A stretch of DNA of 64,000 bases from Chloroflexota bacterium. Its GTDB lineage: Bacteria; Chloroflexota; UBA11872. Where the stretch lies: NCBI GenBank assembly GCA_022821905.1, contig JAJECS010000006.1, positions 62,001 through 126,000 of the forward strand, given 5' to 3'. Within the stretch, counting starts at the first letter, position 1; each line of letters begins with the position of its first letter. The notes below the pieces were generated by a model. It was not told the DNA's origin. It saw nothing but the letters and a program-made list of their open reading frames with translations, and did not search any database. Shown here in pieces: positions 1 through 64,000 of this stretch. The position numbers and the translations under genes were made by a program.

Positions 1-1
1 C

Positions 2-2593
2 GACAAGGACTGGGCGGCGCTGCTCGGACTCTTCGAACGCTTCCTGCCCGTGGGCTTCTATTACAAGGCCTTCTACAAGCCGCGCGGCGTGTGGAACTGG
101 TGGGAGAAGATCATCCGCCGGACGGCTGGCCTCGGGCAGGTCGATCGAAGCTGGACGCCCGAGTACTTCGACAAGGCGTACGCATACTGCGACGTCGCGG
201 TCATCGGCGGCGGCGCGGCCGGTCTGGCCGCCGCCGCCGCGTGCGGCGCCCAGGGCCTGGATGTCCTGGTCGTCGAGCGTGAGCCGGAATTGGGCGGCTG
301 GCTCACCTACGGACGACTGGACCCGGGCGACGGCACCCTCGATGACTTGCGCGGGCGCGTTCAGGGCCTGCCATCCGTGCGAGTGATGACTTCCGCGACT
401 TGCACCGGTTGGTACGCCGAAAACTGGCTGGCTGTGTCTCAAGGCAACCGCCTGCACAAGGTCCGCGCCAAGGCCGTCATCGCCTGCACCGGCGGCGTCA
501 GCCAGCCGGCCGTATTCCGCAACAACGACCTGCCGGGCATCGTGTCGGCGTCGGCGGCGCAGCGTCTGATTCGGCATTACGGGGTGCGACCGGGCCTGCG
601 CGCCGCGGTGCTCACGGCCGGCGATGAGGGCTACGCAGCGGCGCTCGACCTGGCCGAGAACGGAACCGATGTGGCTGCGGTGGTCGACTGCCGGCTCAAT
701 GGGCTCACAGGCCCGATGGCGTCTGAAGCCGAAGCGCGTGGGCATCGAATTCTGTCCGGCCACACTGTGCGCGAGGCCTGGCGCGATTCGCAGCGCTTGC
801 AGATTGGCGGCGTGCTGGTCACGCGCGTCACTGGACCCGGCGCATGCGCCGCCGATGGAGAACGCATCGACTGCGACTTGCTGGTGGTCGCCGCGGGCGT
901 GGCGCCCGCCGGAGGCCTGTTGGCGCAGGCCGGCGCCAGGTTCCGGCCCAGCGGGCGCGGCGCCGTGCCGCGCCTGGCGTCGCTGCCGGATCACGCATTC
1001 GCCGCGGGCGTCGTCGCGGGTGCGGCGACCGTTGCGCAGGCCCTGGCGCAGGGCGAGCAGGCCGCCGGGGCGGCCGCCGCGGACTTGTCCGGCTCCGCCG
1101 CTGATGCCTTGGTGAACTCCGCTCGACCCGATGCCGATGAATCGGGCGCGACGTGGCCCGTGTTCCCGCACCCGCACGGCCACGAGTTCGTCGACCTCGA
1201 CGAGGACGTCACCGTGCGGGAGATCGAGGACGCGCTGGCGGAGGGATACGAGGACATCGAGCTTCTGAAGCGCTACTCCACGGTGGGAATGGGTCCGAGC
1301 CAGGGCCGCCTCTCCGCCATCGCGACCGCCGCCGTCACGGCCACGGTTCGCGGCACATCGGCTGCCGAGGTCGGCGCAACCACCAACCGTCCGCCGACAT
1401 CCCCCACGCGTTTCGGTCTGTTTGCCGGCCGTGGATTCCAGCCCGTGCGGCGCACGCCCATGCACGGGTGGCACGTGGGCGCGGGCGCCCAGATGATGAC
1501 CGCCGGACTCTGGATGCGACCGGCGTACTACGGGCCTCCCGACGAGCGCGCGGACGCGATCGCCGACGAGGTGTTGGCGGTGCGCCGCGCGGTGGGCCTG
1601 ATCGATGTCTCCACGCTGGGCGGGTTCGAGATCCGCGGGCCCGACGCGGTGGAGTTCCTTGAGCGCGCCTATACCCCCTCGTTCCGCCGCCTGCGGGTGG
1701 GTCGCACCCGCTACGCGCTGTTGACCGAAGAGCAGGGCGTCGTCGTGGACGACGGCGTGGCGGCAAGGCTGGGACCCGACCACTACTACGTGACGGCCAG
1801 CACGTCGGGGGCGGAGCAGCTCTATCCCCTGCTGCTCTGGTATCAGGCGCAATGGCAGCTCGACGTCGATATCGCCGACGTCACCTCGGCCTACGGGGCC
1901 ATCAACATCGCCGGTCCGAAGGCCCGCCGCGTATTGGAGAGGCTAGGGACGAATATCGACCTCTCGCCCGAGGCGTGCCCCTATCTCGCCGCCCGCACCG
2001 GCACGCTGGCGGGCGTTGACGTGCGTCTCCTGCGGATCGGCTTCGTGGGGGAGCTGGGCTACGAGATTCACCCGCCCGCGTCCCAAAGCCTGGGACTGTG
2101 GGAGGCGCTCATCGACGCTGGACGCGAATTCGGCATCCGGCCATTCGGCGTGGAGGCCCAGCGCGTGCTGCGGCTCGAAAAGGGGCACGTGATCGTCACC
2201 CAGGACACCGACGGCCTCACCCATCCGCACGAGGTCGACCTGGGTTGGGCGCTTGGCCGCCGCAAGCCCTTCTTCGTTGGCAAGCGCTCGATCGAAATCC
2301 TGCGAGCGAAAGGACTTGCTCGGCAGCTCGTGGGTTACGCGGTGCCCGACCGCCACGCGCCAGTTCCCGAAGAAGGACACCTCGTGGTGCGGGACGGCGA
2401 AATCACGGGTCGCGTTACGTCGTCGGCGTGGTCCCCGGTCCTCGACCAGGCCATCGGGCTGGCCTACGTGGCGCCCGATCAAACTGATGTCGGAAGCACC
2501 GTCACGATCAAGGCGGCGCGGGGTCGGCTGGTCGAGGCCGAGGTCGCGCGGTTGCCGTTCTACGACCCCGACAACGTCCGGCAGGCCGTGTAG
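2..2593 (+). CDS. mgdC: N-methylglutamate dehydrogenase subunit C (sarcosine-oxidase alpha-like), 5' partial
   Basis: The reading frame is open from the first bases of the window, so the true start lies upstream; 863 residues are visible and roughly 100 are probably missing. The start of the visible part (LPVGFYYKAFYKPRGVW) is typical of heterotetrameric sarcosine oxidase alpha subunits. A dinucleotide-binding motif GGGAAGLAAAA lies near visible residue 70, and the second half is a GcvT-like aminomethyl/folate domain beginning about TPMHGWHVGAG. Sarcosine oxidase alpha and MgdC are homologous. The call to N-methylglutamate dehydrogenase (oxidises N-methylglutamate to glutamate and formaldehyde-level carbon) rests on the neighbouring mgsABC and gmaS genes. 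Subunits A and B would be expected upstream of the window. Sarcosine oxidase alpha is the main alternative. Confidence 0.85.
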   Translation, partial: DKDWAALLGLFERFLPVGFYYKAFYKPRGVWNWWEKIIRRTAGLGQVDRSWTPEYFDKAYAYCDVAVIGGGAAGLAAAAACGAQGLDVLVVEREPELGGWLTYGRLDPGDGTLDDLRGRVQGLPSVRVMTSATCTGWYAENWLAVSQGNRLHKVRAKAVIACTGGVSQPAVFRNNDLPGIVSASAAQRLIRHYGVRPGLRAAVLTAGDEGYAAALDLAENGTDVAAVVDCRLNGLTGPMASEAEARGHRILSGHTVREAWRDSQRLQIGGVLVTRVTGPGACAADGERIDCDLLVVAAGVAPAGGLLAQAGARFRPSGRGAVPRLASLPDHAFAAGVVAGAATVAQALAQGEQAAGAAAADLSGSAADALVNSARPDADESGATWPVFPHPHGHEFVDLDEDVTVREIEDALAEGYEDIELLKRYSTVGMGPSQGRLSAIATAAVTATVRGTSAAEVGATTNRPPTSPTRFGLFAGRGFQPVRRTPMHGWHVGAGAQMMTAGLWMRPAYYGPPDERADAIADEVLAVRRAVGLIDVSTLGGFEIRGPDAVEFLERAYTPSFRRLRVGRTRYALLTEEQGVVVDDGVAARLGPDHYYVTASTSGAEQLYPLLLWYQAQWQLDVDIADVTSAYGAINIAGPKARRVLERLGTNIDLSPEACPYLAARTGTLAGVDVRLLRIGFVGELGYEIHPPASQSLGLWEALIDAGREFGIRPFGVEAQRVLRLEKGHVIVTQDTDGLTHPHEVDLGWALGRRKPFFVGKRSIEILRAKGLARQLVGYAVPDRHAPVPEEGHLVVRDGEITGRVTSSAWSPVLDQAIGLAYVAPDQTDVGSTVTIKAARGRLVEAEVARLPFYDPDNVRQAV

Positions 2594-2595
2594 CC

Positions 2596-3288
2596 GTGAT
2601 CAGCCCACGCAGCCCCATCGACGACGCTGTGCGAGCCGCCGGAGGCACGTTTGGCCAGCACGCGGGCGTGGACGCCGTGATTGACTTCGGCGATCCCAAA
2701 GGGGAGATCGTCGCGGCCCGACGGCTCGGCCTGGCCGACCTCTCGCCGCTGCCGCGCGTCGGATTCCGGGGACCCGGCGCCCGCGAGTGGCTCGCCGCGC
2801 GGGGCGTCGACCTGCCGGACGAACCCAACCGCGCAAGCGTCCAGCCGGACGGCGTCATCGCGGTCACGCGTTCCTGGACCGAGGTGCTGGTGCTCGGGGC
2901 TATCCAGAGCGCCGACACGCTCTGCGCCCGCCTCGAGTCCGACGCGGCGGACGCCCACCGCGCCCGCGCCTATCCACTGCCGCGCTTCGACGGATTGTTC
3001 TGGTTCGCGCTCGCGGGCGCGTCGGCCGCCGACTGTCTGGCCAAGGTGTGCGGCGTCGATCTGCGCGAGTTGGCCTTCCCGCCCGGATCGGTTGCGCAGA
3101 CGTCGCTCGCTCGACTCAACGCGGTCATCGTGCGCGTCGACCTCGGCGAAACGCCGGTGTTCCACCTGCTCGGGGACAGCGCCTCGGCCGAGTACGCGTG
3201 GACCTCGCTGCTCGACGCGATGCAGGAGTTTGGCGGCAGGCCCTTGGGGCTGCGCGCGCTGCACGCGCTGGACCGTGAATTCAAGTAG
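2596..3288 (+). CDS. mgdD: N-methylglutamate dehydrogenase subunit D (sarcosine-oxidase gamma-like)
   Basis: A 230-residue protein whose GTG start lies two bases after the mgdC stop, so the two are surely cotranscribed. Size, position directly after the alpha-like subunit and a GcvT-fold-like pattern (VGFRGPGAREWL near residue 55; final PLGLRALHALDREF) match the small gamma subunit of sarcosine oxidases, called MgdD in the N-methylglutamate pathway. It has no cofactor motif of its own; the gamma subunit is thought to help hold the folate-binding part of the alpha subunit. Sequence conservation in this subunit family is weak, so the assignment leans on context. Confidence 0.75.
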   Translation: MISPRSPIDDAVRAAGGTFGQHAGVDAVIDFGDPKGEIVAARRLGLADLSPLPRVGFRGPGAREWLAARGVDLPDEPNRASVQPDGVIAVTRSWTEVLVLGAIQSADTLCARLESDAADAHRARAYPLPRFDGLFWFALAGASAADCLAKVCGVDLRELAFPPGSVAQTSLARLNAVIVRVDLGETPVFHLLGDSASAEYAWTSLLDAMQEFGGRPLGLRALHALDREFK

Positions 3289-3345
3289 CATCGCGGGATG
3301 TGCGGCGGCCCATTCCGGGCCACGTCTGATCGGGGTCTTCGCCAC

Positions 3346-4245
3346 ATGTGCGGCATCGTCGGACTGTTCCTGAAGCAGGAGTCGCTCGAACCGTCGCTGG
3401 GTGAATGGCTCGAGCCCATGCTCGTGGCCATGGCCGATCGCGGACCCGACAGCGCCGGCTTCGCCATTTATCACGATCCCGCCCCGGACGGCGCGCTCAA
3501 GCTCACGCTTTATCACCCGGAAACCGGCTTCGACTGGGAAACAATCGCGGAAGGACTCGGCACGGCGTTTGCGGGGCGTGTCGATCTGCACGTGCGCGTG
3601 ACGCATGCCGTCATCGTGGTCAACGCCTCGGAGGCCGACGCGCGCGCCTGGCTTCGACGCCATCACCCGGACGTGCGCATCACCAGCGTCGGGGCCGCGA
3701 TTGAAATCTATAAGGAAAAAGGTCTGCCTGACGACGTGGCCGATAGCTATGCCATCCGCCAGATGACCGGCTCGCACGCATTGGCGCATACCCGCATGGC
3801 CACCGAGAGCGCGGTGACCACCGAGCATTCGCACCCGTTCTCGACCGGGCGCGACCTGTGCCTGGTGCACAACGGCTCGCTGTCGAACCACAACCGGCTC
3901 CGCAGCGAGCTCGAGCGCCACGGCATGACCTTTCAGACCGACAACGACAGCGAGGTCGCCGCCGGCTACCTGACGCATCGCATGGCCGAAGGCGCGTCGC
4001 TGGAAGAAGCGCTCGAATCGAGCCTGGATGACCTCGACGGCTTCTTCACCTTTGCCATCGGCACGCGCGACGGCTTCGCCGTGCTGCGTGACGGCATCGC
4101 GTGCAAGCCCGCGGTGCTGGCCGAGACCGACCAGTGGGTGGCCATGGCGTCCGAGTACCGTTCCATCGCCCACCTGCCCGGGGCCGCAGGCGCGCGGATC
4201 TGGGAGCCTGCGCCCGCAACGGTCTACGCCTGGTCGCGCAACTGA
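3346..4245 (+). CDS. mgsA: N-methylglutamate synthase subunit A (class II glutamine amidotransferase)
   Basis: 299 residues starting MCGIVGLF. The start is set by the catalytic Cys, which must be residue 2 after Met removal in this N-terminal-nucleophile family; an upstream ATG at 3298 would bury it and is not used here. Class II amidotransferase motifs are present: RGPDSAGF about residue 27, and VHNGSLSNHNRLR in the middle. The protein resembles the GlxB-type amidotransferase domain of glutamate synthase. In N-methylglutamate synthase this subunit works with MgsB and MgsC to exchange the amide group of a glutamine-like substrate for methylamine. It lies between mgdD and mgsB, 4 bases from the latter. 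Confidence 0.88.
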   Translation: MCGIVGLFLKQESLEPSLGEWLEPMLVAMADRGPDSAGFAIYHDPAPDGALKLTLYHPETGFDWETIAEGLGTAFAGRVDLHVRVTHAVIVVNASEADARAWLRRHHPDVRITSVGAAIEIYKEKGLPDDVADSYAIRQMTGSHALAHTRMATESAVTTEHSHPFSTGRDLCLVHNGSLSNHNRLRSELERHGMTFQTDNDSEVAAGYLTHRMAEGASLEEALESSLDDLDGFFTFAIGTRDGFAVLRDGIACKPAVLAETDQWVAMASEYRSIAHLPGAAGARIWEPAPATVYAWSRN

Positions 4246-4249
4246 CCGG

Positions 4250-4933
4250 ATGATCACCGTCGATCTCAACCGCGTTGACATCCGCGAGCTGAATCAACGC
4301 CTGCACGATCTGAACGGCGACGACGGGCGGGCTCCGTGGCGCATCGTCGGCCCGGACGGACGGCACTCCATTGCGGTCGGCCTTAACGCGCCCTTGACAG
4401 TGGTCGTCGAGGGGCACGTGGGCTACTACTGCGCCGGCATGAATCAACACGCCGACGTCACCGTGAACGGTCACGCGGGACCGGGCCTGGCCGAGAACAT
4501 GATGTCCGGCACGGTGCGCGTCACCGGCAATGCCAGTCAGGGCGCCGGAGCCTCGGCGCACGGCGGGTTGCTGGTGATCGAAGGCGACGCCAGCTCTCGC
4601 TGCGGCATCTCCCTGAAGGGCGGCGACATCGTCGTGGGCGGTTCCGTCGGCCACATGAGCGCGTTCATGGCGCAGGCGGGCCGCCTGGTTGTATGCGGCG
4701 ACGCCGGCGCGGGGCTCGGCGACTCGATCTATGAGGCCGAGCTGTACGTCGCCGGATCGGTTGGAGGCCTGGGCGCGGATTGCGTCGAGAAGGACATGAC
4801 CGACGACCACCGCCGCCGCCTCGCCGAGTTGCTGTGCCGCGCCGGGATCGACGCCGACGCCGGGTCGTTTCGCCGCTATGGCTCGGCCCGCACGCTCTAT
4901 AACTTCCACGTCGACCACGCGGGGGCCTACTAG
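4250..4933 (+). CDS. mgsB: N-methylglutamate synthase subunit B (glutamate-synthase GXGXG domain)
   Basis: 227 residues. The middle is a run of glycine-rich beta-helix turns (for example GHVGYYCAGMNQHADVTVNG, then HAGPGLAENMMSG and GGDIVVGGSVGHMSAFMAQ). This is the pattern of the C-terminal GXGXG domain of the glutamate synthase large subunit, here as a separate protein, as in MgsB/GlxC. It has a structural or channelling role in the MgsABC complex rather than a catalytic one. The ATG lies 4 bases after the mgsA stop, and the stop TAG overlaps the GTG start of mgsC by one base, so translation is probably coupled. Confidence 0.87.
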   Translation: MITVDLNRVDIRELNQRLHDLNGDDGRAPWRIVGPDGRHSIAVGLNAPLTVVVEGHVGYYCAGMNQHADVTVNGHAGPGLAENMMSGTVRVTGNASQGAGASAHGGLLVIEGDASSRCGISLKGGDIVVGGSVGHMSAFMAQAGRLVVCGDAGAGLGDSIYEAELYVAGSVGGLGADCVEKDMTDDHRRRLAELLCRAGIDADAGSFRRYGSARTLYNFHVDHAGAY

Positions 4934-6264
4934 TGGCCGAGCCGCCCGATCCCACCGACCTGCGCCGGTCCGCGACGTTTCCGCCCGAGACGATCGCCGA
5001 GATTCAACGCGCGGCGTCGGAGGGGCTCTACGAGATTCGCGGGTGGGGCGCCAAGCGGCGCGTTCCGACCTTCGACGACCTGCTCTTGCTGGGCGCCTCG
5101 CTGTCTCGGTATCCGCTGGAGGGCTATCGCGAGCGCTGCGACACCAACGTGACCCTGGGCACGCGCTATGCCAAGCAGCCGATCGAGCTCGAGATTCCCG
5201 TCACCATCGCCGGCATGAGCTTCGGGTCGCTGAGCGCCAACGCGAAAGAGGCGCTCGGCCTGGCCGCCACCGAAATGGGCACCAGCACCACCACCGGTGA
5301 CGGCGGCATGACCGACGAGGAGCGCGTCGCATCCAAGACGCTGGTCTACCAGGTCCTGCCGTCACGCTACGGGCTCAATCCCGACGACCTGCGCCGCGCC
5401 GACGCCATCGAGATCGTGGTGGGCCAGGGCGCCAAGCCGGGCGGCGGCGGCATGCTGCTTGGGCTGAAGGTCAGCGACCGCGTCGCCGAGATGCGCACGC
5501 TGCCGCCGGGCATCGACCAGCGCAGCGCCAGCCGCCATCCGGACTGGACCGGCCCCGACGACCTGACCATCAAGATTCGCGAGCTGCGCGAGATCACGGA
5601 TTGGCAAAAGCCGATCTACGTGAAGATGGCCGCCACGCGCGTGCAATACGACGTCCAATTGGCGGTGAAGGCCGGCGCGGACGTGATCGTCCTGGACGGC
5701 ATGCAGGGCGGCACGGGGGCGACGCAGGACATCTTCATCGAGCATGTGGGCATCCCGACCCTGCCGGCGGTGCGCGTGGCCGCGGACACGCTGCAAGAGC
5801 TGGGCATGCATCGCAAGGTGCAACTGGTGGTGTCGGGCGGGATTCGCAGCGGGGCCGACGTGGCCAAGGCGCTGGCCCTGGGCGCGGACGCCGTATCCAT
5901 CGGCGTCGCCGCGCTCATCGCGCTCAACTGCAACCGCCCGCTGTACCTGGAGGACTATGCGGCCCTCGGCACCGCCCCCGGCTACTGCCACCACTGCCAG
6001 ACCGGCCGCTGTCCCGTGGGTGTGACGACACAGGATCCCGAGCTGGAAGCGAGGCTGGAGCCGGAAGCCGCGGCTCGCCGGGTCCGCAACTATCTGTCGA
6101 CCCTGGTCCTCGAAGCGCAGACGCTGGGCCGGGCCTGCGGCAAGTCGCATTTGCTCAATCTCGAGCCGGAGGACCTCGTGGCGCTCACGCCCGAGGCCGC
6201 GGCGATGGCGCGCGTGCCGCTGGCGGGCACGAACTGGATTCCGGGGCTCGGCGCCTCGGACTGA
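4933..6264 (+). CDS. mgsC: N-methylglutamate synthase subunit C (glutamate-synthase FMN domain)
   Basis: 443 residues, close to the usual size for the stand-alone FMN-binding domain of glutamate synthase (GlxD/MgsC). Visible motifs are IAGMSFGSLSANAKEALG (start of the TIM-barrel synthase domain), GQGAKPGGGGMLLGLKVS, DGMQGGTGATQ, SGGIRSGADVAKALALGADA (phosphate/FMN site), and a cysteine cluster C-x2-C-x4-C in YCHHCQTGRCPVG that would hold an iron-sulfur cluster. It is the catalytic subunit that makes N-methylglutamate. GTG start, overlapping mgsB by one base. The next gene, gmaS, begins about 100 bases downstream. Confidence 0.9.
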   Translation: MAEPPDPTDLRRSATFPPETIAEIQRAASEGLYEIRGWGAKRRVPTFDDLLLLGASLSRYPLEGYRERCDTNVTLGTRYAKQPIELEIPVTIAGMSFGSLSANAKEALGLAATEMGTSTTTGDGGMTDEERVASKTLVYQVLPSRYGLNPDDLRRADAIEIVVGQGAKPGGGGMLLGLKVSDRVAEMRTLPPGIDQRSASRHPDWTGPDDLTIKIRELREITDWQKPIYVKMAATRVQYDVQLAVKAGADVIVLDGMQGGTGATQDIFIEHVGIPTLPAVRVAADTLQELGMHRKVQLVVSGGIRSGADVAKALALGADAVSIGVAALIALNCNRPLYLEDYAALGTAPGYCHHCQTGRCPVGVTTQDPELEARLEPEAAARRVRNYLSTLVLEAQTLGRACGKSHLLNLEPEDLVALTPEAAAMARVPLAGTNWIPGLGASD

Positions 6265-6360
6265 CCCCGACCAAGCTATTCATCAGGCAGCCCGCGCGCG
6301 TTTCGCGCTACCGTAAGCCGCGATACCCGACCCGGCGCGTTTACGGAGATGGAGCATCGA

Positions 6361-7665
6361 ATGGACCACGATCTGGCGGCCATGGTTCGCGACAAGGGCA
6401 TGAAATACCTGCTCTTCAGCTTCACCGATCTGTTTGGCGTCATGCGCTCGAAGCTCGTGCCGGCCCATGCCGTCGAGGAGATGCAGGACGAGGGCGCCGG
6501 GTTCGCCGGTTTCGCCGCCCACCTCGACATGACGCCCGCCGATCCAGACCTGTGGGCCGTGCCGGATCCCTCCAGCCTCATCCAACTCCCCTGGCAGCCG
6601 GAGCTTGGCTGGGTCGCGACCAACCTGGTGATGAACGACGAACCGGTCGGCCATGCGCCGCGCGTGGTGCTGAACCGAACGATCGAGGCCGCCAAGGCGC
6701 GCGGCTTCCAGATGAAGTCCGGCGTCGAGTGCGAGTTCTTCCTGCTTGAGGCTGACGGCTCGGGCATCGCCGACGGGCAGGACACCCAGGACAAGCCCTG
6801 CTACGACCAGATGGCACTGCTACGGCGCTACGAGCTCATCCGCGAAATCTGCGACGTGATGAACGAGCTGGGCTGGGGGCCGTATCAGAACGACCACGAG
6901 GACGCGAACGGGCAGTTTGAGATGAACTGGACCTACAGCGACGTGCTCACCACCGCTGACCGGCACGCCTTCTTCAAGTTTATAGTCCGCCACCTGGCCG
7001 AGAAGCACGGCTTGCGCGCCACCTTCATGCCCAAGCCGTTCACCCTACTCACCGGGAGCGGCTGTCACGTCCACTTCTCGCTGTGGGACGCCTCGGGCGA
7101 CACCAACGTATTCCTGGACGAAACCGAGGAGATGGGGCTCTCCGAGACGGCCTATCACTTCCTGGGCGGGGTGCTGAACGCGGCGCCGGCCCTGGCCGCC
7201 ATCACCAACCCCACGGTCAACAGCTACAAGCGCCTGAACGCCCCGACCACCACGTCCGGCTCGACGTGGGCGCCGAACGCGATCAGCTACGCCGGCAACA
7301 ACCGCACCCACATGGTGCGCATTCCCGACGCCGGACGGCTCGAGACGCGCCTTCCGGACGGCGCCGCCAATCCCTATCTGCTGCAAGCCGCCCTGCTGGC
7401 CGCGGGGCTGGACGGCATCGAGCAGCGGCGCGATCCGGGCGAACGTCTCGACAACAACATGTACGAGGCCGGCCCCGAGGTCGACGTCCCGCGACTGCCG
7501 TTGAACCTGCTGGATGCGCTGCGGAACCTGGACGGCAGCCCGGAGCTGCGCGCCGGGCTCGGCGATGAGCTGGTGGGCAGCTACGTGAGCCTGAAGATGG
7601 CCAATTGGCACGACTTCATGGGGCACACCAGCGAGTGGGAGCGCGCCAACACGCTCGACATCTAG
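6361..7665 (+). CDS. gmaS: Gamma-glutamylmethylamide synthetase (glutamine-synthetase family)
   Basis: 434 residues of the glutamine synthetase superfamily. The ATG at 6361 is preferred over one at 6349 because GGAG at 6351-6354 sits six bases before it, whereas the earlier ATG has its GGAG directly adjacent. Glutamine synthetase signatures are present: VECEFFLLE, DANGQFEMNW, GSGCHVHFSLWD, NAPTTTSGSTWAPN, and the arginine motif RLETRLPDGAANPYL. GmaS uses ATP to join methylamine to glutamate, giving gamma-glutamylmethylamide, the donor for MgsABC. Position directly after mgsABC strongly favours GmaS over a housekeeping GlnA; sequence alone could also fit a GlnT-type synthetase. Confidence 0.87.
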   Translation: MDHDLAAMVRDKGMKYLLFSFTDLFGVMRSKLVPAHAVEEMQDEGAGFAGFAAHLDMTPADPDLWAVPDPSSLIQLPWQPELGWVATNLVMNDEPVGHAPRVVLNRTIEAAKARGFQMKSGVECEFFLLEADGSGIADGQDTQDKPCYDQMALLRRYELIREICDVMNELGWGPYQNDHEDANGQFEMNWTYSDVLTTADRHAFFKFIVRHLAEKHGLRATFMPKPFTLLTGSGCHVHFSLWDASGDTNVFLDETEEMGLSETAYHFLGGVLNAAPALAAITNPTVNSYKRLNAPTTTSGSTWAPNAISYAGNNRTHMVRIPDAGRLETRLPDGAANPYLLQAALLAAGLDGIEQRRDPGERLDNNMYEAGPEVDVPRLPLNLLDALRNLDGSPELRAGLGDELVGSYVSLKMANWHDFMGHTSEWERANTLDI

Positions 7666-7682
7666 GAGGGTTGTCGTCGGAT

Positions 7683-7722
7683 CCCTTCCCCTCGCGAGGG
7701 GGAAGGTCAGGATGGGGGTCAA
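7683..7722 (+). repeat. Intergenic palindromic repeat (family D')
   Basis: A short hairpin of CCTTCCCC and GGGGAAGG (7684-7706), followed by a G-rich tail, lies just after the gmaS stop. A similar unit with the same flanks recurs at 37036-37080, so this is a dispersed repeat. Its position between two genes that converge here (gmaS on plus, the glycosidase on minus) means it could also help end transcription, although no T-run follows. Confidence 0.55.
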
Positions 7723-7834
7723 AACGACAGACTTCCCAGGTCCGGTCGTTTGCCTACCCTGCGAGACTGTCGCGGTCGCCAATACCCGATCCTGAGATTC
7801 AGCGTCTCTCGAGATGGGCCGGCGCGGCCGTTGA

Positions 7835-9601
7835 TCAGCCCGGCGTCACGTACCTCAGGTCCCAGCCGCCGAACGTTTGCAGCGGCGTGACGCTCGTGTC
7901 GATGTTCGGTTCGCCCTCGGCCCGCCACGCGTCGATCTCCTCGCGGTGCCCCAGGCGGCGCAACGCGTTCCACATCCCGCCGTAGTGCGCGCGACCCCCG
8001 CCGCCGGCAGCGTCCCAAAAGAACATGTGCTCGGCGCCGGCGTCATAGATGTCCGCCGCCCGCCGCCGCAGGTCGCCCGGGGGCATGTGCCGCGGCATCA
8101 CATTCGGCGCCAGCGTGACCGGCGTCCCGCGCACGAGGTCCACGAAGAATCGCAGCGAGGCCGGGTCGGTCCACGCTGGCGTCATGCTGTCGAGGTCGAG
8201 CTCGGAGGTATAGGGAATGATCGTGTCGACCACGCCCTGTGCGACCCACTGGCGCAGGTCGATGGCGTTTTCCAGGTTCTCGGAATCGCTGCTCAGCACC
8301 ACCGCCGAAAGATGGAACGGCTCCGAACGCCCTTGCGCGGCGGCGGTCTCATCCAGCGCCTCCCGCACCTCCCGCATGAACTGCGTCAGCACCTCGGCGC
8401 GGAAGTGCAGCCAGCGTGGATCGAGGGGGTCCAGCGCGCGCGGGTCCAGGCCGAACCGCTGCTTGAACCCGTCGACCACCGGCGGTTCGTACTCAACCAG
8501 CGGCGGGCGGCGGCAGTAGAGCAGACAGACGCCGTCGATTGGGCGCTGACACATCTCGCGCAATAGCCCGACCACGTTCGCGCGCACTTCGGGATAGGTG
8601 TAGGCCAGGCGGGGCGTCTGCCGGCCCTCGCGGTTGACGCCGCGCCACTCCGGGTGGCGCTCGTAGACGCTGTTGCCCCAATTGAAGTGGTCGTAGGGCG
8701 GTGGAAAGCGGAATCCCGCCACGCGATAGGACGCGTGCAGCTCCAGGCCGATCTCGTGCGCGTAGTCCACCGCCACGTCGAACGGATCGATGTTCTGCTC
8801 GCGCAGCACGCGGCGGCTCTCCACGTGCAGACGGTCGAACACGCGGGCGAAGTCGCCCAGCCCGTTGAAGGTGGCTTCACGTCCCAGGTCGGTGTGGGAG
8901 AACATCAAGTCGCCGCGACCGACCTCCCAGTAGAGCCTGGAGAAATCGGTGTCGCGGTAGCACTCGATCTCGCGTTGGATGTCGCGGGCCGAGGTGAGCC
9001 GCCAAAGACCCAGCGGGCCGTTGGCGTCCTGGTGGGCAAACAGCCGCCGCGCATCTTGGCGCGCCGAATCCGCCTGGACGCTGGCGGTCTCGGCGGTGTC
9101 GAGCGGCACCAGCTTGACATAAGCCACGCGCGCGACCCCGCACTGCACGGACCCGGGTCCATCGCCCGGCGCCATCCGCGCCGTCACCTGGCCCAGCACG
9201 AGCGTGCGCCCGGTCAGGTCGGCGGTCTTCCAATACATCTCGACCAGCGACTCAGGGGTCTCGCGGTCCGGCGGCAGCTTCATCAGGGTGGGCACGCGTT
9301 CGTCGCTCAGTCGGACCTCGAGTTCGAGGCCGCCGCCCTCATCGACCGCGCGTCCCGGCAGCACCCCAATCGACACCGCATGCCAGCCATCCACCTCCAG
9401 CGGCACGTGAATGTCCGGCGCCGCCGTCTCCGGTCCGGCCATCAGCATGGTGCCGGCAAGCCCGTCGGCGGTGTAGCCCACCGTGCGCCAGTGCTTGCGC
9501 CGGGGCTTGGCCGAGAGCGCGTCCGCCGGGCGGCACCGCGACAGATCGGTCAGATAGATCGGCTCCGCGGCCAACGCCCGATCGGCGATGCTCTCACGCA
9601 T
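7835..9601 (-). CDS. Family-10-like glycosyl hydrolase / DUF4015-type TIM-barrel protein
   Basis: 588 residues. The N-terminal third looks like a beta-rich carbohydrate-binding or accessory domain; the C-terminal part looks like a TIM barrel of the hypothetical glycosyl hydrolase 10-like type (FDVAVDYAHEIGLELHASYRV, then HPEWRGVNREG, YPEVRANVVGLLREM, IDGVCLLYCRRPP). Substrate is unknown and I cannot point to the catalytic acids with confidence. No signal peptide is seen, so it is probably cytoplasmic. The ATG at 9601 overlaps the stop of the upstream DapA-like gene by eight bases, which implies an operon and a shared pathway, probably sugar or sugar-acid breakdown. Confidence 0.65.
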   Translation of the reverse strand: MRESIADRALAAEPIYLTDLSRCRPADALSAKPRRKHWRTVGYTADGLAGTMLMAGPETAAPDIHVPLEVDGWHAVSIGVLPGRAVDEGGGLELEVRLSDERVPTLMKLPPDRETPESLVEMYWKTADLTGRTLVLGQVTARMAPGDGPGSVQCGVARVAYVKLVPLDTAETASVQADSARQDARRLFAHQDANGPLGLWRLTSARDIQREIECYRDTDFSRLYWEVGRGDLMFSHTDLGREATFNGLGDFARVFDRLHVESRRVLREQNIDPFDVAVDYAHEIGLELHASYRVAGFRFPPPYDHFNWGNSVYERHPEWRGVNREGRQTPRLAYTYPEVRANVVGLLREMCQRPIDGVCLLYCRRPPLVEYEPPVVDGFKQRFGLDPRALDPLDPRWLHFRAEVLTQFMREVREALDETAAAQGRSEPFHLSAVVLSSDSENLENAIDLRQWVAQGVVDTIIPYTSELDLDSMTPAWTDPASLRFFVDLVRGTPVTLAPNVMPRHMPPGDLRRRAADIYDAGAEHMFFWDAAGGGGRAHYGGMWNALRRLGHREEIDAWRAEGEPNIDTSVTPLQTFGGWDLRYVTPG

Positions 9602-10499
9602 TGGGCAGCGGCCACTCCAGGCCATCGAGGAACTCGCGCAGCGCGGTCATCTCGGCGTCGCTCGGATTCGGCGCGGGCGAGCGGCGCCAGCGTGGCGCGG
9701 TGCCGAAGAGCTCCGGAAGGGCGTGCCGCACCAACCCGTCCCAGCCGTAGCTGGTCGCCGCGGCGTAGTCGCGCAGCGGCAGCTCCCAGCGCGTCACGAG
9801 ACGCCAGGCCGTCGCCAAGTCGTTCGCTCGCACCGCCGCCCAGTAGTCGAGCGCCGGGGCCGGGTGGCTGCACACGAAGTAGTCGAGCCACGCGGGACAC
9901 CACTCGTGGGACGCCAGAATATGGTGCCGCCTGAGGCCGCCGCCGCCCGCCACCGTCCAGCGATCGCCCCAGCGCATGCCCATTTCGTGCGCGTAGTCCA
10001 GCGATGCGTCCTCCTTGAAGGCGCAGACTCCAGGCACGGTCGCGAGTGACTCGCACGTGGGGAATGGCACGTCGCCCACCAGCATGACCGGAATCTCATC
10101 GGCAACCGCCGTGTAGTAGTCCGCCAGCGACTTGGGCGTGCCCGGCATGGCGATGGGGGGCCGCACCATGTACAGGTCGAACCCCAGCTCGCGCAGATGG
10201 CGTCCGAACTCGACGCACTTCGGCAGCCCCCACATGTTGTCGCAGGCCACCGTCAGCGCTCGTCCCGCCACGTCGCGCGCCACCGCGGCATGCACGTCGG
10301 CCACCTCGCCGTCGGTGAGCAGCGACATGAGGCTGTTGCCCCAGGTGAGCATCACCACGCCGCAGCCCGCGTCCAGCGACCGATCGATCATGCGCGTGAT
10401 CGCGGCATAGTCGATATGCCCGTCCTCGCTGAACGCCACCGGGACCGAGTTGATCGGCCCGCGCAGGCGCTCGCGAATCTCGGATTGCAGCGAATTCAC
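9594..10499 (-). CDS. Dihydrodipicolinate synthase / N-acetylneuraminate lyase family protein
   Basis: 301 residues, the usual length for this class I aldolase family. The Schiff-base lysine is probably the K in VCAFKEDASLDYA, about two-thirds in. The region that normally carries the catalytic Tyr pair reads LYMVRPPIAMPG, so the classic DapA tyrosine arrangement is altered. This argues against a housekeeping DapA and for a catabolic lyase acting on a sugar acid or similar keto-acid. It is translationally coupled to the downstream glycosyl hydrolase-like gene. Exact substrate is not predictable from sequence. Confidence 0.75.
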   Translation of the reverse strand: MNSLQSEIRERLRGPINSVPVAFSEDGHIDYAAITRMIDRSLDAGCGVVMLTWGNSLMSLLTDGEVADVHAAVARDVAGRALTVACDNMWGLPKCVEFGRHLRELGFDLYMVRPPIAMPGTPKSLADYYTAVADEIPVMLVGDVPFPTCESLATVPGVCAFKEDASLDYAHEMGMRWGDRWTVAGGGGLRRHHILASHEWCPAWLDYFVCSHPAPALDYWAAVRANDLATAWRLVTRWELPLRDYAAATSYGWDGLVRHALPELFGTAPRWRRSPAPNPSDAEMTALREFLDGLEWPLPNA

Positions 10500-10794
10500 G
10501 CAACCTCCACCCGTTGCCTCCCGCCGGCGGCACCGCGGCGGCTCACGAGAGGCACTGTACGCCCTGGTAGACGTGGCCGGCAGTCGGCGGCGCGCGCGGC
10601 GTCTCGCAGTAGCGGCGGCTGCTAGGTAGACTCATGCCCCATGACGCTCCTGCCCTCATTCTCAAGCGCACTGCGCGTTTGTGAATGCTCCACTGCGGCT
10701 TGTCCGTGATGGGTATTGGCATGGTCCCGAGCGGAACGCTGCGCGCCGGCAGCCGAGTGTCGGAATTCACGGATCGACTCGGAGCACCGCCCCG

Positions 10795-11586
10795 ATGAAG
10801 CTGGCCTGCATGACCAGCGTTTTCGCCGGCGATCCCATCGAGACGGCCGTCGTCAAGATCGCCGAGGCCGGATATCGCTTTGTGGAGTTGTCGTCGGTCC
10901 ATTGCGACTACAACACCATGACCAATGCGCTGATCGACAACGTGGCGCATGAGATCTCCCGCACCGGTCTGGAGGTCGTGGCGTACTACCCGGCCGACGC
11001 CGAGGAGAACTGGACCCGCATGCCGCGCATGTTCGAGGTCGCGTCTCGGCTCGGCGCGAGCCGCGTGGTGGCGGAATGCGCCAATCTCAGCAAGGCCCGC
11101 GAGCTCGAGCCGCTGTGCCAGAAGTTTCAAATCGATCTCGCCATCGCCAACCAGTGGCCCTACCCATTTGGCCGTCCGTCGGACTACTCGGGGCTGAATG
11201 GCTCCGTCGGCGCTCGTATCGGCGCGGGGCCGGACACCGGATGGTTCGCGGCGGGCGGCCAGGACCCCGCCGAGCTGTTCGACATCGCCGGCGACCGGAT
11301 CAAGGTGGTGCACCTCAAGGACGTGGCCGCGGAGGGTGAATACTGCCCGGTGGATCTGGGAGACGGCGTCGCGCCGCTTGAGCCGTTCATGGCCGGGTTG
11401 GCCGCACAGGGTTTCGATGGCCCCCTCACCGTCGCACGCGATCCCGGCAAGCGCATCACCTTCGATATCGGGATCTTCGGCGACGCCACCTACGAAGTGC
11501 ACGATGAAGCCGTGCCGGACGACGAGGTCATGCAGTCGCTGCGACAGGCGAGAACCTGGGCGCTGGAGCACGGCGCCGTCGAGTAG
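10795..11586 (+). CDS. Sugar phosphate isomerase/epimerase-like protein (xylose-isomerase-like TIM barrel)
   Basis: 263 residues from ATG 10795, with GGAG ten bases upstream. The start MKLACMTSVFAGDPIETAV and the later IKVVHLKDV segment (metal-ligand strand) are typical of the AP-endonuclease-2/xylose-isomerase-like TIM-barrel family, which includes inosose dehydratases and hexulose epimerases. Metal-binding residues are likely the E in RFVELSS, the H in VVHLKD and the E/H set near the end, but these are inferred. A longer frame opens at 10681 but lacks family-like sequence, so the internal ATG was chosen. Function is probably carbohydrate catabolism. Confidence 0.7.
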   Translation: MKLACMTSVFAGDPIETAVVKIAEAGYRFVELSSVHCDYNTMTNALIDNVAHEISRTGLEVVAYYPADAEENWTRMPRMFEVASRLGASRVVAECANLSKARELEPLCQKFQIDLAIANQWPYPFGRPSDYSGLNGSVGARIGAGPDTGWFAAGGQDPAELFDIAGDRIKVVHLKDVAAEGEYCPVDLGDGVAPLEPFMAGLAAQGFDGPLTVARDPGKRITFDIGIFGDATYEVHDEAVPDDEVMQSLRQARTWALEHGAVE

Positions 11587-11597
11587 CCTCCGGGCCA

Positions 11598-11626
11598 TTG
11601 CCCGGCGCCGTCGATCGCCCGATAAT
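11598..11626 (+). promoter_or_regulatory. Sigma-70-type promoter for tRNA-Gly
   Basis: TTGCCC (11598-11603) and GATAAT (11621-11626) are separated by exactly 17 bases and lie 10 bases before the mature 5' end of the tRNA. This is a good match to the housekeeping -35/-10 consensus (4 of 6 and 5 of 6). Confidence 0.6.
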
Positions 11627-11636
11627 TCAGTCATCG

Positions 11637-11709
11637 GCGGGGGTAGCTCAGTTGGCAGAGCGCTAGCCTTCCAAGCTGGATGTCGCGGGTTCGAGCCCCG
11701 TCCCCCGCT
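11637..11709 (+). tRNA. tRNA-Gly (anticodon TCC)
   Basis: A 73-base cloverleaf. The acceptor stem GCGGGGG pairs with CCCCCGC; the D arm is GCTC...GAGC; the anticodon stem CTAGC/GCTGG encloses loop CTTCCAA with anticodon TCC; the T arm GCGGG/CCCGT has loop TTCGAGC. The discriminator base is T and the 3' CCA is not encoded (CCT follows). It stands alone between a sugar isomerase gene and a membrane protein gene. I see no att-like duplicate of its 3' end in the window. Confidence 0.96.
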
Positions 11710-11869
11710 CCTAACAGAAGTGGATCGGCGAAAGCCCCCGATTCACGGCATTTCGCGATATCAAGCCTTCTGACTGTCCGCGCCGTGCTCCAACCGTCGC
11801 CCGATATGCGTGGCGCCTAACTGCGGAGTATGGTTGGCCCCACTTGCCGCGAGTAGGATCCTCCAGCAC

Positions 11870-12502
11870 ATGGCCAGCAGCCAATCCGACTACCCAGTTC
11901 AGTTCTCGGTCGACTACCCCGACCGACCTCTCAGCCGGCTCACCACCCTTTTCCGGATCATCATGGTCATCCCCATCCTCATCGTCGCCGCCTTGATCCC
12001 TGGCTTCATCAACAGCGGCCAATTCGGCGGCTCGGAGCAGGTGGCAATCTCCGTACCGCTCGTTTGGCTTCCCCTCGTCCTGATCCTGGTGTTCCGCCAC
12101 AAGTACCCGCGCTGGTGGTTCGACTGGAATCTGGAACTCAGCCGCTTCGTCTACCGCATCGAGGTCTACTTCATGGCCCTGCGCGACGAGTACCCCTCAA
12201 CCGACGAGCACCAGGCCGTCCACCTCGACATCGATTACCCCAACGCCGAGACCGACCTCAATCGCTGGCTGCCCCTCATCAAGTGGCTCCTGGCCATCCC
12301 CCACTACATCGTCTTGGCCATCCTCTCCATCTTCGCCTTCATCGCCGTCGTGCTCGGCTGGATCATGGTCATAATCACCGCCCGATATCCGCGCGCGCTC
12401 TTCGACTTCGTGGTCGGCGTCATTCGCTACGGCGCCCGCGTCCAAGCCTACGCCTACATGCTCACCACTGACCGCTACCCACCCTTCAGCATTAACCCCT
12501 AG
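11870..12502 (+). CDS. DUF4389-family membrane protein
   Basis: 210 residues from ATG 11870; the upstream extension to 11810 has no family-like sequence. The protein has two halves with the same plan: YPVQFSVDYPDRPLSRLTT before a hydrophobic helix, and VHLDIDYPNAETDLNRWLP before another. Four or so membrane helices are apparent (LFRIIMVIPILIVAALI, VPLVWLPLVLILVF, LLAIPHYIVLAILSIFAF, IAVVLGWIMVII). The repeated DYP motifs and the C-terminal YMLTTDRYPPFS are characteristic of DUF4389 proteins, whose biochemical role is unknown. Confidence 0.75.
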   Translation: MASSQSDYPVQFSVDYPDRPLSRLTTLFRIIMVIPILIVAALIPGFINSGQFGGSEQVAISVPLVWLPLVLILVFRHKYPRWWFDWNLELSRFVYRIEVYFMALRDEYPSTDEHQAVHLDIDYPNAETDLNRWLPLIKWLLAIPHYIVLAILSIFAFIAVVLGWIMVIITARYPRALFDFVVGVIRYGARVQAYAYMLTTDRYPPFSINP

Positions 12503-12897
12503 GCGCCAACACCGCGCCGCCGCCAGCGTCCGAGTCTGCGATCTGCCGAGGGCGTCGCCACAACCGCCCGTGTCCTCGCCGCGGCTCGCGCGACTTCGCC
12601 GGGTCGACTGCGAATTGGACCAAGACTCACCGATAAAACGACGGCAATCGGGCAAGGTTTGAATGGTCCGAATGCTCGGCACCGCAATCGCCTGAGGTCG
12701 GATGCGCTCGCGGGGATTGGACCGAGGCGTCTGCCAGGGGAGGACCGTGCCAAAAGTGGACGGCTGCACGGTGGCGCAGCAGCTTGCTACGATCGCGCGC
12801 CGTCAAAGCCTCGCCGTTGGCATATGCAGGGCGGACAGTTTCGGATGACCGACAGGAGCCGGCCGGCGCCGGAAGAGACCCTTTCGAAGTGAGATTC
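12503..12897. other. Intergenic region, no gene seen
   Basis: About 395 bases between the DUF4389 gene and the M16 protease gene. No coding frame with family-like sequence, no RNA gene and no clear repeat was found. It presumably holds the promoter of the protease gene, but no convincing -35/-10 pair stands out. Confidence 0.4.
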
Positions 12898-15800
12898 ATG
12901 CGACCACGTCTGAAGCTAGCGGCGGTCGTTGCCACGGTCGCGCTGTTGGCCATGGTGGTGGCGGCGTGCGGCGACGAAGTGCCACCCGCCCCGGATCCGA
13001 CGCCGACGGCCACCGCCACGCCCGTGGCCGTGGTGCCGACGCCAACTCCAGAACCGACTCCGACGGCCGCCGTCACGCGCGTGGCCGCGGCGCCAACGCC
13101 GGTTCCCGCCACGCCGACGCCGATTCCAGAGCCCACGCCCACCCCAACGCCCGAACCGACGGCCACGCCAACGCCGGCGCCCACTCCGACCCCAACGCCC
13201 CAACCGACGCCCACCCCAACGCCTGAGCCGACGGCCACGCCAACTCCGGCGCCCACGCCAACGCCGACTCCCGAACCCACGCCCACGCCGGAGCCAACGC
13301 CCGCGGTCGCCGTGCCGTCCGACGCAGACGCGCCGCTCGCCTTCGATCCCAGCGTGGTTCGCGGCACGTTGAGCAACGGCCTCGTCTACTACATCCGGCA
13401 CAACGAGGAGCCGCGTGAGCGGGCCCACATATCGCTAATCGTGAAGGCCGGCTCGATCCTCGAAGAGGAGGACCAGCGGGGGCTGGCGCACTTCGTCGAG
13501 CACATGGCATTCAACGGCACCGAGCGCTTCGCCAAGCAGGAAATCGTCGAATACCTCGAGTCCATCGGCAGCAACTTCGGACCCGACGTGAATGCGTCAA
13601 CGGGCTTCGACCGCACCCGATACTTCGTGGAGATTCCAACCGACGATCCGGAGATTCTGGAGAAGGCGTTTCAAATCCTCAGCGACTGGGCCTTCGCCAT
13701 CACATTTGCGCCGGACGAAGTGGATCTCGAACGCGGCGTGATCCTGGAGGAGTGGCGCTTGTTTCGGGGCTTTAGCGCGCGCTTTCGGGACAACTGGTAT
13801 CCGCTGATTTTTGGCGACTCGCGCTATAACGAGCGAAGCCCGATTGGGCTGCCCGAAGTCTTCGAAAACGCTCCCGCCCAGCGCCTGGTGGACTTTTACC
13901 AGCGTTGGTATCGGCCCAACTTGATGGCCGTAATCGCCGTGGGCGACTTCGACAGCGAGCTGATCGAAGCCAAGGTGCGGCAATATTTCGCTCCGCCCCC
14001 GGAGGGCGAGGCGGGCCAGGCGGCCGCCGCCGTTGGACCGCCGACCGATCGACCTCGCTTTGGCGTGCCCGAGCACGACGAGCCGCGGGTCAACGTCTTC
14101 AGCGATCCCGAGGCGCCGTCCACGCAGATGTTCCTGGTCCGAAAGCTCCCGCCCGAGTCCGGCGACGACCTGGCGGCGCTGCGACGCATCGTGGTGGAGC
14201 GACTGGCGTTCATGATGCTCAACGCTCGGCTATTCGAGCGCGGTCAGGTTGACGATCCTCCCTATCTGGGCGCCAACGGTCTGCGTGGGGCATTCGTACA
14301 GCCGGTCGACCTGGTGCAGTTCGCGGCCTGGGTGGAGCAGGACGGGGTCGAGACGGGATTTGCGGCGCTGCTCGAGGAGACGCAGCGCGCTCGACAGCAC
14401 GGGTTTACCGACAGCGAATTGGCGCGCGAAAAGACCAACCTGTTGAGCGCGGTTGAGCGTGTCTACAAGGAGCGGGATCAGCGGGAGTCAGCCGCGTTGT
14501 CGCAGGAATATGCCGACCACTTTCTGAGCGGGACGCCGGTTCCCGGCGTCGAGGCTGAATGGGCGCTCTACCAGGCGCTCATGCCGCAGATTTCCCTGGC
14601 GGAGGTCGACGCCGTGGCCGATACCTGGAGCGAACCCGGAAACACCGTGCTCCTCGTGATGCGGCCCGAAGGAAGCAGCGAAAAGTCCGATGACGACTTG
14701 GAGTCCGAGCTGCAGGCCCATCTCGCGGCCGCCGACACGCTCGAGGTCGAGCCCTACGAGGACGAGGTCGCCGACGTGCCGCTCATGGCCACGATCCCGG
14801 CGGCGGGCAGCATCACCAGTGAAGAAACCATCGAGTCAATCGACGCCGTCAAGTGGACGCTGTCCAACGGAATAACCGTGATCGCCAAGCAGACCGACTT
14901 CAAGAACGACGAAATCGTGTTTGGCGCCTTCAGTCCGGGCGGACACTCGCTGGTGGACGACGCGGACCACGTGTCCGCCACCTACGCCGCGCAACTGGCC
15001 AGCGGAAGCGGCGTGGGCCCGCACGACAACGTGGCCCTAGACAAGCTGCTCGCGGGCAAGCGGGTCTCGGTGTCGCCCTACATCAGCGAGCTGTTCGAGG
15101 GCTTCAACGGCAGCTCGTCGCCCGAAGACATTGAGACGCTGTTTCAGCTGATCAATATGTATGCCACCGCGCCCAGGCTGGACCCGGTGTACTTCTCGAA
15201 TTACCTGACCAGCCTGCGCACCTCGGCCGAGACGCGCGCCGACCAACCGGACGCCGTGTTCTCCGACACGCTGAACTCTGCCTACAGTCAGAATCACTTC
15301 CGCCGGCGGCCGCTCACGCTCGAGCTGCTGGATGAGCTCAGCCTGGAGCGCGCGGAAGCCGTCTACGCCGACCGATTTGCCGACCTGGGCGATGCCACAT
15401 TCGTGTTCGTCGGCGCCTTCGACTGGGAAACCCTGAGGTCGTTGACGGAGACCTACGTGGCAAGCCTGCCGACCACCGGACGCGTCGAGCAGTGGCGGGA
15501 TGTGGGGGTCAATCGACCGGCCAGGCTGGAGGAACACGTCGTCCGCAGCGGCATCGAGCCTCGCAGCCGGACGGCGGTGGTGTTTGCCGGTGACATGGAG
15601 TGGAGTCGCCAGGAGGCGCTCACGCTCACGGTGGTGGGGGAGATGCTCCAGATCCGGCTGCGCGAGAGTTTGCGAGAGGCGCTCGGCGGCACCTACAGCG
15701 TCGGCGCGATCACCAGAGCCACCCGGTTCCCGGAACCTGAGTACTTGCTCTATGTCATCTTCGGCAGCGACCCCGCACGCGCGGACGAGCTGTTTGACGC

Positions 15801-16086
15801 AATCTTCGAGGAAGTCGATTGGCTGCGCGACGGCGGCGAGCAGGACTACCTGGACACGGTCAAGGAGTTGTTGCGCACGCCCCGCGAGGAGCAGCTCCGC
15901 GACAACAGCTTCTGGCGCGGCCAGATTGAATCCGTGGTGCAGCGAGATGGAGAGTTCTCGGCGATCATTGACTTCGAAGAGCGGCTGGACGCCGTGACGC
16001 TGGAGCAGGTCTCGGCGGCGGCACGGCTCTATCTCACCGACGACCGCTACTTGCGCGTGGTGCTGCTGCCGGAAGAGGACGGCTAG
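12898..16086 (+). CDS. M16-family zinc protease, predicted lipoprotein
   Basis: 1062 residues from ATG 12898, chosen because it begins a lipoprotein signal: basic MRPRLK, a hydrophobic stretch and MVVAAC with Cys24 as the acylation site. A Pro/Thr/Glu-rich linker of about 110 residues follows (repeats of TPTPEPT), a spacer common in Chloroflexota surface proteins. Then come two M16 peptidase halves: the active one carries the inverted zinc motif HFVEH (His198, Glu201, His202) in [13 protein letters not shown], and the C-terminal half lacks it, as is normal for this family. Predicted role: an extracytoplasmic, membrane-anchored peptidase that degrades short peptides. Single-gene unit. Confidence 0.87.
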
Positions 16087-16259
16087 CCCGCGAGCGCGCC
16101 TGGACGGGCGGCTCAAACGGCATCCTGGCGGTCGGCGTCCAGCAGCTTGGTTGCTTGAGGGTGTGCGGCCGTTGTCACCTCGCGAGCTGTCGAACGGGAA
16201 GCGCAAGGGCAGCAAAGACCTTCGATCAACCCCGCAGGATTGCCCCAGACGGCACGAGC

Positions 16260-17321
16260 TCAGTCGAACTCGCTCAGTCGCACCGTGCGGTTTTCCTCGC
16301 TGCTTCTGACGGCGGCGAAGGCGGTCTTGATCGAATTCAGGTTGTCGCGGCCGGAGGTTAGGGGCTCGCGGCCTTCCGTCACCGCGGTCATCATCTCGGC
16401 CATGCTGCCGCCAAAGGCGTCCGGGAACCACCGGCCTTCGATTGGGAAACGCACGCGGCGGTCAGGCTCCTCCTTGCGGGAGGCCTCCACCCACTGGGGC
16501 GTACCCACGATCGAGCCCTCGGCCCCATCCAGATACCAGGTGTCGGAGTGAGCCGCCGGACTGGAAACGATGTTGTTGAAATGCTCGGTGCAAAGCAGGT
16601 CGCCGTTGTCGAAGTGCATGAGCAGCGAGTGGCACAGGGGTGAGACCGAGTGCTGTCCCGGAACCAGCGCGGTCGCGCAGCTCACGGCGTCGGGCGTGCG
16701 CCCAGTGAAGTAGCGAGCCAGATCGATGTAGTGGACGCCATGGTCCACGACGTTGAAGTCCTTCAGCCGGCGCCACCAGCGGTCTGGATGATCCTGCCAG
16801 GACCTCCGCACGTGGGCCACGCTGTAGAGCGCGCCGCAGACGCCGCGGTCGATCAGCACCTTGATGGCGCGGTGAGCCGGCGCCCAACGCGCCTGCTGGT
16901 TAATCATCAGCGGCACGCCCGCCTGCTCGACGCTACCGACAATCTCCCTGGCGGACGCCCAATCCATGGCGAGCGGCTTCTGCGAGAGAATCGGTTTGCC
17001 CGCCGCCGCGATCTCGGGCAGGACGTCGGGCCGCACGCTGGCGTGCACGGCCAGGTCCACCACCTCGACCTCCGGATCGTCGAGCAGCGTGGCCAGACTC
17101 GTGCTGCCCCGTGGGATGCCCCAGCGATCCCGGGTCGATTCGACGGCTTGGGGATCGACATCCATGCAGGCGACGACCTCGTAGCCGAAGTCGCGGTAGG
17201 CGGGCAGGTGGGCCGAGTTGGCGATGGCGCCGCAGCCCACGATGCCGATCTTGAGCCGCTGCCCGGCTGGCGGCTTGGGTGCATAGTCCTCCGGTTTCAG
17301 GTCCAGGTCATCGAGACGCAT
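16260..17321 (-). CDS. Gfo/Idh/MocA-family oxidoreductase
   Basis: 353 residues from ATG 17321; the frame extends to 17387 but the extension is not family-like. The Rossmann motif GIVGCGAIANSAHLPAY lies about residues 24-40, and the NAD-proximal lysine motif reads QKPLAMD in place of the usual EKP. The C-terminal domain contains DHGVHYIDLARYFTG, with the histidine pattern typical of sugar or cyclitol dehydrogenases of this family. Cytoplasmic NAD(P)-dependent oxidation or reduction of a sugar or inositol-like compound is likely; the substrate is unknown. It converges with the M16 gene. Confidence 0.85.
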   Translation of the reverse strand: MRLDDLDLKPEDYAPKPPAGQRLKIGIVGCGAIANSAHLPAYRDFGYEVVACMDVDPQAVESTRDRWGIPRGSTSLATLLDDPEVEVVDLAVHASVRPDVLPEIAAAGKPILSQKPLAMDWASAREIVGSVEQAGVPLMINQQARWAPAHRAIKVLIDRGVCGALYSVAHVRRSWQDHPDRWWRRLKDFNVVDHGVHYIDLARYFTGRTPDAVSCATALVPGQHSVSPLCHSLLMHFDNGDLLCTEHFNNIVSSPAAHSDTWYLDGAEGSIVGTPQWVEASRKEEPDRRVRFPIEGRWFPDAFGGSMAEMMTAVTEGREPLTSGRDNLNSIKTAFAAVRSSEENRTVRLSEFD

Positions 17322-17535
17322 ACCAGGCCACCGTCGCGTGCGGCACCACCCTGCGTACCGTGCCACGCCGGCGGGCCGGGTGAGCAAAACTGATGTGGCA
17401 AGGACGGGTCGGGTTCACGGTCGCGGGAGATCCCAGGTTAGTCGTTCACGAGCACTCGGAGTGCCCCTCGCGATCGGGTGCCGTCCCGGTGGCGCGTTGC
17501 GTGCACCCGACGGAAAAATGCGCCGGCGCGGCTTG

Positions 17536-17612
17536 CGATTTGCTCCCCAGACCGGTGCCCATAAGCCATAATCAGGCATCCGCACACTCGTCTCTCTACG
17601 AGGCAGGGTCAC
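17536..17612 (+). promoter_or_regulatory. Conserved upstream region of phyH copy 1
   Basis: The segment before this gene closely matches that before the second copy (19037-19117). Shared blocks include CTCCCCAG, CATAAGNCATAATCAGGCA, and CTCGTCTCT followed by ACGAGGCAGGG, which supplies an AGGCAGGG ribosome site. CATAAT is a plausible -10 element. Conservation may simply reflect the duplication, so the regulatory role is inferred. Confidence 0.35.
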
Positions 17613-18746
17613 ATGGCAACCGTTACCCCCAACGTGGCGCAGGTTCCGCGGCTCACCACCGAGCAGGTCGCCCAGTTCAAGCGCGACGGCTTCCTGGTCT
17701 TGCCGGCAGTGCTCGACCTCGAGCTCTGCCGCCAAACCCGCGAGCAGATGTGGGAGCTGATCGCCGAGCATCGCCCCAGCATGAAGCGGGATGACCCCGA
17801 GACATGGCTCCCATTCTCTGACGAGGAGCGGGAGGGCTACACGCGGCCCGAGGGCGGCGGCGACCCCTACTTCGGCGGCGGCGGCCACCGGCTCTACATT
17901 CGCAACGGCGCCGAAGAGCTGCTGCTCGACCTGGCGCCGCGCGCCATGTTCGACGTTGCCGAGCAGCTATTGGGCGAGGGTGAGGTCATTTGGCCGAACG
18001 GTCTCGACGAAACCAACACCACCATTGGTCCGGCGCTCTTGACCGAGGACCACATCACCAGCATGGAGGTCCACCTGGGGCCGGAGTCCGACAAGTGGCT
18101 CGGCAAGGCCACGCGCAAGACCGAACAGGTGCGCCTGCCCAAGACCGGTCCCGTGTGGGCGACCGCCCAGGGATCGCGCGGTCTCTATTGCACGTTGCCC
18201 AACAGTCCGGGCGGCCGCGTCAACAAGTACCCGTACGCCAAGGTCCAGCCGAGCGCCAGGTATCCCTCGGCTCACGCGGCGGAAGGCATGTACGAGAGCC
18301 GGCGGCGACTCCAGATCGCAGCCTACTTCGACGACCTGCCGCTTGGCGCCGGCGGCCTCCACCTGTGGCCCGGCAGCCATCAGCGGATTTGGGACCGGTG
18401 GTCCGCGATGCACCGCGGCGACATCCCGTCCAACGACGACTGGCTGAGCCTGAGGCATTCCGCGGGCAAGTTCGACGGCTACGTCACGCCGCCGATCTCG
18501 GAGATCAAGGAAGACACGCCGGTCGTGGACACCCACGGACCTTGCGGCTCGGTGGTCCTCTGGCACGCCAACATGCTGCACATGGCGGGGCAGAACACGA
18601 GCAGCGACATCATCCGCCAGGCCACGATCTACGCCTACGACAAGACCGAGGAATCCCTCCCGGACGAGTTGGCGTTGGCCTACCCGGACGGCGACCTGTG
18701 GCGCGACTGGTCCGACGAGCTGCGCGCGACTGAAACGGCGAGCTAG
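17613..18746 (+). CDS. PhyH-family (phytanoyl-CoA dioxygenase-like) protein, copy 1
   Basis: 377 residues beginning MATVTPNVAQVPRLT, preceded by AGGCAGGG. It belongs to the Fe(II)/2-oxoglutarate-type PhyH superfamily: N-terminal FKRDGFLVLPAVLD is the family hallmark, GGLHLWPGSHQRIWDRW is the double-stranded beta-helix segment, and LWHANMLHMAGQN with RQATIY carries the distal His and 2-oxoglutarate Arg. A canonical HxD is not obvious; the equivalent place reads SAHAAEG. It is near-identical to the gene at 19118-20251 (about 335 of 377 residues by eye) and related to 51476-52555, so it is one of three paralogues. Substrate unknown; hydroxylation of a small molecule is expected. Confidence 0.85.
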   Translation: MATVTPNVAQVPRLTTEQVAQFKRDGFLVLPAVLDLELCRQTREQMWELIAEHRPSMKRDDPETWLPFSDEEREGYTRPEGGGDPYFGGGGHRLYIRNGAEELLLDLAPRAMFDVAEQLLGEGEVIWPNGLDETNTTIGPALLTEDHITSMEVHLGPESDKWLGKATRKTEQVRLPKTGPVWATAQGSRGLYCTLPNSPGGRVNKYPYAKVQPSARYPSAHAAEGMYESRRRLQIAAYFDDLPLGAGGLHLWPGSHQRIWDRWSAMHRGDIPSNDDWLSLRHSAGKFDGYVTPPISEIKEDTPVVDTHGPCGSVVLWHANMLHMAGQNTSSDIIRQATIYAYDKTEESLPDELALAYPDGDLWRDWSDELRATETAS

Positions 18747-18764
18747 GCCTATCGACGTGAGGCC

Positions 18765-18790
18765 GCAGGCCGCCGCCGGCGGTGGCCTGC
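18765..18790 (+). terminator. GC-rich hairpin after phyH copy 1
   Basis: GCAGGCCGCCG pairs with CGGTGGCCTGC (one G:T pair) around a four-base loop, 19 bases after the stop. No T-run follows. The same hairpin, better paired, follows copy 2 at 20268-20297, so it is part of the duplicated unit. It could act as a terminator or an RNA-stabilising structure. Confidence 0.45.
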
Positions 18791-18806
18791 GCGCCGCGCG
18801 GTGGTC

Positions 18807-19019
18807 CAGGTGCCGACGCTGATCTAATCGGCGCGTGAGCGCCGGGCCTACGCGCTCAGCGGCATGGGCTGGTCGGCGCAGGCCTTCACCATCGACTGGT
18901 GTCGCGAGCAGGGCATGGACCTCATCCCCGGCGACGGCTATCTGCGGGCCTGCGTGCCAGCCGTCGTCGGCACCTGGGCAGCGGCCCTGGCTCGCTTTGG
19001 GATCCAGAGCTTCAGCGAC
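18807..19019 (+). pseudogene. Relic of a gamma-glutamyltransferase gene
   Basis: About 213 bases align base for base with ggt positions 21202-21414 (EVPTLIYSARERRAYALSG onward to RFGTLSFSD). The relic carries TAA where ggt has TAC for the Tyr of TLIYS, and it lacks the start and about three-quarters of the gene. It sits between the two phyH copies at the place ggt occupies after copy 2. It therefore marks a former tandem [phyH-ggt][phyH-ggt] arrangement in which the first ggt was deleted internally. Nothing functional is expected from it. Confidence 0.85.
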
Positions 19020-19036
19020 AATGTGCCGGCGCGCCT

Positions 19037-19117
19037 TGAAGTTGCGCTCCCCAGCCGCACGTCCATAAGTCATAATCAGGCACCCGCCAACTCGTCTCTC
19101 AACGAGGCAGGGATCCC
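19037..19117 (+). promoter_or_regulatory. Conserved upstream region of phyH copy 2
   Basis: Matches the segment before copy 1 (CTCCCCAG, CATAAGTCATAATCAGGCA, CTCGTCTCTCAACGAGGCAGGG), including the probable -10 CATAAT and the ribosome site AGGCAGGG. The copy begins directly after the ggt relic, which helps place the edge of the duplicated unit. Confidence 0.35.
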
Positions 19118-20251
19118 ATGGCAACGCCATTCTCCAGCGTGGCGCAAGTTCCGCGGCTCACCCCCGAGCAGATCGCCCAGTTCAAGCGCGACGGTTTACT
19201 GGTCTTGCCGGCAGTGCTCGACCCCGAGCTCTGCCGCCAGACCCGCGAGCAGATGTGGGAGCTGATCGCCGAGCATCGACCCAGCATGAAGCGGGATGAC
19301 CCCGCGACATGGCTGCCTTTCTCCGATGAGGAGAGGGATGGCTTTCAGCGCCCCCAAGGCGGCGGCGACCCCTACTTCGCCGGCGGCGGCCACCGGCTCT
19401 ACGTCCGCAATGGCGCCGAAGAGCTGCTGCTCGATCTGGCGCCCCGCGCCATGTTCGACATCGCCCAACAGTTGCTGGGCGACGGCGAGGTCGTGTGGCC
19501 CGGCGGCCTGGACGAGACCAACACCACCATCGGTCCGGCCCTCCTGACCGAGGACAACATCTCCACCATGAAGGTCCACCTGGGTCCGGAGGCCGGGAAT
19601 TGGCTCGGCCAGGCCACGCGCAAGACCGAGCAGCTGCGCCTGCCCAAGACCGGTCCTGTGTGGGCCACCGGCCAGGGATCACGCGGGCTCTACTGCACGC
19701 TGCCCAACAGCCCTGGTGGCCGCGTCAACAAATACCGAAACGCCAAGGTCCAGCCCAGCGCCAAGTACCCCTCGGCACACGCGGCCGAGGGCATGTACGA
19801 GAGCCGGCGGCGACTCTCGATCGCGGCATACTTCGACGACCTGCCGCTCGGCGCCGGCGGCCTGCATCTCTGGCCCGGCAGCCACCAGCGGATTTGGGAC
19901 CGGTGGTCCGCCATGCACCGCGGCGACATCCCGTCCAATGACGACTGTCTGAGCCTGCGGCATTCCGGCGGCAAGTTCGACAGCTACGTCACGCCGCCGA
20001 TCTCCGAAATCAAGGAGGACACGCCGGTCGTGGACACCCACGGACCGTGCGGCTCGGTGGTCCTGTGGCACGCCAACATGCTGCACATGGCGGGCCAGAA
20101 CACCACCAGCGACGTGATCCGCCAGGCCACGATCTACGGCTACAACAAGACCGAGGAGTCCCTCCCGGACGAGTTGGCCCTGGCCTACCCGGACGGCGAC
20201 CTGTGGCGCGACTGGTCCGACGAGGTGCGCGCGACTGAAACGGCGAGCTAG
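19118..20251 (+). CDS. PhyH-family (phytanoyl-CoA dioxygenase-like) protein, copy 2
   Basis: 377 residues, the same length as copy 1 with about 42 substitutions, many conservative, so both copies appear to be under selection. Family marks are FKRDGLLVLPAVLD near the start, GGLHLWPGSHQRIWDRW, and LWHANMLHMAGQNTTSD before RQATIY. As in copy 1 the expected HxD metal motif is absent and SAHAAEG is found instead. It is followed by a hairpin, a 33-base fragment of the ggt start and then a small low-GC insert before ggt itself. The original pairing of this gene with ggt suggests a shared pathway, possibly processing of a gamma-glutamyl compound; this is inference. Confidence 0.85.
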   Translation: MATPFSSVAQVPRLTPEQIAQFKRDGLLVLPAVLDPELCRQTREQMWELIAEHRPSMKRDDPATWLPFSDEERDGFQRPQGGGDPYFAGGGHRLYVRNGAEELLLDLAPRAMFDIAQQLLGDGEVVWPGGLDETNTTIGPALLTEDNISTMKVHLGPEAGNWLGQATRKTEQLRLPKTGPVWATGQGSRGLYCTLPNSPGGRVNKYRNAKVQPSAKYPSAHAAEGMYESRRRLSIAAYFDDLPLGAGGLHLWPGSHQRIWDRWSAMHRGDIPSNDDCLSLRHSGGKFDSYVTPPISEIKEDTPVVDTHGPCGSVVLWHANMLHMAGQNTTSDVIRQATIYGYNKTEESLPDELALAYPDGDLWRDWSDEVRATETAS

Positions 20252-20267
20252 ACCTATCGACGTGAGG

Positions 20268-20297
20268 ACGCAGGCCGCCGCTTCAGGCGGCCTGCGT
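20268..20297 (+). terminator. GC-rich hairpin after phyH copy 2
   Basis: ACGCAGGCCGCC pairs perfectly with GGCGGCCTGCGT (12 base pairs, six-base loop), 17 bases after the stop codon. There is no T-run, so it is a terminator-like or stabilising hairpin rather than a textbook intrinsic terminator. It is conserved with 18765-18790. Confidence 0.5.
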
Positions 20298-20320
20298 GTC
20301 GCGCGGTGGACCCGCAACCG

Positions 20321-20353
20321 GTGACGGTCACGACCTTCCTGGGCGGCGACAGC
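20321..20353 (+). pseudogene. Stranded 5' end of ggt (33 bases)
   Basis: Starts GTGACGGTCACGACC and matches the first 33 bases of ggt (20977-21009) at 31 of 33 positions. After this the sequence departs into low-GC DNA and the true ggt begins 623 bases later. It marks the original ggt start before the insertion and forms a direct repeat with the present start. Confidence 0.75.
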
Positions 20354-20976
20354 GCGTGTCTGGTATGGCTCGTGGATGGCTAGGGTCGGCCGAAGCAGGG
20401 ATCAGTCGCGAAGAAAGCGGGATGGCGTTCAGTATGGATCGCCCGATGCAGCGACAGACTGTTATTGGCGGAAAGGCTAGCGAGAAAGGCCGAGTGGGAC
20501 TCTAGTGGACAACCTTCTGTTGCTGATCCCTGTGGCAGTTGTGGTGGTTGCGTGGGCATTGAACGAATTCAGCAGGAGGCGTTGGGAAACGTACAAGAGA
20601 AAAGAGGATCGGTATACCAAACTGCTATGCAATATGTCAGGATTCTATGTTCAGCCAAACAGCGACAAAGATGAATTGCAAGAACTTAGATCGGCGTTTA
20701 TTGAACAGCTAGGATATGGGTGGCTCTATCTTCCTGATGAACTGATCCGAAAAGGCTACGAATTTCTTGATGCGGTACGATTTGGAGCCGACTCATCTGA
20801 CAGAGACAAGGAGATTCTTCTGGGTGAGTTTGTAGCTCTAATGCGGAAAGACTTGTACGGCAAGAGGCTGCTACTGTGGACGGCGACTGAATTGGAAGGC
20901 AAGGACTTTCGGCATCTCAAGAGCAACTGAGCATTGATAGGGACCTGCAGATTCGTGAGCAAATGAAGGGTAACTC
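20354..20976. mobile_element. Small low-GC insert at the 5' end of ggt
   Basis: A 623-base segment clearly poorer in GC than its surroundings. It is bounded by the two copies of the ggt 5' end (20321-20353 and 20977-21009) and carries one reading frame (20505-20930). Its right edge supplies GAAGGG six bases before the ggt GTG, so the insert now provides the ribosome site for ggt. No integrase, transposase or terminal inverted repeat is visible. Acquisition by insertion is inferred from base composition and the split repeat. Confidence 0.6.
20505..20930 (+). CDS. Hypothetical membrane-anchored protein
   Basis: 141 residues from a GTG start. A single N-terminal membrane helix (LLLLIPVAVVVVAWAL, residues 4-19) is followed by a basic stretch (SRRRWETYKRKEDRY) and a cytosolic-looking charged domain of about 110 residues. 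No enzymatic motif is recognised. Codon use is AT-richer than in every neighbouring gene, which points to transfer with the insert that carries it. Small membrane-anchored proteins of this form occur as accessory genes in defence or mobile islands, but there is no direct evidence for that here. Confidence 0.6.
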   Translation: MDNLLLLIPVAVVVVAWALNEFSRRRWETYKRKEDRYTKLLCNMSGFYVQPNSDKDELQELRSAFIEQLGYGWLYLPDELIRKGYEFLDAVRFGADSSDRDKEILLGEFVALMRKDLYGKRLLLWTATELEGKDFRHLKSN

Positions 20977-22818
20977 GTGACGGTCACAACCTTCCTGGGC
21001 GACGACAGCCCCGGGCAACGCCCGATGCACGCCACGCGCCCCGTGGTGATGGGCCGGCGCGGCGTGGTGACCTCGGGCCATTACCTGGCCACGGCCGCCG
21101 GCTTCCGCATCATGGAGCAGGGCGGCAACGCCATCGACGCCGCCGCGGCCATGTGCTTCTGTCTCAACCTGCTCGAACCGCAGAGCAACGGGCTGGCGGG
21201 CGAGGTTCCCACGCTCATCTACTCGGCGCGCGAGCGCCGGGCCTACGCGCTCAGCGGCATGGGCTGGTCGGCCAAAGCCTTCACCATCGACTGGTGCCGC
21301 GAGCACGGCATCGACCTCATCCCTGGCGACGGCTATCTGCCGGCCTGCGTGCCCGCCGTGGTCGGCACCTGGGCGGCGGCCCTGGCTCGCTTTGGCACCC
21401 TGAGCTTCAGCGACGTCGCGCAGCCCGCCATCGAGTTGGCTGAAAACGGCTTTCCCGTCTACCCGGGTCTGCACGACGCGCTGGCTGGCAACGAGGCCAA
21501 ATACACCGAGCTTTACCCCAGCACCGGTGAGGTCTACTTGCCGTCGGGCCGGGCGCCCGAGGTCGGTGAATTGCTTCGCAATCCCGCGTGGGCCGAGACT
21601 CTGCGCATCCTCTGCCGCGCCGAGGAGGCGGCCGGCGCAGGTGGTCGCGTGGCCGGGATCGAGGCCGCCCGCGACGCCTTCTACAAGGGCGAGATCGCCG
21701 AGCGCATCATCGACTTCATCACCGCCAACCCGGTCGAGGACGCCAGCGGATCGACGCACGCCGGCCTGCTGACCTATGAGGACTTTGCCGAGTGGGAGGC
21801 GGATTTCGAGGAGCCCGTCGGCCTGAGCTACCACGGCCTGGACGTCTTCAAGTGCTCCGGCTGGACCCAGGGCCCGGTGTTCGTGCAACAGCTGTCGCTG
21901 CTGGAAGGTTTCGACCTGTCGGCGATGGGGCACAACTCGGCGGACTACCTGCACACCGTGATCGAGTGCGCCAAGCTGGCCTTCGCCGACCGCGAGGCTC
22001 ACTACGGCGACCCGCGCTTCGACGACGTGCCGTTCGAGCGCTTGCTATCCGAGACCTACGCCGCGCAGCGCCGCACGCTGGTCGGCGAGCGGGCGTCCCT
22101 GGAGATGCGACCCGGCGACGTGGGGCAAGGCGTTCCGACCTACGCCACCGTCGACGTGGCCGAGGACAACCGTCGGGCGTTGCAGCTCGAGGCCCGCGAG
22201 GTCCGCGACCTCGACCTCGGCCACGCCCACCTGGGCGACACCACCCACCTGGACGCCGTCGACCACGAGGGAAACATGGTCGCGGCCACGCCCAGCGGCG
22301 GATGGTTGGGCACCTCGCCGGTGATCCGCGGGCTCGGGTTTCCGCTCGGCACGCGCGGCCAGATGTTCTACCTCAATCCGGCCCGCCCCAACGCCCTGGC
22401 CCCGCGCAAGCGGCCCCGCGCCACCCTCACGCCGTCACTTGTGACGCGCGACGGCGAGCCGTACATGGTCTTCGGCACGCCGGGCGGCGACGGCCAGGAC
22501 CAATGGACGCTGCAGTTCTTCCTCAACCACGCTCACTTCGGCATGAGCCTGCAAGAAGCGCTGGACGCGCCCACGGTGCACTCGGTGCACTTCCCGTCCT
22601 CGTTCTACCCCCGCCAGGCCTATCCCGGTCGCGTGGTGGCCGAAGGCCGCATCGACAGCGCCGTCATTGCCGAGTTGGAGCGACGCGGCCACGAGGTCGA
22701 AGTCACCGACGGCTGGGCCAACGGCAAGCCCATGGCGATCCAATACGGAGGCCCCGACGGCGTCATCGCCGGAGCCGTATCCGCCAAAGGCACCATCGGC
22801 TACGCCCTGGGCTGGTGA
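20977..22818 (+). CDS. ggt: Gamma-glutamyltransferase family protein
   Basis: 613 residues, a normal length for this Ntn-hydrolase family, with no signal peptide, so it is probably cytoplasmic. Family marks are GRRGVVTSGHYLATAAGFRI near the start, GGNAIDAAAAM, ECAKLAFADREAHYGD, and the autoprocessing site GDTTHLDAVDHEGN, where Thr422 should become the N-terminal nucleophile of the small subunit. FGTPGGDGQDQW lies in the substrate-binding region. The enzyme would hydrolyse or transfer gamma-glutamyl groups. A GTG start with GAAGGG six bases upstream lies at the edge of a low-GC insert that separates it from its former partner phyH. A relic of a second copy is at 18807-19019. Confidence 0.9.
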   Translation: MTVTTFLGDDSPGQRPMHATRPVVMGRRGVVTSGHYLATAAGFRIMEQGGNAIDAAAAMCFCLNLLEPQSNGLAGEVPTLIYSARERRAYALSGMGWSAKAFTIDWCREHGIDLIPGDGYLPACVPAVVGTWAAALARFGTLSFSDVAQPAIELAENGFPVYPGLHDALAGNEAKYTELYPSTGEVYLPSGRAPEVGELLRNPAWAETLRILCRAEEAAGAGGRVAGIEAARDAFYKGEIAERIIDFITANPVEDASGSTHAGLLTYEDFAEWEADFEEPVGLSYHGLDVFKCSGWTQGPVFVQQLSLLEGFDLSAMGHNSADYLHTVIECAKLAFADREAHYGDPRFDDVPFERLLSETYAAQRRTLVGERASLEMRPGDVGQGVPTYATVDVAEDNRRALQLEAREVRDLDLGHAHLGDTTHLDAVDHEGNMVAATPSGGWLGTSPVIRGLGFPLGTRGQMFYLNPARPNALAPRKRPRATLTPSLVTRDGEPYMVFGTPGGDGQDQWTLQFFLNHAHFGMSLQEALDAPTVHSVHFPSSFYPRQAYPGRVVAEGRIDSAVIAELERRGHEVEVTDGWANGKPMAIQYGGPDGVIAGAVSAKGTIGYALGW

Positions 22819-22841
22819 AGGCGCTGCATGTCAGGTGTCGG

Positions 22842-22866
22842 GCCTGCCCCGTACTCGATACGGGGG
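22842..22866 (+). repeat. Nested palindrome, family A copy 1
   Basis: GCCTG followed by the hairpin CCCCGTACTCGATACGGGG, with a 7-base-pair stem and CTCGA loop. The same unit occurs at 36455-36478, 52679-52703, 58948-58972 and 60317-60341. Here it lies just after the ggt stop. Confidence 0.8.
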
Positions 22867-22896
22867 TGGGTCTCAGACCCGCTCTTTCGGCTGGCC

Positions 22897-23685
22897 TTAG
22901 GCTCCCGCACTCCGCGCGGCCGTGAGCAGCTCCAGCACCCGCTCCCGCGCGGCGTGCTGCATCGCCACCCGCGTGGCCAGCTCGATCTGCCCCGGCGTCT
23001 CCGTGGTCATTCCGGAGCGCATGCCCAGCGAATACAGGTAGAACGGCAACGGCCAGTCGCCGTCCTCCATGTACTCCTGAAACGCCTCCTCCCGCGATCG
23101 ATCCTCGCCCACTGAGATCAGACCGGCCTCGACCGGCGTCTCGTCGACCTCGGACTTGCCGGTCACCGGGCCACGCTCGGCCACCGCCTGCACGACCTCG
23201 GTATGCCACGCGCGGTCCTCGAGAAACGCGTAGACGTAGAACCCGTCCTCCTCGGGGTCCTCGTGGGCGTCGATGAAGGCGTCGAAAGCGTCGTGCTCGA
23301 TCATCGCCCGCAGCACGCGCACCTCCGGCACCTCGTCGCGGTCGTACGTCCGGTTGATGTCGATGCCGTCGGCGTTTTCGCGGGTGCCCAGTGCGCATCC
23401 GGTGGGATTCAGACAGGGAAAGACGCTGAAGGCGATGCCCGGATGGTCGGCCCAGCGGCGCTGTTCGAGAAATTCCAGCACGGAGATGAACCCGGCGGGC
23501 TCGTCCCCGTGGACGCCGCCAAACAGTCCCACGTGGGCCAGCGCCGGCGCTTGCGGGGCGATGTCTACTCGTAGCAGATCGAGGCCCAGATCCGCCACCG
23601 GGTGTCGGGTCAACGTCAGTTGCGGCGCGTCACACGCCGCGACGACCCGCGCAACGATCTCGTCATAGCTGGCTGGGGGCTGCAT
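22897..23685 (-). CDS. M14-family zinc carboxypeptidase / succinylglutamate-desuccinylase-like deacylase
   Basis: 262 residues from ATG 23685; the longer frame to 23847 runs into a repeat region and is not used. Zinc-site motifs are visible: GGVHGDEPAG (His and Glu ligands), CLNPTGC, GIDINRTY (substrate Arg), and AFIDAHEDPEED with the third zinc His. This is the pattern of the AstE/AspA and M14-like carboxypeptidase superfamily. The protein is short for a digestive carboxypeptidase and has no signal peptide, so a cytoplasmic deacylase or small-peptide hydrolase is likely. It converges on ggt; a link to gamma-glutamyl or acyl-amino-acid metabolism is possible but unproven. Confidence 0.78.
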   Translation of the reverse strand: MQPPASYDEIVARVVAACDAPQLTLTRHPVADLGLDLLRVDIAPQAPALAHVGLFGGVHGDEPAGFISVLEFLEQRRWADHPGIAFSVFPCLNPTGCALGTRENADGIDINRTYDRDEVPEVRVLRAMIEHDAFDAFIDAHEDPEEDGFYVYAFLEDRAWHTEVVQAVAERGPVTGKSEVDETPVEAGLISVGEDRSREEAFQEYMEDGDWPLPFYLYSLGMRSGMTTETPGQIELATRVAMQHAARERVLELLTAARSAGA

Positions 23686-23775
23686 GCATTCCCACTGGTG
23701 CGGACGGCCCCGCAGCCTACCTGCCGGGCCCGAGGCGCTTCGGTTACAAATCTGCCACTTCGGGAGGCTTGGCCC

Positions 23776-23949
23776 GGTGGCCCGCGCTGCGTGCAGCGTG
23801 TGGCCGGCCGCGGTTGAATCTTCCAGGCTGCCCGTAGCCTGGGCCACCGGGCACGGCCGAAGCCGGACAGCTCCCCAGCCACACCGAGCCCCCTTATGTC
23901 ACTCCGAGCCCCCCTTATGTCACTCCGAGCGCAGCGAGGAGTCTAAGGA
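23776..23949. repeat. Cluster of dispersed repeats (families E and B)
   Basis: Contains two imperfect palindromes of the type GGCTGC-G-AGCCTGGGCCACCGGGC (23776-23805 and 23822-23850) and a short tandem unit CTTATGTCACTCCGAGC with its neighbour. It ends with the family-B unit ending CGCAGCGAGGAGTCTAAGG (23921-23949), which recurs at 35961, 44320 and, inverted, 44371. These are noncoding spacers between two minus-strand genes. Confidence 0.7.
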
Positions 23950-24011
23950 GCAACGGAGGGGCGCCCCGCAAGGACACTGCGCACGCCCGCCCCGACTCCC
24001 CGATCAGCGCG

Positions 24012-24809
24012 CTACTTGGTCTCCGGCTCGGTGAGCCCAAACCCCGCGCCCTGCGGATCCAACAGGTAGGCGATGCGCCCCACCATGGGGATGTCCTTCG
24101 GCGGCAGAGCCACCTGCGCGCCTCCGGCAACCGCCTGGCCCACCATCGCATCCAGGTCCGTGACCTGGAAGTAGACGCTCCAGTGCGCCGGAACGCCCCG
24201 CTCGCGCAGGTGCTCCGGCATGCCCATCACTCCAGCCGCGCCCATCCCATCGGCCATGAGAATGGTGTAGTCAGTGCCCTCGGCCATCGTCATCGCCTCG
24301 GACTCGAGTCCCAGCAGTTGCGAATAGAACGCGGTAACGGACGCCGGATCGTTGGCCAGCAGCTCGCACCAGTGAATCGTGTTCGGCTCGGACTTCACCC
24401 CCGCGCCGATGTGCCGCTTGGCCTGCCAGAACGCCACGTGCGCGCCCGCGGGATCGCTGATGATGCTCATCCGCCCCGCGTCGAAGACGTCGAACGGCGG
24501 CGCGCCCACCGTGCCGCCCAGCTCCGGAACCCGAGCCGCGACCGCGTCCACGTCCTCCACGGCCATATGGATCATCCAGTGCGGTGGAATGCCCGCCTGC
24601 CGCTGCTCATCCGGCTGCTCGTACATGCCGCCCACGAACGCGCCGTCCACCATCGCCATCGTGTAGAAGACATCCCCGGACTCGTCCATCGGGTTGTCCT
24701 GGCACGCCCACCCGAATAGGTCCCCATAGAACGCCTTCGCCGCCGCCTGATCCGTAGTCGACAGATCGACCCAGCACGGGGTGCCTGGCGCATGGTTCGT
24801 GAATTTCAT
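24012..24809 (-). CDS. Two-domain VOC (glyoxalase/bleomycin-resistance fold) protein
   Basis: 265 residues made of two vicinal-oxygen-chelate modules of about 120 residues. The first begins GTPCWVDLSTTDQAAAKAFY and ends SDPAGAHVAFWQ. The second begins TIHWCELLANDPASVTAFY and ends LDPQGAGFGL. The paired strand-helix pattern and terminal DP-GA segments are typical of this family, which contains glyoxalase-like, dioxygenase and drug-binding proteins. The metal ligands are not certain and no substrate can be named. Monocistronic on the minus strand. Confidence 0.83.
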   Translation of the reverse strand: MKFTNHAPGTPCWVDLSTTDQAAAKAFYGDLFGWACQDNPMDESGDVFYTMAMVDGAFVGGMYEQPDEQRQAGIPPHWMIHMAVEDVDAVAARVPELGGTVGAPPFDVFDAGRMSIISDPAGAHVAFWQAKRHIGAGVKSEPNTIHWCELLANDPASVTAFYSQLLGLESEAMTMAEGTDYTILMADGMGAAGVMGMPEHLRERGVPAHWSVYFQVTDLDAMVGQAVAGGAQVALPPKDIPMVGRIAYLLDPQGAGFGLTEPETK

Positions 24810-24860
24810 CGGCTGCTCGTATTCCTATCGTTGGCAGGTTTGCCAACTCCGATCGGCTCC

Positions 24861-25262
24861 CTACCAAATGGTCTCGACATGTGGCGAAGCCGTCAGGGTC
24901 GCATCCCGGGTCAGAACTGGGGCATCGAGGGCTGCCGCCTCCGCGGCGATGAGCCGGTCATGCATCTCCGGGATATCCAGATTGCGATCAAGCCTCGCAA
25001 GTTGATCCCGACCCAAATCGGACAGCTCGATCCCGTCCACTGAGTCCAATGCCGCCAGTAGGTGGGAGGGAGTGAAGGCCTGTCCCAGCTTGACCGAAAG
25101 GTAGTAGAACTCGGCCACGGCAATCGCCGGAACGACAATGGCGGCGTTGCCGGTCTCAGCCAGGCGAAAGACTGCGGTAGCGGCGGCGGATAGACGGTTA
25201 GGTGACTTTAGATACCACCAAAGGGCGTGTGTATCGACGACGGCTCGAAATCGGCCGTTCAT
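24861..25262 (-). CDS. PIN-domain ribonuclease toxin (VapC type)
   Basis: About 133 residues. PIN acidic residues are visible: the D of AVVDTHALWWYL, the E of AVAEFYYL, and the C-terminal D of VLTRDATL preceded by HDRLIAAEA. The family cleaves RNA, often tRNA or rRNA. The ATG at 25262 overlaps the stop of the upstream antitoxin gene by one base (a GTG three bases earlier is also possible), the standard toxin-antitoxin layout. The HDRLIAAEA element places it with the group often paired with Phd/YefM-type antitoxins. Confidence 0.85.
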   Translation of the reverse strand: MNGRFRAVVDTHALWWYLKSPNRLSAAATAVFRLAETGNAAIVVPAIAVAEFYYLSVKLGQAFTPSHLLAALDSVDGIELSDLGRDQLARLDRNLDIPEMHDRLIAAEAAALDAPVLTRDATLTASPHVETIW

Positions 25263-25543
25263 CACTGCTGAGATTCCCCAGATGCCGGCGACCGAGGCTC
25301 CCAGATCGACTTGATGTCTTGAAAGTCCTCGTAGGTTGCGTCCGGAAGGTCGGCCAGGGCGCCTCGTAGTGAAGCCAATGACGGTTTCTCTCCTGGAAGC
25401 TGCTGAACGGCAACCAGCCTGGCGCAGGGTTCTCCGCGGCGGGTGATCAACACCTCGGAGCTGGCGTCGAGCTCGCTGAGGATCTCGCTAATCCTGGCCT
25501 TGAATTCCCTAATGCCGTAGGTAGTCACAGAGTGCGATGACAT
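25262..25543 (-). CDS. Phd/YefM-type antitoxin
   Basis: 93 residues from ATG 25543 (an ATG at 25552 is the alternative). YGIREFKARISEILSEL followed by VLITRRGEPCARLVAV is the standard DNA-binding and strand pattern of Phd/YefM antitoxins. The C-terminal tail after LPGEKPSLASLRGAL would neutralise the PIN toxin. It is directly upstream of and overlapping the toxin; such pairs normally repress their own promoter through the antitoxin. Confidence 0.85.
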   Translation of the reverse strand: MSSHSVTTYGIREFKARISEILSELDASSEVLITRRGEPCARLVAVQQLPGEKPSLASLRGALADLPDATYEDFQDIKSIWEPRSPASGESQQ

Positions 25544-25688
25544 AGGTCTCATTCAGGTGTGCGATGTGACTACACTGTACCAATCGGGGATCGGACTGCA
25601 ATCCGAACTCCAGAGCGTCGCTGTGCCCGGTCGTGGCCGTAGGAGTCGACGCCTCAGCACCAAATCCCGCGAGACGACGGGATATTCG

Positions 25689-26123
25689 CTATCCGGCCTC
25701 AGCCTTCGCTTCGGTCAGCAGCTGGTGTCCCGTGACTCCCAGCAGCACCGGCAGCGTGACATCGATGAGGATCCACAGCAGCTCCGAGCTGTGCGCCGGG
25801 TCGGCAAACTGCACGCCGAACCAGTTCCACAGCAGCGCCAGGAAGAACGGCACCGAGAAGTAGAACAGGACGTTGGCTTCCAGGTACTCCCGGGTCACCG
25901 TCTGGTCGGACAGGCCGGCGCACATGCGCTGCTTGCGCAGGTATGTCACGACCACCGTGAGCGCCACGGCAATCACCTGCAATGGGTTCATGACGCTCCA
26001 GGCGGCGAGCGAGGCGTCCTCCCACGTCGGGTCGTAGAACTGTGTGATGAGGAAGTGGATGGCCACCATGGCCCCCACGCCAAACAGGTAGACGGCGATG
26101 AGCCGCTTCAGGTTTGCCGCCAT
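25689..26123 (-). CDS. Small four-helix membrane protein
   Basis: 144 residues with four predicted membrane helices (LIAVYLFGVGAMVAIHFLI, VMNPLQVIAVALTVVVTYL, NVLFYFSVPFFLALLWNWF, LLWILIDVTLPVLLGVTG). No enzyme motif. It shares topology and the WSVMN motif before helix 2 with the protein at 48003-48416, so the two look like distant paralogues. Function unknown. Confidence 0.65.
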   Translation of the reverse strand: MAANLKRLIAVYLFGVGAMVAIHFLITQFYDPTWEDASLAAWSVMNPLQVIAVALTVVVTYLRKQRMCAGLSDQTVTREYLEANVLFYFSVPFFLALLWNWFGVQFADPAHSSELLWILIDVTLPVLLGVTGHQLLTEAKAEAG

Positions 26124-26329
26124 GAATCTCTCCCAGCACCGTTAGTGTCCAGGGCGCGGCGGTGGATGCGCCGCCCCGCGCTTCGGTCCGCCGGCGATTC
26201 TTGCACAAGCCGGCGTCGAGTTTCGTGCGGCACAGGCTTGCCTCGGTCATTGCAGCGGAGCCTGTCACCGCGAGGTCGGGCAGCGGGAATCCAGCCGACC
26301 CTCGACGGCGGACGAGTTGAGCGACGCGC

Positions 26330-26836
26330 TCAGACGCCAGCGTCGATTGGCTTGCTGGGAAGATCTCCCTGGAGCAGTGGAGGCAGCAGCTCCGCCAGGC
26401 GACCGGGGACGAACGTCTCGCCTGATCGCTGCACCTCGTCGAGCGGCCACCAGCGATGCTCGCGGAACTCCTCGAGCTCCGGCCCCTCCATGTGGCGCGC
26501 CGTCGTCCGATCCTGGTCCGTGCGCGCCAGGAAATAGCGCTCGCGCCAGTCGTACCAGCGCCCGTGCCATTGGGCCACGTGCCGGCGATGCCAGACGCAC
26601 GGGCCGACGCGGATCTTGTGGATGCCGGTTTCCTCGGCGCACTCGCGACTGGCGGCCTGTTCGCCGGTCTCGCCCGGTTCGATCAATCCACCGGGCATGT
26701 GCCAGAACGACTCGGGGCCTTGGTCGCGGCCGACCGTGACCGTCGCCAGAATCAGAAGCACGCGGTCCTTGGGATCGAGCAGAATCACCCGCGCCGTCGG
26801 CCGCACGAACGGGCCGTCAGGGTCGCCGATCGGCAT
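26330..26836 (-). CDS. NUDIX hydrolase
   Basis: 168 residues. The Nudix box reads GGLIEPGETGEQAASRE then CAEETG, matching the G-x5-E-x7-REUxEExGU pattern that binds the metal for cleaving nucleoside diphosphates linked to another group. The start TARVILLDPKDRVLLI is the usual first strand. The substrate is not predictable; small Nudix proteins of this type often clean up damaged nucleotides or nucleotide sugars. Monocistronic. Confidence 0.9.
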   Translation of the reverse strand: MPIGDPDGPFVRPTARVILLDPKDRVLLILATVTVGRDQGPESFWHMPGGLIEPGETGEQAASRECAEETGIHKIRVGPCVWHRRHVAQWHGRWYDWRERYFLARTDQDRTTARHMEGPELEEFREHRWWPLDEVQRSGETFVPGRLAELLPPLLQGDLPSKPIDAGV

Positions 26837-26854
26837 GGTGTGGCGAACCGGCCC

Positions 26855-27271
26855 TCAGTCCGTCCTCGTACCGGCCGGCACGATTTCGACCGTCGCCTTG
26901 CAACCCGGCACATCCAACAACGCGGCATCGCACGAAATCAGCGGTGCCCCGAGGATCTCGGCCAGCGCCAGATACAGGCCGTCGTAGACCGTCACGTTTG
27001 ATCGGAACGCAAACGCCCTGGAAATCAACACCGTATGGGGAAACCGCTGGATCGGTAGCTTCACCAAGTCGTCCAGTGAGGCTCTGGCCCGGGCGACTGA
27101 CATCTCGCCCCGGAGTGCTAGCCCACGTAGGGCCTGGCCGACTTCAGCATCCAACAAGTGCGGCGCGCAGACGGTTTCCCGGTAAGCAAATTGCCGCGTC
27201 AGCAATTCGCCAGCTGGGCTGCCGGCTCTGAGAAACATATCGACCACCACCGACGCGTCAGCGACGATCAC
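26855..27271 (-). CDS. PIN-domain toxin (VapC type)
   Basis: 138 residues with the PIN acidic set: D in MIVADASVVVDMF, E in LLDAEVGQALRG, D in NVTVYDGLYLALAE, D in LISCDAALL. The YDGLYLALAE element is typical of VapC toxins, which cut RNA. The GTG start overlaps the antitoxin stop by four bases (GTGA), so the two are translationally coupled. Confidence 0.87.
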   Translation of the reverse strand: MIVADASVVVDMFLRAGSPAGELLTRQFAYRETVCAPHLLDAEVGQALRGLALRGEMSVARARASLDDLVKLPIQRFPHTVLISRAFAFRSNVTVYDGLYLALAEILGAPLISCDAALLDVPGCKATVEIVPAGTRTD

Positions 27272-27498
27272 CGCCGCTCGCGTTCGGCCCGCACTAGCTC
27301 AGCCGCAGACTCGGAAGGCTCCAGGCGCTCCCGCTCGGCGATGCGCGCCAGGATCACCTCCACTGGCGGCACCGCGAGTTCCTGCTCCAGCGTGCGCAGC
27401 AGATAGTCGGAGAGGCTCAGTCCGGCGCGGGCGGCTCGCGCCTTGGCCTCGCGGTGCACCTCGTCCGGGACGTTCCGGACTTGAATCATCTTTGGCAT
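27268..27498 (-). CDS. Ribbon-helix-helix antitoxin (FitA/VapB type)
   Basis: 76 residues from ATG 27498. MIQVRNVPDEVHREAKARAA is the ribbon and first helix of an RHH DNA-binding domain, followed by GLSLSDYLLRTLEQEL. The tail would bind the PIN toxin encoded immediately downstream. A longer frame to 27528 starts with MCTTCVTVCH, which is not family-like, so the internal ATG was used. Confidence 0.85.
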   Translation of the reverse strand: MPKMIQVRNVPDEVHREAKARAARAGLSLSDYLLRTLEQELAVPPVEVILARIAERERLEPSESAAELVRAERERR

Positions 27499-27754
27499 GT
27501 GACAAACGGTAACACATGTGGTGCACATGCACTGGTCACCACTCAGATCGCACCGCTGTTAGCGCCCCGCCTTGTGCGCATGCCCTAACGTCCCGGCCAG
27601 GGACGGCGCGGCGACACGTCCGTCGTAGGGCAGCCACGGCAACGTAGGGGTACCGTTGACGACCATTTGGCGCCAACTGGCGCACCGACAATGGGAATCG
27701 GCCGTTCGTGACTGACCAGGGTGTCCGAGCACAACAGGGGGTCGAGTTCTAGCC

Positions 27755-28816
27755 GTGAGCCTCGACGAGATCATCGGCGGCATCGGGCCGGGTCACAGCT
27801 GGGCGAAGCGCGCGGCGGCAGAGCGTCAGCAGCGGCTCACCAAGCCGCCGGGCAGCCTGGGGCGGCTGGAGGACCTGTCGGTCCAACTCGCGGGCATCTT
27901 CGGAACTGATCGTCCAACGGTGCGAGGCACGACGATCATCGTGGCCGCCGCCGATCACGGGGTGATGGCGCAGGGCGTCTCCGGCTATCCCCAGGCGGTG
28001 ACTGCCCAGATGGTGCTGAACTTCCTGGCGGGCGGCGCGGCCATCAGCGTCATGGCCCGGTCCCGTTGCGTGGACCTCGTCATTGTCGACGCCGGCGTGG
28101 CTACGCCGCTGCCCGAGCACCCGGACCTGTGCGTCGTCGCGCCGGGGCGGGGCACCGCTGACATCGTCCACGGTCCGGCCATGACCCAAGGCCAGGCCGA
28201 AGCCTGCATTCGGGCCGGCGTCGATCTGGCCGCGGCGGCCGCCGAGCGCGGGGCCGCCATCATCGGCACGGGAGACATGGGCATTGGCAACACCACGTCG
28301 GCCAGCGCCATCACCGCCGCCGTCACCGGCGCGTCGCCCACGCGGACAACCGGACGCGGCACGGGACGCACCGACCCGGAGCTGGCGCACAAGATCGCCT
28401 GCGTCGAGCGCGCCCTGGACGTCAATCAACCGGACCCGTCCGACGGATTGGACCTGCTCACCAAGGTCGGCGGATTCGAGATCGGCGTGCTGGCCGGCGT
28501 AGTGCTGGGCGGGGCACTCGCGCGCCGAGCGGTGGTGCTGGATGGATTCGTTTCCGGCGCCGCTGGCCTCATCGCGCACCGCCTCTGCCCAACCGTCCGC
28601 GACTACCTCATCGCCGGCCACATCTCAGCCGAGCCCGGCCACCGCATCGCCCTGGAGCACATGAAGCTTCATCCGCTGCTCGATCTCGGCATGCGGCTCG
28701 GCGAGGGCACCGGCGCGCTGCTGGCCGCGGGGTTGGTGGAGGTCGCCGCCGCCTGCCTCACCGAAATGGCCACTTTCGACGAGGCCGGCGTTTCCGACCG
28801 CGAGCCGGCGGACTGA
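27755..28816 (+). CDS. cobT: Nicotinate-nucleotide--dimethylbenzimidazole phosphoribosyltransferase
   Basis: 353 residues from GTG. Signature segments are LTKPPGSLGRLEDL, AADHGVMAQGVSGYPQAVTAQM, GTGDMGIGNTTSASAI, DGFVSGAAGL and SAEPGHRIALEHM, the last carrying the catalytic-Glu region. The enzyme activates the lower-ligand base of cobalamin by transferring ribose phosphate from nicotinate mononucleotide. It is first in a plus-strand run with cobS, cobC and cobU. No cobalamin riboswitch could be recognised in the 225 bases upstream. Confidence 0.95.
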   Translation: MSLDEIIGGIGPGHSWAKRAAAERQQRLTKPPGSLGRLEDLSVQLAGIFGTDRPTVRGTTIIVAAADHGVMAQGVSGYPQAVTAQMVLNFLAGGAAISVMARSRCVDLVIVDAGVATPLPEHPDLCVVAPGRGTADIVHGPAMTQGQAEACIRAGVDLAAAAAERGAAIIGTGDMGIGNTTSASAITAAVTGASPTRTTGRGTGRTDPELAHKIACVERALDVNQPDPSDGLDLLTKVGGFEIGVLAGVVLGGALARRAVVLDGFVSGAAGLIAHRLCPTVRDYLIAGHISAEPGHRIALEHMKLHPLLDLGMRLGEGTGALLAAGLVEVAAACLTEMATFDEAGVSDREPAD

Positions 28817-28821
28817 CCTCG

Positions 28822-29574
28822 GTGCGAAGCCTGCGGCTCGCGATCGGCTTCCTGACGGTGTTGCCGTTCGCGCCGCGCCATTCGGGACCCATGGGGCCGG
28901 CGCGCGCCTATTTCCCGCTGGTCGGTCTCGGCCTGGGCGGAATCCTGGCCGGCCTGGACCTCGCGGCGCGGCAGGTGCTGCCCTTGCCGGCCGTGGGCGC
29001 GCTGCTGGTGGCGGCCCTGCTGGCCTTGACGCGGGCCATCCACACCGAGGGATTCCTGGATACGTGCGACGGCGTGCTGGGCGGACGCGACCGCGCCGCG
29101 CGGTTGGAGATTCTGCGGGACTCCCGCGTCGGCGCCTTCGCCGTGGTTGGCGGCGCGAGCCTGCTGCTGCTCAAATGGACCCTGGTGTTGGGAATTCCCG
29201 ACGCGGAACGAACCAGCCTCTTGGCGCTCTTTCCCTGCCTGTCGCGCTGGGGCATGGTGGCCACCATGGGCGTGTTTCCCTATGCCCGGGCACAGGGACT
29301 CGGCACCGCCTTTCAGGCCGGCGCCAACTGGCGTCAGCTCGTGCTCGCCCTCGCGACGGCCGCGCTGGCCGGCTGGCTGCTGCTCGGCAGCGCCGGATTC
29401 GTGCTGTTGGGAGGCGTGACGGCGTTTGCGCTGGTGCTCGGATGGTGGTTCAAGCGAATGCTCGGCGGCATGACCGGCGACACCTACGGCGCGACCAACG
29501 AGGTGGGAGAAGTTGCAGTCCTGCTGCTGGGCCTGAGCGTGGCGCCGGGGCTGCTGGACGCCCCATTCTGGTAA
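28822..29574 (+). CDS. cobS: Adenosylcobinamide-GDP ribazoletransferase (cobalamin synthase)
   Basis: 250 residues from a GTG five bases after the cobT stop. An integral membrane enzyme with about six hydrophobic helices. It carries the metal-binding acidic motif DTCDGVLGG, then RDRAARLEILRDSRVGAFAV, and MTGDTYGATNEVGEV near the C-terminus, all diagnostic. It joins adenosylcobinamide-GDP to alpha-ribazole (phosphate), the last step of the nucleotide-loop pathway. Confidence 0.94.
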   Translation: MRSLRLAIGFLTVLPFAPRHSGPMGPARAYFPLVGLGLGGILAGLDLAARQVLPLPAVGALLVAALLALTRAIHTEGFLDTCDGVLGGRDRAARLEILRDSRVGAFAVVGGASLLLLKWTLVLGIPDAERTSLLALFPCLSRWGMVATMGVFPYARAQGLGTAFQAGANWRQLVLALATAALAGWLLLGSAGFVLLGGVTAFALVLGWWFKRMLGGMTGDTYGATNEVGEVAVLLLGLSVAPGLLDAPFW

Positions 29575-29621
29575 ATGCCGCGAGCAATCAACGGCGCCCG
29601 CGGGCGTCCATAGGAGGGACG

Positions 29622-30257
29622 ATGGGTCACTGGTATCTCGTGCGCCACGGCGAGACCGACTGGAATCTCACCGGCCGAATTCAGGGCCAATCGGACGTGT
29701 CCTTGAATGACACCGGGAGGCGCCAGGTGAGCCATCTGGCGCAGCGGCTGGAAGATGTTCACTTCGACGCGGTCTACAGCAGCGACCTCGCGCGTACCCA
29801 CGAGAGCGCCCAGATCATTGCGGCGGGGCGCGATGTCGCGATTGCCACCGATCCCGACCTGCGCGAGTTTTCGTTTGGCGAGTGGGAGGGCCTGACCGAC
29901 GCCGAGATCGAAGCCCGGCAGCCGGGCGCGCTGTCCGAGCGGATCAGCGCCGGAAATGAGGCATTCGCCGCACCCGGCGGCGAGAACACCTGGCAGGTGC
30001 TGGATCGGGTGCGGCGCTTTTGCGAACGCGCCGCCGAGCGCCACGACCCGTCGGAAGACATCCTGGTGGTCGCTCACGGCGGATCGGTTCGCGCCCTCGC
30101 GGTGGTCCTGCTGGATCTGGCGGACACCGACTTCTGGCGCTTTCGGATCCACTGCGCCAGCCTGGGCATCGTCCGGAATCACTCCGACGGTCGCCTGCTC
30201 GTGCGGTGGAACGACATCAGCCACCTGCCTGCCGAGGACCGTGAGACGCCGGTATGA
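29622..30257 (+). CDS. cobC: Alpha-ribazole phosphatase / histidine phosphatase
   Basis: 211 residues, ATG preceded by a strong AGGAGGGA site. The phosphohistidine motif VRHGETDWN is at residues 7-15, with partner residues in DLREFSFGEWEG and VVAHGGSVRAL (second His). The histidine phosphatase family also includes phosphoglycerate mutases. The place between cobS and cobU argues for CobC, which removes phosphate from alpha-ribazole phosphate or adenosylcobalamin phosphate. It overlaps cobU by four bases. Confidence 0.82.
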   Translation: MGHWYLVRHGETDWNLTGRIQGQSDVSLNDTGRRQVSHLAQRLEDVHFDAVYSSDLARTHESAQIIAAGRDVAIATDPDLREFSFGEWEGLTDAEIEARQPGALSERISAGNEAFAAPGGENTWQVLDRVRRFCERAAERHDPSEDILVVAHGGSVRALAVVLLDLADTDFWRFRIHCASLGIVRNHSDGRLLVRWNDISHLPAEDRETPV

Positions 30258-30808
30258 GCAAAGGCCTGACGCTGGTGCTGGGCGGCGTGCGGGCCGGCAA
30301 GAGCCGCCACGCCCAGGCGTTGGCGCAGGCCGGTCAACGCGTGCTGGTCGTGGCCACGGCGGAGGCCGGCGACAAGGAAATGGCCGCCCGCATCGAGGCG
30401 CACCGGGCGGAGCGGCCCAACGACTGGGACACGCTGGAAGAGCCGCTCGATCTCGCAACGGCCGTCGCGCCGCTCTTGCCCGGCTACGACACCGTGCTGC
30501 TCGATTGCCTCACACTCTGGGTCAGCAATCTGCTGCTGCAAGGCGGTGAGCCGCAAGCTCGCCCAGACATTCAGGCCGAGGCCCAACGCCTGCTCCGGCT
30601 CTACGAACGGGGCGACGCCTCGTGGATCGTTGTAAGCAACGAGGTGGGCCTCGGCGTCATCCCGGCGAACCATCTGGCGCGCGCCTACGCCGACGAGCTC
30701 GGGCGCGTCAATCAGAGATTCGCCGCGGCGGCGGATGACGTGATCCTGATGGTTGCCGGGCTGCCGGCGAACCTCAAAGCCCTTGGCTCGGGCCAAGGGC
30801 CAGGATAG
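30254..30808 (+). CDS. cobU: Adenosylcobinamide kinase / adenosylcobinamide-phosphate guanylyltransferase
   Basis: 184 residues, ATGA overlap with cobC. The P-loop GGVRAGKSRHAQAL is at residues 10-23, the guanylylation region ARIEAHRAERPNDW follows, and DTVLLDCLTLWVSNLL and VVSNEVGLGVIP are CobU signatures. It phosphorylates adenosylcobinamide and then adds GMP. With cobT, cobS and cobC this gives the full nucleotide-loop assembly set. Confidence 0.94.
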   Translation: MSKGLTLVLGGVRAGKSRHAQALAQAGQRVLVVATAEAGDKEMAARIEAHRAERPNDWDTLEEPLDLATAVAPLLPGYDTVLLDCLTLWVSNLLLQGGEPQARPDIQAEAQRLLRLYERGDASWIVVSNEVGLGVIPANHLARAYADELGRVNQRFAAAADDVILMVAGLPANLKALGSGQGPG

Positions 30809-30963
30809 GGCGCGGCCAGGCGCCTCCGTCGGTTGTTCCGTGCCCGATTGCCACGGCGACGATGGGTGCCGCAACTACGGTATTCCCGCGCACCGAGGGA
30901 ACGATCGGCCACCGAACGGCGTATTGTCTCCTGAGGGAATCAACGGGGCATGGCCGACCAGTA

Positions 30964-33882
30964 GTGCGCGCGGGACCAAGAACGTCAGCCCAAATTCTCC
31001 GACTGATTGCGGCCGTCGGGCTGATGGTCGTGCTGGCCGGGGCGGTCTGCGACGCCACGCCGCCTGCTGACGACGCGGGCGACCGGACGCCAACGGTTCC
31101 AGATACCGCCGCCGAGGCGGGTGAGCGACGTGCCGTCGAAGATGCAACTGCCCAGGCATCACCGACACGTGCGCCCTCACCAACTGCGATTCCGACTCGC
31201 AGGCCGGCTCCGACGCCGACTCCCGAACCGACCGCGACGCCCACTCCGACACCCACGGCGGCGCCGACGCGAACTCCCAGGCCGAGACCAACTCCGGCAC
31301 CGACTATGACCCCGCCGCCGACGCCCCTGCCCAGTTCAGCCTCCGACCGGGACGTGTTGGCCGTGCTCTTTTACGCGACTGACGGACCGAACTGGCAGAA
31401 CTCCCGCAACTGGCTGAGGGACGTGCCGCTCAGTCGATGGCACGGCGTCACGACGGATACCGCAGGCCGGGTAACCGGACTGTCCCTACCTAGCAACAAC
31501 CTAATGGGCCCGATTCCCCGGGAGATCGGGCGGCTAACGAACCTGACGGATCTCGATCTGAGTTGGAACCGACTAACGGGCACGATCCCGGCAGAGCTTG
31601 GCCACCTGGCCGACTTGGTACTTCTGCGTCTTGGCCACAACCCATTCGAGGGAGAAATCCCGCCAGAGTTGGGCAACCTGGCCAGCCTTGAGGTATTGAA
31701 CCTCATTGGGATCGGGTTGACGGGCTCGATCCCGGCGGAACTGGGCCAGCTGACAAATCTGCAAGAGCTATACCTCATCAGCAACCGGCTGACGGGACCG
31801 ATTCCGAAAGCGCTGGGGGATATGGCCTCGTTGCGCCAGCTGTACCTAGGCAACAACAAGCTCTCAGGCTCGATTCCTGCTTCGCTGGGCCGGCCGGTAG
31901 ACCTTACGCACCTGGAACTTGACTTCAACCTGCTCAGCGGCCCGATTCCGGCGGAGTTAGGCAACCTGGTTCGCCTCGAGACACTCAATCTCAGCGGCAA
32001 CCGCTTGACCGGCTCGATCCCGACGGCCCTTGCCAATCTTTCCGCGCTGACCACGTTGTATCTCGGGAGCAATTATCTGAGCGGGAGGATTCCAGCGGCA
32101 CTCGGCGAGTTGTCAAACCTGCGAAGCCTGAGCCTTGCCATGAATCGGCTGACTGGGTCCATCCCGTCAACGCTGGGCTCATTGCCCCACCTCGAGTCGT
32201 TGGCCCTCAGCACTAACAGACTCACGGGTGGGATTCCGGGGGAACTGGGGCAGCTGGCAAACCTCACGGACTTGGCTTTGTCCCACAACCAGCTTTCGGG
32301 CCCAATCCCCCCGGAACTAACGCCTCCGAACCTTAGGAATCTCTATCTGAGCCACAATCCGCTCTCGAGCGCGATCCCTGTGGAACTGGGCCACCTGCGC
32401 AACTTGAGGGACCTGCGTATCAGCCAGGCTCAACTGACTGGCGGGATTCCGCCGGAGCTTGGCCAGTTGACAAACCTGGAGGTCTTGAACCTCAGGAGCA
32501 ACTACCTGACCGGCCCGATCCCGCTGGAGCTTGGCGAGTTGGGCAGCTTGGAGTCGCTCGGTTTAGCTGGAAATGACCTCACCGGCTGCCTGCCTGCGAG
32601 CTTGGCTGCAGTCCCTGAGAGGGATATCGGTCCGCCTAACTTTCCCCTATGCGAAGAGTCAGCGTCTGCGGACATAGTTGATCCCACCGACGCGTCCGGT
32701 CGAACCGACGGGGTTGCGGCCGGCGACGGCGCCTGCACCGGAGACTTTGCGGCGCCGCAGCGGGAGGCGAATCCCGGACTGGTGCGCGACTGGCAGGTCC
32801 TGTTCGCGATCTGTAAGGCTCAGACGTCCACCTCCGAATTGAACTGGAGTGCTGACCGAGGACCCAGCTCTTGGGAAGGAGTGCGGGTGGGCGGGTCGCC
32901 GCCGCGTGTCGTAGGAGTCAGTGTCGGATGGAAGGGCCTCGCGGGCTCAATTCCGGCCGAGTTGGGGGAATTAGAGAGGCTGACCCGACTATTCCTGAGC
33001 GGCAACCGGCTAACGGGAACGATCCCGCCAGAATTGGGTCGCCTGCCGCAGCTCCACGAGCTTTCGCTCAGCTCCAATGAGCTCACTGGCCCCATCCCGG
33101 CGGCGCTGGGCGAGCTGGGGAACCTGAGGGAACTCTACCTGCGGGGCAACCAATTGACCGGCTCGATTCCCGCGGAACTGGGCAGTCTGTCTCACCTGGC
33201 TGTCCTGTACCTCGACCGCAACCGTTTGTCTGGAGCGATCCCGGCAGAACTCGGTCAACTGGCGAACCTCTGGCAGCTCGTGCTCTACGGCAACCAGCTG
33301 TCGAGCACCATCCCGCCGGAACTGGGACAAGCAAGGAGCCTTACCTGGCTCAATCTCCGCCACAACCAGCTGTCAGGTCCGATACCGCCGGAATTGGGGC
33401 AACTGACGAATCTCGAGGGCCTTGCCCTGGACCACAACGAACTCTCCGGTTCAATCCCGGAGGCGCTGGGGCAGCTACGACACCTCGAGAAACTGTCGCT
33501 TTCCCACAACCAATTGTCGGGCTCCATTCCGGCGGAATTGGACCAGTTGCCGGTCTTACAGGTCCTTGATCTCGCCGTAAACGAACTGACGGGCCCGATC
33601 CCGGAGGAATTGGGCCGGTTGGTGAATCTGGAGTCTCTACGCCTGTCGGACAACAGATTGACGGGCACGATTCCCGCGGCGCTTGGTCTGTTGACGAACC
33701 TGTCGCATCTCGAACTGGCCAACAACCAGCTAACTGGCGACATCCCGCCGGAATTGGCAAATCTGAAAAACCTCGAGTCGGCGTATCTCGGAGGCAACCA
33801 GTTGACGGGCTGCATCCCAGCTGCCTGGAAGCAGGTTCCCGAAAACGACTTTGAGGCGGTTGGACTTCCCTTCTGCGAATAG
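30964..33882 (+). CDS. Large leucine-rich-repeat surface protein with Pro-Thr linker
   Basis: About 972 residues from the GTG at 30964, chosen because it directly precedes a signal-like segment (LRLIAAVGLMVVLAGAVC); a frame reaching 30862 is the alternative. A Pro-Thr linker ([15 protein letters not shown]) is followed by two leucine-rich blocks of the LxxLxLxxNxLxGxIPxxLGxL type: about 16 repeats, then about 13. Each block starts with a Trp-rich cap (NWLRDVPLSRWHGV; NWSADRGPSSWEGV) and ends with a Cys cap (GCLP...LCE; GCIP...FCE), so the gene arose by internal duplication. Such repeats bind proteins or polysaccharides at the cell surface. The spacing of the lipobox is not ideal, so lipid attachment is uncertain. 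Confidence 0.82.
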   Translation: MRAGPRTSAQILRLIAAVGLMVVLAGAVCDATPPADDAGDRTPTVPDTAAEAGERRAVEDATAQASPTRAPSPTAIPTRRPAPTPTPEPTATPTPTPTAAPTRTPRPRPTPAPTMTPPPTPLPSSASDRDVLAVLFYATDGPNWQNSRNWLRDVPLSRWHGVTTDTAGRVTGLSLPSNNLMGPIPREIGRLTNLTDLDLSWNRLTGTIPAELGHLADLVLLRLGHNPFEGEIPPELGNLASLEVLNLIGIGLTGSIPAELGQLTNLQELYLISNRLTGPIPKALGDMASLRQLYLGNNKLSGSIPASLGRPVDLTHLELDFNLLSGPIPAELGNLVRLETLNLSGNRLTGSIPTALANLSALTTLYLGSNYLSGRIPAALGELSNLRSLSLAMNRLTGSIPSTLGSLPHLESLALSTNRLTGGIPGELGQLANLTDLALSHNQLSGPIPPELTPPNLRNLYLSHNPLSSAIPVELGHLRNLRDLRISQAQLTGGIPPELGQLTNLEVLNLRSNYLTGPIPLELGELGSLESLGLAGNDLTGCLPASLAAVPERDIGPPNFPLCEESASADIVDPTDASGRTDGVAAGDGACTGDFAAPQREANPGLVRDWQVLFAICKAQTSTSELNWSADRGPSSWEGVRVGGSPPRVVGVSVGWKGLAGSIPAELGELERLTRLFLSGNRLTGTIPPELGRLPQLHELSLSSNELTGPIPAALGELGNLRELYLRGNQLTGSIPAELGSLSHLAVLYLDRNRLSGAIPAELGQLANLWQLVLYGNQLSSTIPPELGQARSLTWLNLRHNQLSGPIPPELGQLTNLEGLALDHNELSGSIPEALGQLRHLEKLSLSHNQLSGSIPAELDQLPVLQVLDLAVNELTGPIPEELGRLVNLESLRLSDNRLTGTIPAALGLLTNLSHLELANNQLTGDIPPELANLKNLESAYLGGNQLTGCIPAAWKQVPENDFEAVGLPFCE

Positions 33883-33932
33883 CTCTTGCCCTGCCGGCCG
33901 CCGGGCCTTTGCGTTCGAGGGCGTCGACAAAT

Positions 33933-34901
33933 TCACCGCCGGTGTTCGGCGCCTGCCGCAGGCGGTCGAATTCGATCGCCCGCACCTGGGCTAGGTGCGG
34001 GGCCGCAGCGGTCGGTCGTCACACCGCCCCCGACTACCAGGCAGTCATGCACTGCGACGAGGCCCGAAATCCGCTCTCGCGCCTGACGCTCGGCCCAGCA
34101 AGTCCGATCCGCGTCCGCGGCAAAGAGCAATCCCAGCACGGTTCCGCTGTGCGCCACGTTGACGCCAACTGCCCCCGCAGCGCGCCCTAAGTCCAGTACG
34201 GGCGAAAGCTGCGCCTTGGGGAGCACCGCCTGGTTCGCCAGGCTGCTCAGCGTCGCGCCCTCGCCAATCAGCCGCGCGTCGCCGCCTGCCAGTCCTGCTC
34301 TGATGAGGTCCAGGGCCTCGCGAAACCGCGCGGCGTGGGATCGAAGCTCGTCCCGTCGGTCCTCCGCGTTGAACTATTGGGTATCGATCTCGTCGCCGAA
34401 CTCCAGCGCCAGGACGCGCATGGCGGGCGGCTGGCCCAGCGACTGGGCAATGCGGCCGCCGAGATGATCGAAGAGCGCAATGCCTGGCAGCATCACGCCG
34501 TCGCTCGGTTCCACGGCCAGCGCCAGGTCGGCCTGCTGCCGCGGGCCGAAGGACGTGCCCAATGCCGCCGCCGTCGCGCCGATGGCCGCCGCCACATCGG
34601 CCGTGCTGCTGGCCATGCCCTTGGCCCGCGGCAGCGAGGAATCCAGATTCAGGCGAGCGTCCAGATCGCGGCGTCCCAGGAAATCCAGCGTCAGTGCCAC
34701 GGCCCGGCGGGCCTTGGGCGCGTTTGTCGGTCCCGCGACCGGGTGCCGCGGCGCAACGCGTCGCAGCGTCCCCGTGACCTTCCCCATCCAGACCACCGGA
34801 TGCAGCGCGTTGGGCGGTTCCGGCAGCAGCAGGTCCAGCAACACGGCAGCCAAGAGGACCGCCGCATCCCAGACCAGGATGTCCAACCAGGGTGAGAGCA
34901 T
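33933..34901 (-). pseudogene. Fused relic of cbiB and a pduX-like L-threonine kinase
   Basis: The minus-strand frame opens as a CbiB N-terminus (AAVLLDLLLPEPPNALHPV then WMGKVTGTLRR, about 55 residues). It then passes directly into the middle of a GHMP kinase of the PduX type (KARRAVALTLDFLG, SLPRAKGMASSTADVAAAIG, EPSDGVMLPGIALFDH). At 34376-34374 an in-frame TAG follows GDEIDTQ; the same frame continues as FNAEDRRDELRSH to GVNVAHSGTVLGLLF and VHDCLVVGGGV. So most of cbiB and the kinase N-terminus are deleted and the remainder carries a nonsense codon. CbiB makes the aminopropanol arm of cobinamide and PduX phosphorylates threonine for it; both are lost here. Confidence 0.85.
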
Positions 34902-34974
34902 GCAGCTGCCCGGGGGCCATAGAATTCAGTGGCAAAACCCCGAATTTGTATGGCCAAGGTGGGCTGCGACCGCC

Positions 34975-35814
34975 ATGCTCGACGAACATCGAAACGTCAA
35001 CCGGGCCAACTGGGACGCCCGCGTTCCCGCCCACCTGGCCTCGGAGTTCTACGGCGTCGAGGACTTTGTCTCGGGTGCTCGGACGCTCACCCATGCGGTG
35101 GACTTCGACCGCACGCACCTGGGCGACGTGCGGGGACGCTCGCTGCTCCATCTGCAGTGCCACATCGGCCTCGACACGCTGTCGTGGGCGCGCCTTGGCG
35201 CCACCGTCACCGGCGTCGACTTCTCCGAGCGCTCAATCGACGCGGCGCGCGACATCAGCCGCCGCAGCGGCGTCCCGGGTCGCTTCGTCCTGGCCGACGT
35301 CCACGAGGCGCCCGAGGTGCTCCCGGAAACCTTCGATTTCGTCTATGCCAGCGAGGGCGTGCTCTGCTGGCTGCCATCGGTTGCCGCCTGGGCGCGCGTC
35401 GTCCGGCGGTTCACGCGTCCCGGCGGGACCTTCTACATCCGCGACGGACACCCGCTGGCGCACGCGCTCGATGACGACCGGTCCGACGGCCGGCTGGTGA
35501 TCTCGGCGCCGTACTTCGAATCCGGACCCATCCGGTACGACGAACCGGGCACATACACCGGTGACGGCGTTGAGATCACGCACACCGCGACCTACGAGTG
35601 GAACCACAGCCTCGGAGAGATCGTGAGCGCGATCGCCGATCAGGGCTTCCGCATCGAATCGTTGCAGGAGTACCCGTTTGCGGGCTACCAGGCGTTGCCC
35701 GGAATGGTCCAGGGTGACGACGGCTGGTGGCGGCTGCCGGACCGCCCCGAGCGGCTGCCGTCGCTCTTCGCACTGAAGGCCACCCTGCCCGCCAACGCCG
35801 CGCCGGTGCGGTGA
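34975..35814 (+). CDS. Class I SAM-dependent methyltransferase
   Basis: 279 residues from ATG 34975, where MLDEHRNVNRANWDARVP begins the recognisable domain; a much longer frame upstream overlaps the pseudogene and is not used. The SAM-binding glycine strand is altered to LLHLQCHIGLDTLSWARLG, with acidic VTGVDFSERSI and then FVLADVHEAPEVLPETFDFVYASEGVL, the usual motif order. The substrate is probably a small molecule. Monocistronic; no pathway link to neighbours is evident. Confidence 0.8.
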   Translation: MLDEHRNVNRANWDARVPAHLASEFYGVEDFVSGARTLTHAVDFDRTHLGDVRGRSLLHLQCHIGLDTLSWARLGATVTGVDFSERSIDAARDISRRSGVPGRFVLADVHEAPEVLPETFDFVYASEGVLCWLPSVAAWARVVRRFTRPGGTFYIRDGHPLAHALDDDRSDGRLVISAPYFESGPIRYDEPGTYTGDGVEITHTATYEWNHSLGEIVSAIADQGFRIESLQEYPFAGYQALPGMVQGDDGWWRLPDRPERLPSLFALKATLPANAAPVR

Positions 35815-35856
35815 CATGCGCCACGCGCAGATTCGCGTTTGCGGGAGCCAGGTCCC

Positions 35857-35989
35857 GTTCGTGGTGAGCCTGTCGAACCACGTCCGTCCAAATGGCTTGG
35901 ACCCTGCCAAGTACCCGATACGGCGGCGAACGATTGGGAGGCGACGTCACAATCCAACGGTCATTCCGAGCGCAGCGAGGAATCTAAGG
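35857..35989. repeat. Dispersed repeats (family C and family B)
   Basis: Family C (35857-35884, GTTCGTGGTGAGCCTGTCGA and following ACCAC) recurs inverted at 39961-39994 and interrupted at 60240-60299. Family B (35961-35989, ending CGCAGCGAGGAATCTAAGG) recurs at 23921, 44320 and 44371. A degenerate family-A-like segment lies between them (about 35903-35930). Noncoding spacer. Confidence 0.7.
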
Positions 35990-36065
35990 GGCGGCAAGAA
36001 GGCACAGTGTCGGTAGATTCCTCAAGACGCCGGGGCGGGGCCGCGCCTGATCCACAGGACTCCTG

Positions 36066-37019
36066 GTGACTGAACGCGCCGATCTTCTCGACCTGCACGT
36101 CGCCGCCCTGTTCACCCAGGACGAGCACGGAGACCTCGTCGCCACCAACGACTCCGAGCCCGACCAGGTCGCCGCTCCGCGGATCTACCTCGGCCGCAGC
36201 CCCGAACGCTCGGTGCTCCGCTTTCGAAGCGGCATGAACGAGTCAACCCGCGCTGCCCTGCACGAACTGGCGGCCCCGGACTTGACCACCAACGACCCCA
36301 GCCGCGAGCCGGTCAATCGAGCGGCAATCGAGGAGCTCCTCGCCGCCGAGCAGCCAATCCAGAACATCTACTTCGGCCCGGCATTCAGCTTTCCCGACGC
36401 GGAAACCCTTGCGGTCAACCTCAGTTCCGGCACCCTCCGTCATTCCCGCGAAGAGCCTGCCCCGTACTCGATACGGGGCGGGAATCCACGCCCAAACCAG
36501 TCCCGTCAATCCCACGGCGAGGACGAGCGTAAGGGCGCACTCCGACCTGGCCCGGTCCCCTCTCCCTTGACGGGAGAGGGCGAGGGTGAGGGTGATCCGG
36601 GACTCGGCAGCGGGGCATCGACCAGTACCCCAGATTCCTTCGATAGCGGGGATCCACGCCCTCTGGGTGTCATCGAGATCTCCCCCTCCACCACCCACCT
36701 GCTCAGCCCCGAATACGCCTGGCTCGCCGACGAACTCACGGTCCGCAACCCCGTCATAGCCGTGGTCGTCGACGGGGCTGCCGTATCCGTCTGCTTCAGC
36801 GCCCGAGCCACCCGTCACGCCACCGAGGCCGGCGTCGAGACCCTCCCCGAGCACCGCGGCCGCCGCCATGCCGGCGCCGTCACCGCGGCCTGGGCCGACG
36901 CGGTCCGCCGCCAGGGCCGCATCCCCCTCTACAGCACCTCCTGGGCCAACCACGCCTCACGCCGCGTAGCCGCCCGCCTGGGCCTCATCCAATACGCCAC
37001 CGACTTCCACATCACCTAA
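36066..37019 (+). CDS. GNAT-family N-acetyltransferase-like protein with repeat-derived insert
   Basis: 317 residues from GTG. The N-terminal part (DLHVAALFTQDEHGDLVATN...) and the C-terminal part (VVVDGAAVSVCFSARATRHATEAGVET, then RRQGRIPLYSTSWANHASRRVAARLGL) together resemble GNAT acetyltransferases, with the acetyl-CoA-binding region in the second half. Between about residues 125 and 198 lies a low-complexity stretch (EPAPYSIRGGNPRP...TGEGEGEGDPG) encoded by intergenic-type repeats, inserted with the frame kept open. Substrate unknown. The insert probably forms a surface loop or has inactivated the protein; which is true cannot be told from sequence. Confidence 0.65.
   Translation: MTERADLLDLHVAALFTQDEHGDLVATNDSEPDQVAAPRIYLGRSPERSVLRFRSGMNESTRAALHELAAPDLTTNDPSREPVNRAAIEELLAAEQPIQNIYFGPAFSFPDAETLAVNLSSGTLRHSREEPAPYSIRGGNPRPNQSRQSHGEDERKGALRPGPVPSPLTGEGEGEGDPGLGSGASTSTPDSFDSGDPRPLGVIEISPSTTHLLSPEYAWLADELTVRNPVIAVVVDGAAVSVCFSARATRHATEAGVETLPEHRGRRHAGAVTAAWADAVRRQGRIPLYSTSWANHASRRVAARLGLIQYATDFHIT
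36437..36660 (+). repeat. Composite repeats inside a coding frame
   Basis: Holds, in order, half of a CATTCCCGCGAAGGCGGGAAT-type repeat, the family-A palindrome (36455-36478), the second half of the first repeat, and a CCCTCTCCCTTGACGGGAGA unit with the tail GGGCGAGGGTGAGGG (36556-36593). It ends with a GGGGATCCACGCC end. The same units are noncoding elsewhere (52640-52710, 58918-58980, 37262-37300). No stop codon is introduced in the reading frame used by the acetyltransferase-like gene. Confidence 0.75.
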
Positions 37020-37462
37020 GAAATCCTCTGATCCGGTCCCTTCCCCATGAAAGGGGGAAGGCTAGGAAGGGGGTCAAGGGGAATGCGTGGACCTAGCCAG
37101 CCGAACCTGGACGCCAGGAGTTTTTTGTCGTGTTCGGGGTTTAGCTTCGACTACGAATTAAATCCCAGCGTCCCGAGCCCGATGGAGCCGGCGTCCTCGA
37201 AACCGCCCATTCCCAGGCTGCGCGCAGCCTGGGACACCGGGCGCCCGTCACTCCCGCGCACGCGGCCCCTCCGTCATTCCCGCGAAGGCGGGAATCCAAC
37301 TCCGACCACGAGCAATGGGTGGTTGCCGCCGAGAGAGACGCGGGCAGGCACAAGGCCCGCCCCTACGCGGACCTTCCATTCGGCTCCGTCGTTTGGGCGG
37401 GCAGCGGTGGCTTGCGAGCCTTGGCGGTACCTGCTGCGGCCGTCTCCTGAGGGAATAGCTTC
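37020..37462. repeat. Intergenic region with several dispersed repeats
   Basis: No gene. Contains a CCTTCCCC/GGGGGAAGG hairpin unit (37036-37080, as at 7683), the perfect 22-base palindrome made of CCCAGGCTGCG and its complement (37212-37233, family E), the unit CATTCCCGCGAAGGCGGGAA (37273-37298) and a GGCCCGCCCCTACG unit (about 37348-37370, family F, as at 41340 and 63770-63840). Confidence 0.65.
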
Positions 37463-38800
37463 GTGATCTCGGTGCTCGCCAAACCCATGGACCAGATTGG
37501 TCCCGACGACATTCAGGAGCTGATTGACTCGGAGGTTCCCGAAGGTGAGCAGATCGAGTTCAAGGAACGGCTGCCGACGGAGGATGGCTCGACGGACCCG
37601 TGGGAGTGCGGGGCAGACCGAATTGGGCGTGGAGCGCAAAAGAAGATAGTTGAAGAAGCCGTCGCGTTCGCCAATGCGTACGGCGGCGCATTGGTGCTGG
37701 GTGTCCGTGAGTCCGAGGACGAGGCCAAGCCGGGGATCGCTGAAGGAATCACGGCGGTCCCTCGGTGTGCGGACTTGGCCAAGCGCCTCAACCTCGTATT
37801 CCGCGATTGGGTTGATCCGCAGATTCCCCGGATCGAGATTTTCCCCGTTCCGACGAACGGCGAATGCGGCGTCGTTGTCATCCGCACCGGCCGCTCGAGG
37901 ATGGCGCCCCATCGCGTACAGCCGACGCGCAAGTGCACGATCCGGCGAGCCGACCGCTGCGAGGAGATGAGCATGCGCGAAATCCAGGATTTGACGCTGA
38001 ATCTCTCGAGAGGCCTGGAACGGCTGGAGCGGCGGCTGGCTCAGCGCTCGAAGCGCTTCGTCGAAGAATTGAACAATCTGGAGTCGCCGGATCAAGCGTA
38101 TGGTATCCGGGTGACGGCCGCGCCGACGGGGGAAGATATCCGGTTTGACCGTGTCAGTTGTAACTATCAGCTCGAGCATAACCTTCACGAGCCATGGCAC
38201 TCTATCTTAGCAAGAATTGGGAATTATCAGACTCGGCTTGCATTCCCGTTTCGGGGAGGTTCTTGGCGGTCGATGTTGCGGTCTGCCCGCAACGAATACT
38301 CTACCGGATCTCCCCGATCAGAACTCCAAATCTACCGCGAGATTCACTGTGACGGTCTGGTTGAAATCGGATTAGTTGATTGTCGTGTCATTGAGTCTGG
38401 CATCTGGCGCATACCGAGAATCTACTGTTCCTACCCGGTGACTATGTTTGCGAATCTGATTGTATGGGCTGATCGAGTCAGGCATCAGGCGTCGGTACCA
38501 TCGGTAGAATATGCGGTCGACGTGGAGATATATATTCGGGGTGGTAGTGTGGCAGTTGACGGGTATGGAGGCGGAGACGCTTTTATTCCACCCAATCTGA
38601 AGAATAATGCGAAACTGTCTGTGAATTACCCAGGGGAGTTGCTCGGCGAACCGAGATACTCATTACGTGAAGCGGATGGAATACCCGAGCTGATCGCGCT
38701 ATTCGAGCGTGACTTATGGAATTCATTCGGCAGCGATGTCGGCGATGAAGAACGCCATTTTGTTGTCGAGGATTGGCCTGCAGGCGAAGCGGGAGTTTGA
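37463..38800 (+). CDS. AlbA_2 / Schlafen-type putative nucleic-acid-binding protein
   Basis: 445 residues (GTG 37463; ATG 37487 is an alternative). The N-terminal 190 residues show the AlbA_2/Schlafen-core pattern: EGEQIEFKERLP, then AVAFANAYGGALVLGVRE, and PHRVQPTRKCTIRRADRC. The C-terminal half (from about residue 215) has no recognised family and is encoded by distinctly AT-richer DNA, which suggests it was acquired or joined separately. AlbA_2 proteins occur in defence islands and in transcription regulation. Next to a small HTH-like gene and a methylase fragment, a defence role is plausible. No active-site residue can be named. Confidence 0.7.
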   Translation: MISVLAKPMDQIGPDDIQELIDSEVPEGEQIEFKERLPTEDGSTDPWECGADRIGRGAQKKIVEEAVAFANAYGGALVLGVRESEDEAKPGIAEGITAVPRCADLAKRLNLVFRDWVDPQIPRIEIFPVPTNGECGVVVIRTGRSRMAPHRVQPTRKCTIRRADRCEEMSMREIQDLTLNLSRGLERLERRLAQRSKRFVEELNNLESPDQAYGIRVTAAPTGEDIRFDRVSCNYQLEHNLHEPWHSILARIGNYQTRLAFPFRGGSWRSMLRSARNEYSTGSPRSELQIYREIHCDGLVEIGLVDCRVIESGIWRIPRIYCSYPVTMFANLIVWADRVRHQASVPSVEYAVDVEIYIRGGSVAVDGYGGGDAFIPPNLKNNAKLSVNYPGELLGEPRYSLREADGIPELIALFERDLWNSFGSDVGDEERHFVVEDWPAGEAGV

Positions 38801-38803
38801 AGG

Positions 38804-39043
38804 ATGACGTGCAGATACGAAGTGTTGGATGCTTCGAGGGCACTTGTGCGCCGCGGTGTTGATCCATTTACGCGGGCGGATGTTGTCCGGGAGATGCGGC
38901 GTCGGGGAAGCAGGTATGCAGACAAGACAATCTCCGTCCATGTCGGATCACGTATGTGCGCGAACTCGCCTGACAATCATGCTGTCACATACGATGATTT
39001 CGTTCGTGTCGGGCGGGGCTTGTACACGTTCAATGATCGCTAA
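38804..39043 (+). CDS. Small winged-helix-like protein (DUF7669-like)
   Basis: 79 residues starting three bases after the AlbA_2 gene, so cotranscribed. RYEVLDASRALVRRG, then FTRADVVREMRRRG, KTISVHVGSRMCANSPDNHA and DFVRVGRGLYTFND resemble the short winged-helix modules found beside or inside restriction and defence genes. DNA binding is likely. It ends three bases before the converging methylase fragment. Confidence 0.55.
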   Translation: MTCRYEVLDASRALVRRGVDPFTRADVVREMRRRGSRYADKTISVHVGSRMCANSPDNHAVTYDDFVRVGRGLYTFNDR

Positions 39044-39046
39044 GCG

Positions 39047-39189
39047 TCATTGCTGAGACATTTGCAGATTGAGCTCCAACAACTCCCTTAGCGCATCCTC
39101 GTCTGAGATATCGGCGGGCCATCCGTAGGCGGTGGCTACGGCTGCGTCGAGGTCGGCGAAGGCGAAGGCGACGGCTCGCGGATCGTGAA
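39047..39189 (-). pseudogene. C-terminal fragment of a DNA methyltransferase-like gene
   Basis: The minus-strand frame AFAFADLDAAVATAYGWPAD then ISDEDALRELLELNLQ before a stop resembles the last 45 or so residues of large class I DNA methyltransferases of restriction systems, whose tail has the form LDxAVAxAYGWP-DLSDE-ILxxLLxLN. Nothing upstream on the strand continues the protein; an acetyltransferase gene occupies that place. It is thus a truncated leftover, consistent with erosion of a restriction-modification or similar locus here. Confidence 0.55.
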
Positions 39190-39783
39190 TCACTCGCTGC
39201 CGAGGGACTTCTCCATCCGGTGCACGGCTGTTGATCCCGATACGAGCCGCACCAGGAAGCTGTCCCAGGTCTTGGTGGTGGTGTAGCCCAGCCGTTCGTA
39301 GAGGCGGATGGCGCCGTGGTTCTCGGTGATGACGCCCAGAGACATGGTGCGCTTGTCCAGCGCGCGCGCCTTCGCCTCGGCCTCGTGCATCAGGGCGGTG
39401 CCGACGCCGAGGCCGCGGAACTTCGGATCGACGGCCAGCGTCTCCACGATGAACTCGTGGGGCCCGACGCCCTCGGACAGCAGGAGCAGATTGCCCAGCA
39501 TGCGCAGGGCTCGCACCGGCGTGAACCGCGAAAACAGGGCCACCAGGCTCAGGCCATAGAACTCCCGGCTGCCCGACCGAAAGGTCAGGATGCCGGCGAA
39601 TCGCCCATCGACCGTGGCCGAGAAGCAACTGGTCGCGTCGACCGAGTCGCCGAAGAGTCGGGTGAGGTCGTGGGCGTCGCGGAAGCCCAGGCGAAACTTC
39701 TTGGCGAACGCGTCGTAGCTCAGTCGCAATGCTTTGTTGACATAATCCTGGGCTATCCCTTCCACAATCTTCACGTCAGACAT
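39190..39783 (-). CDS. GNAT-family N-acetyltransferase
   Basis: 197 residues. The acetyl-CoA-binding motif A is clear: IVETLAVDPKFRGLGVGTALM (split here as IVETLAVDPKF and RGLGVGTALM), followed by GVITENHGAIRLYERLGY, the motif B helix-strand pair. The N-terminal half has DATSCFSATVDGRFAGILTF, the usual substrate-side strands. Substrate unknown. Its 3' end abuts the methylase fragment. Confidence 0.87.
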   Translation of the reverse strand: MSDVKIVEGIAQDYVNKALRLSYDAFAKKFRLGFRDAHDLTRLFGDSVDATSCFSATVDGRFAGILTFRSGSREFYGLSLVALFSRFTPVRALRMLGNLLLLSEGVGPHEFIVETLAVDPKFRGLGVGTALMHEAEAKARALDKRTMSLGVITENHGAIRLYERLGYTTTKTWDSFLVRLVSGSTAVHRMEKSLGSE

Positions 39784-40213
39784 CGATGGTGCTAATTGCC
39801 GGGCTTGATTCGGGTGTGCCGAGCGTATGGCACTTCAGCATGTGGCGTCGGCCGGTGGGCGCGGGGCTTCGCTTGCGGTGGCGGCGATCCCCGGCGCGGG
39901 CGGCAATCCCGATGCTCGCTGGGTGAGGTCAGGCCGGGCTCCGCGCCAATTCGAGGGACGGCGTTCATGGTTCGACAGGCTCACCACGAACGGGGGCGCT
40001 CGTCGCAACTCGCGACGCCGTGCTCGACGCACCGGGGCCTCCCACGCTGCACGCAGCGTGGGCCACCGGGCAAACGACCGCCTGCACGAGATGTTGTGCC
40101 AGGCGGTCGCTGCACCTCTAGATGTGGTACATCGGTCGCGGTCAGGACTGACAAAGGTTGGTGTTTGCTAGCATGGGATGAGTCTTGGGAGACAGAGAAG
40201 CTGAAGACGAGCG
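39784..40213. repeat. Intergenic region with inverted family-C and family-E repeats
   Basis: No gene seen. Family C in the opposite orientation (39961-39994, ATGGTTCGACAGGCTCACCA and following CGAACG) and a family-E palindrome (40041-40070, CCCACGCTGC and GCAGCGTGGGCCACCGGG) are present. The last 80 bases before 40214 drop in GC and lead into the GIY-YIG-like gene. Confidence 0.6.
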
Positions 40214-40411
40214 ATGGGTGAACGAGACACCTATAAGTATCACCTGAAGAGGGGCAATACGATTGTCCACCGAGGGATCACGAACGACTTGGAGCGTCGC
40301 GAGGTGGAGCATCAGGCAGATCACCCCGGCACCACGATCAGGCAGATCGGGCGGCGAACGACGCGGGATGCGGCGCTTGAATGGGAGCGCGAAGGTGGGA
40401 AAGGGCCGTAG
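40214..40411 (+). CDS. Small GIY-YIG-like protein
   Basis: 65 residues. YKYHLKRGNTIVHRGITNDL followed by ERREVEHQ fits the GIY-YIG nuclease core (Y-x-Y..., G-I-T-N-D-L-x-R-R-x-x-E-H), and RTTRDAALEWERE corresponds to the next helix. A full GIY-YIG domain is about 80-90 residues, so this is a minimal or truncated version. The Tyr-His-Leu in place of GIY is common in single-domain members. Base composition is lower in GC than the neighbours. It may be a remnant of a mobile or repair-related nuclease. Confidence 0.6.
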   Translation: MGERDTYKYHLKRGNTIVHRGITNDLERREVEHQADHPGTTIRQIGRRTTRDAALEWEREGGKGP

Positions 40412-40551
40412 GCACGGTCGCCCGCTTCCGCAGTTCTGGCCCCAGGCACAGTATCAGCCCACGCATTTGTGGTTCCCTTTGCAAGGGCCTTCCAAGAGAG
40501 AGGAGATTGGGCGGTCGGACCTGGAACTTTGATTTGAGCTAGAATAGCCAT

Positions 40552-40851
40552 ATGAAAAGCGCCAGTGTGAGCGAAACAAAGAACGGCCTCAGCGCGCTCC
40601 TCGATGAGGTCCGCCAGGGCGAGACCGTGCTCATCACCCACCACGGCAAGCCGGTGGCTCGGATCGAGCCCTGCGACACGGCGGACCTGACGTCCGACGA
40701 GGCCGCGGCGGCGCTGGTGCAGCGGGGTGTTGTCGATCCCCCGAGGGGCGCCCTTGACGTCGACCGCTACCTGGCGGCACCCGTTCCGCGCCTTGCCGAT
40801 GGGCTCAGCGCGAGCCGCGTCGTCGCGGCGGAAAGGGACGAGGGTCGCTGA
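40552..40851 (+). CDS. Phd/YefM-type antitoxin
   Basis: 99 residues. MKSASVSETKNGLSALLDEV followed by RQGETVLITHHGKPVARIEP is a textbook Phd/YefM N-terminus. The C-terminal tail (GALDVDRYLAAP) would contact the toxin. Its TGA overlaps the proposed CTG start of the toxin gene. Confidence 0.9.
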   Translation: MKSASVSETKNGLSALLDEVRQGETVLITHHGKPVARIEPCDTADLTSDEAAAALVQRGVVDPPRGALDVDRYLAAPVPRLADGLSASRVVAAERDEGR

Positions 40852-41267
40852 AGTACTGGGACTCGTCGGCGCTGGTGGCGCTCGTCGTCGAGGAATCTAG
40901 CAGCGCGGATCGGCGCGAGTTGCTGCGGCAGGATCGCCGCATCGTGACGTGGTGGGGCAGTTGGATCGAGTGCGCGTCGGCGGTGAATCGACTCCACCGC
41001 GAGGGCGGCATGGACCGGGCCGAGCTGAGCCAGTCGCTCGAGCTGCTCCAGCGTCTCGCGGCGACCTGGCTGGAGGTTCGACCGCTGGAGCGCGTGCGGC
41101 GGCGGGCACTGCGCTTGCTGCGGGTCCATCCGCTCCGCGGCGCCGATGCGTTGCAATTGGCCGCCGCGCTCACGGCCGCCGACGAAGACCCGACCAGCCT
41201 CGATCTCGTAAGCAGCGACGCCCGGCTGTCAACGGCAGCGCAGCTGGAGGGCTTCCAGGTCGTCTGA
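40848..41267 (+). CDS. PIN-domain toxin (VapC type) with an apparent CTG start
   Basis: 139 residues if read from CTG 40848: LKYWDSSALVALVVEE carries the first catalytic Asp and the usual SALV sequence, and CTGA overlaps the antitoxin stop, as is normal for these pairs. No ATG, GTG or TTG is available in frame upstream of that Asp; the first standard start (GTG 40875) would delete it. Other PIN residues are E in SWIECASAVNR, D in RGADALQLAAAL and D in LVSSDARL. AGGG lies seven bases before the CTG. RNase toxin function is expected. Confidence 0.83.
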   Translation: MKYWDSSALVALVVEESSSADRRELLRQDRRIVTWWGSWIECASAVNRLHREGGMDRAELSQSLELLQRLAATWLEVRPLERVRRRALRLLRVHPLRGADALQLAAALTAADEDPTSLDLVSSDARLSTAAQLEGFQVV

Positions 41268-41333
41268 TCCGCGCGTCGGCGACCGTCATTCGTGACAACT
41301 GGGATATGTGCAACCGGACCTGCCCGGAAGCAC

Positions 41334-41485
41334 GGACGGGCGGTTCGCGAACCGCCCCTACGTGAGGCGCAGGTCCTGGTGCGTTAGACCGTCCGCGACG
41401 CTGACCCTGGGCCAGCGCTGGCAGGAGTTCACCCGCTGCGCTCGAGGTCGCACGTTTGAGATTCCTCACTTCGTTTCGGAATGAC
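41334..41485. repeat. Intergenic repeats (family F and B-like)
   Basis: A hairpin of ACGGGCGGTTCG and CGAACCGCCC followed by CTACGTGAGG (about 41336-41366) belongs with the GGGGCGGCCC-type units at 37348 and 63770. A degraded family-B-like end (GATTCCTCACTTCG...GGAATGACA) lies at 41459-41485. No gene. Confidence 0.45.
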
Positions 41486-41501
41486 AGACGGGACGCCCTG
41501 G

Positions 41502-42332
41502 CTACGTATACAGCCCCACCAACCCCTGGCGGGTGGCGTAGCGGTCGAGGCGGTTGAAGACGGCGATACCGCCGATGCCGGCGACGACGGCCATGAGCGA
41601 CAGGATGACCAGCTCGGCCCAGAGGGGCACGAGCGTCGGCGTGCCCAGCAGGGTGTGGCGCATGGCGTCGAGGGCGTAGGTGTGGGGCAGGCCGTAGCTG
41701 AGCCAGCGAACTTCTGCGGGCAGGACGGCGATGGGAAAGGCCGCGCCGGCCATGAGAAACGAGACGCCGTGGATCAGGCCCGGCACGCGCCACTGCCGCA
41801 GCACCAGGCCGGCGCCTCCCATCGCGAGGCCGATTCCCGAGAAGCCGACGAAGCTCAGCAGGATCACGGGAATGCTTAGCGGGCTCACCGCCGGGAATCC
41901 GCCCGCGAACAGCAACACGATGATCAAGATCGCGATCGTCCACATGAGCATTTGCGCCAGCTCGAACAGCGTGACGCCGACGACCGGCACCCAGCGCGCC
42001 ACGCGCGTGGTCCAGAGGTGCGGCAGCACGCCGGTTTCGTTCCCCCAGCGCAGATATCCCTGGGCGCCCATCAGGGTCTGGTGAGCGACCTGCATGGCCA
42101 GCCATCCCAGGGCGACGAAGGCCACCACGTTCTCGCCGCCGCCGCTGGCGGCGAACCCCTTGTTGCCGAACGCCAGCTGTGCCAGCAGCAGCGGGAGCAG
42201 CAGCAGCCCGATGTTGAGCCAAATGGCGACCCAGCGAATCTTCATGCGCCCGACTTCTTGCCACTCGCGCAGAAACGACGCCCACACCGCCAGCAGCACG
42301 GGTCTGAGCTCGGCCAGCGTGGGGGAGATCAA
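41502..42332 (-). CDS. ABC-2-type transporter permease, second subunit
   Basis: 276 residues from TTG 42332, which overlaps the stop of the upstream permease; an apparent longer frame runs through that gene and is rejected. Six hydrophobic helices (for example IWLNIGLLLLPLLLAQLAF, WTIAILIIVLLFAGGF, IPVILLSFVGFSGIGLAMGG, AELVILSLMAVVAGIGGIAV) fit the ABC2_membrane family. LSYGLPHTYALDAMRHTLLG is the typical reentrant segment. With the second permease and the ATPase it would form a heterodimeric exporter; the substrate is unknown. Confidence 0.82.
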   Translation of the reverse strand: MISPTLAELRPVLLAVWASFLREWQEVGRMKIRWVAIWLNIGLLLLPLLLAQLAFGNKGFAASGGGENVVAFVALGWLAMQVAHQTLMGAQGYLRWGNETGVLPHLWTTRVARWVPVVGVTLFELAQMLMWTIAILIIVLLFAGGFPAVSPLSIPVILLSFVGFSGIGLAMGGAGLVLRQWRVPGLIHGVSFLMAGAAFPIAVLPAEVRWLSYGLPHTYALDAMRHTLLGTPTLVPLWAELVILSLMAVVAGIGGIAVFNRLDRYATRQGLVGLYT

Positions 42333-43177
42333 AACGCTTCCAGCAGACCGCGGCGGCGCGTGGCGCGGTCGAGTCGCCCAAACAGCCACCACCCGACGAC
42401 GCCGAAGACGAGTGTCATCCCCAGCAAGACGGCCGTCGCCAGGTACGCCCCCTGGGCGTCGCCGAAGACCAGCGCGTCCCGCAAGCCCCGGGCGATCCAG
42501 GTGACCGGCAGCGCGTGTCCCACCGCCTGCGCCCACCCGGGCAGCACTGTCGTCGGATAGGCGATGCCGGCGAGGATCCCAGAGGACAGCATCGCGACCC
42601 CAATGAGCATCGAGGCACCCCGATAGCGCAAGATGAATCCGACCATGAAGATGCCGACCGCGATGCTGGATATGAACGACGTGACGAGCACAAGCACCAG
42701 CCCGGCCGGCACCACGCTCAGCTCAAAACGAACGAGCACCCAGAGGGTGAGGAACATCACCACGCCGAACCAGGTTTGGGTGAGCGCACGGCCCGTGGCG
42801 TCCGCGGCCAACAAGAGCGTCCGCGGGGTAAGGGTCGTCCAGGCAACGCCCAGCGTGCCGAAGTTCCGCTCAGAGGCGAGCGCGATCGAGACCGACTGCA
42901 TGGTCGTGCCGACCCATGCCAGCACGACGATGCCAATGGCAGCGAATGCGAGGTAGTTGTCGGTGCCCGCCAGGTCGGCGAAGCGCGCCGCCTGCGACTC
43001 GTCCGGCCCGGCCAGCGCGCGCGCATTGAGCACCACCGGCAGGGTCAGTGTCAGCGCGCCGAGGACTCCGATTTGCCACATCCACCCCTCGCGCCACTGC
43101 ATGCGCCAGGCCTTGACGGCGACCGCGACGAATGCCGCCGCGTGAGTTCCCAGCCGCCGCCGTTCAGACACGCTCAA
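42329..43177 (-). CDS. ABC-2-type transporter permease, first subunit
   Basis: 282 residues with six predicted helices (IGVLGALTLTLPVVLN, YLAFAAIGIVVLAWVG, WFGVVMFLTLWVLV, GLVLVLVTSFISSIAVGIFM, GVAMLSSGILAGIAYP, VLLGMTLVFGVVGWWLFG). Contains NFGTLGVAWTTL and LPVTWIARGLRDALV, the conserved cytoplasmic and reentrant elements of ABC-2 permeases. It overlaps the ATPase gene by 14 bases and the second permease by four, so the three are one operon. Confidence 0.85.
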   Translation of the reverse strand: MSVSERRRLGTHAAAFVAVAVKAWRMQWREGWMWQIGVLGALTLTLPVVLNARALAGPDESQAARFADLAGTDNYLAFAAIGIVVLAWVGTTMQSVSIALASERNFGTLGVAWTTLTPRTLLLAADATGRALTQTWFGVVMFLTLWVLVRFELSVVPAGLVLVLVTSFISSIAVGIFMVGFILRYRGASMLIGVAMLSSGILAGIAYPTTVLPGWAQAVGHALPVTWIARGLRDALVFGDAQGAYLATAVLLGMTLVFGVVGWWLFGRLDRATRRRGLLEAF

Positions 43178-44204
43178 AGGGATCTTCCAGGCGGGCGCCC
43201 GTGAGCTTGATGAAGGCGTCCTCCAGGGTGGCGTCGCGCAGGCGGGCGTCGTCGATGGTCACGCCGTCCCGGCGCAGCCGCTCGTCGAGGGCGTGGGCCG
43301 TGCGCCAGCCGTCCGCCGCGCGCACTGCCGCCTCGATTGATCCATCGTCGGCGGGGTCTCCCCACCAGATGGCCTGGTCGCCGAGGGCGGTGCGGGCGGC
43401 TTGCAGGTTGCCGCTGAGGCGGAGCTCCAGACGCGGCTCGAGGCCGGCCTCGCGGATGAGTTCTCGAGGCGCGCCCTCGGCCACCAGCGCACCGCGATGA
43501 ATGATGCCGACGCGGTCACAGATCTCCTCGGCCTCGTGCATGCTGTGCGTGGTGAGCAGGACGGTCTTGCCCTCGCCGCGCAGCTCGCGAAGCAACCGAC
43601 GCGTTCCCCGCGCGGCGGCCGGATCCAACGCCGCGGTGGGCTCGTCGAGCATGAGCACCGGCGGGTCGTGGAGCAGCGTGCGGGCCAGGTTGAGCCGCTG
43701 CTTCATGCCGGTGCTGTAGGTCTCGACCAACTCGTCGGCGCGGTCCGCCAGACCCAGGTGGTCCAGCAAGTGTGCGGTGCGCTCGCGGATGGCCGACCCG
43801 GTCATGTATTCCATGCGCCCGAACAGCTCCAGGTTCTCGCGCCCGGTCAGCCGCCAGTAGAGCCCGCGCTCGCCGGCGAACATGACGCCGATGCTGCCGC
43901 GCACGTCCGCGCCCTGGCGCACGGTGTCAAAGCCGGACACGAGCGCCGTGCCCGCCGTCGGCTCCAGCAGGGTGGAGAGCATCTTCACCGTCGTCGTCTT
44001 GCCGGCGCCATTTGGACCGAGCAGGCCGTAGCACTCGCCTGCCGGAATGCGCAGGTTCAGGTCGCGCACCGCTACTGTCGGTTCGCCGGACACCTTGGGC
44101 GCTCGCCGTCGCACGATCTCCCACGGCCGGCTGCGGGGCACGCGCGGCTCGAAGTGCTTGGTGAGACCGTGCGTCTCGATCAGGTGCGCGGGTGGGCGTT
44201 CCAT
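43164..44204 (-). CDS. ABC transporter ATP-binding protein
   Basis: 346 residues from ATG 44204 (a TTG at 44219 is less likely). Walker A GLLGPNGAGKTTTVKML; signature YSTGMKQRLNLARTLL, a slight variant of LSGGQ usual in drug- and lantibiotic-type ABC exporters; Walker B PVLMLDEPTAALDP; H-loop LLTTHSMHEAEEI. The C-terminal extension of about 100 residues (after LIREAGLEPRLELRL) is typical of DrrA/CcmA-like exporters. It powers the two permeases downstream. Confidence 0.92.
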   Translation of the reverse strand: MERPPAHLIETHGLTKHFEPRVPRSRPWEIVRRRAPKVSGEPTVAVRDLNLRIPAGECYGLLGPNGAGKTTTVKMLSTLLEPTAGTALVSGFDTVRQGADVRGSIGVMFAGERGLYWRLTGRENLELFGRMEYMTGSAIRERTAHLLDHLGLADRADELVETYSTGMKQRLNLARTLLHDPPVLMLDEPTAALDPAAARGTRRLLRELRGEGKTVLLTTHSMHEAEEICDRVGIIHRGALVAEGAPRELIREAGLEPRLELRLSGNLQAARTALGDQAIWWGDPADDGSIEAAVRAADGWRTAHALDERLRRDGVTIDDARLRDATLEDAFIKLTGARLEDPFERV

Positions 44205-44319
44205 GCTGCTTACAGCCAACCGCGTCCGACGCTCGGAGTCAATCGACTGCTAAGCCCGGTGGCCCAAGCTGCGGGCAGCATGGGATTCGCGCCCGCACGT
44301 GCCCGCGTCACCCAATCCG

Positions 44320-44400
44320 TCACTCCGAGCGCAGCGAGGAGTCTAAGGGGCAAGGGAGCAGGCACAACGTCCTTAGATTCTTCGCTGCGCTCGGAATGAC
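44320..44400. repeat. Inverted pair of family-B repeats
   Basis: A forward unit (44320-44348, CACTCCGAGCGCAGCGAGGA then GTCTAAGG) and a reverse unit (44371-44400, CCTTAGATTCTTCGCTGCGC then TCGGAATGAC) are separated by about 22 bases. Transcribed, they would form a hairpin of nearly 29 base pairs. The pair lies between the HAD stop and the ABC ATPase start, both on the minus strand, so it could act as a transcription end or mRNA boundary. Confidence 0.75.
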
Positions 44401-44420
44401 AAGTGGGATCTGCGGAGGCA

Positions 44421-45158
44421 CTAGACGTCGCCGGTGACTGCTCCGGTGATGAGGCCGGGAAGCTCGCTGAGGGCATCAATTGCTTCTCCCCGCCATGAGT
44501 CCTGTTCCGAGAACTTCGGGGCGGTCCTGCCCGGCGTCGTGATGAGAATGGTGTGCATCCCGACGCGCTGCGCACCGCTGAGCTCGCCCTGCGCGCCATC
44601 GCCCACAAACACGCAGTCTGTCGGATCAACCCTCAGGCGCTCGCACGCGCGCAGGTAGATGGCTGGATCGGGCTTGGTCAGCCCCTCCTCACAGGAAAAC
44701 AGCGGCTCGTCGATCGCCCCGGCGTACGGCGTCGCGGGCCAAATGAGCGGGATTTCCGGAATGCAGTTGCTGATGAGCGCTGTTCGCAGGCCCAGCCCAC
44801 GCAGCCGAGCGAGGGTGGCGACGGCGTCCGCCCTCGGTCGCACCGCGCGCCGCGCGCAATCGATGCGAATCTGGGACGCCTCCTCAATGGCCGCCTCTTC
44901 GGCGTGCGCTCCCAGCGCTTCGCAGACGCCGCGGACGCACGCCTGGACGGTGGGAAACGTGCCGTCGTAGCGTTCCCGCCAGGAGGCGGACCATGCGTGC
45001 GAGAAGGCATCAGGGTCCGCGCCGACGGCCCGGGCCATCTCAATGCGCGCCGTTTTGAACGCCGCGTCGTCAACCGGCGGCGTCAGCGTGTTGAAGAGGT
45101 CGAACACCACGGCCCGCACCGGGGCGCCGCCGCTCGATGTTTGGTTCGGATCAGCCAC
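44421..45158 (-). CDS. HAD-superfamily hydrolase
   Basis: 245 residues. HAD motif I VVFDLFNTLTPP (nucleophile Asp), motif II ALISNC, motif III lysine in GLTKPDPAIY, motif IV CVFVGDGAQGELSGA. The cap is an alpha-helical C1 type. The family includes phosphatases, haloacid dehalogenases and phosphoglycolate phosphatases; the substrate is unresolved. The ATG overlaps the MFS stop by eight bases, so it is translated together with the transporter. Confidence 0.87.
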   Translation of the reverse strand: MADPNQTSSGGAPVRAVVFDLFNTLTPPVDDAAFKTARIEMARAVGADPDAFSHAWSASWRERYDGTFPTVQACVRGVCEALGAHAEEAAIEEASQIRIDCARRAVRPRADAVATLARLRGLGLRTALISNCIPEIPLIWPATPYAGAIDEPLFSCEEGLTKPDPAIYLRACERLRVDPTDCVFVGDGAQGELSGAQRVGMHTILITTPGRTAPKFSEQDSWRGEAIDALSELPGLITGAVTGDV

Positions 45159-46815
45159 TCCGCGCGCCGGGCCGCCGCGTTCGCAGTGGGATCTCCTTGA
45201 GGAACAGCGTCACCGCGAAGCTGACGGCCAGCGCCACGGTCACCACCAGGAACACGTCGCCGATGGCCGACGCCAGCGTTTCGCGCAGCGCCGTGAGCAA
45301 TTGCTCCACCATCCCGGCGCCCTGCGGCCCGCGGCCGGTGAAACCGGCCTGGAGCCGGTCCAGTGCCTCGGGATTCACCAGCGCCTGCGGGTTGTTGGAC
45401 ATCTCGGCGAGCTGGCTCTCGGGCAGCGCCTGCCGAACCGGCGGCGGCAGCGCGTCGTCGAGGCCCGTGGCGAACCGGTTGGCCATGTACGAGCCGAGCA
45501 CGGCCAGGCCCAAAGCGCCGCCCACGGAGCGATAGAACTGGGTGGCGGAGGTCGCGGCGCCGAGCAGATTGGGCGGGACCGCGTTTTGCACCGCGATGGT
45601 CAAGCTGGGGAAGGTGATGCCCAGGCCGATGCCGGTGATGACGATGCCGGCAACCGCTTGGCCGAACGACGTTTCGGCGGTCATCCGCGACAGCAGCAGC
45701 GTGCCGAGCCCCATGACGACGATGCCGACCAGGCCTTGGATGCGGTAGTGCCCGCCCAGGCGCGACAGCGTCTGCCCCGACAGCGCGGCGGCCACCACCA
45801 TGCCCAGCATCATCGGCGTCAGGAACGAGCCGCTGCTCGTCGCCGACGCGCCGAGTACGCCCTGGAAGAACAGCGGAATGAAGATGATGGACCCGAACAT
45901 GCCGAATCCGGTGAGGAACACGGCGACCAGCGAGACGCTCACCGTGCGGTTCGAGTAGATGCTCAGCGGCATGATGGGGTCGCTTGCCCGTCGCTCCACC
46001 GCCACGAAGACCAGGATCATGACGGCGGCAAAGGCGAGGATGCCGATGATTTGCGGCGAGAGCCACTCGTACTGAATGCCGCCGAGCGACAGGCCGATGA
46101 GCAGCGGCACCACGATCAGCGCGAGCAGCGCCATGCCGGCGTAGTCCAGGCGGTGAATCCGCCCCACGGGTCGGATGTTGGGGAAGAATCGAATGAACAG
46201 GGCAACCACCGGCAGGCCCACGGGCAGGTTGACGTAGAAGACCCAGTTCCACGACAGGCTGTCGGTGATGAAGCCGCCCAGGGTGGGACCGATGATCGAC
46301 GAGAGGCCAAATACGCCGGCGACGATCCCCTGGTACTTGCCGCGCTCCGCGGGTGAGAAAAGGTCGCCGATGGTGGTCAGGGACATGGCCATGATGCACC
46401 CGCCGCCGATGCCCTGAATGGCGCGAAAGGCGATCAGCTGGTTCATGGACTGGCTCACGCCCGCCAGCACGGACCCAACCAGGAAGATGCAGATGCCGCC
46501 CAGGAAGAACGCCTTGCGCCCATAGAGGTCAGAGAGCCGCCCGGCGATGGGCACCACGGTGGTGGACGCGACCAGATAGGCCGTGGTGACCCAGGTGAAC
46601 CGGTCGAACCCGCCCAGGTCGGCGACGATCCGCGGCATGGCGGTGCTGACGATCGTCTGGTCCAGCGATGCCAGAAACATGGCGAGCATGAGCCCGCCCA
46701 TGGTGAAGACGATGTGCCGACGCGGCAGCGGGTCGGCGTCCGCCGGGTGCGCGGAATCCGGGCCGGAATTCGGCTGCGGAGGATCAGCCTGCCGTCTGGC
46801 GGGCCTTTTGGTCAC
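45151..46815 (-). CDS. MFS multidrug exporter, DHA2 (14-helix) family
   Basis: 554 residues. Signatures of the EmrB/QacA group: LDQTIVSTAMPRIVADLGGF in helix 1, VPIAGRLSDLYGRKAFFLGG (the loop 2-3 motif), and GVFGLSSIIGPTLGGFITD (motif C of drug:proton antiporters) followed by WNWVFYVNLPVG. Fourteen helices are apparent. It exports lipophilic or cationic compounds. The GTG start overlaps the preceding PIN gene by four bases. Confidence 0.93.
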   Translation of the reverse strand: MTKRPARRQADPPQPNSGPDSAHPADADPLPRRHIVFTMGGLMLAMFLASLDQTIVSTAMPRIVADLGGFDRFTWVTTAYLVASTTVVPIAGRLSDLYGRKAFFLGGICIFLVGSVLAGVSQSMNQLIAFRAIQGIGGGCIMAMSLTTIGDLFSPAERGKYQGIVAGVFGLSSIIGPTLGGFITDSLSWNWVFYVNLPVGLPVVALFIRFFPNIRPVGRIHRLDYAGMALLALIVVPLLIGLSLGGIQYEWLSPQIIGILAFAAVMILVFVAVERRASDPIMPLSIYSNRTVSVSLVAVFLTGFGMFGSIIFIPLFFQGVLGASATSSGSFLTPMMLGMVVAAALSGQTLSRLGGHYRIQGLVGIVVMGLGTLLLSRMTAETSFGQAVAGIVITGIGLGITFPSLTIAVQNAVPPNLLGAATSATQFYRSVGGALGLAVLGSYMANRFATGLDDALPPPVRQALPESQLAEMSNNPQALVNPEALDRLQAGFTGRGPQGAGMVEQLLTALRETLASAIGDVFLVVTVALAVSFAVTLFLKEIPLRTRRPGARSG

Positions 46816-47207
46816 ACCACGCGATCGATTCCGGGACAGGCGTCGAAACCTTGATCAAAGCTGAGGATGCGATTGATCCCGGCCGTTCGCATGATCGCCA
46901 CATGCAGGGCGTCCCGTGCCGAGAGGCCGTCGACGGAGTTGATGAGCGCTCTCGCGGCGCGGATTTCCGACATGCCAAAGGTCAAGACGTCGTCGGCGAT
47001 GGCATCCAGGCTCTCAAAGGCCGCGTCTATGGCGTCCAGGCGCTGCGTCGCTGTGTAGCGGTGGAGGATCTCCTGATAGACCTCGACGTCGGTAACGAAC
47101 CGCTCCCGGTTTCCGACGAGCTGCGTGAGGGCCGCAACTGCGCGATCCTTGTTCGGATGGGGCGCTCCCACCAGGTACATCGGCACATTGGAATCGACGA
47201 AGATCAC
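46812..47207 (-). CDS. PIN-domain toxin (VapC type)
   Basis: 131 residues. PIN acidic residues are D in MIFVDSNVPMYL, E in VEVYQEILHRY, D in GLSARDALHVAIM and D in RILSFDQGFD, all at the expected places. GTG start, GTGA overlap with the antitoxin upstream. RNase toxin. Its own stop overlaps the MFS start, so toxin, exporter and HAD genes form one translational chain. Confidence 0.87.
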   Translation of the reverse strand: MIFVDSNVPMYLVGAPHPNKDRAVAALTQLVGNRERFVTDVEVYQEILHRYTATQRLDAIDAAFESLDAIADDVLTFGMSEIRAARALINSVDGLSARDALHVAIMRTAGINRILSFDQGFDACPGIDRVV

Positions 47208-47449
47208 GGCTGCCGGTATCCGGCCTCGATCTCTTGCAGCATGTCGTCGATGTCAGCAGTCGGGAAGCTGTGCCGTGACGCTTCGGCAATGGCCCGCAGC
47301 TTGGCGTCGATGGTTCCGGCATCATCGCTGCGGGCTTGGCGCAGCGCCTGGCGGACCCATGCCGCGACCGTCACGCGCTGCCGTCGGGCAACGCCTTGAA
47401 TCTCTCGGTACTCTTCGTCGTCTAAGAGGACCTGTAGTCGTTTTGACAT
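47204..47449 (-). CDS. Ribbon-helix-helix (CopG/VapB-type) antitoxin
   Basis: 81 residues. RLQVLLDDEEYREIQGVARR is the RHH ribbon and helix 1, and VTVAAWVRQALRQAR is helix 2. The C-terminal tail (DIDDMLQEIEAGY) is the probable toxin-binding part. It would bind operator DNA upstream and repress the operon that also holds the PIN, MFS and HAD genes. Confidence 0.85.
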   Translation of the reverse strand: MSKRLQVLLDDEEYREIQGVARRQRVTVAAWVRQALRQARSDDAGTIDAKLRAIAEASRHSFPTADIDDMLQEIEAGYRQP

Positions 47450-47648
47450 AGCGACAGTCTATTTGACTCATGTTCCGTGAGTCAATCGCTGGCGTCGGCG
47501 GTCAGCGTTGATCCAGTCTGAGGCTTAGCCGTGGTCATTTCTCGGTGCTTCCCGCCGGGCATGTGCGCGGCAGGCGCGATCGGTTGGTGGCGCATCCACC
47601 ACTAGAATGCGCTCCCTCCACGGTGCGGATTCCGGAGGGTGCTGACCG

Positions 47649-47771
47649 ATGCGAACATGGTCGCTGCGGGCGGCTCCGGCCGTCCTGATTCTGCTTGCCG
47701 CAGGTGCCACCTGCGGTCCTTCGAATCCGAGCCTGCCGACCAGGTGCCGCCGCCTACGGTGCGCACCGTAG
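47649..47771 (+). pseudogene. Truncated lipoprotein leader
   Basis: A 40-codon frame MRTWSLRAAPAVLILLAAGAT ending at Cys22 has a convincing lipoprotein signal with lipobox (AGATC). It then runs into Arg/Cys-rich sequence and a stop, while another frame continues as QVPPPTVRTVAEHAPSP, a linker-like sequence. This suggests a frameshifted or truncated lipoprotein gene. The rest of 47450-48002 shows nothing else I can support. Confidence 0.35.
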
Positions 47772-48002
47772 CCGAGCACGCGCCGTCGCCTAGTTGTACC
47801 GACCACAGAGGTGTGAGACACGACTGACGGGCGGGTCATCAGGTCCTCAATGTGCTCGCGGGCCTCATCGACATACGTTCCCCGTCGTGTCCCCATCTCA
47901 CCTCGCCACTAGCGTGAAGACGCTCACGACGGCCAGCACGAGCACTCGCGTCGTCATCACCACCCGCTCCGGTCCACCGCCGCCGTGCGTGCGAGTTTCT
48001 GT

Positions 48003-48416
48003 TCAGGGATTGTCCGGCCCTCGCCAGAGCCGCCAGCCCGTGGTGGCGAGCACCAGGGGGATCAGCACCGCGATGATCTGCCAGATCACCTCATGGTGCG
48101 CGCTGACGACTTCGCCGGGCGCCAATATCAGCAGGCGGATCCAGTTGTGGAAGTACCAGATGGCCAGCGCGGCGTTCGCGTAGACCAGCGTGATCGCGCC
48201 CAGCCGGGTCAGGCCCGGCGTCTCGCCGCCGGACAGCGAGCGCAGGCGCGCCAGGTTCGCCCCGAAGGCGACGAGAATGCCCACCCCTGAGATGACGTTC
48301 ATCACGCTCCACACGCGCCCCGGATTTTCGTAGCACGCGCTGAACAGGTATTGCGCCAGGTACAGCCCCACGTACCCCAGCATCAGGCCACCGACCACTC
48401 GCGAAACCACCGCCAT
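48003..48416 (-). CDS. Small four-helix membrane protein
   Basis: 137 residues with four hydrophobic segments (VGGLMLGYVGLYLAQYLF, VMNVISGVGILVAFGANL, LGAITLVYANAALAIWYF, IIAVLIPLVLATTGWRLW). It shares size, topology and the WSVMN motif with the protein at 25689-26123. No catalytic motif; function unknown. It stands alone on the minus strand. Confidence 0.65.
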   Translation of the reverse strand: MAVVSRVVGGLMLGYVGLYLAQYLFSACYENPGRVWSVMNVISGVGILVAFGANLARLRSLSGGETPGLTRLGAITLVYANAALAIWYFHNWIRLLILAPGEVVSAHHEVIWQIIAVLIPLVLATTGWRLWRGPDNP

Positions 48417-48529
48417 GAAGCACCCGCGCTTTCCGTGCCGCCGCCGGAGGCATCTGCCCGCCGTAATGGCGGTTGCTCACGATAGCGCAGCGTTCACGCC
48501 GAGGGGATGGGGTGAGCCGGCAGTCGCGA

Positions 48530-50062
48530 CTAGGCGATCTCGCCCAGTACCTTCACCCGCACACGACGCGAGTTTCCGGGCAGATAGGCCAGCGGCAGGT
48601 CCTCGACTTCGACGATTTCCAATGTCATGGGATCGGCGCCCGCCGTGATGGCGTCCCTCCGGGCGCCGGCGGTCGCCGCTGCGATGGCCTCGTCGCGCGG
48701 CACGTCGCGATAGACGCGGTCGGACTCGCCGCTGACCTGGGCCATCGCGGCGCCCACGGCGTTGGCAACCGTGGCATGCGGGACGCGGATCGTGTCGCCC
48801 GCGCCGGCCAGGCCGTCCGGCACCAGGAACGCAGCGCCGCCCACCGCGATCACCGGCCGGGGCGCCGCGTCGGGCTTCATGCGATCGATGGCGTCCTCGA
48901 GCGTGGCGCGAATCATCGCCATCGCATCGTTGACCAACCCGTTCGGCAGGTCGGCCACGCGACGCGGATCGCCCAGGGACGTGACGCCTGCGGCAACCGC
49001 GACATCCGTGCCGGTGGTGACCTCGCCGCCGAAGACGCGGCCAAGCTCGGTCAGCCGAAAGCCCACGCTCGCCGGGCCGATCGCCGGCGGCGACGTCGTC
49101 ACCTTCGACCCGCCGCCGAGTGGCAGCGACAGCAGGTCCGGCATCTGGAATAGCGTGCGTACGCCGCCAATCTCGACCACGCGGTTGGCCTGGCGCGGGA
49201 GACCCTGTCGCAGATAACCGACGTCGGTCGTCGTCCCGCCCACGTCGATAACCAGCGCGTCGGGCACGCCCGACAGAAATGCCGCGCCCCGCATGCTGTT
49301 TGTGGGTCCGCACGCCACGCCGAGGATTGGCAGCTCCGCCGCTCGCTCCATCCGCGCGATGGTCCCGTCGTTCTGGGTCAGATAAACCGGCGCCTCAATC
49401 CCGACCCTTTGCAGACCGTCGGCAAACGCGGCAGTCGTCGTGCGCGCCAGGTCGACCAGGCTGGCGTTGAGGATGGTCACGTTTTCGCGCGGCAGCAGGC
49501 CGATGCGTCCGAGGCGATGCGACAGCGTGACGCTGGCCTCGGGACACGCTTCGCGCACGATCTGGCCCGCCCGTTCTTCGAGCAGCGGGTCGAGCGGCGA
49601 GAAGACCGACGTGATCGCCACCGCTGGGATGCGGGCAGCGCGAATCTCGCGGGCCGCGGACTCCACCGCCGCCGCGTCGAACGGCACGATCGGGCGTCCG
49701 TCGTATTCGTGGCCGCCCCGGACCATGAAGTGGCGCGCGTGGACGGCTGCGGCAAGGTCGGATGGCCAGTCCGTGAATGGCTCGAGGAAGGCGGTTGCCG
49801 GCAGGCCGATGCGGATGGTGGCAACCGGCGTGAGTCTTCGCCGCTCCACGATGGCGTTGGTGAAATGCGTCGTCCCCAGCATGACCGCATCCACGTCTGC
49901 CGCGTCCGGTCCTGCCACCGCCAGAAGCGCGTCGAGCGCCGCCGTGATGCCGGAGCTCACGTCGGCGGTGGTCGCTTTCTTGACATAATGACGCACCGCG
50001 CGCTCATGCAGGAGCACGGCGTCGGTGCTGGTTCCGCCAACGTCGATGCCAATGACACTCAC
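48530..50062 (-). CDS. Hydantoinase/oxoprolinase-family protein (HyuA-like)
   Basis: 510 residues. The ASKHA-type phosphate motif is at the start: IGIDVGGTSTDAVLL. Further marks are MLGTTHFTNAIVERRRL, LTQNDGTI, GPTNSMRGAAFL and VIDVGGTTTDVGYL, all standard for the N-methylhydantoinase A/oxoprolinase family, which opens cyclic amides using ATP. At 510 residues it is shorter than full HyuA (about 690), a size seen in the group encoded next to DUF917 genes, as here. The cyclic substrate is unknown. Confidence 0.87.
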   Translation of the reverse strand: MSVIGIDVGGTSTDAVLLHERAVRHYVKKATTADVSSGITAALDALLAVAGPDAADVDAVMLGTTHFTNAIVERRRLTPVATIRIGLPATAFLEPFTDWPSDLAAAVHARHFMVRGGHEYDGRPIVPFDAAAVESAAREIRAARIPAVAITSVFSPLDPLLEERAGQIVREACPEASVTLSHRLGRIGLLPRENVTILNASLVDLARTTTAAFADGLQRVGIEAPVYLTQNDGTIARMERAAELPILGVACGPTNSMRGAAFLSGVPDALVIDVGGTTTDVGYLRQGLPRQANRVVEIGGVRTLFQMPDLLSLPLGGGSKVTTSPPAIGPASVGFRLTELGRVFGGEVTTGTDVAVAAGVTSLGDPRRVADLPNGLVNDAMAMIRATLEDAIDRMKPDAAPRPVIAVGGAAFLVPDGLAGAGDTIRVPHATVANAVGAAMAQVSGESDRVYRDVPRDEAIAAATAGARRDAITAGADPMTLEIVEVEDLPLAYLPGNSRRVRVKVLGEIA

Positions 50063-50066
50063 CGGA

Positions 50067-51188
50067 TCACCGCGTGAAGAGCGGATGGAAGTCGAGGTCG
50101 TGGCCGAACGCGCGCGGTCCCGTCAGCTCCAGCCCGCGCTCACTGAGGAGCATCTCGGGTGCCGGCAGCGCAACCACCGCCACCCGTTGCCCGTAGCGGA
50201 CCACTTCCGTGCCGATGGCCTCGCCGGAATCCTGATCGAGTAGGCAGATCAGGTCCGGCGTGGTAGCGCACGGTTCGTCGTCGCGCCATGCGACCGTGAA
50301 CTCGTTTTGGAACGCAATGCGCATGGTGGCGCCGGCATCGGCGTCGAGGCCCGTGATGTCCAGGCGCCCGCGCAGATAGCCGCCGGTGGTCCGGCGCTCC
50401 ACGTCCGTGACCTTGCCGCGCAGCAGCTCGACGCCGATCTCCTGTTGCAGCAACGCGGCCACCGGATCGCGGTGCTCGGCCTGGGCACGCCTGACCGTGT
50501 GCCCGATGCGAAGCGCCTTGGTGACCGTGCGCAGATGCGAGCCGGTCTTCACCTCGCGTCCCGTCCGCGGCGGGTTGCAGGTCGCGGCAACGGCGCCCAA
50601 CTCGGTGCAGGCGCGGCGACGAAGGCGCTCGAGCCACTTCCAGTCCGCCGCCTCCGAGATGATTACGGTGTTGGGGCGGATGTCGGCCATCACCAGCGGA
50701 TAGCAGGTGAAGTTCTTGACGGCGAAGCTCGTCATCTGCGCCTCGGGGAAGGCCCGGCCCATGGCGTCGGCGTCCACGAGCGGCAGTCCCAGCATGGCCC
50801 CCGCCATCAGCGGCTGAAACGCATTGCCGCCGCCGATCTCCCATGGCATCACGGCGGAGAACCGGATGCCGGCGTAGACCTCCATCTCACGGATCGCCCG
50901 GGTCACCGTCGCCGGATCGGTCAGCCGCTCCTCCGCCGGCAGCGGTGACCCCATCTGATTGACCGCGGCGACATACGCGTCGTCGGGCAGGTCCACTGGG
51001 TCGATGACCTCGACCACGCGACCTTGGGCATAGAGCTTCTTGAGGCAGAGGTAGCCGTAGTAGGGGTCGCCGCCGCCTCCGGTGCCGAGAATCCAGGCGC
51101 CAACGCGCAGGTCCTCGATGTCGGCCTCGGTCAGCGTCGTGCGCGCCACGCCGGTGAGGTCGTAGGGGGATTGGCCGTCGCTCACCAT
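50067..51188 (-). CDS. DUF917-family protein
   Basis: 373 residues from ATG 51188; the longer frame crosses the divergent promoter region and is rejected. AWILGTGGGGDPYYG at about residue 32 and the following VIDPVDLPDDAYVAAVNQMG, MPWEIGGGNAFQPLMAG and FPEAQMTSFAV match the DUF917 family, regularly encoded beside HyuA-like hydantoinases. It ends four bases before the hydantoinase gene starts, so the two probably form one enzyme or pathway. Confidence 0.85.
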   Translation of the reverse strand: MVSDGQSPYDLTGVARTTLTEADIEDLRVGAWILGTGGGGDPYYGYLCLKKLYAQGRVVEVIDPVDLPDDAYVAAVNQMGSPLPAEERLTDPATVTRAIREMEVYAGIRFSAVMPWEIGGGNAFQPLMAGAMLGLPLVDADAMGRAFPEAQMTSFAVKNFTCYPLVMADIRPNTVIISEAADWKWLERLRRRACTELGAVAATCNPPRTGREVKTGSHLRTVTKALRIGHTVRRAQAEHRDPVAALLQQEIGVELLRGKVTDVERRTTGGYLRGRLDITGLDADAGATMRIAFQNEFTVAWRDDEPCATTPDLICLLDQDSGEAIGTEVVRYGQRVAVVALPAPEMLLSERGLELTGPRAFGHDLDFHPLFTR

Positions 51189-51429
51189 AGGCCGGATCGT
51201 ACCTGGGGATGCTGTGGATAACTCCTCGCGACGGCGCGCTCCGTACTCTCCGTGGAGGCGTTGCCGATCGGTCCCGCCGGGAGTGTCGGTCGCCGACTCC
51301 AATCCCAGCCTTGCCCCTTCAAGGGCGACGGTGTTCTGGTCTGCGGATTGCTCGACGACGGGGATGCAGCCTGGGCCTCGACACCCTGCCAAATGCTTGC
51401 ACTGGTGACCCCTCGCGGCGTGGGCCATA

Positions 51430-51447
51430 CTCACGCATCAGCGTGAG
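51430..51447. promoter_or_regulatory. Operator-like inverted repeat upstream of phyH copy 3
   Basis: CTCACGC-ATCA-GCGTGAG is a perfect 7+7 inverted repeat centred 37 bases before the ATG of the PhyH gene and in the gap shared with the divergent DUF917 operon. Its size and symmetry suit a dimeric repressor site. No known regulator is matched, so the role is inferred. Confidence 0.45.
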
Positions 51448-51475
51448 GGCATCACCCACACAAGGACCAGATCCA

Positions 51476-52555
51476 ATGACGGCGACCGCCCCAACCGTCC
51501 GGCAAGCTGCCCGCCTCACCGAGAGCCAGATCGCCGAGTTCAAGCGCACCGGCTATATCGTGCTCCCGGGCGTGATCGACCCCGATCTCTGCCGCCAGGC
51601 CCGCGATCAAATGTGGGAGACGGTGGCCGAGAGCCGGCCCAGCATGAAGCGCGACGACCCCGCCACCTGGGTCCCATTCACCGACGACGAGAAGGCCAGC
51701 TACGAGCGGCCCGGCATTGGCGGCGACCCCTACTTTTCCGGCGGTGGCCACCGGATGATCATTCGCAACGGTGCGGAGGACCTGCTGCTCGACATCGGCG
51801 CCCGCGCCGTGTGGGACATCGCCGAGCAGTTGCTGGGCAAGGGCGAGGTCGTGTTCCCCGGCGGCGTCGATGAGGACGGCTGCACCACCGGCCCCTGCTT
51901 CATGACCAAGAAGGTCGCCGACGGCATGGAAGTCCACATGGGCCCCAAGCACGAAGAGTGGACCGGCAAGGGCTCGGGCGAGACGGAGTACCTGCGGCTG
52001 CCCAGCACCGGCCCGCACTGGATGACCGCGCAGGGCACCCGCGGCATGTACTGCACCCTGCCCAACAGCCCGGTCTCGACCCCGCCCGACTGGCGCGGCG
52101 CCCACGCGGGCGAAGGTCTCTACCACACGCGCCAACTGCTGCAAACCGCGGTCTACTTCGACGACGTGCCCCCGGGTGCGGGCGGGCTGATGCTCTTTCC
52201 GGGCAGCCACCACCGCATCTGGGACTACTGGGAGACCACGAACCACGGAGCGACAGCCATCGTGAATGGCGAGGACTCGCCCAAGTTCATTGGCTACACC
52301 GATCCGCCGATCGGCGCCATCAAGGCCGACACCGAGCCCGTGATGACCGCCGGACCCGCCGGGTCAGTGGTCCTCTGGCACACAATCATGCTGCACCTGG
52401 CCGGCTGGAATGAACACCCCGACATCATCCGCCAGGCCACGCTCTACGGCTTCCACAAGAAGCCCGACACCTGGCCCGACGAGCGACTCGCCGCCGGCCC
52501 CAAGGGCAGCATCTGGACCGACTGGTCCGACGAGGTCAAGGCGGTGTCCGTCTAG
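51476..52555 (+). CDS. PhyH-family (phytanoyl-CoA dioxygenase-like) protein, copy 3
   Basis: 359 residues from ATG 51476 (frame open from 51209 but the upstream part is not family-like). It aligns along its length with the two copies at 17613 and 19118: FKRTGYIVLPGVIDPDLCRQ, SMKRDDPATWVPFTDDEK, GGLMLFPGSHHRIWDYW, LWHTIMLHLAGWNEHPD. The expected HxD is again replaced, here by GAHAGEGLY. It is clearly an older paralogue, with roughly half the residues shared. Divergent from the hydantoinase/DUF917 operon, which may supply or use its substrate. Confidence 0.85.
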   Translation: MTATAPTVRQAARLTESQIAEFKRTGYIVLPGVIDPDLCRQARDQMWETVAESRPSMKRDDPATWVPFTDDEKASYERPGIGGDPYFSGGGHRMIIRNGAEDLLLDIGARAVWDIAEQLLGKGEVVFPGGVDEDGCTTGPCFMTKKVADGMEVHMGPKHEEWTGKGSGETEYLRLPSTGPHWMTAQGTRGMYCTLPNSPVSTPPDWRGAHAGEGLYHTRQLLQTAVYFDDVPPGAGGLMLFPGSHHRIWDYWETTNHGATAIVNGEDSPKFIGYTDPPIGAIKADTEPVMTAGPAGSVVLWHTIMLHLAGWNEHPDIIRQATLYGFHKKPDTWPDERLAAGPKGSIWTDWSDEVKAVSV

Positions 52556-52639
52556 CCGAAAAGGATGCAATGGGTCGCCGTGAGTCCGTCAATCTCGCGG
52601 CAGGAGTCCCTTGCGCAGCCTCTCCAGCGGAGATTGGAG

Positions 52640-52710
52640 ACCGGGTCCGGTCCCCTCTCCCTCTGGGAGAGGGGTAGAGCCTGCCCCGTGCTCGACACGG
52701 GGGTGAGGGG
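52640..52710. repeat. CCTCTCCC-type repeat with nested family-A palindrome (copy 3)
   Basis: The common spacer unit CCCTCTCCCTCTGGGAGAGG is interrupted by the family-A element (52679-52703, here CCCCGTGCTCGACACGGGG) and then resumes as TGAGGGG. The same nested arrangement occurs at 58918-58980. The stem bases change in a compensating way (GTA/TAC to GTG/CAC), so the hairpin is kept. Confidence 0.75.
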
Positions 52711-52749
52711 CATCCGAGGCTCGGACGGCGTAGCTGACGCGGAGAACGC

Positions 52750-53466
52750 GTGAGACTAAGGCGGAGCGGAACCATCGGAATCAGCGGCATCCACGACATG
52801 GGCGGCGTGCCGGGCTACGGGCGCGTCGAGCCTGAATCCGACGAGCCGATCTTCCATAGCGAATGGGAGGGTCGAATCTTCGGCCTGGTGACCTCGGTGA
52901 AGGGCGGCCTCTCGCGCCCGAGGTTGGAGAGCCTCGACCCGGATGAATACCTGTCCGGCTACTACCAGCGGTGGATGCTCGCCTTCGAGCGCGGGCTCAT
53001 TGAGCGGGGCGTGCTGGGCGCCGAGGAGCTGGACGCAAAGACCGAGTACTTTCGCGAAGATCCCGACGCAAGACCGACGCGAAGGATCGAGCCGGCACTC
53101 ACCGAGCGCGTTCGTGAGGGCATGTATCGGCAGCGGGACGTTCGCAGGCAGCCGGTCCGAGCGCCGGCATTCGACGCCGGAGACCCAGTGCGAGCCCGCG
53201 GAATCCGGCACGGCGGACACACCCGCTCGCCGAAATACGTGCAGGGCAAGCGCGGAGTCATTCACGCCGTCTACGCCGCCTACGATCTTCCCGACGACAA
53301 CCCCCACGATGAGGTTGCGCCGGCGCAGCACCTCTACAGCGTCAGGTTCGAGGGGCACGAGCTTTGGGGCGGGTCGGCGGAGGCGGGCACGGCCGTCCAT
53401 ATCGACATGTGGGAGAGCTACCTGGAGCCGCTTGGCTCGGGCGTCGCAGAGCGGACTGACGCATGA
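52750..53466 (+). CDS. nthB: Nitrile hydratase beta subunit
   Basis: 238 residues (GTG start tentative; the family normally begins at GIHDMGG, which here is residues 13-19). [18 protein letters not shown], then [32 protein letters not shown] and, near the C-terminus, [16 protein letters not shown] with [19 protein letters not shown] are beta-subunit hallmarks. Beta and alpha together hydrate nitriles to amides in the cytoplasm. Beta precedes alpha and overlaps it by four bases, the order known for cobalt-type enzymes. Confidence 0.92.
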
Positions 53467-54092
53467 GCGGCGACCACGACCATGGCCACGATCACTTCCC
53501 CGAGCCGGAGCCATACGAGGCGCTCCGCACGCGGGCACTCGAGTCGCTCCTGGTCGAAAAGGGCCTGGTGACTACCGACGCCATCGACGAGATCGTGCGG
53601 ACGTATGAGCAGGACATCGGACCCATGAACGGCGCCAAAGTGGTGGCGAGGGCGTGGGTCGATTCCGACTACAAGCGGCGTCTGCTCGAGAACGGCACCG
53701 AGGCTATCGCCGAGCTTGGCTTTGGCGGCGCCGAGGGCGCCGAGATCGTGGTTTTGGAGAGCACGCCCCAGGTGCACAACGTCATCGTGTGCACGCTCTG
53801 CTCGTGCTACCCGTGGCCGGTGCTCGGCCTGCCACCCGCCTGGTACAAAGACGCGGCCTACCGATCGCGCGTGGTCCGTGAGCCTCGCGCCGTGCTGCGC
53901 GAGTTTGGCCTTACCGTCGACGAGTCGAAGGAGATCCGGATATGGGACAGCACCGCGTCGCTGCGCTACATGGTGCTGCCAGAGCGCCCCGCCGGCACCG
54001 GTGACGTGCCGGAGCAGAAGCTCGCGGAGCTCGTGACCCGTGACTCGATGATCGGGGTGGGCCTGGCGCGGTCGAGGTCGGAGATCGCCTAG
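53463..54092 (+). CDS. nthA: Nitrile hydratase alpha subunit, cobalt type
   Basis: 209 residues. The metal claw [11 protein letters not shown] (Cys110, Cys113, Ser114, Cys115) has Thr after the first Cys, the mark of cobalt rather than iron enzymes. The two later cysteines would be oxidised. [12 protein letters not shown] and [12 protein letters not shown] precede it, as usual. The His/Asp-rich N-terminus (GDHDHGHDH) could bind metal, perhaps aiding cobalt loading. It starts by ATGA overlap with nthB and is followed by a broken accessory gene. Confidence 0.94.
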
Positions 54093-54147
54093 TGCCTGAT
54101 CCCAACGAGCCCAATTGAGCCGACGGCCCGACCGCGGCATATCGGCC

Positions 54148-54450
54148 ATGACCGGCGACGAGGCGCTGCCCAGGACGAACGGCGAGTTGGTCTTCAACGA
54201 GCCCTGAGAGGGCCGGGCCTTCGGACTGGCCGCCGCCTTGACCGAGCGCGGCGTCTCCAACTGGACCGACTTTCGCAACCAGCTCATCGAGGTCACCGCA
54301 GCCCACGATGGGCACGCCGAACCGGACGGCTACTACCAGCGATGGCTCCGGGCCCTGGAACGGCTGGCTCTGGAGCACGGGCTCGTCACATCAGCGGAGT
54401 TGGACGCGAAGACCGAGGCGCTTGCGTCTGACCGCCACGACGGCCACTGA
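54148..54450 (+). pseudogene. Nitrile hydratase accessory protein with in-frame TGA
   Basis: From ATG 54148 the frame reads MTGDEALPRTNGELVFNEP, then TGA at 54205-54207, then EGRAFGLAAALTERG, WTDFRNQLIEVTAAH, YYQRWLRALERLALEHGL and SAELDAKTEAL to the stop at 54450. The family (the beta-subunit-like chaperone that delivers cobalt to alpha) has EPWE at this point, so a single TGG-to-TGA change explains the break. The rest of the frame is intact over 100 codons, so the lesion is recent or a sequencing error. Restart at a GTG or TTG downstream would lose the conserved N-terminus. Confidence 0.82.
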
Positions 54451-54530
54451 TGCACGGCTAGGGAGTCAAGCCGAAACTCGACTAAGCCGCTTGGCTATCA
54501 TCGCGCCCACGCCGTCGCGCGGAGTCCTGC

Positions 54531-54650
54531 ATGCCAACCAACTCGGTCCGCAGCAGCCCCTACGGCGACGTGCAGCTTGGCGCGTTTCGGGAGGTGCTGA
54601 CCTATCCGGGCCGCTATCTCAACGACCACTGCCTGATTCGGCATGAGGGA
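54531..54650 (+). pseudogene. Stranded 5' end of the GH43-like gene
   Basis: ATG 54531 begins MPTNSVRSSPYGDVQLGAF, continuing about 40 codons to CLIRHEG. This matches the first residues of the gene at 57849 with only three differences over 37 residues (about 94 of 111 bases by eye, mostly silent changes). It then breaks into unrelated low-GC DNA. It marks the original start of that gene before the island at 54651-57848 was inserted. Confidence 0.82.
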
Positions 54651-54783
54651 CTTCGCCCGAACACAATGAACAGCAGGCACACTCAGTCGGAGTATTCGCG
54701 ACCGTATCGTCGTCGGCGGCAGAGGGTTGATACGTGCTCCTGCGTATACTATCCGCGGGCAAACTGCCGGTAGGGTGGACTGC

Positions 54784-55413
54784 ATGCAGGCCAGTAGCCA
54801 GGAATCGGTGGACGAAAGAGCTCCAAGCCCGCTAGTCCATCACAATCCATTCACAGTGCCCGGAGATGTGCCCGGATCCGCAGAGGGGCCGTTCGGGACG
54901 ATTCTGGCAGACCCACCTTGGAGGTTCAATAATCGAACTGGACGGGTTGCCCCGGAGTATCGACGGCTCCCGCGGTACACGTCTCTATCAATCTCCGAAA
55001 TAACGTCGCTCCCGGTTTCAGATCTTGCTCTCGAGAGAAGCCATCTGTACTTGTGGGTTCCGAACGCGCTGATCCAAGAGGGTCTTGCTGTGATGAAGCA
55101 GTGGGGATTCGAGTACAAGACGAATATAGTCTGGTATAAGGTTCGCAAAGATGGCGGCCCAGATGGGCGCGGAGTAGGATTCTACTTTAGAAATGTTACC
55201 GAGCTCGTCCTTTTTGGCGTTCGCGGTTCTATTCGTACGTTTCAGCCCGGACGAAGGCAGGTGAATCTCCTCCCGTCTCGAAAGCGTGAGCACTCACGCA
55301 AGCCTGACGAGCTTTACGACGTAATTGAGCAATGTAGCCCTGGACCATACCTAGAGCTGTTCGCGCGCCATGCGCGTTCTGGATGGTCGCAGTGGGGAGA
55401 TGAACTGAAATGA
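54784..55413 (+). CDS. MT-A70-family adenine methyltransferase
   Basis: 209 residues from ATG 54784. The catalytic motif DPPW is at residues 43-46 (TILADPPWRFNN). It is followed by the family pattern YTSLSISEITSLPVSDL, HLYLWVPNALIQEGLAVMKQ, WGFEYKTNIVWYKV, GFYFRNVTELVLFGVRG and a C-terminal SPGPYLELFARHARSGWSQWGDE, which is the SAM-binding strand order of MT-A70 enzymes. Bacterial members methylate the N6 of adenine in DNA and are frequent in phages and islands. A frame to 54727 exists but adds no family sequence. The next gene follows after 57 bases on the same strand, so the pair is probably an operon. Confidence 0.88.
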   Translation: MQASSQESVDERAPSPLVHHNPFTVPGDVPGSAEGPFGTILADPPWRFNNRTGRVAPEYRRLPRYTSLSISEITSLPVSDLALERSHLYLWVPNALIQEGLAVMKQWGFEYKTNIVWYKVRKDGGPDGRGVGFYFRNVTELVLFGVRGSIRTFQPGRRQVNLLPSRKREHSRKPDELYDVIEQCSPGPYLELFARHARSGWSQWGDELK

Positions 55414-55470
55414 GAGTCGCGAGCTCAGTTGTCGTGTGCTGGCACGCCAGTTCACACGTGAGATAGGTGT

Positions 55471-57756
55471 ATGTACGTCGATAGAGACGATTCCTCGGGG
55501 TTGATTTCAGGTCCCGACATCCGCCGAGAACTCAGGCAGCGTCGAAGGGATTCTCTTGAGAAGACAGCCTTGCCGTCCCAGGAGCAAAATCTTGCTGATG
55601 ATGGCTGGGCGGTCATCCGTCGAAATAAGAAGACTGTTCGAGTTCGAAAGCCGAAGCCTGAGGACCAAAGGCTCGAGGACGAGGTGTGGACGCTCTTTGC
55701 ACAGATGGGCTTCCACCATTTGAGTTCAGGTCGGCACTTTGGTGTGCCACTTAGCGGTTCCGATCCGGATGTGCCGCCGAAACAGATAGATGTCTTGGCG
55801 GTTGATGACGAAACTGCCCTGGTCGTCGAGTGCAAAACGTCGAGAAATCTCAGATCTAGGTCACTTCAGAAAGATCTAAACGAGACTCGTGCGCTGCAAG
55901 ACTCCATCAGACAGACAATCCACAACTGGTTTCCGGAACGGCCTCGGGTGTGCTTTGTCTATGCAACCAGGAATATCAAGTGGAGCAGACAGGATAGGGC
56001 GCGGGCAAAAGACCACCAGATTAGTATAGTCCAGGAAAGGCAATTCAGCTATTTCCGGCGCCTTGTTGACATCGTTGGGCCAGCCGCGAGACACCAATTG
56101 CAGGCGGAGCTTCTGCAAGGCTCACCGGTGCAGGGGCTGAGAGGGACAGTCCCTGCTCTTCGAGGGAGATTTGGATCAACGACGTTCTATCAGTTCGCCA
56201 TTGAACCAGATCGATTGCTCAAGTTAGCCTACGTCAGTCACCGCGCACGAATTGATGCGAGTGCAGTCGGGACCTATCAGCGTCTCCTGCGCAAGCGTCG
56301 ATTGCGTGATATAGCGGATCACATTAATCAAACCGGTGGGATATTCCCTACCAATGTCGTCGTGAATTTTAGGCATACCCGGCGTCTCAGGTTTGATATG
56401 GCAGGCCCATCGTCCGATGATCCGACCGCCGTAGGAGTGCTGCATTTACCAAATACGTACAGATGCGCATGGATCATTGATGGACAACATCGTCTATACG
56501 GATTTGCGCTGAGCGAATGGGATCGCAAGGGGCGCGTCCCGGTCTTGGCGTTTGAGGGTCTCAATCCGCTTGAAGAAGTCAAGATGTTTGTCGATATCAA
56601 CAGCAAGCAAGTCAAGGTTCCCCGAAGTCTTCTGGTAGAGCTAGAGCCCGAGCTGGCAGAGGTTGAAGGAACGCCGGACGCGCTATTGCGAAGTCTGCAT
56701 TCGCAAATTGCAATTGACCTTGCGGAAGATCAGGAATCGCCCTTGTGGGACCGGGTCTCGACAGAATGGGATACGGATCGCAAGGTGCGCCCCGTCACGC
56801 TACCTCAGCTGGCGAATGCCATAGCTTGGAGCCAGCTTGTTGGCTCGCTGAGGGCTAGTGTATTCCATCCGGGCTACCTCTATCTTCGCGATCACCAGAC
56901 AACATTTGATCGAGCACGCGAGACCATCGGGATGTTTCTTCGGCTGTTTTCTGAAGGAGTGCCGTCAAAGTGGAACAGGGAGGACTCTCGCGGCGGTTTC
57001 CTATGCACGAACTTAGGAATCGCGGCGTCGCTGCGGCTATTCAATACGATACTCCATCACCTACGCGAGGACGATGAGGGTATTGACTACGTGAATCTGT
57101 CGCCCGAGGCAGTCATCGGGTGCATAGTTCCTTTTGTTGAGCCGGTGATTGCTTGGTTCAAGACGGCGACGGATAGTGATATGCAACGATTTCGTGGCTA
57201 CTACGGGAGCGGGGCGGTACCGGCATACTCATTTCGCTTGATGGAGATTGTCCATGAGCAATTTCGGGAGTTTTCGCCGGCAGGACTTCAGCGATATATT
57301 CAGGAGCACAATGCGGAGACTCTAAACCATGCGCGAGAACTGGTTGCGGATATTGAGGATAGTGTCAGGCTGATTTCCTTTTCTGTATTGAAAAGCAGGC
57401 ATGGCGCTGACCGGAGTGTCTGGTGGAGGACTGGCGTTCCCCAAGCGGTCCGTGGGAATGCAGCGCAAAAGGCAGAGACAAGCGAAGAGGGTGGCGATGC
57501 ACATCAATTCCTCGAACTGCTTGACTATAAGAAGATTGCTGAGATGCCCAAGAATTGGCGAGCATTTGAACATCTTTGGGCGTTCGATCCATCGGCGCGT
57601 TCGAAGAGCGATCGATTAGCGTGGTTTGGACGACTTAACGGTATTCGGAACCGGGTTTCGCACTCTGGGCGCCGGAGCGTGACGAGCGAGGAAGTGTCGT
57701 TTCTTGAAGAGCTATGGGAGTATATTGAGAACCGTCGCACTGAAGTGCTGCAATGA
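55471..57756 (+). CDS. Three-part protein: PD-(D/E)xK-like nuclease, DGQHR domain, RNxxxH C-terminus
   Basis: 761 residues. (1) Residues about 65-200 look like a restriction-endonuclease fold: IDVLAVDDETALVVECKTS gives Asp107, Glu120 and Lys122 in D-x12-E-x-K spacing. (2) Residues about 235-460 hold the DGQHR motif (337-341, in WIIDGQHRLYGFA), the hallmark of DndB-like and related ParB-fold proteins, with MFVDINSKQVKVPRSLL after it. (3) Residues about 680-755 form a helical end with GIRNRVSHSG; Arg726 and His731 fit the RxxxxH pattern of HEPN ribonucleases. Cotranscribed with the MT-A70 gene. A DNA-modification-linked defence role is inferred; part 3 is the least certain. Confidence 0.8.
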   Translation: MYVDRDDSSGLISGPDIRRELRQRRRDSLEKTALPSQEQNLADDGWAVIRRNKKTVRVRKPKPEDQRLEDEVWTLFAQMGFHHLSSGRHFGVPLSGSDPDVPPKQIDVLAVDDETALVVECKTSRNLRSRSLQKDLNETRALQDSIRQTIHNWFPERPRVCFVYATRNIKWSRQDRARAKDHQISIVQERQFSYFRRLVDIVGPAARHQLQAELLQGSPVQGLRGTVPALRGRFGSTTFYQFAIEPDRLLKLAYVSHRARIDASAVGTYQRLLRKRRLRDIADHINQTGGIFPTNVVVNFRHTRRLRFDMAGPSSDDPTAVGVLHLPNTYRCAWIIDGQHRLYGFALSEWDRKGRVPVLAFEGLNPLEEVKMFVDINSKQVKVPRSLLVELEPELAEVEGTPDALLRSLHSQIAIDLAEDQESPLWDRVSTEWDTDRKVRPVTLPQLANAIAWSQLVGSLRASVFHPGYLYLRDHQTTFDRARETIGMFLRLFSEGVPSKWNREDSRGGFLCTNLGIAASLRLFNTILHHLREDDEGIDYVNLSPEAVIGCIVPFVEPVIAWFKTATDSDMQRFRGYYGSGAVPAYSFRLMEIVHEQFREFSPAGLQRYIQEHNAETLNHARELVADIEDSVRLISFSVLKSRHGADRSVWWRTGVPQAVRGNAAQKAETSEEGGDAHQFLELLDYKKIAEMPKNWRAFEHLWAFDPSARSKSDRLAWFGRLNGIRNRVSHSGRRSVTSEEVSFLEELWEYIENRRTEVLQ

Positions 57757-57848
57757 TGAGTTTGGATGCCTCGATTGGCAACGGGTCCTCTCGAGTGCAG
57801 TTCTTTAGGCGCCAGAATACGACGCCTGTCTAGTTCGACTTAAGAATC

Positions 57849-58907
57849 ATGCTTGCTAGCTCGGTCCGCCCCAGCCCGTACGGCGATGTCCAACTCGGTG
57901 CGTTTCGGGAAGTGCTCACCTATCCGGGCCAATACCTCAACGACCACTGCCTGATCCGGCACGAGGGCCTGTGGCACTTCTTCGGCATCATCGGCGACGT
58001 GACCGGTCCCGGCGAGATGCACGGCGTCGAGCACTCGCTGGCCCACGCCACCTCCCCGGACTTGATGCAGTGGACCGTGCATCCCCCGGCGCTCACCGCC
58101 ACCGGCGTGTGGCCGGAAGAGGTGACCTGCTTCGCGCCCTACGTCATCGAGCACGAGGGCCGCTTCTACATGCTGTATTGCGTCACGGATGTGCATCGCA
58201 CGCAGCGCATCTGCCTCGCCACGTCGACCGATCTCTTCACCTGGGAGCGCTTTCCCGGCAATCCCGTGATCGTGCCCTCCGTGTCCTGGGCCAAGTGGCC
58301 GGGATTCGGTCTGCCGAAGCCGGATGAGGTGGAGCGCATGCACCGCGACGCGGGCGACGACTTCCTATCCGTCGCCCGTCGGCTCGGCGGCTCCTACGGC
58401 GGCTGCCGCGATCCGCACATCATCCGGCTCGACGACGGGACGTTCGTGGCCTACTGGGTCGCGCGCGTGCAGGAGAGGTTCGGCCGCAACCTAGTCTGCG
58501 TGGCCGCGTCCATGTCGCACGATCTGCTGCACTGGCAGGAGGTCGGGCCGGTGTTCACCATGAGGGCCTGGTCCTTCGACGAGGAGCCCACGCTCGAGGT
58601 CGAGTCGCCATGCGTGGTACCCAAGGACGGAAAGTTCTGGCTGTTCTTCAAGCACGGCTGGTGGACGCATTTCGTGGCTTCCGACTCGCCCTACGACTTC
58701 CACGGCTACGAGCCGCAGCGGCTGGGCTTCTGTCACGCCTCCGAGGTGTTCCATTGGGAAGGCCGGTGGTGGATCACCCACTGCTCCGCCGATCCCGAGG
58801 ATTTCCGCTACCGTGAGTCCAACCGCACCCGGGGCCTGTTCATGGGCCATCTGGACTGGCCCGACGGCGCCCAGCCGCGGGTAGTCGCGCCCGGCGAGCA
58901 GCCGTGA
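57849..58907 (+). CDS. GH43-like five-bladed beta-propeller glycosidase-family protein
   Basis: 352 residues. Blade-like repeats of aromatic and charged strands: LIRHEGLWHFFGIIGDV, HATSPDLMQWTVHPPAL, CFAPYVIEHEGRFYMLY, ATSTDLFTWERFPGNPVI, GGCRDPHIIRLDDGTFVAYW, SMSHDLLHWQEVGPVF, ESPCVVPKDGKFWLFF. The DPHIIR and ESPCVV segments lie where GH43/GH32-type enzymes carry catalytic acids. No signal peptide, so it is probably cytoplasmic. Its 5' end is duplicated at 54531 on the far side of the low-GC island. It is followed by a sialidase-like gene, which suggests work on complex glycans. Confidence 0.75.
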   Translation: MLASSVRPSPYGDVQLGAFREVLTYPGQYLNDHCLIRHEGLWHFFGIIGDVTGPGEMHGVEHSLAHATSPDLMQWTVHPPALTATGVWPEEVTCFAPYVIEHEGRFYMLYCVTDVHRTQRICLATSTDLFTWERFPGNPVIVPSVSWAKWPGFGLPKPDEVERMHRDAGDDFLSVARRLGGSYGGCRDPHIIRLDDGTFVAYWVARVQERFGRNLVCVAASMSHDLLHWQEVGPVFTMRAWSFDEEPTLEVESPCVVPKDGKFWLFFKHGWWTHFVASDSPYDFHGYEPQRLGFCHASEVFHWEGRWWITHCSADPEDFRYRESNRTRGLFMGHLDWPDGAQPRVVAPGEQP

Positions 58908-58917
58908 AGGGAACTGT

Positions 58918-58980
58918 CCGGTCCCGCCTGCCTCGGAGAGGGTTAGAGCCTGCCCCATACTTGATACGGGGGTGAGGGTG
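58918..58980. repeat. CCTC-GGAGAGGG repeat with nested family-A palindrome (copy 4)
   Basis: The spacer unit ending GGAGAGGGTTAG is interrupted by the family-A element (58948-58972, here CCCCATACTTGATACGGGG) and resumes as TGAGGGTG. The arrangement matches 52640-52710. Confidence 0.7.
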
Positions 58981-59024
58981 ACAACGAGCGACGCTCAAGC
59001 CGAACATATGCAAAGGAGACGAAT

Positions 59025-60233
59025 TTGACCCACGACCAAGGAGCACTGAGGCTCGACGCGACCACTGACACCGGCAACCTCGGCGGCGCGCCCTGGCCGT
59101 CGCCGGACGACTTGCTTGCGATGCAGGCGTCGGACTACGTGCTGCACGCCGCCGGTGGACGGCTACGTCGCGTCCCGGTGGCCAAGTCGATCCTGCCGCA
59201 CGATCCCGCCGGCCACCCGCAGATGATCCACGCCGCGCGAGCCCCGGACGGCGCCATCTTCGTCAACCAGGGCTCGCTGATGTGTCGCAGCGATGACGAG
59301 GGCCGCACCTGGACCTCGTATCCGCGCGGCGACGCCGCCGGACGAGAGCCGTCGGCCGTTCTGGGCCTCGACATGTATCCGCACCGGGGACCGATTGCCG
59401 TCCTCGACGACGGAACTTTGGTGCACGTCGGCTCGAACGACGGTATTCGCACGGATCCCATCGAGATCATGGGCTCGACCGACCAGGGCCGCAGCTGGAG
59501 GGCGCATTCCACGCTGACGCTGCCGGCTCGTTACGAGGAGCGCTACTACCACTCCCTGCGGCGCATCGAAGGCGGGACCCTGCTGCTGCTGTTGTGCTGC
59601 CGCGACCGGCTGGTGTGGGAACCGCCCGCCAGCGGCGTCATGCATCTGCTGGCGTTCAGGTCGGATGACGGCGGACACACCTGGTCCGAACCGGCGCTCG
59701 TGTGCAACTGGGGCACCGAGGGCGCGGTCGCTGAGCTGGGCGGCGGCCGGCTGCTGGCGGTGGTGCGGTACCAGCGGCCCCGCATGCCCGACGAACTTGA
59801 GCCCCAGGCCGCGCGCGGCAATCTGGCCTGGAAGCACGTATTCCTGGCCGATTCGCCCGACGGCGGTCGCACCTGGGGCAACCTGCGGCAGCTCACTACC
59901 GTGTTCGGACAGTGCTTCGGCGCGCCGGCGGTGTCAGGCGACGGGACCATCGCCGTCATCCACGACACCCGCTATGGTCCGGGTCCGCCCAGCGGTCGGG
60001 TCATGCTCAGCCGAGACGGCGGCGAGACCTGGGCCGACGAGGCGGTCTATCTCTACTACGGCTCAGGCGTCAGCGGTTTCAGCGCCAGCGTGACGCTGGA
60101 CGACGGCGACGTGCTCTCGCTCGTCGGCACCTGCGACCACGAGCCCGCGCGCACCGTGTGGGACGCCGCGATCGGGCACACCCAGGTCACCGCCATCCGG
60201 TGGAACCCTGGAGGATTGGTTTCAGAAGCCTAG
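59025..60233 (+). CDS. Sialidase-like (BNR/Asp-box) six-bladed propeller protein
   Basis: 402 residues from TTG 59025, set by AGGAG eight bases upstream. Five Asp-boxes are visible: SDDEGRTW, STDQGRSW, SDDGGHTW, SPDGGRTW, SRDGGETW, the S-x-D-x-G-x-T-W turn of sialidase propellers. Arginines that would bind a sialic-acid carboxylate may be in HAARAPDG and VVRYQRP, but the full arginine triad cannot be fixed by eye. No signal peptide. Exo-alpha-sialidase or a related glycosidase; it is paired with the GH43-like gene upstream. Confidence 0.8.
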   Translation: MTHDQGALRLDATTDTGNLGGAPWPSPDDLLAMQASDYVLHAAGGRLRRVPVAKSILPHDPAGHPQMIHAARAPDGAIFVNQGSLMCRSDDEGRTWTSYPRGDAAGREPSAVLGLDMYPHRGPIAVLDDGTLVHVGSNDGIRTDPIEIMGSTDQGRSWRAHSTLTLPARYEERYYHSLRRIEGGTLLLLLCCRDRLVWEPPASGVMHLLAFRSDDGGHTWSEPALVCNWGTEGAVAELGGGRLLAVVRYQRPRMPDELEPQAARGNLAWKHVFLADSPDGGRTWGNLRQLTTVFGQCFGAPAVSGDGTIAVIHDTRYGPGPPSGRVMLSRDGGETWADEAVYLYYGSGVSGFSASVTLDDGDVLSLVGTCDHEPARTVWDAAIGHTQVTAIRWNPGGLVSEA

Positions 60234-60237
60234 GAGA

Positions 60238-60355
60238 GCCGTTCGAGGTGAGCCCTTCGGCAGGCTCAGGACAGGCTCTGTCGAACCATGAACGGCGCCC
60301 TTCGACGTTGCTCAGCGCCTGCCCCGTACTTGTTACGGGGGCGAACGGGTGAGCC
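60238..60355. repeat. Family-C repeat, interrupted, and family-A palindrome (copy 5)
   Basis: A family-C unit (GTTCGAGGTGAGCC...TGTCGAACCATGAACG) is interrupted by extra sequence CTTCGGCAGGCTCAGGACAG. The family-A hairpin CCCCGTACTTGTTACGGGG follows (60317-60341), inside a GAACGGGTGAGCC context. Noncoding spacer between convergent genes. Confidence 0.65.
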
Positions 60356-60390
60356 GCCGGGACCGATACTTGGGGCTAGCTCCGGTGCCC

Positions 60391-61524
60391 TCACATCCGG
60401 TCGAGCTTCCACTGGAAGAAGTCCAGCGGGAATAAGTCCGGCGCGAAGTCGGGGAATCGCTCCGGACCGAACAAGAGCTTCACCAGCTCGCAGTCGCTCA
60501 CGTCGAGCGTGCGGTCGCCGCGGCTCAGCCGCCACCCGTCGTCGGACGGCGTCGCCTCGACCTCCGTCAAATCGAGCGCACCCAGCAGCGACTCGAGATT
60601 GATGACCTTGATCATGTAGTGATGCGTCTGGCCAAACGGGATCCCGGTCGCCAGCAGCAGGCCGGCGAGGCCCTCGTTCGATTCGGGCGCGATGACCTCC
60701 AGCGTCACCACCGTGCTTTCGCCGGGCGGACGGTCGGTGGTGCTGGCGCGGGGATCGTCGATATCGCGCAGCAGGCGCCGCAGCAGCGCCACGGTTGCCG
60801 CCACGTCGCCGCCGTACTCGAGGACCTCCCGCTGGCGCTCGGCCACATACGCCACCGGCGCGCCGCCCTGCAGCGCGACGAGCAGCCGGTCGGCCCGCGA
60901 CTGCGCCACCAGCGTGAAGTAGTGCTCGTCGCGGTCGGCGCCCATCGGCTCGCGCGCGTGCATCGCCGTCAGCGCCGCCGCGTGAGTGCGCCAGTCCTCG
61001 GTGATCTCAAGGTCGGGGCTCGGCGGCAGCAGCGTGATATTCGCCCGGTCCAGCGTGTGACTGCGCTCGCGCATCCCCATCTCCCAGCCAAAGCGGCGGT
61101 AGTAGTTCTGGCTCACGGTGCCCAGCATGGCGATGTGATGGCCGCTGGCCCGCATGATCCGGTGCGCGTCGTGAAGCACGGCGGTTCCCAGCCCGCGCTT
61201 GCGGTGGTCCGGGTGCGTCACGAAGCCGTTGATGCCGCCAAGCTCAATGCGGCCGCGCGGCGTGCGCACCGTGGTTGGGGCGATCGCCACCGCGCTCACG
61301 ACCAGTCCGTCGTGCGTGATGACGCGAATGTTGTCGAGGTTCCCTGGGTAGTAGACGTGCGGCCAGTCCAAGCCCATGGACGGCATGCGAGCCGGCTCCC
61401 CGGCGCGTGAGTTCAGGGTCCGCAGCGCCAGGTTCTGCAGGTCGAGCATGGCCCCAAACTCATGCGGGTCGCAGGCCCGCGGCCCGTCGTAGCCGTCGGG
61501 CACTGGGGGTGGACGCTCAGCCAA
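60391..61524 (-). CDS. GNAT-family acetyltransferase, Eis-like
   Basis: 377 residues, a length matching the two-GNAT-plus-sterol-carrier-like architecture of Eis proteins. The acetyl-CoA site is clear: INGFVTHPDHRKRGLGTAVL, followed by IAMLGTVSQNYYRRFGWEMG. The C-terminal domain ends FPDFAPDLFPLDFFQW. Eis-like enzymes acetylate amines such as aminoglycosides or polyamines. The start overlaps the DUF72 stop by eight bases. Confidence 0.83.
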   Translation of the reverse strand: MAERPPPVPDGYDGPRACDPHEFGAMLDLQNLALRTLNSRAGEPARMPSMGLDWPHVYYPGNLDNIRVITHDGLVVSAVAIAPTTVRTPRGRIELGGINGFVTHPDHRKRGLGTAVLHDAHRIMRASGHHIAMLGTVSQNYYRRFGWEMGMRERSHTLDRANITLLPPSPDLEITEDWRTHAAALTAMHAREPMGADRDEHYFTLVAQSRADRLLVALQGGAPVAYVAERQREVLEYGGDVAATVALLRRLLRDIDDPRASTTDRPPGESTVVTLEVIAPESNEGLAGLLLATGIPFGQTHHYMIKVINLESLLGALDLTEVEATPSDDGWRLSRGDRTLDVSDCELVKLLFGPERFPDFAPDLFPLDFFQWKLDRM

Positions 61525-62308
61525 CGGAAATTCCCCGGCGTTCGAGCTCGGCGGTCAGCCGCAGCGCGGCGTCGGCCGTGTCGACGTCTTTCTTGCCGTA
61601 GCACACGGCCATGGTCATTCGGCCCGCCTCGCTCGCCTGCTGGACGATAGTGGCACGTTCCCGGATCTGGGCGTCGCTGTATCGCAAACGTCCATCGTTG
61701 GCGCCGCTCGACGCAACCGCCGGGCCGCGAAATCGGAAGTACGCCAGATCACCGGCATCCTTCGGCCACGCTGCCTCATCTGACGCCGGCGGGTCGTGGC
61801 GCACGTGCGCAACGTTGTGGGTGCGCATGGCCTCGTCGATCCGCGCGCGTAGCTCGGCGTCCGGCGTGTCGGGCAGCTCCACCGCCAGCGGCAACTCGCC
61901 AAATCCCTCACGCAGCACTCCCAGCGAGCGATCCACGTCAATCTCGGCGCTCAGCTTTCCGGGGAACTGCAGCAGGTAGGCAACGAACTTGCCGGCGTCA
62001 ACCAGCGGCTGCGCCATGGCCGCGTGCCGCGCGAATCCCTGCGGCTCGGCCTTGTCGGGATGCCGCAGCCATGACGAGATGAAGCGATGCGCCTTGAGGC
62101 TCAGCATGAATCCGTCCGGCGTCTGGTCCGCCCACCCGGCCACCGTCTCGGGCTGTTGCATGCGAAAAAACGTGGCGTTGACCTCGACGCCCGAAAGACG
62201 CGCGGCGTAGGCCGCCAGCTTCTCGCTCTGTTTGGTTCCACGCGAGTAGAAGCCGCGCAGGTCGTTCCAATTCGCCGTGCCCACGATCACGCGGCCACGT
62301 GGGCTCAT
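61517..62308 (-). CDS. DUF72-family protein (YecE-like)
   Basis: 263 residues. VIVGTANWNDLRGFYSRG at the start, LSGVEVNATFFRMQQPETVAGW, FMLSLKAHRFISSWLRH, YLLQFPGKLSAE and the C-terminal YFRFRGP are the conserved elements of DUF72 TIM-barrel proteins, whose reaction is still unknown. Part of a four-gene minus-strand operon (hypothetical, PhyH, DUF72, GNAT) with short gaps or overlaps. Confidence 0.9.
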   Translation of the reverse strand: MSPRGRVIVGTANWNDLRGFYSRGTKQSEKLAAYAARLSGVEVNATFFRMQQPETVAGWADQTPDGFMLSLKAHRFISSWLRHPDKAEPQGFARHAAMAQPLVDAGKFVAYLLQFPGKLSAEIDVDRSLGVLREGFGELPLAVELPDTPDAELRARIDEAMRTHNVAHVRHDPPASDEAAWPKDAGDLAYFRFRGPAVASSGANDGRLRYSDAQIRERATIVQQASEAGRMTMAVCYGKKDVDTADAALRLTAELERRGISVG

Positions 62309-62332
62309 GGCGCGGCGCCCGTCGGTGTCGGC

Positions 62333-63214
62333 TCAGACCGCCTGCTGGTGGACGCGCGGATCGGTGGGGTCGCCCGGATAGCCGTAGGGTTGGTAGTCCA
62401 CCGGCCCGACCTTCGGCCAACCCTGGCCGCCCAGGGCTTGGAAGTCGTCCAGGCGTCCGCACAGCCAGAAATACATGCGCGCCACGGCCAGATAGGAGTT
62501 TCGCGGCGCAGGCGGCGCGTCGGGTCCGGGGCCGTAGACGGCCGTCGCCGGATCGAAGTCCGGCTCGCGCACCCAGTCGCGCTGCGGCGCCGAGGTGCGC
62601 CAGTAGTTGTACTTGAGCAGATTGCGAATGCCCGATGCCGTCGACTCCGTGCGCCGGTGCCACACGGAGTAAGCCGAGATGAAGATCGAGCCCGCGGGGG
62701 CCGCACTCGACACCGTGCCGCGATACATGCCGTAGAGGCCCGAGCTGCCCTGCCCGAACGGCCAGTACAGGTGCGAGCCGGGCAGAAACGCCGTGGCGCC
62801 CATCTCCACCGTCGTGTCCTGCGGGTAGTAGTAGACCTGCAAGTAGTTCAGCTCGTGGTTCGAGAGCGAGCCGCCGTCGCGGTGCCAGCCGTAGGCGCGG
62901 GCCGGCATGTGGACGCGGTGGCTCGACATAATCCTCGGCAGCGCGAAGTTCCGTCCGAGTAGGCAGCGCACCGCACCGGCCGCCACCGGATTGCACATCA
63001 CGCCGTCGATGAACCAATCCTCGTCGAGGATTTCGTTGGGCTCGTGGTTGGCGAAGTCGCCCGGTTCGATGTGCGGCGCGTGCTCGTCCATGAACTCCAC
63101 GACACGCTGGTTGACGTCGTCAGGCACGACGCCCTCGAGCGGCAGATAGCCCGTCTTGCAGAAGTCCAGGACCTGGGAGTCGGTGAGCGTCGGTTCGCAG
63201 TCGTGGGTACGCAT
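62333..63214 (-). CDS. PhyH-family Fe(II)/2-oxoglutarate dioxygenase-like protein
   Basis: 293 residues. FCKTGYLPLEGVVPDDVNQR is the family start. The metal motif is canonical: HRD in ARAYGWHRDGGSL, with the distal His in SAYSVWHRRTES and the 2-oxoglutarate-binding Arg in GIRNLLKYNYW. It differs strongly from the three PhyH paralogues elsewhere in the window, which lack this HxD. Probably hydroxylates a small molecule; substrate unknown. It begins seven bases after the small hypothetical gene. Confidence 0.87.
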   Translation of the reverse strand: MRTHDCEPTLTDSQVLDFCKTGYLPLEGVVPDDVNQRVVEFMDEHAPHIEPGDFANHEPNEILDEDWFIDGVMCNPVAAGAVRCLLGRNFALPRIMSSHRVHMPARAYGWHRDGGSLSNHELNYLQVYYYPQDTTVEMGATAFLPGSHLYWPFGQGSSGLYGMYRGTVSSAAPAGSIFISAYSVWHRRTESTASGIRNLLKYNYWRTSAPQRDWVREPDFDPATAVYGPGPDAPPAPRNSYLAVARMYFWLCGRLDDFQALGGQGWPKVGPVDYQPYGYPGDPTDPRVHQQAV

Positions 63215-63221
63215 GGCGGGC

Positions 63222-63587
63222 TTACCTCACCTTCTCGAGGATGAACTCGACGCCCGGCCCGTGGAGCCTGGTTTCGTCCAGGATCACGGCCAGCTCCGGG
63301 AATTTGATGATGCGCCAGCCGTCATTCAGGGCGTCCATGACGGTGTCGTAGGGCATGTCGTCGGGGTCCGGCGGACCCTCGTCGATCTCACCGTCCCGCG
63401 CAATGAACATGCCGATCACGCCTGAGTTGACCGACGCCGTGCCGGCCTGGAGGTACAGCAACTCCTGGCGCGTGTCCTCGCCGTCTGCCAGCGACTGCAA
63501 GGTGTCTCGCAGGTCTGACTCGGTCAAGGTGCCGGTGCGAAAACGCTGGATGCACGACTCGATGGCTGCCTGCCGTGGCGAACTCAT
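63222..63587 (-). CDS. Hypothetical protein, first gene of the PhyH operon
   Basis: 121 residues. No recognised family. An acidic, helical N-terminal half (IESCIQRFRTGTLTESDLRD then TLQSLADGEDTRQELL) and a C-terminal half with strands (GWRIIKFPELAVILDETRLH, EFILEKV). It lies seven bases upstream of the dioxygenase gene and would be cotranscribed, so a partner or regulator role is possible. Normal GC-rich codon use supports it as a real gene. Confidence 0.65.
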   Translation of the reverse strand: MSSPRQAAIESCIQRFRTGTLTESDLRDTLQSLADGEDTRQELLYLQAGTASVNSGVIGMFIARDGEIDEGPPDPDDMPYDTVMDALNDGWRIIKFPELAVILDETRLHGPGVEFILEKVR

Positions 63588-64000
63588 GTGGGCGCGCCTC
63601 CGCTCGATAGGCCGGGTCGATTCTGGTGCGGCAGCCTATCACGAGGGTGCCTCGCGCCTTCCGGCCGATTTCCCATCCCACGCACGAAGCTTCACGTCAG
63701 CCACAAGTCGTTCCACGCACCCAGGACGGGCAACCACAAGGGGTGCCCAACGAGGAGGGGTCCTTCGGCTTAGGGGCGGCCCGTGTGGTCGCAAGGTAAA
63801 GGGTCGGGTCTTTCGGTGTAGGGGCGGCCCTTGTGGCCGCCCTCGACCGAGTTGCCCAACGGTCCCTTGAATGATGGGGTTGACACGAGCGCGTCTAACC
63901 CAAGCTGAGACTGGGGCTCAGGCAGTCTCCCAGCTCCGCGTAGACTGCCCATCACAGCCAACGCACCGGAGGCGCGCCCCTATGCCCGGCCACCGCGCCG
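63588..64000. repeat. Terminal intergenic region with family-F repeats
   Basis: No gene supported. Two copies of a unit of the form TCGG-TAGGGGCGGCCC-TGTGG (63765-63792 and 63815-63842) lie in tandem about 50 bases apart. Related units with GGCCCGCCCCTACG occur at 37348 and 41340. The far end shows nothing recognisable before the window stops. Confidence 0.5.

Follow-up and report, generated by a model that had tools for sequence, protein, structure and literature searches.

A two-gene Chloroflexota island pairing an MT-A70 methylase with a nuclease–DGQHR–HEPN protein is a candidate compact restriction-modification module

We describe a two-gene island in a Chloroflexota bacterium, encoding an MT-A70 family methylase and a 761-residue protein (hereafter the effector), which we judge to be, with somewhat better than even confidence, a compact restriction-modification (R-M) module with a built-in RNase that would work like a Type II R-M system. 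The island lies in a 64,000-nucleotide stretch of contig JAJECS010000006.1 (the window; all coordinates refer to it). PD-(D/E)xK nuclease and ParB folds are predicted in the structural model of the effector, its putative catalytic residues are conserved, and its family recurrently has one of two partners, an adenine methylase or else a radical-SAM protein. In the scheme that we favour, the MT-A70 enzyme would methylate the host's adenines within a short site for which we predict a GATC core, and the effector would sense DNA lacking the mark; the sensor would probably be its DGQHR ParB/sulfiredoxin domain, serving as a DNA clamp or switch under nucleotide control. The N-terminal PD-(D/E)xK domain, judging from its fold and residues, would cut the unmarked DNA, and the C-terminal HEPN RNase could be released as a second or suicidal layer.

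A sequence-only reading of this DNA had proposed a low-GC island with only two genes, which the open reading frame (ORF) listing and GC bins confirm. GC content is 0.53-0.56 in the 500-base bins of 55000-57999 (0.61 in the 54500 bin) vs. 0.64-0.72 in the remaining bins of 48000-63999, and the island holds the two same-strand genes and otherwise no gene of note. The ends first assigned to it, 54651 and 57848, mark the inner limits of a direct repeat of 123 nt. Its left copy (54530..54652, + strand), a displaced 5′ end from the glycoside-hydrolase-43-like gene lying downstream, is 83% identical to the right copy (57848..57970, + strand), which is the 5′ end of the intact gene (57849-58907). The repeat is single-copy in stretches taken from four genus members without the island, and a shorter remnant of it is found in locus L003. 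The island is present in two of the six genomes of the genus, the second species carrying the methylase and effector pair at the same place; the other four have the downstream gene and no effector match at E 1e-10. Presence in two of six genomes and the flanking duplicated gene end would suit a mobile remnant that has decayed and no longer functions, but we consider this very improbable, given that between the two species, at 86% (MT-A70) and 67% (effector) identity, each frame is open without an internal stop and the motifs are intact.

The methylase gene (54784..55413, + strand) encodes 209 amino acids from an ATG, with an alternative TTG start possible at 54727 according to the ORF listing. 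Its product belongs to the MT-A70 family (PF05063, 1.4e-29, 103.6 bits vs. a cut-off of 23.9; PADLOC MTase_II, 9.9e-89) and carries DPPW at residues 43-46. The partner MT-A70s of four acquisitions are 56-69% identical, compared with 36-39% for an unlinked MT-A70 of the genus.

The effector gene (55471..57756, + strand) combines a nuclease fold, a DGQHR ParB/Srx domain and a probable HEPN domain, and every residue that had been singled out in it, as well as the methylase DPPW, is present. Its N-terminal third is a putative PD-(D/E)xK nuclease, residues 64-196 (55660..56058, + strand) adopting this fold in the model and supplying the D…E-x-K set of the superfamily through D107 (codon 55789-55791), E120 (55828-55830) and K122 (55834-55836). 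The domain at residues 229-390 (56155..56640, + strand) is a member of the DGQHR family (NCBIfam TIGR03187, 7.8e-43, 147.2 bits vs. a cut-off of 58.85), with the motif at residues 337-341 (56479-56493), and the effector also matches Pfam DndB (PF14072, 4.2e-11, 42.9 bits). Residues 391-600 (56641..57270, + strand) are predicted in the model to be a helical region without a family. The C-terminal third, residues 601-761 (57271..57753, + strand), is a probable Swt1-type HEPN domain, with an R-x4-6-H motif of that group (R726-N-R-V-S-H731, 57646-57663) whose R726 and H731 are retained by all aligned members (83 of 83). In the fold comparison the match to HEPN has a weak Z, with a BAR domain, an unrelated fold, in second place. 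Of the two folds anticipated for the outer regions, the nuclease is thus recovered in the model, and HEPN is a probable assignment.

Conservation is uneven between the two outer domains. Across the 83 aligned rows (an alignment without L003-L006 and without the short or broken, unmended frames of L008, L022, L051, L055 and L074), E120 is lost in 6 and K122 in 26, so that the HEPN domain, whose motif pair is never lost, may be the essential effector rather than the nuclease. The island would then be an abortive-infection or addiction module, in which the HEPN RNase is triggered by infection or by methylase loss and the PD-(D/E)xK domain, often dead, serves in DNA binding or sensing. Mobile carriage fits such a role, with 7 full-length relatives in viral-contig records and 5 plasmid records covering at least 80% of the effector (no phage record does so), as does the threonine at the lysine position in 16 of 20 radical-SAM-type rows (one of the 20, L031, labelled from its ATPase gene alone). 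This link between K122T and radical-SAM partners is not independent evidence, because most radical-SAM rows (19 of 22) group in a single clade of the effector tree. Moreover, the whole D-E-x-K set is retained in 52 of 61 methylase-paired rows, which is hard to explain were cutting unimportant, and the use of two unrelated kinds of methylase suggests that the signal is a mark on DNA; we regard an abortive-infection module as unlikely. One observation counts against the R-M reading as well: in the close effector pairs compared, where residues 471-600 and 10-63 were among the less conserved segments, no hypervariable target-recognition segment stood out.

Single-protein scans of genome contigs and viral contigs confirmed no relative, and a scan with a five-sequence alignment gave 157 matches in genome contigs and 8 in viral contigs. 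The survey, built on the best 80 of the 157, comprises 91 full-length relatives (L094, a partial match, stands outside it) from bacteria and archaea; the family is rare in its own phylum, at 3 of 301 genomes sampled including that of the window. Locus genes were called by a greedy ORF script that may miss small genes. An adenine-methylase gene adjoins the effector in 66 of the 91 (60 D12/Dam-type and 6 MT-A70, the minority partner), and a radical-SAM gene lies within 6.5 kb in another 22 (21 clustered, plus L014), so the pairing is not peculiar to one genome; at L020 and L083 no partner gene is within reach. Clustering alone gave 57 D12 and 6 MT-A70 loci, to which L030 and L062 (contig-end fragments of D12) and L060 (a divergent D12) were added. 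Among 701 other flank ORFs of at least 150 aa, 64 clustered methylases, in 63 loci, lie less than 800 bp from the effector and 1 lies farther away, the commonest spacing being a 4-nt overlap (12/64). All 58 D12 cluster members carry DPP[YFW], and all 7 of the MT-A70 cluster carry DPPW. The radical-SAM protein, presumably a modification enzyme acting on DNA, usually comes with a GHKL-type ATPase and often with a second DGQHR protein, an additional DGQHR-cluster gene being present in 11 of the 21 clustered loci.

These pairings bear on two further explanations. DndB is thought to control phosphorothioation, and the DGQHR domain common to DndB and DpdB raises the prospect that the large protein is a DndB-like regulator of the modification enzyme, its nuclease and HEPN parts being accessory or inactive. 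Nucleotide binding or dependence is on record for such proteins, one DndB-like protein binding ATP and GTP (PMC12704722) and DndB having been reported as an ATP-dependent repressor (PMC10853773). A regulator would nevertheless have no need of two conserved catalytic-type domains, one protein would have to control unrelated enzymes, and the additional DGQHR gene of radical-SAM loci could itself serve as regulator; we find this account improbable. The other is a modification-dependent, Type IV-like enzyme attacking methylated foreign DNA, a thought encouraged by GmrS, a Type IV subunit with a DGQQR relative of DGQHR (PMC4619093). We give it very little credence, since a Type IV enzyme directed at the same mark as the adjoining methylase would attack its own host.

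The partner enzyme has been repeatedly exchanged within the effector family. The effector tree (without L094, L008, L022, L051, L055 and L074) requires 8 partner-type changes, a number as low being reached in 0 of 200 shuffles, and 6 of the D12-label changes are forced by starred branches. Single clades of MT-A70 rows (p-AU 3.6e-9) and of radical-SAM rows (p-AU 4.9e-45) are both rejected. We tentatively entertain, at less than even confidence, a broader reading in which the effector is a general chassis that reads a protective DNA mark and has been re-paired time and again, with Dam-type or MT-A70 enzymes for N6-methyladenine in a GATC core and with radical-SAM proteins for another mark that the K-to-T nuclease change would match.

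The predicted mark draws on the company that the two methylase kinds keep. MT-A70 relatives elsewhere (66-70% identity) occur in 22 records, of which 15 were read for their neighbourhoods (L110/L240 and L112/L238 each share one MT-A70 protein). In 9 of the 15 the methylase adjoins a BglII-family endonuclease, with PF09195 found in 5 of 5 such neighbours checked; the other 6 have an AAA ATPase pair (4) or neither (2). All 54 D12 partners compared (the 58 cluster members less the copies L088, L090 and L091 and L093's second gene) match the Dam family, and among PDB chains the DpnII methylase is the nearest to their profile. On these grounds we predict a common N6-methyladenine mark in a GATC core for both kinds. 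Site avoidance gave no support to a GATC-type target. RGATCY, at 47 occurrences in the window, is below its dinucleotide shuffles (68, sd 6.8), GATC is not (391 vs. 365), and across six genomes, each sampled over 287-396 kb, neither is depleted, with observed/expected ratios in the two island genomes vs. the four without of 0.82 and 0.84 vs. 0.79-0.83 for RGATCY and 0.95 and 0.96 vs. 0.93-0.97 for GATC. TCATGA, one of 64 hexamers, runs a little lower in the pair of genomes with the island.

If the R-M reading is correct, the island represents a recurrent two-gene system of self/non-self discrimination in bacteria and archaea that joins DNA restriction and RNA cleavage in a single polypeptide, and the DGQHR/ParB fold, mainly known from DndB and DpdB, gains a place in a nuclease. 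A swappable marking enzyme would pose a testable question, namely whether one effector reads one mark made by different enzymes, and the radical-SAM branch would point to DNA modification by radical chemistry.

Among known systems, DndB and DpdB of the phosphorothioate and 7-deazaguanine systems share the DGQHR/DndB domain of the effector's centre, but the effector has extra nuclease and HEPN domains and falls far under the DpdB and DGQHR_dnd_1 cut-offs (83.3 bits vs. the DpdB equivalog cut-off of 300, NF041060). The window's genome (93% complete) has no DndC or DndD above cut-off (21.3 vs. 290.4 and 66.8 vs. 245.85 bits, sub-threshold matches resembling those in control genomes) and no PglZ match at E 0.001, and we therefore reject a Dnd, Dpd or BREX identity. 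The distinctness proposed in the sequence-only reading thus stands for Dnd and BREX and is not established for classical restriction, whose two-gene layout the island has. Type-1 BREX-related systems (DUF499/Hma) likewise carry a Swt1/Abi2-type HEPN domain, in their case attached to a DNA-acting ATPase, and have an N6-methylase in the operon (PMC12839542, PMC3710099), but their core is an AAA+ ATPase and a helicase, neither of which the island encodes. PD-Lambda-5 has been termed a compacted R-M plus Abi system (PMC9519451); the D12 partner of L009 matches PD-Lambda-5_B at 4.2e-10, well under its MTase_II matches, and PD-Lambda-5_A is absent from the effector's PADLOC matches listed at E up to 1. 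GmrSD and other ParB-fold Type IV enzymes join a ParB/Srx-fold domain to a nuclease as the effector does, but GmrD is putatively of the HNH type and GmrSD acts against modified DNA (PMC4619093), whereas the effector has predicted PD-(D/E)xK and HEPN domains and an adjoining methylase gene.

One relative, L005, lies on plasmid pNL1 of Novosphingobium aromaticivorans, the species that we take the locus-tag prefix Saro_ to denote, and on that basis Saro_3948 would be the L005 protein. A 2013 survey lists Saro_3948 as a Swt1-like HEPN domain, of a mostly active group, fused to ParB (PMC3710099), thereby sharing both the probable HEPN family and the ParB fusion with the effector; the entry names these two domains and mentions neither a nuclease fold nor pairing with a modification enzyme. 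That fusion probably belongs to the effector's family, which qualifies the earlier description of the module as undescribed, although in the open-access literature searched (main texts) we found no account of the effector as an R-M component. The closest parallel in layout is the BglII/BstYI family of Type II R-M systems, pairs of which are found on plasmids and a phage, and in which an MT-A70 enzyme of the same subfamily, at about 67-69% identity, sits beside an endonuclease gene in the same two-gene arrangement. Their endonuclease is small, but the effector has an unrelated 761-aa architecture with ParB/Srx and HEPN domains, and no REase_II model is among its PADLOC matches at E up to 1 (listed families only). 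The Type II arrangement itself, a methylase gene beside a nuclease gene, is found in the window and in the same 66 of 91 relatives.

Profile search and ORF listing place two genes on the same strand in an island spanning approximately 54651-57848: an MT-A70 methylase (54784-55413, + strand; PF05063, 1.4e-29) and a 761-residue effector (55471-57756, + strand). GC content is 0.53-0.56 in bins 55000-57999 and 0.64-0.72 in the surroundings, bearing out the low-GC, two-gene island described in the sequence-only reading, and every residue named there was found in place (DPPW at 43-46 of the methylase; D107/E120/K122, DGQHR at 337-341 and RNRVSH at 726-731 of the effector). Upstream, nitrile hydratase subunit genes (52750-54092, profile search) are followed by a frame at 54140-54450 that has an in-frame stop near its start and that we take, by eye, to resemble a nitrile hydratase accessory protein. 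Elsewhere in the genome there is a second, shorter DGQHR-motif frame (C31:151893-152309).

A 123-nt direct repeat (54530-54652 and 57848-57970) flanks the island and copies the 5′ end of the glycoside-hydrolase-like gene downstream. That gene is present in all six genomes of the genus, and each of the four island-free genomes has a single repeat copy within the stretches fetched. The methylase-effector pair occupies the equivalent place in two of the six genomes, and a third (G060) has only an unlinked MT-A70 gene (41% identity). The two window copies are 83% identical, whereas the left copy or right gene end matches the other species at ~87-93% (stretch lengths differ), as if one side derived from another lineage. 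The second island-bearing species retains a shorter remnant of the repeat (L003, ~607-642). The island has a duplicated 5′ end of the downstream gene and contains no integrase.

An alignment-based scan supplied relatives from GTDB genomes (the best 80 of 157) and from viral contigs (eight); with two genomes of the phylum and two plasmids added, the set came to 91 full-length effector relatives (88 distinct proteins) and one partial. Judged by record title, their hosts range over Pseudomonadota, Acidobacteria, Deltaproteobacteria, Bacillota, Planctomycetota, Verrucomicrobiota and several archaea. Partner classes were assigned by clustering neighbour genes, with locus-by-locus follow-up, and the pairing recurs: an adenine methylase accompanies 66 of the 91 effectors, comprising 60 of the D12 class (57 by clustering, fragments at contig ends in L030 and L062, and the divergent L060) and six MT-A70, two of which (L048, L055) are convergent with the effector rather than co-directional. 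Sixty-four clustered methylases lie within 800 bp of the effector, in 63 loci, and one lies farther; other ORFs of at least 150 aa number 701. One effector (L093) is flanked on both sides by D12 genes, and in L087 a second MT-A70 gene, an unrelated one, lies at a distance of 4.7 kb.

A radical SAM gene lies within 6.5 kb in 22 of 91 loci (L005, L006, L015, L081 and 18 others; 21 by clustering plus the divergent L014). In a further locus, L031, the radical-SAM type is represented at a contig end by its ATPase alone, and no partner gene was found within reach of the effector in L020 and L083. The C-x3-C-x2-C motif is present in all 21 clustered members, with fixed columns in 16/16 aligned. These 21 loci also carry a GHKL-type ATPase cluster (18), an additional DGQHR-cluster gene (11) and sometimes a PIN_8 gene. 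We infer that the radical-SAM protein modifies DNA.

Mapped on an effector tree of 87 sequences, partner type requires eight changes (mean 25.4 when shuffled); starred branches force six for the D12 label and four for MT-A70. Single clades were rejected for MT-A70 rows (p-AU 3.6e-9) and radical-SAM rows (p-AU 4.9e-45). The nuclease lysine tends to vary with partner type (at the alignment column of K122, 53 of 61 rows of the methylase type have K and 16 of 20 of the radical-SAM type have T), but 19 of the 22 radical-SAM rows form one clade.

MT-A70 partners are 56-69% identical across four acquisitions, versus 36-39% for the unlinked gene of G060, and on these identities are one subfamily. We read 15 neighbourhoods from 22 plasmid and phage records with MT-A70 relatives of at least 60% identity. 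A BglII/BstYI-family endonuclease adjoins the methylase in nine (L106, L108, L110, L112, L113, L237, L238, L240, L241; L110 and L240 share an identical protein, as do L112 and L238), an AAA ATPase pair occurs in four (L105, L107, L109, L239), and L104 and L111 have neither. Pfam confirmed the BglII family in 5/5 endonucleases given, and no neighbour of this type appeared in the neighbourhoods read for two distant MT-A70 control genes. D12 partners matched the Dam family in 54/54 given, and the PDB chain nearest to their profile is the DpnII methylase. BglII recognizes AGATCT, BstYI RGATCY and the Dam/DpnII methylases GATC; together, these neighbours, matches and specificities suggest N6-methyladenine within a GATC core as the mark of both methylase types. 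Counting against such a core, GATC and RGATCY are not avoided more in island-bearing than in island-free genomes (six genomes of the genus). One of 64 hexamers, TCATGA, has a lower observed-to-expected ratio in the two genomes with the island than in the four without it, possibly through chance or kinship.

We interpret methylase and effector as a restriction-modification module, in which the methylase would mark host DNA and the effector would sense unmarked DNA and attack it through its PD-(D/E)xK domain, a fold recovered by modelling, under control of the ParB/Srx domain; the probable HEPN domain may add RNA cleavage, with phage defence as the putative outcome. What the analysis establishes for this scheme is the modelled folds, the conserved motifs, the recurrent pairing and the exchange of partners. 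A DndB-like protein is reported to bind ATP and GTP (PMC12704722), which fits a nucleotide switch in the effector.

As the sequence-only reading proposed for Dnd and BREX, membership tests place the module outside Dnd, Dpd and BREX systems, and we found no account of it in the main texts of the open-access literature searched. The portion of a 2013 HEPN survey consulted here treats HEPN-restriction endonuclease fusions in general and has, in one table cell, a Swt1-like HEPN-ParB fusion, Saro_3948, annotated 'mostly active' (PMC3710099). Since a plasmid of Novosphingobium aromaticivorans encodes one of the effector relatives (L005), the family's HEPN-ParB fusion was probably already recorded there as Saro_3948. 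What sets the present module apart from that portion of the survey's account is its nuclease domain and its exchangeable partners.
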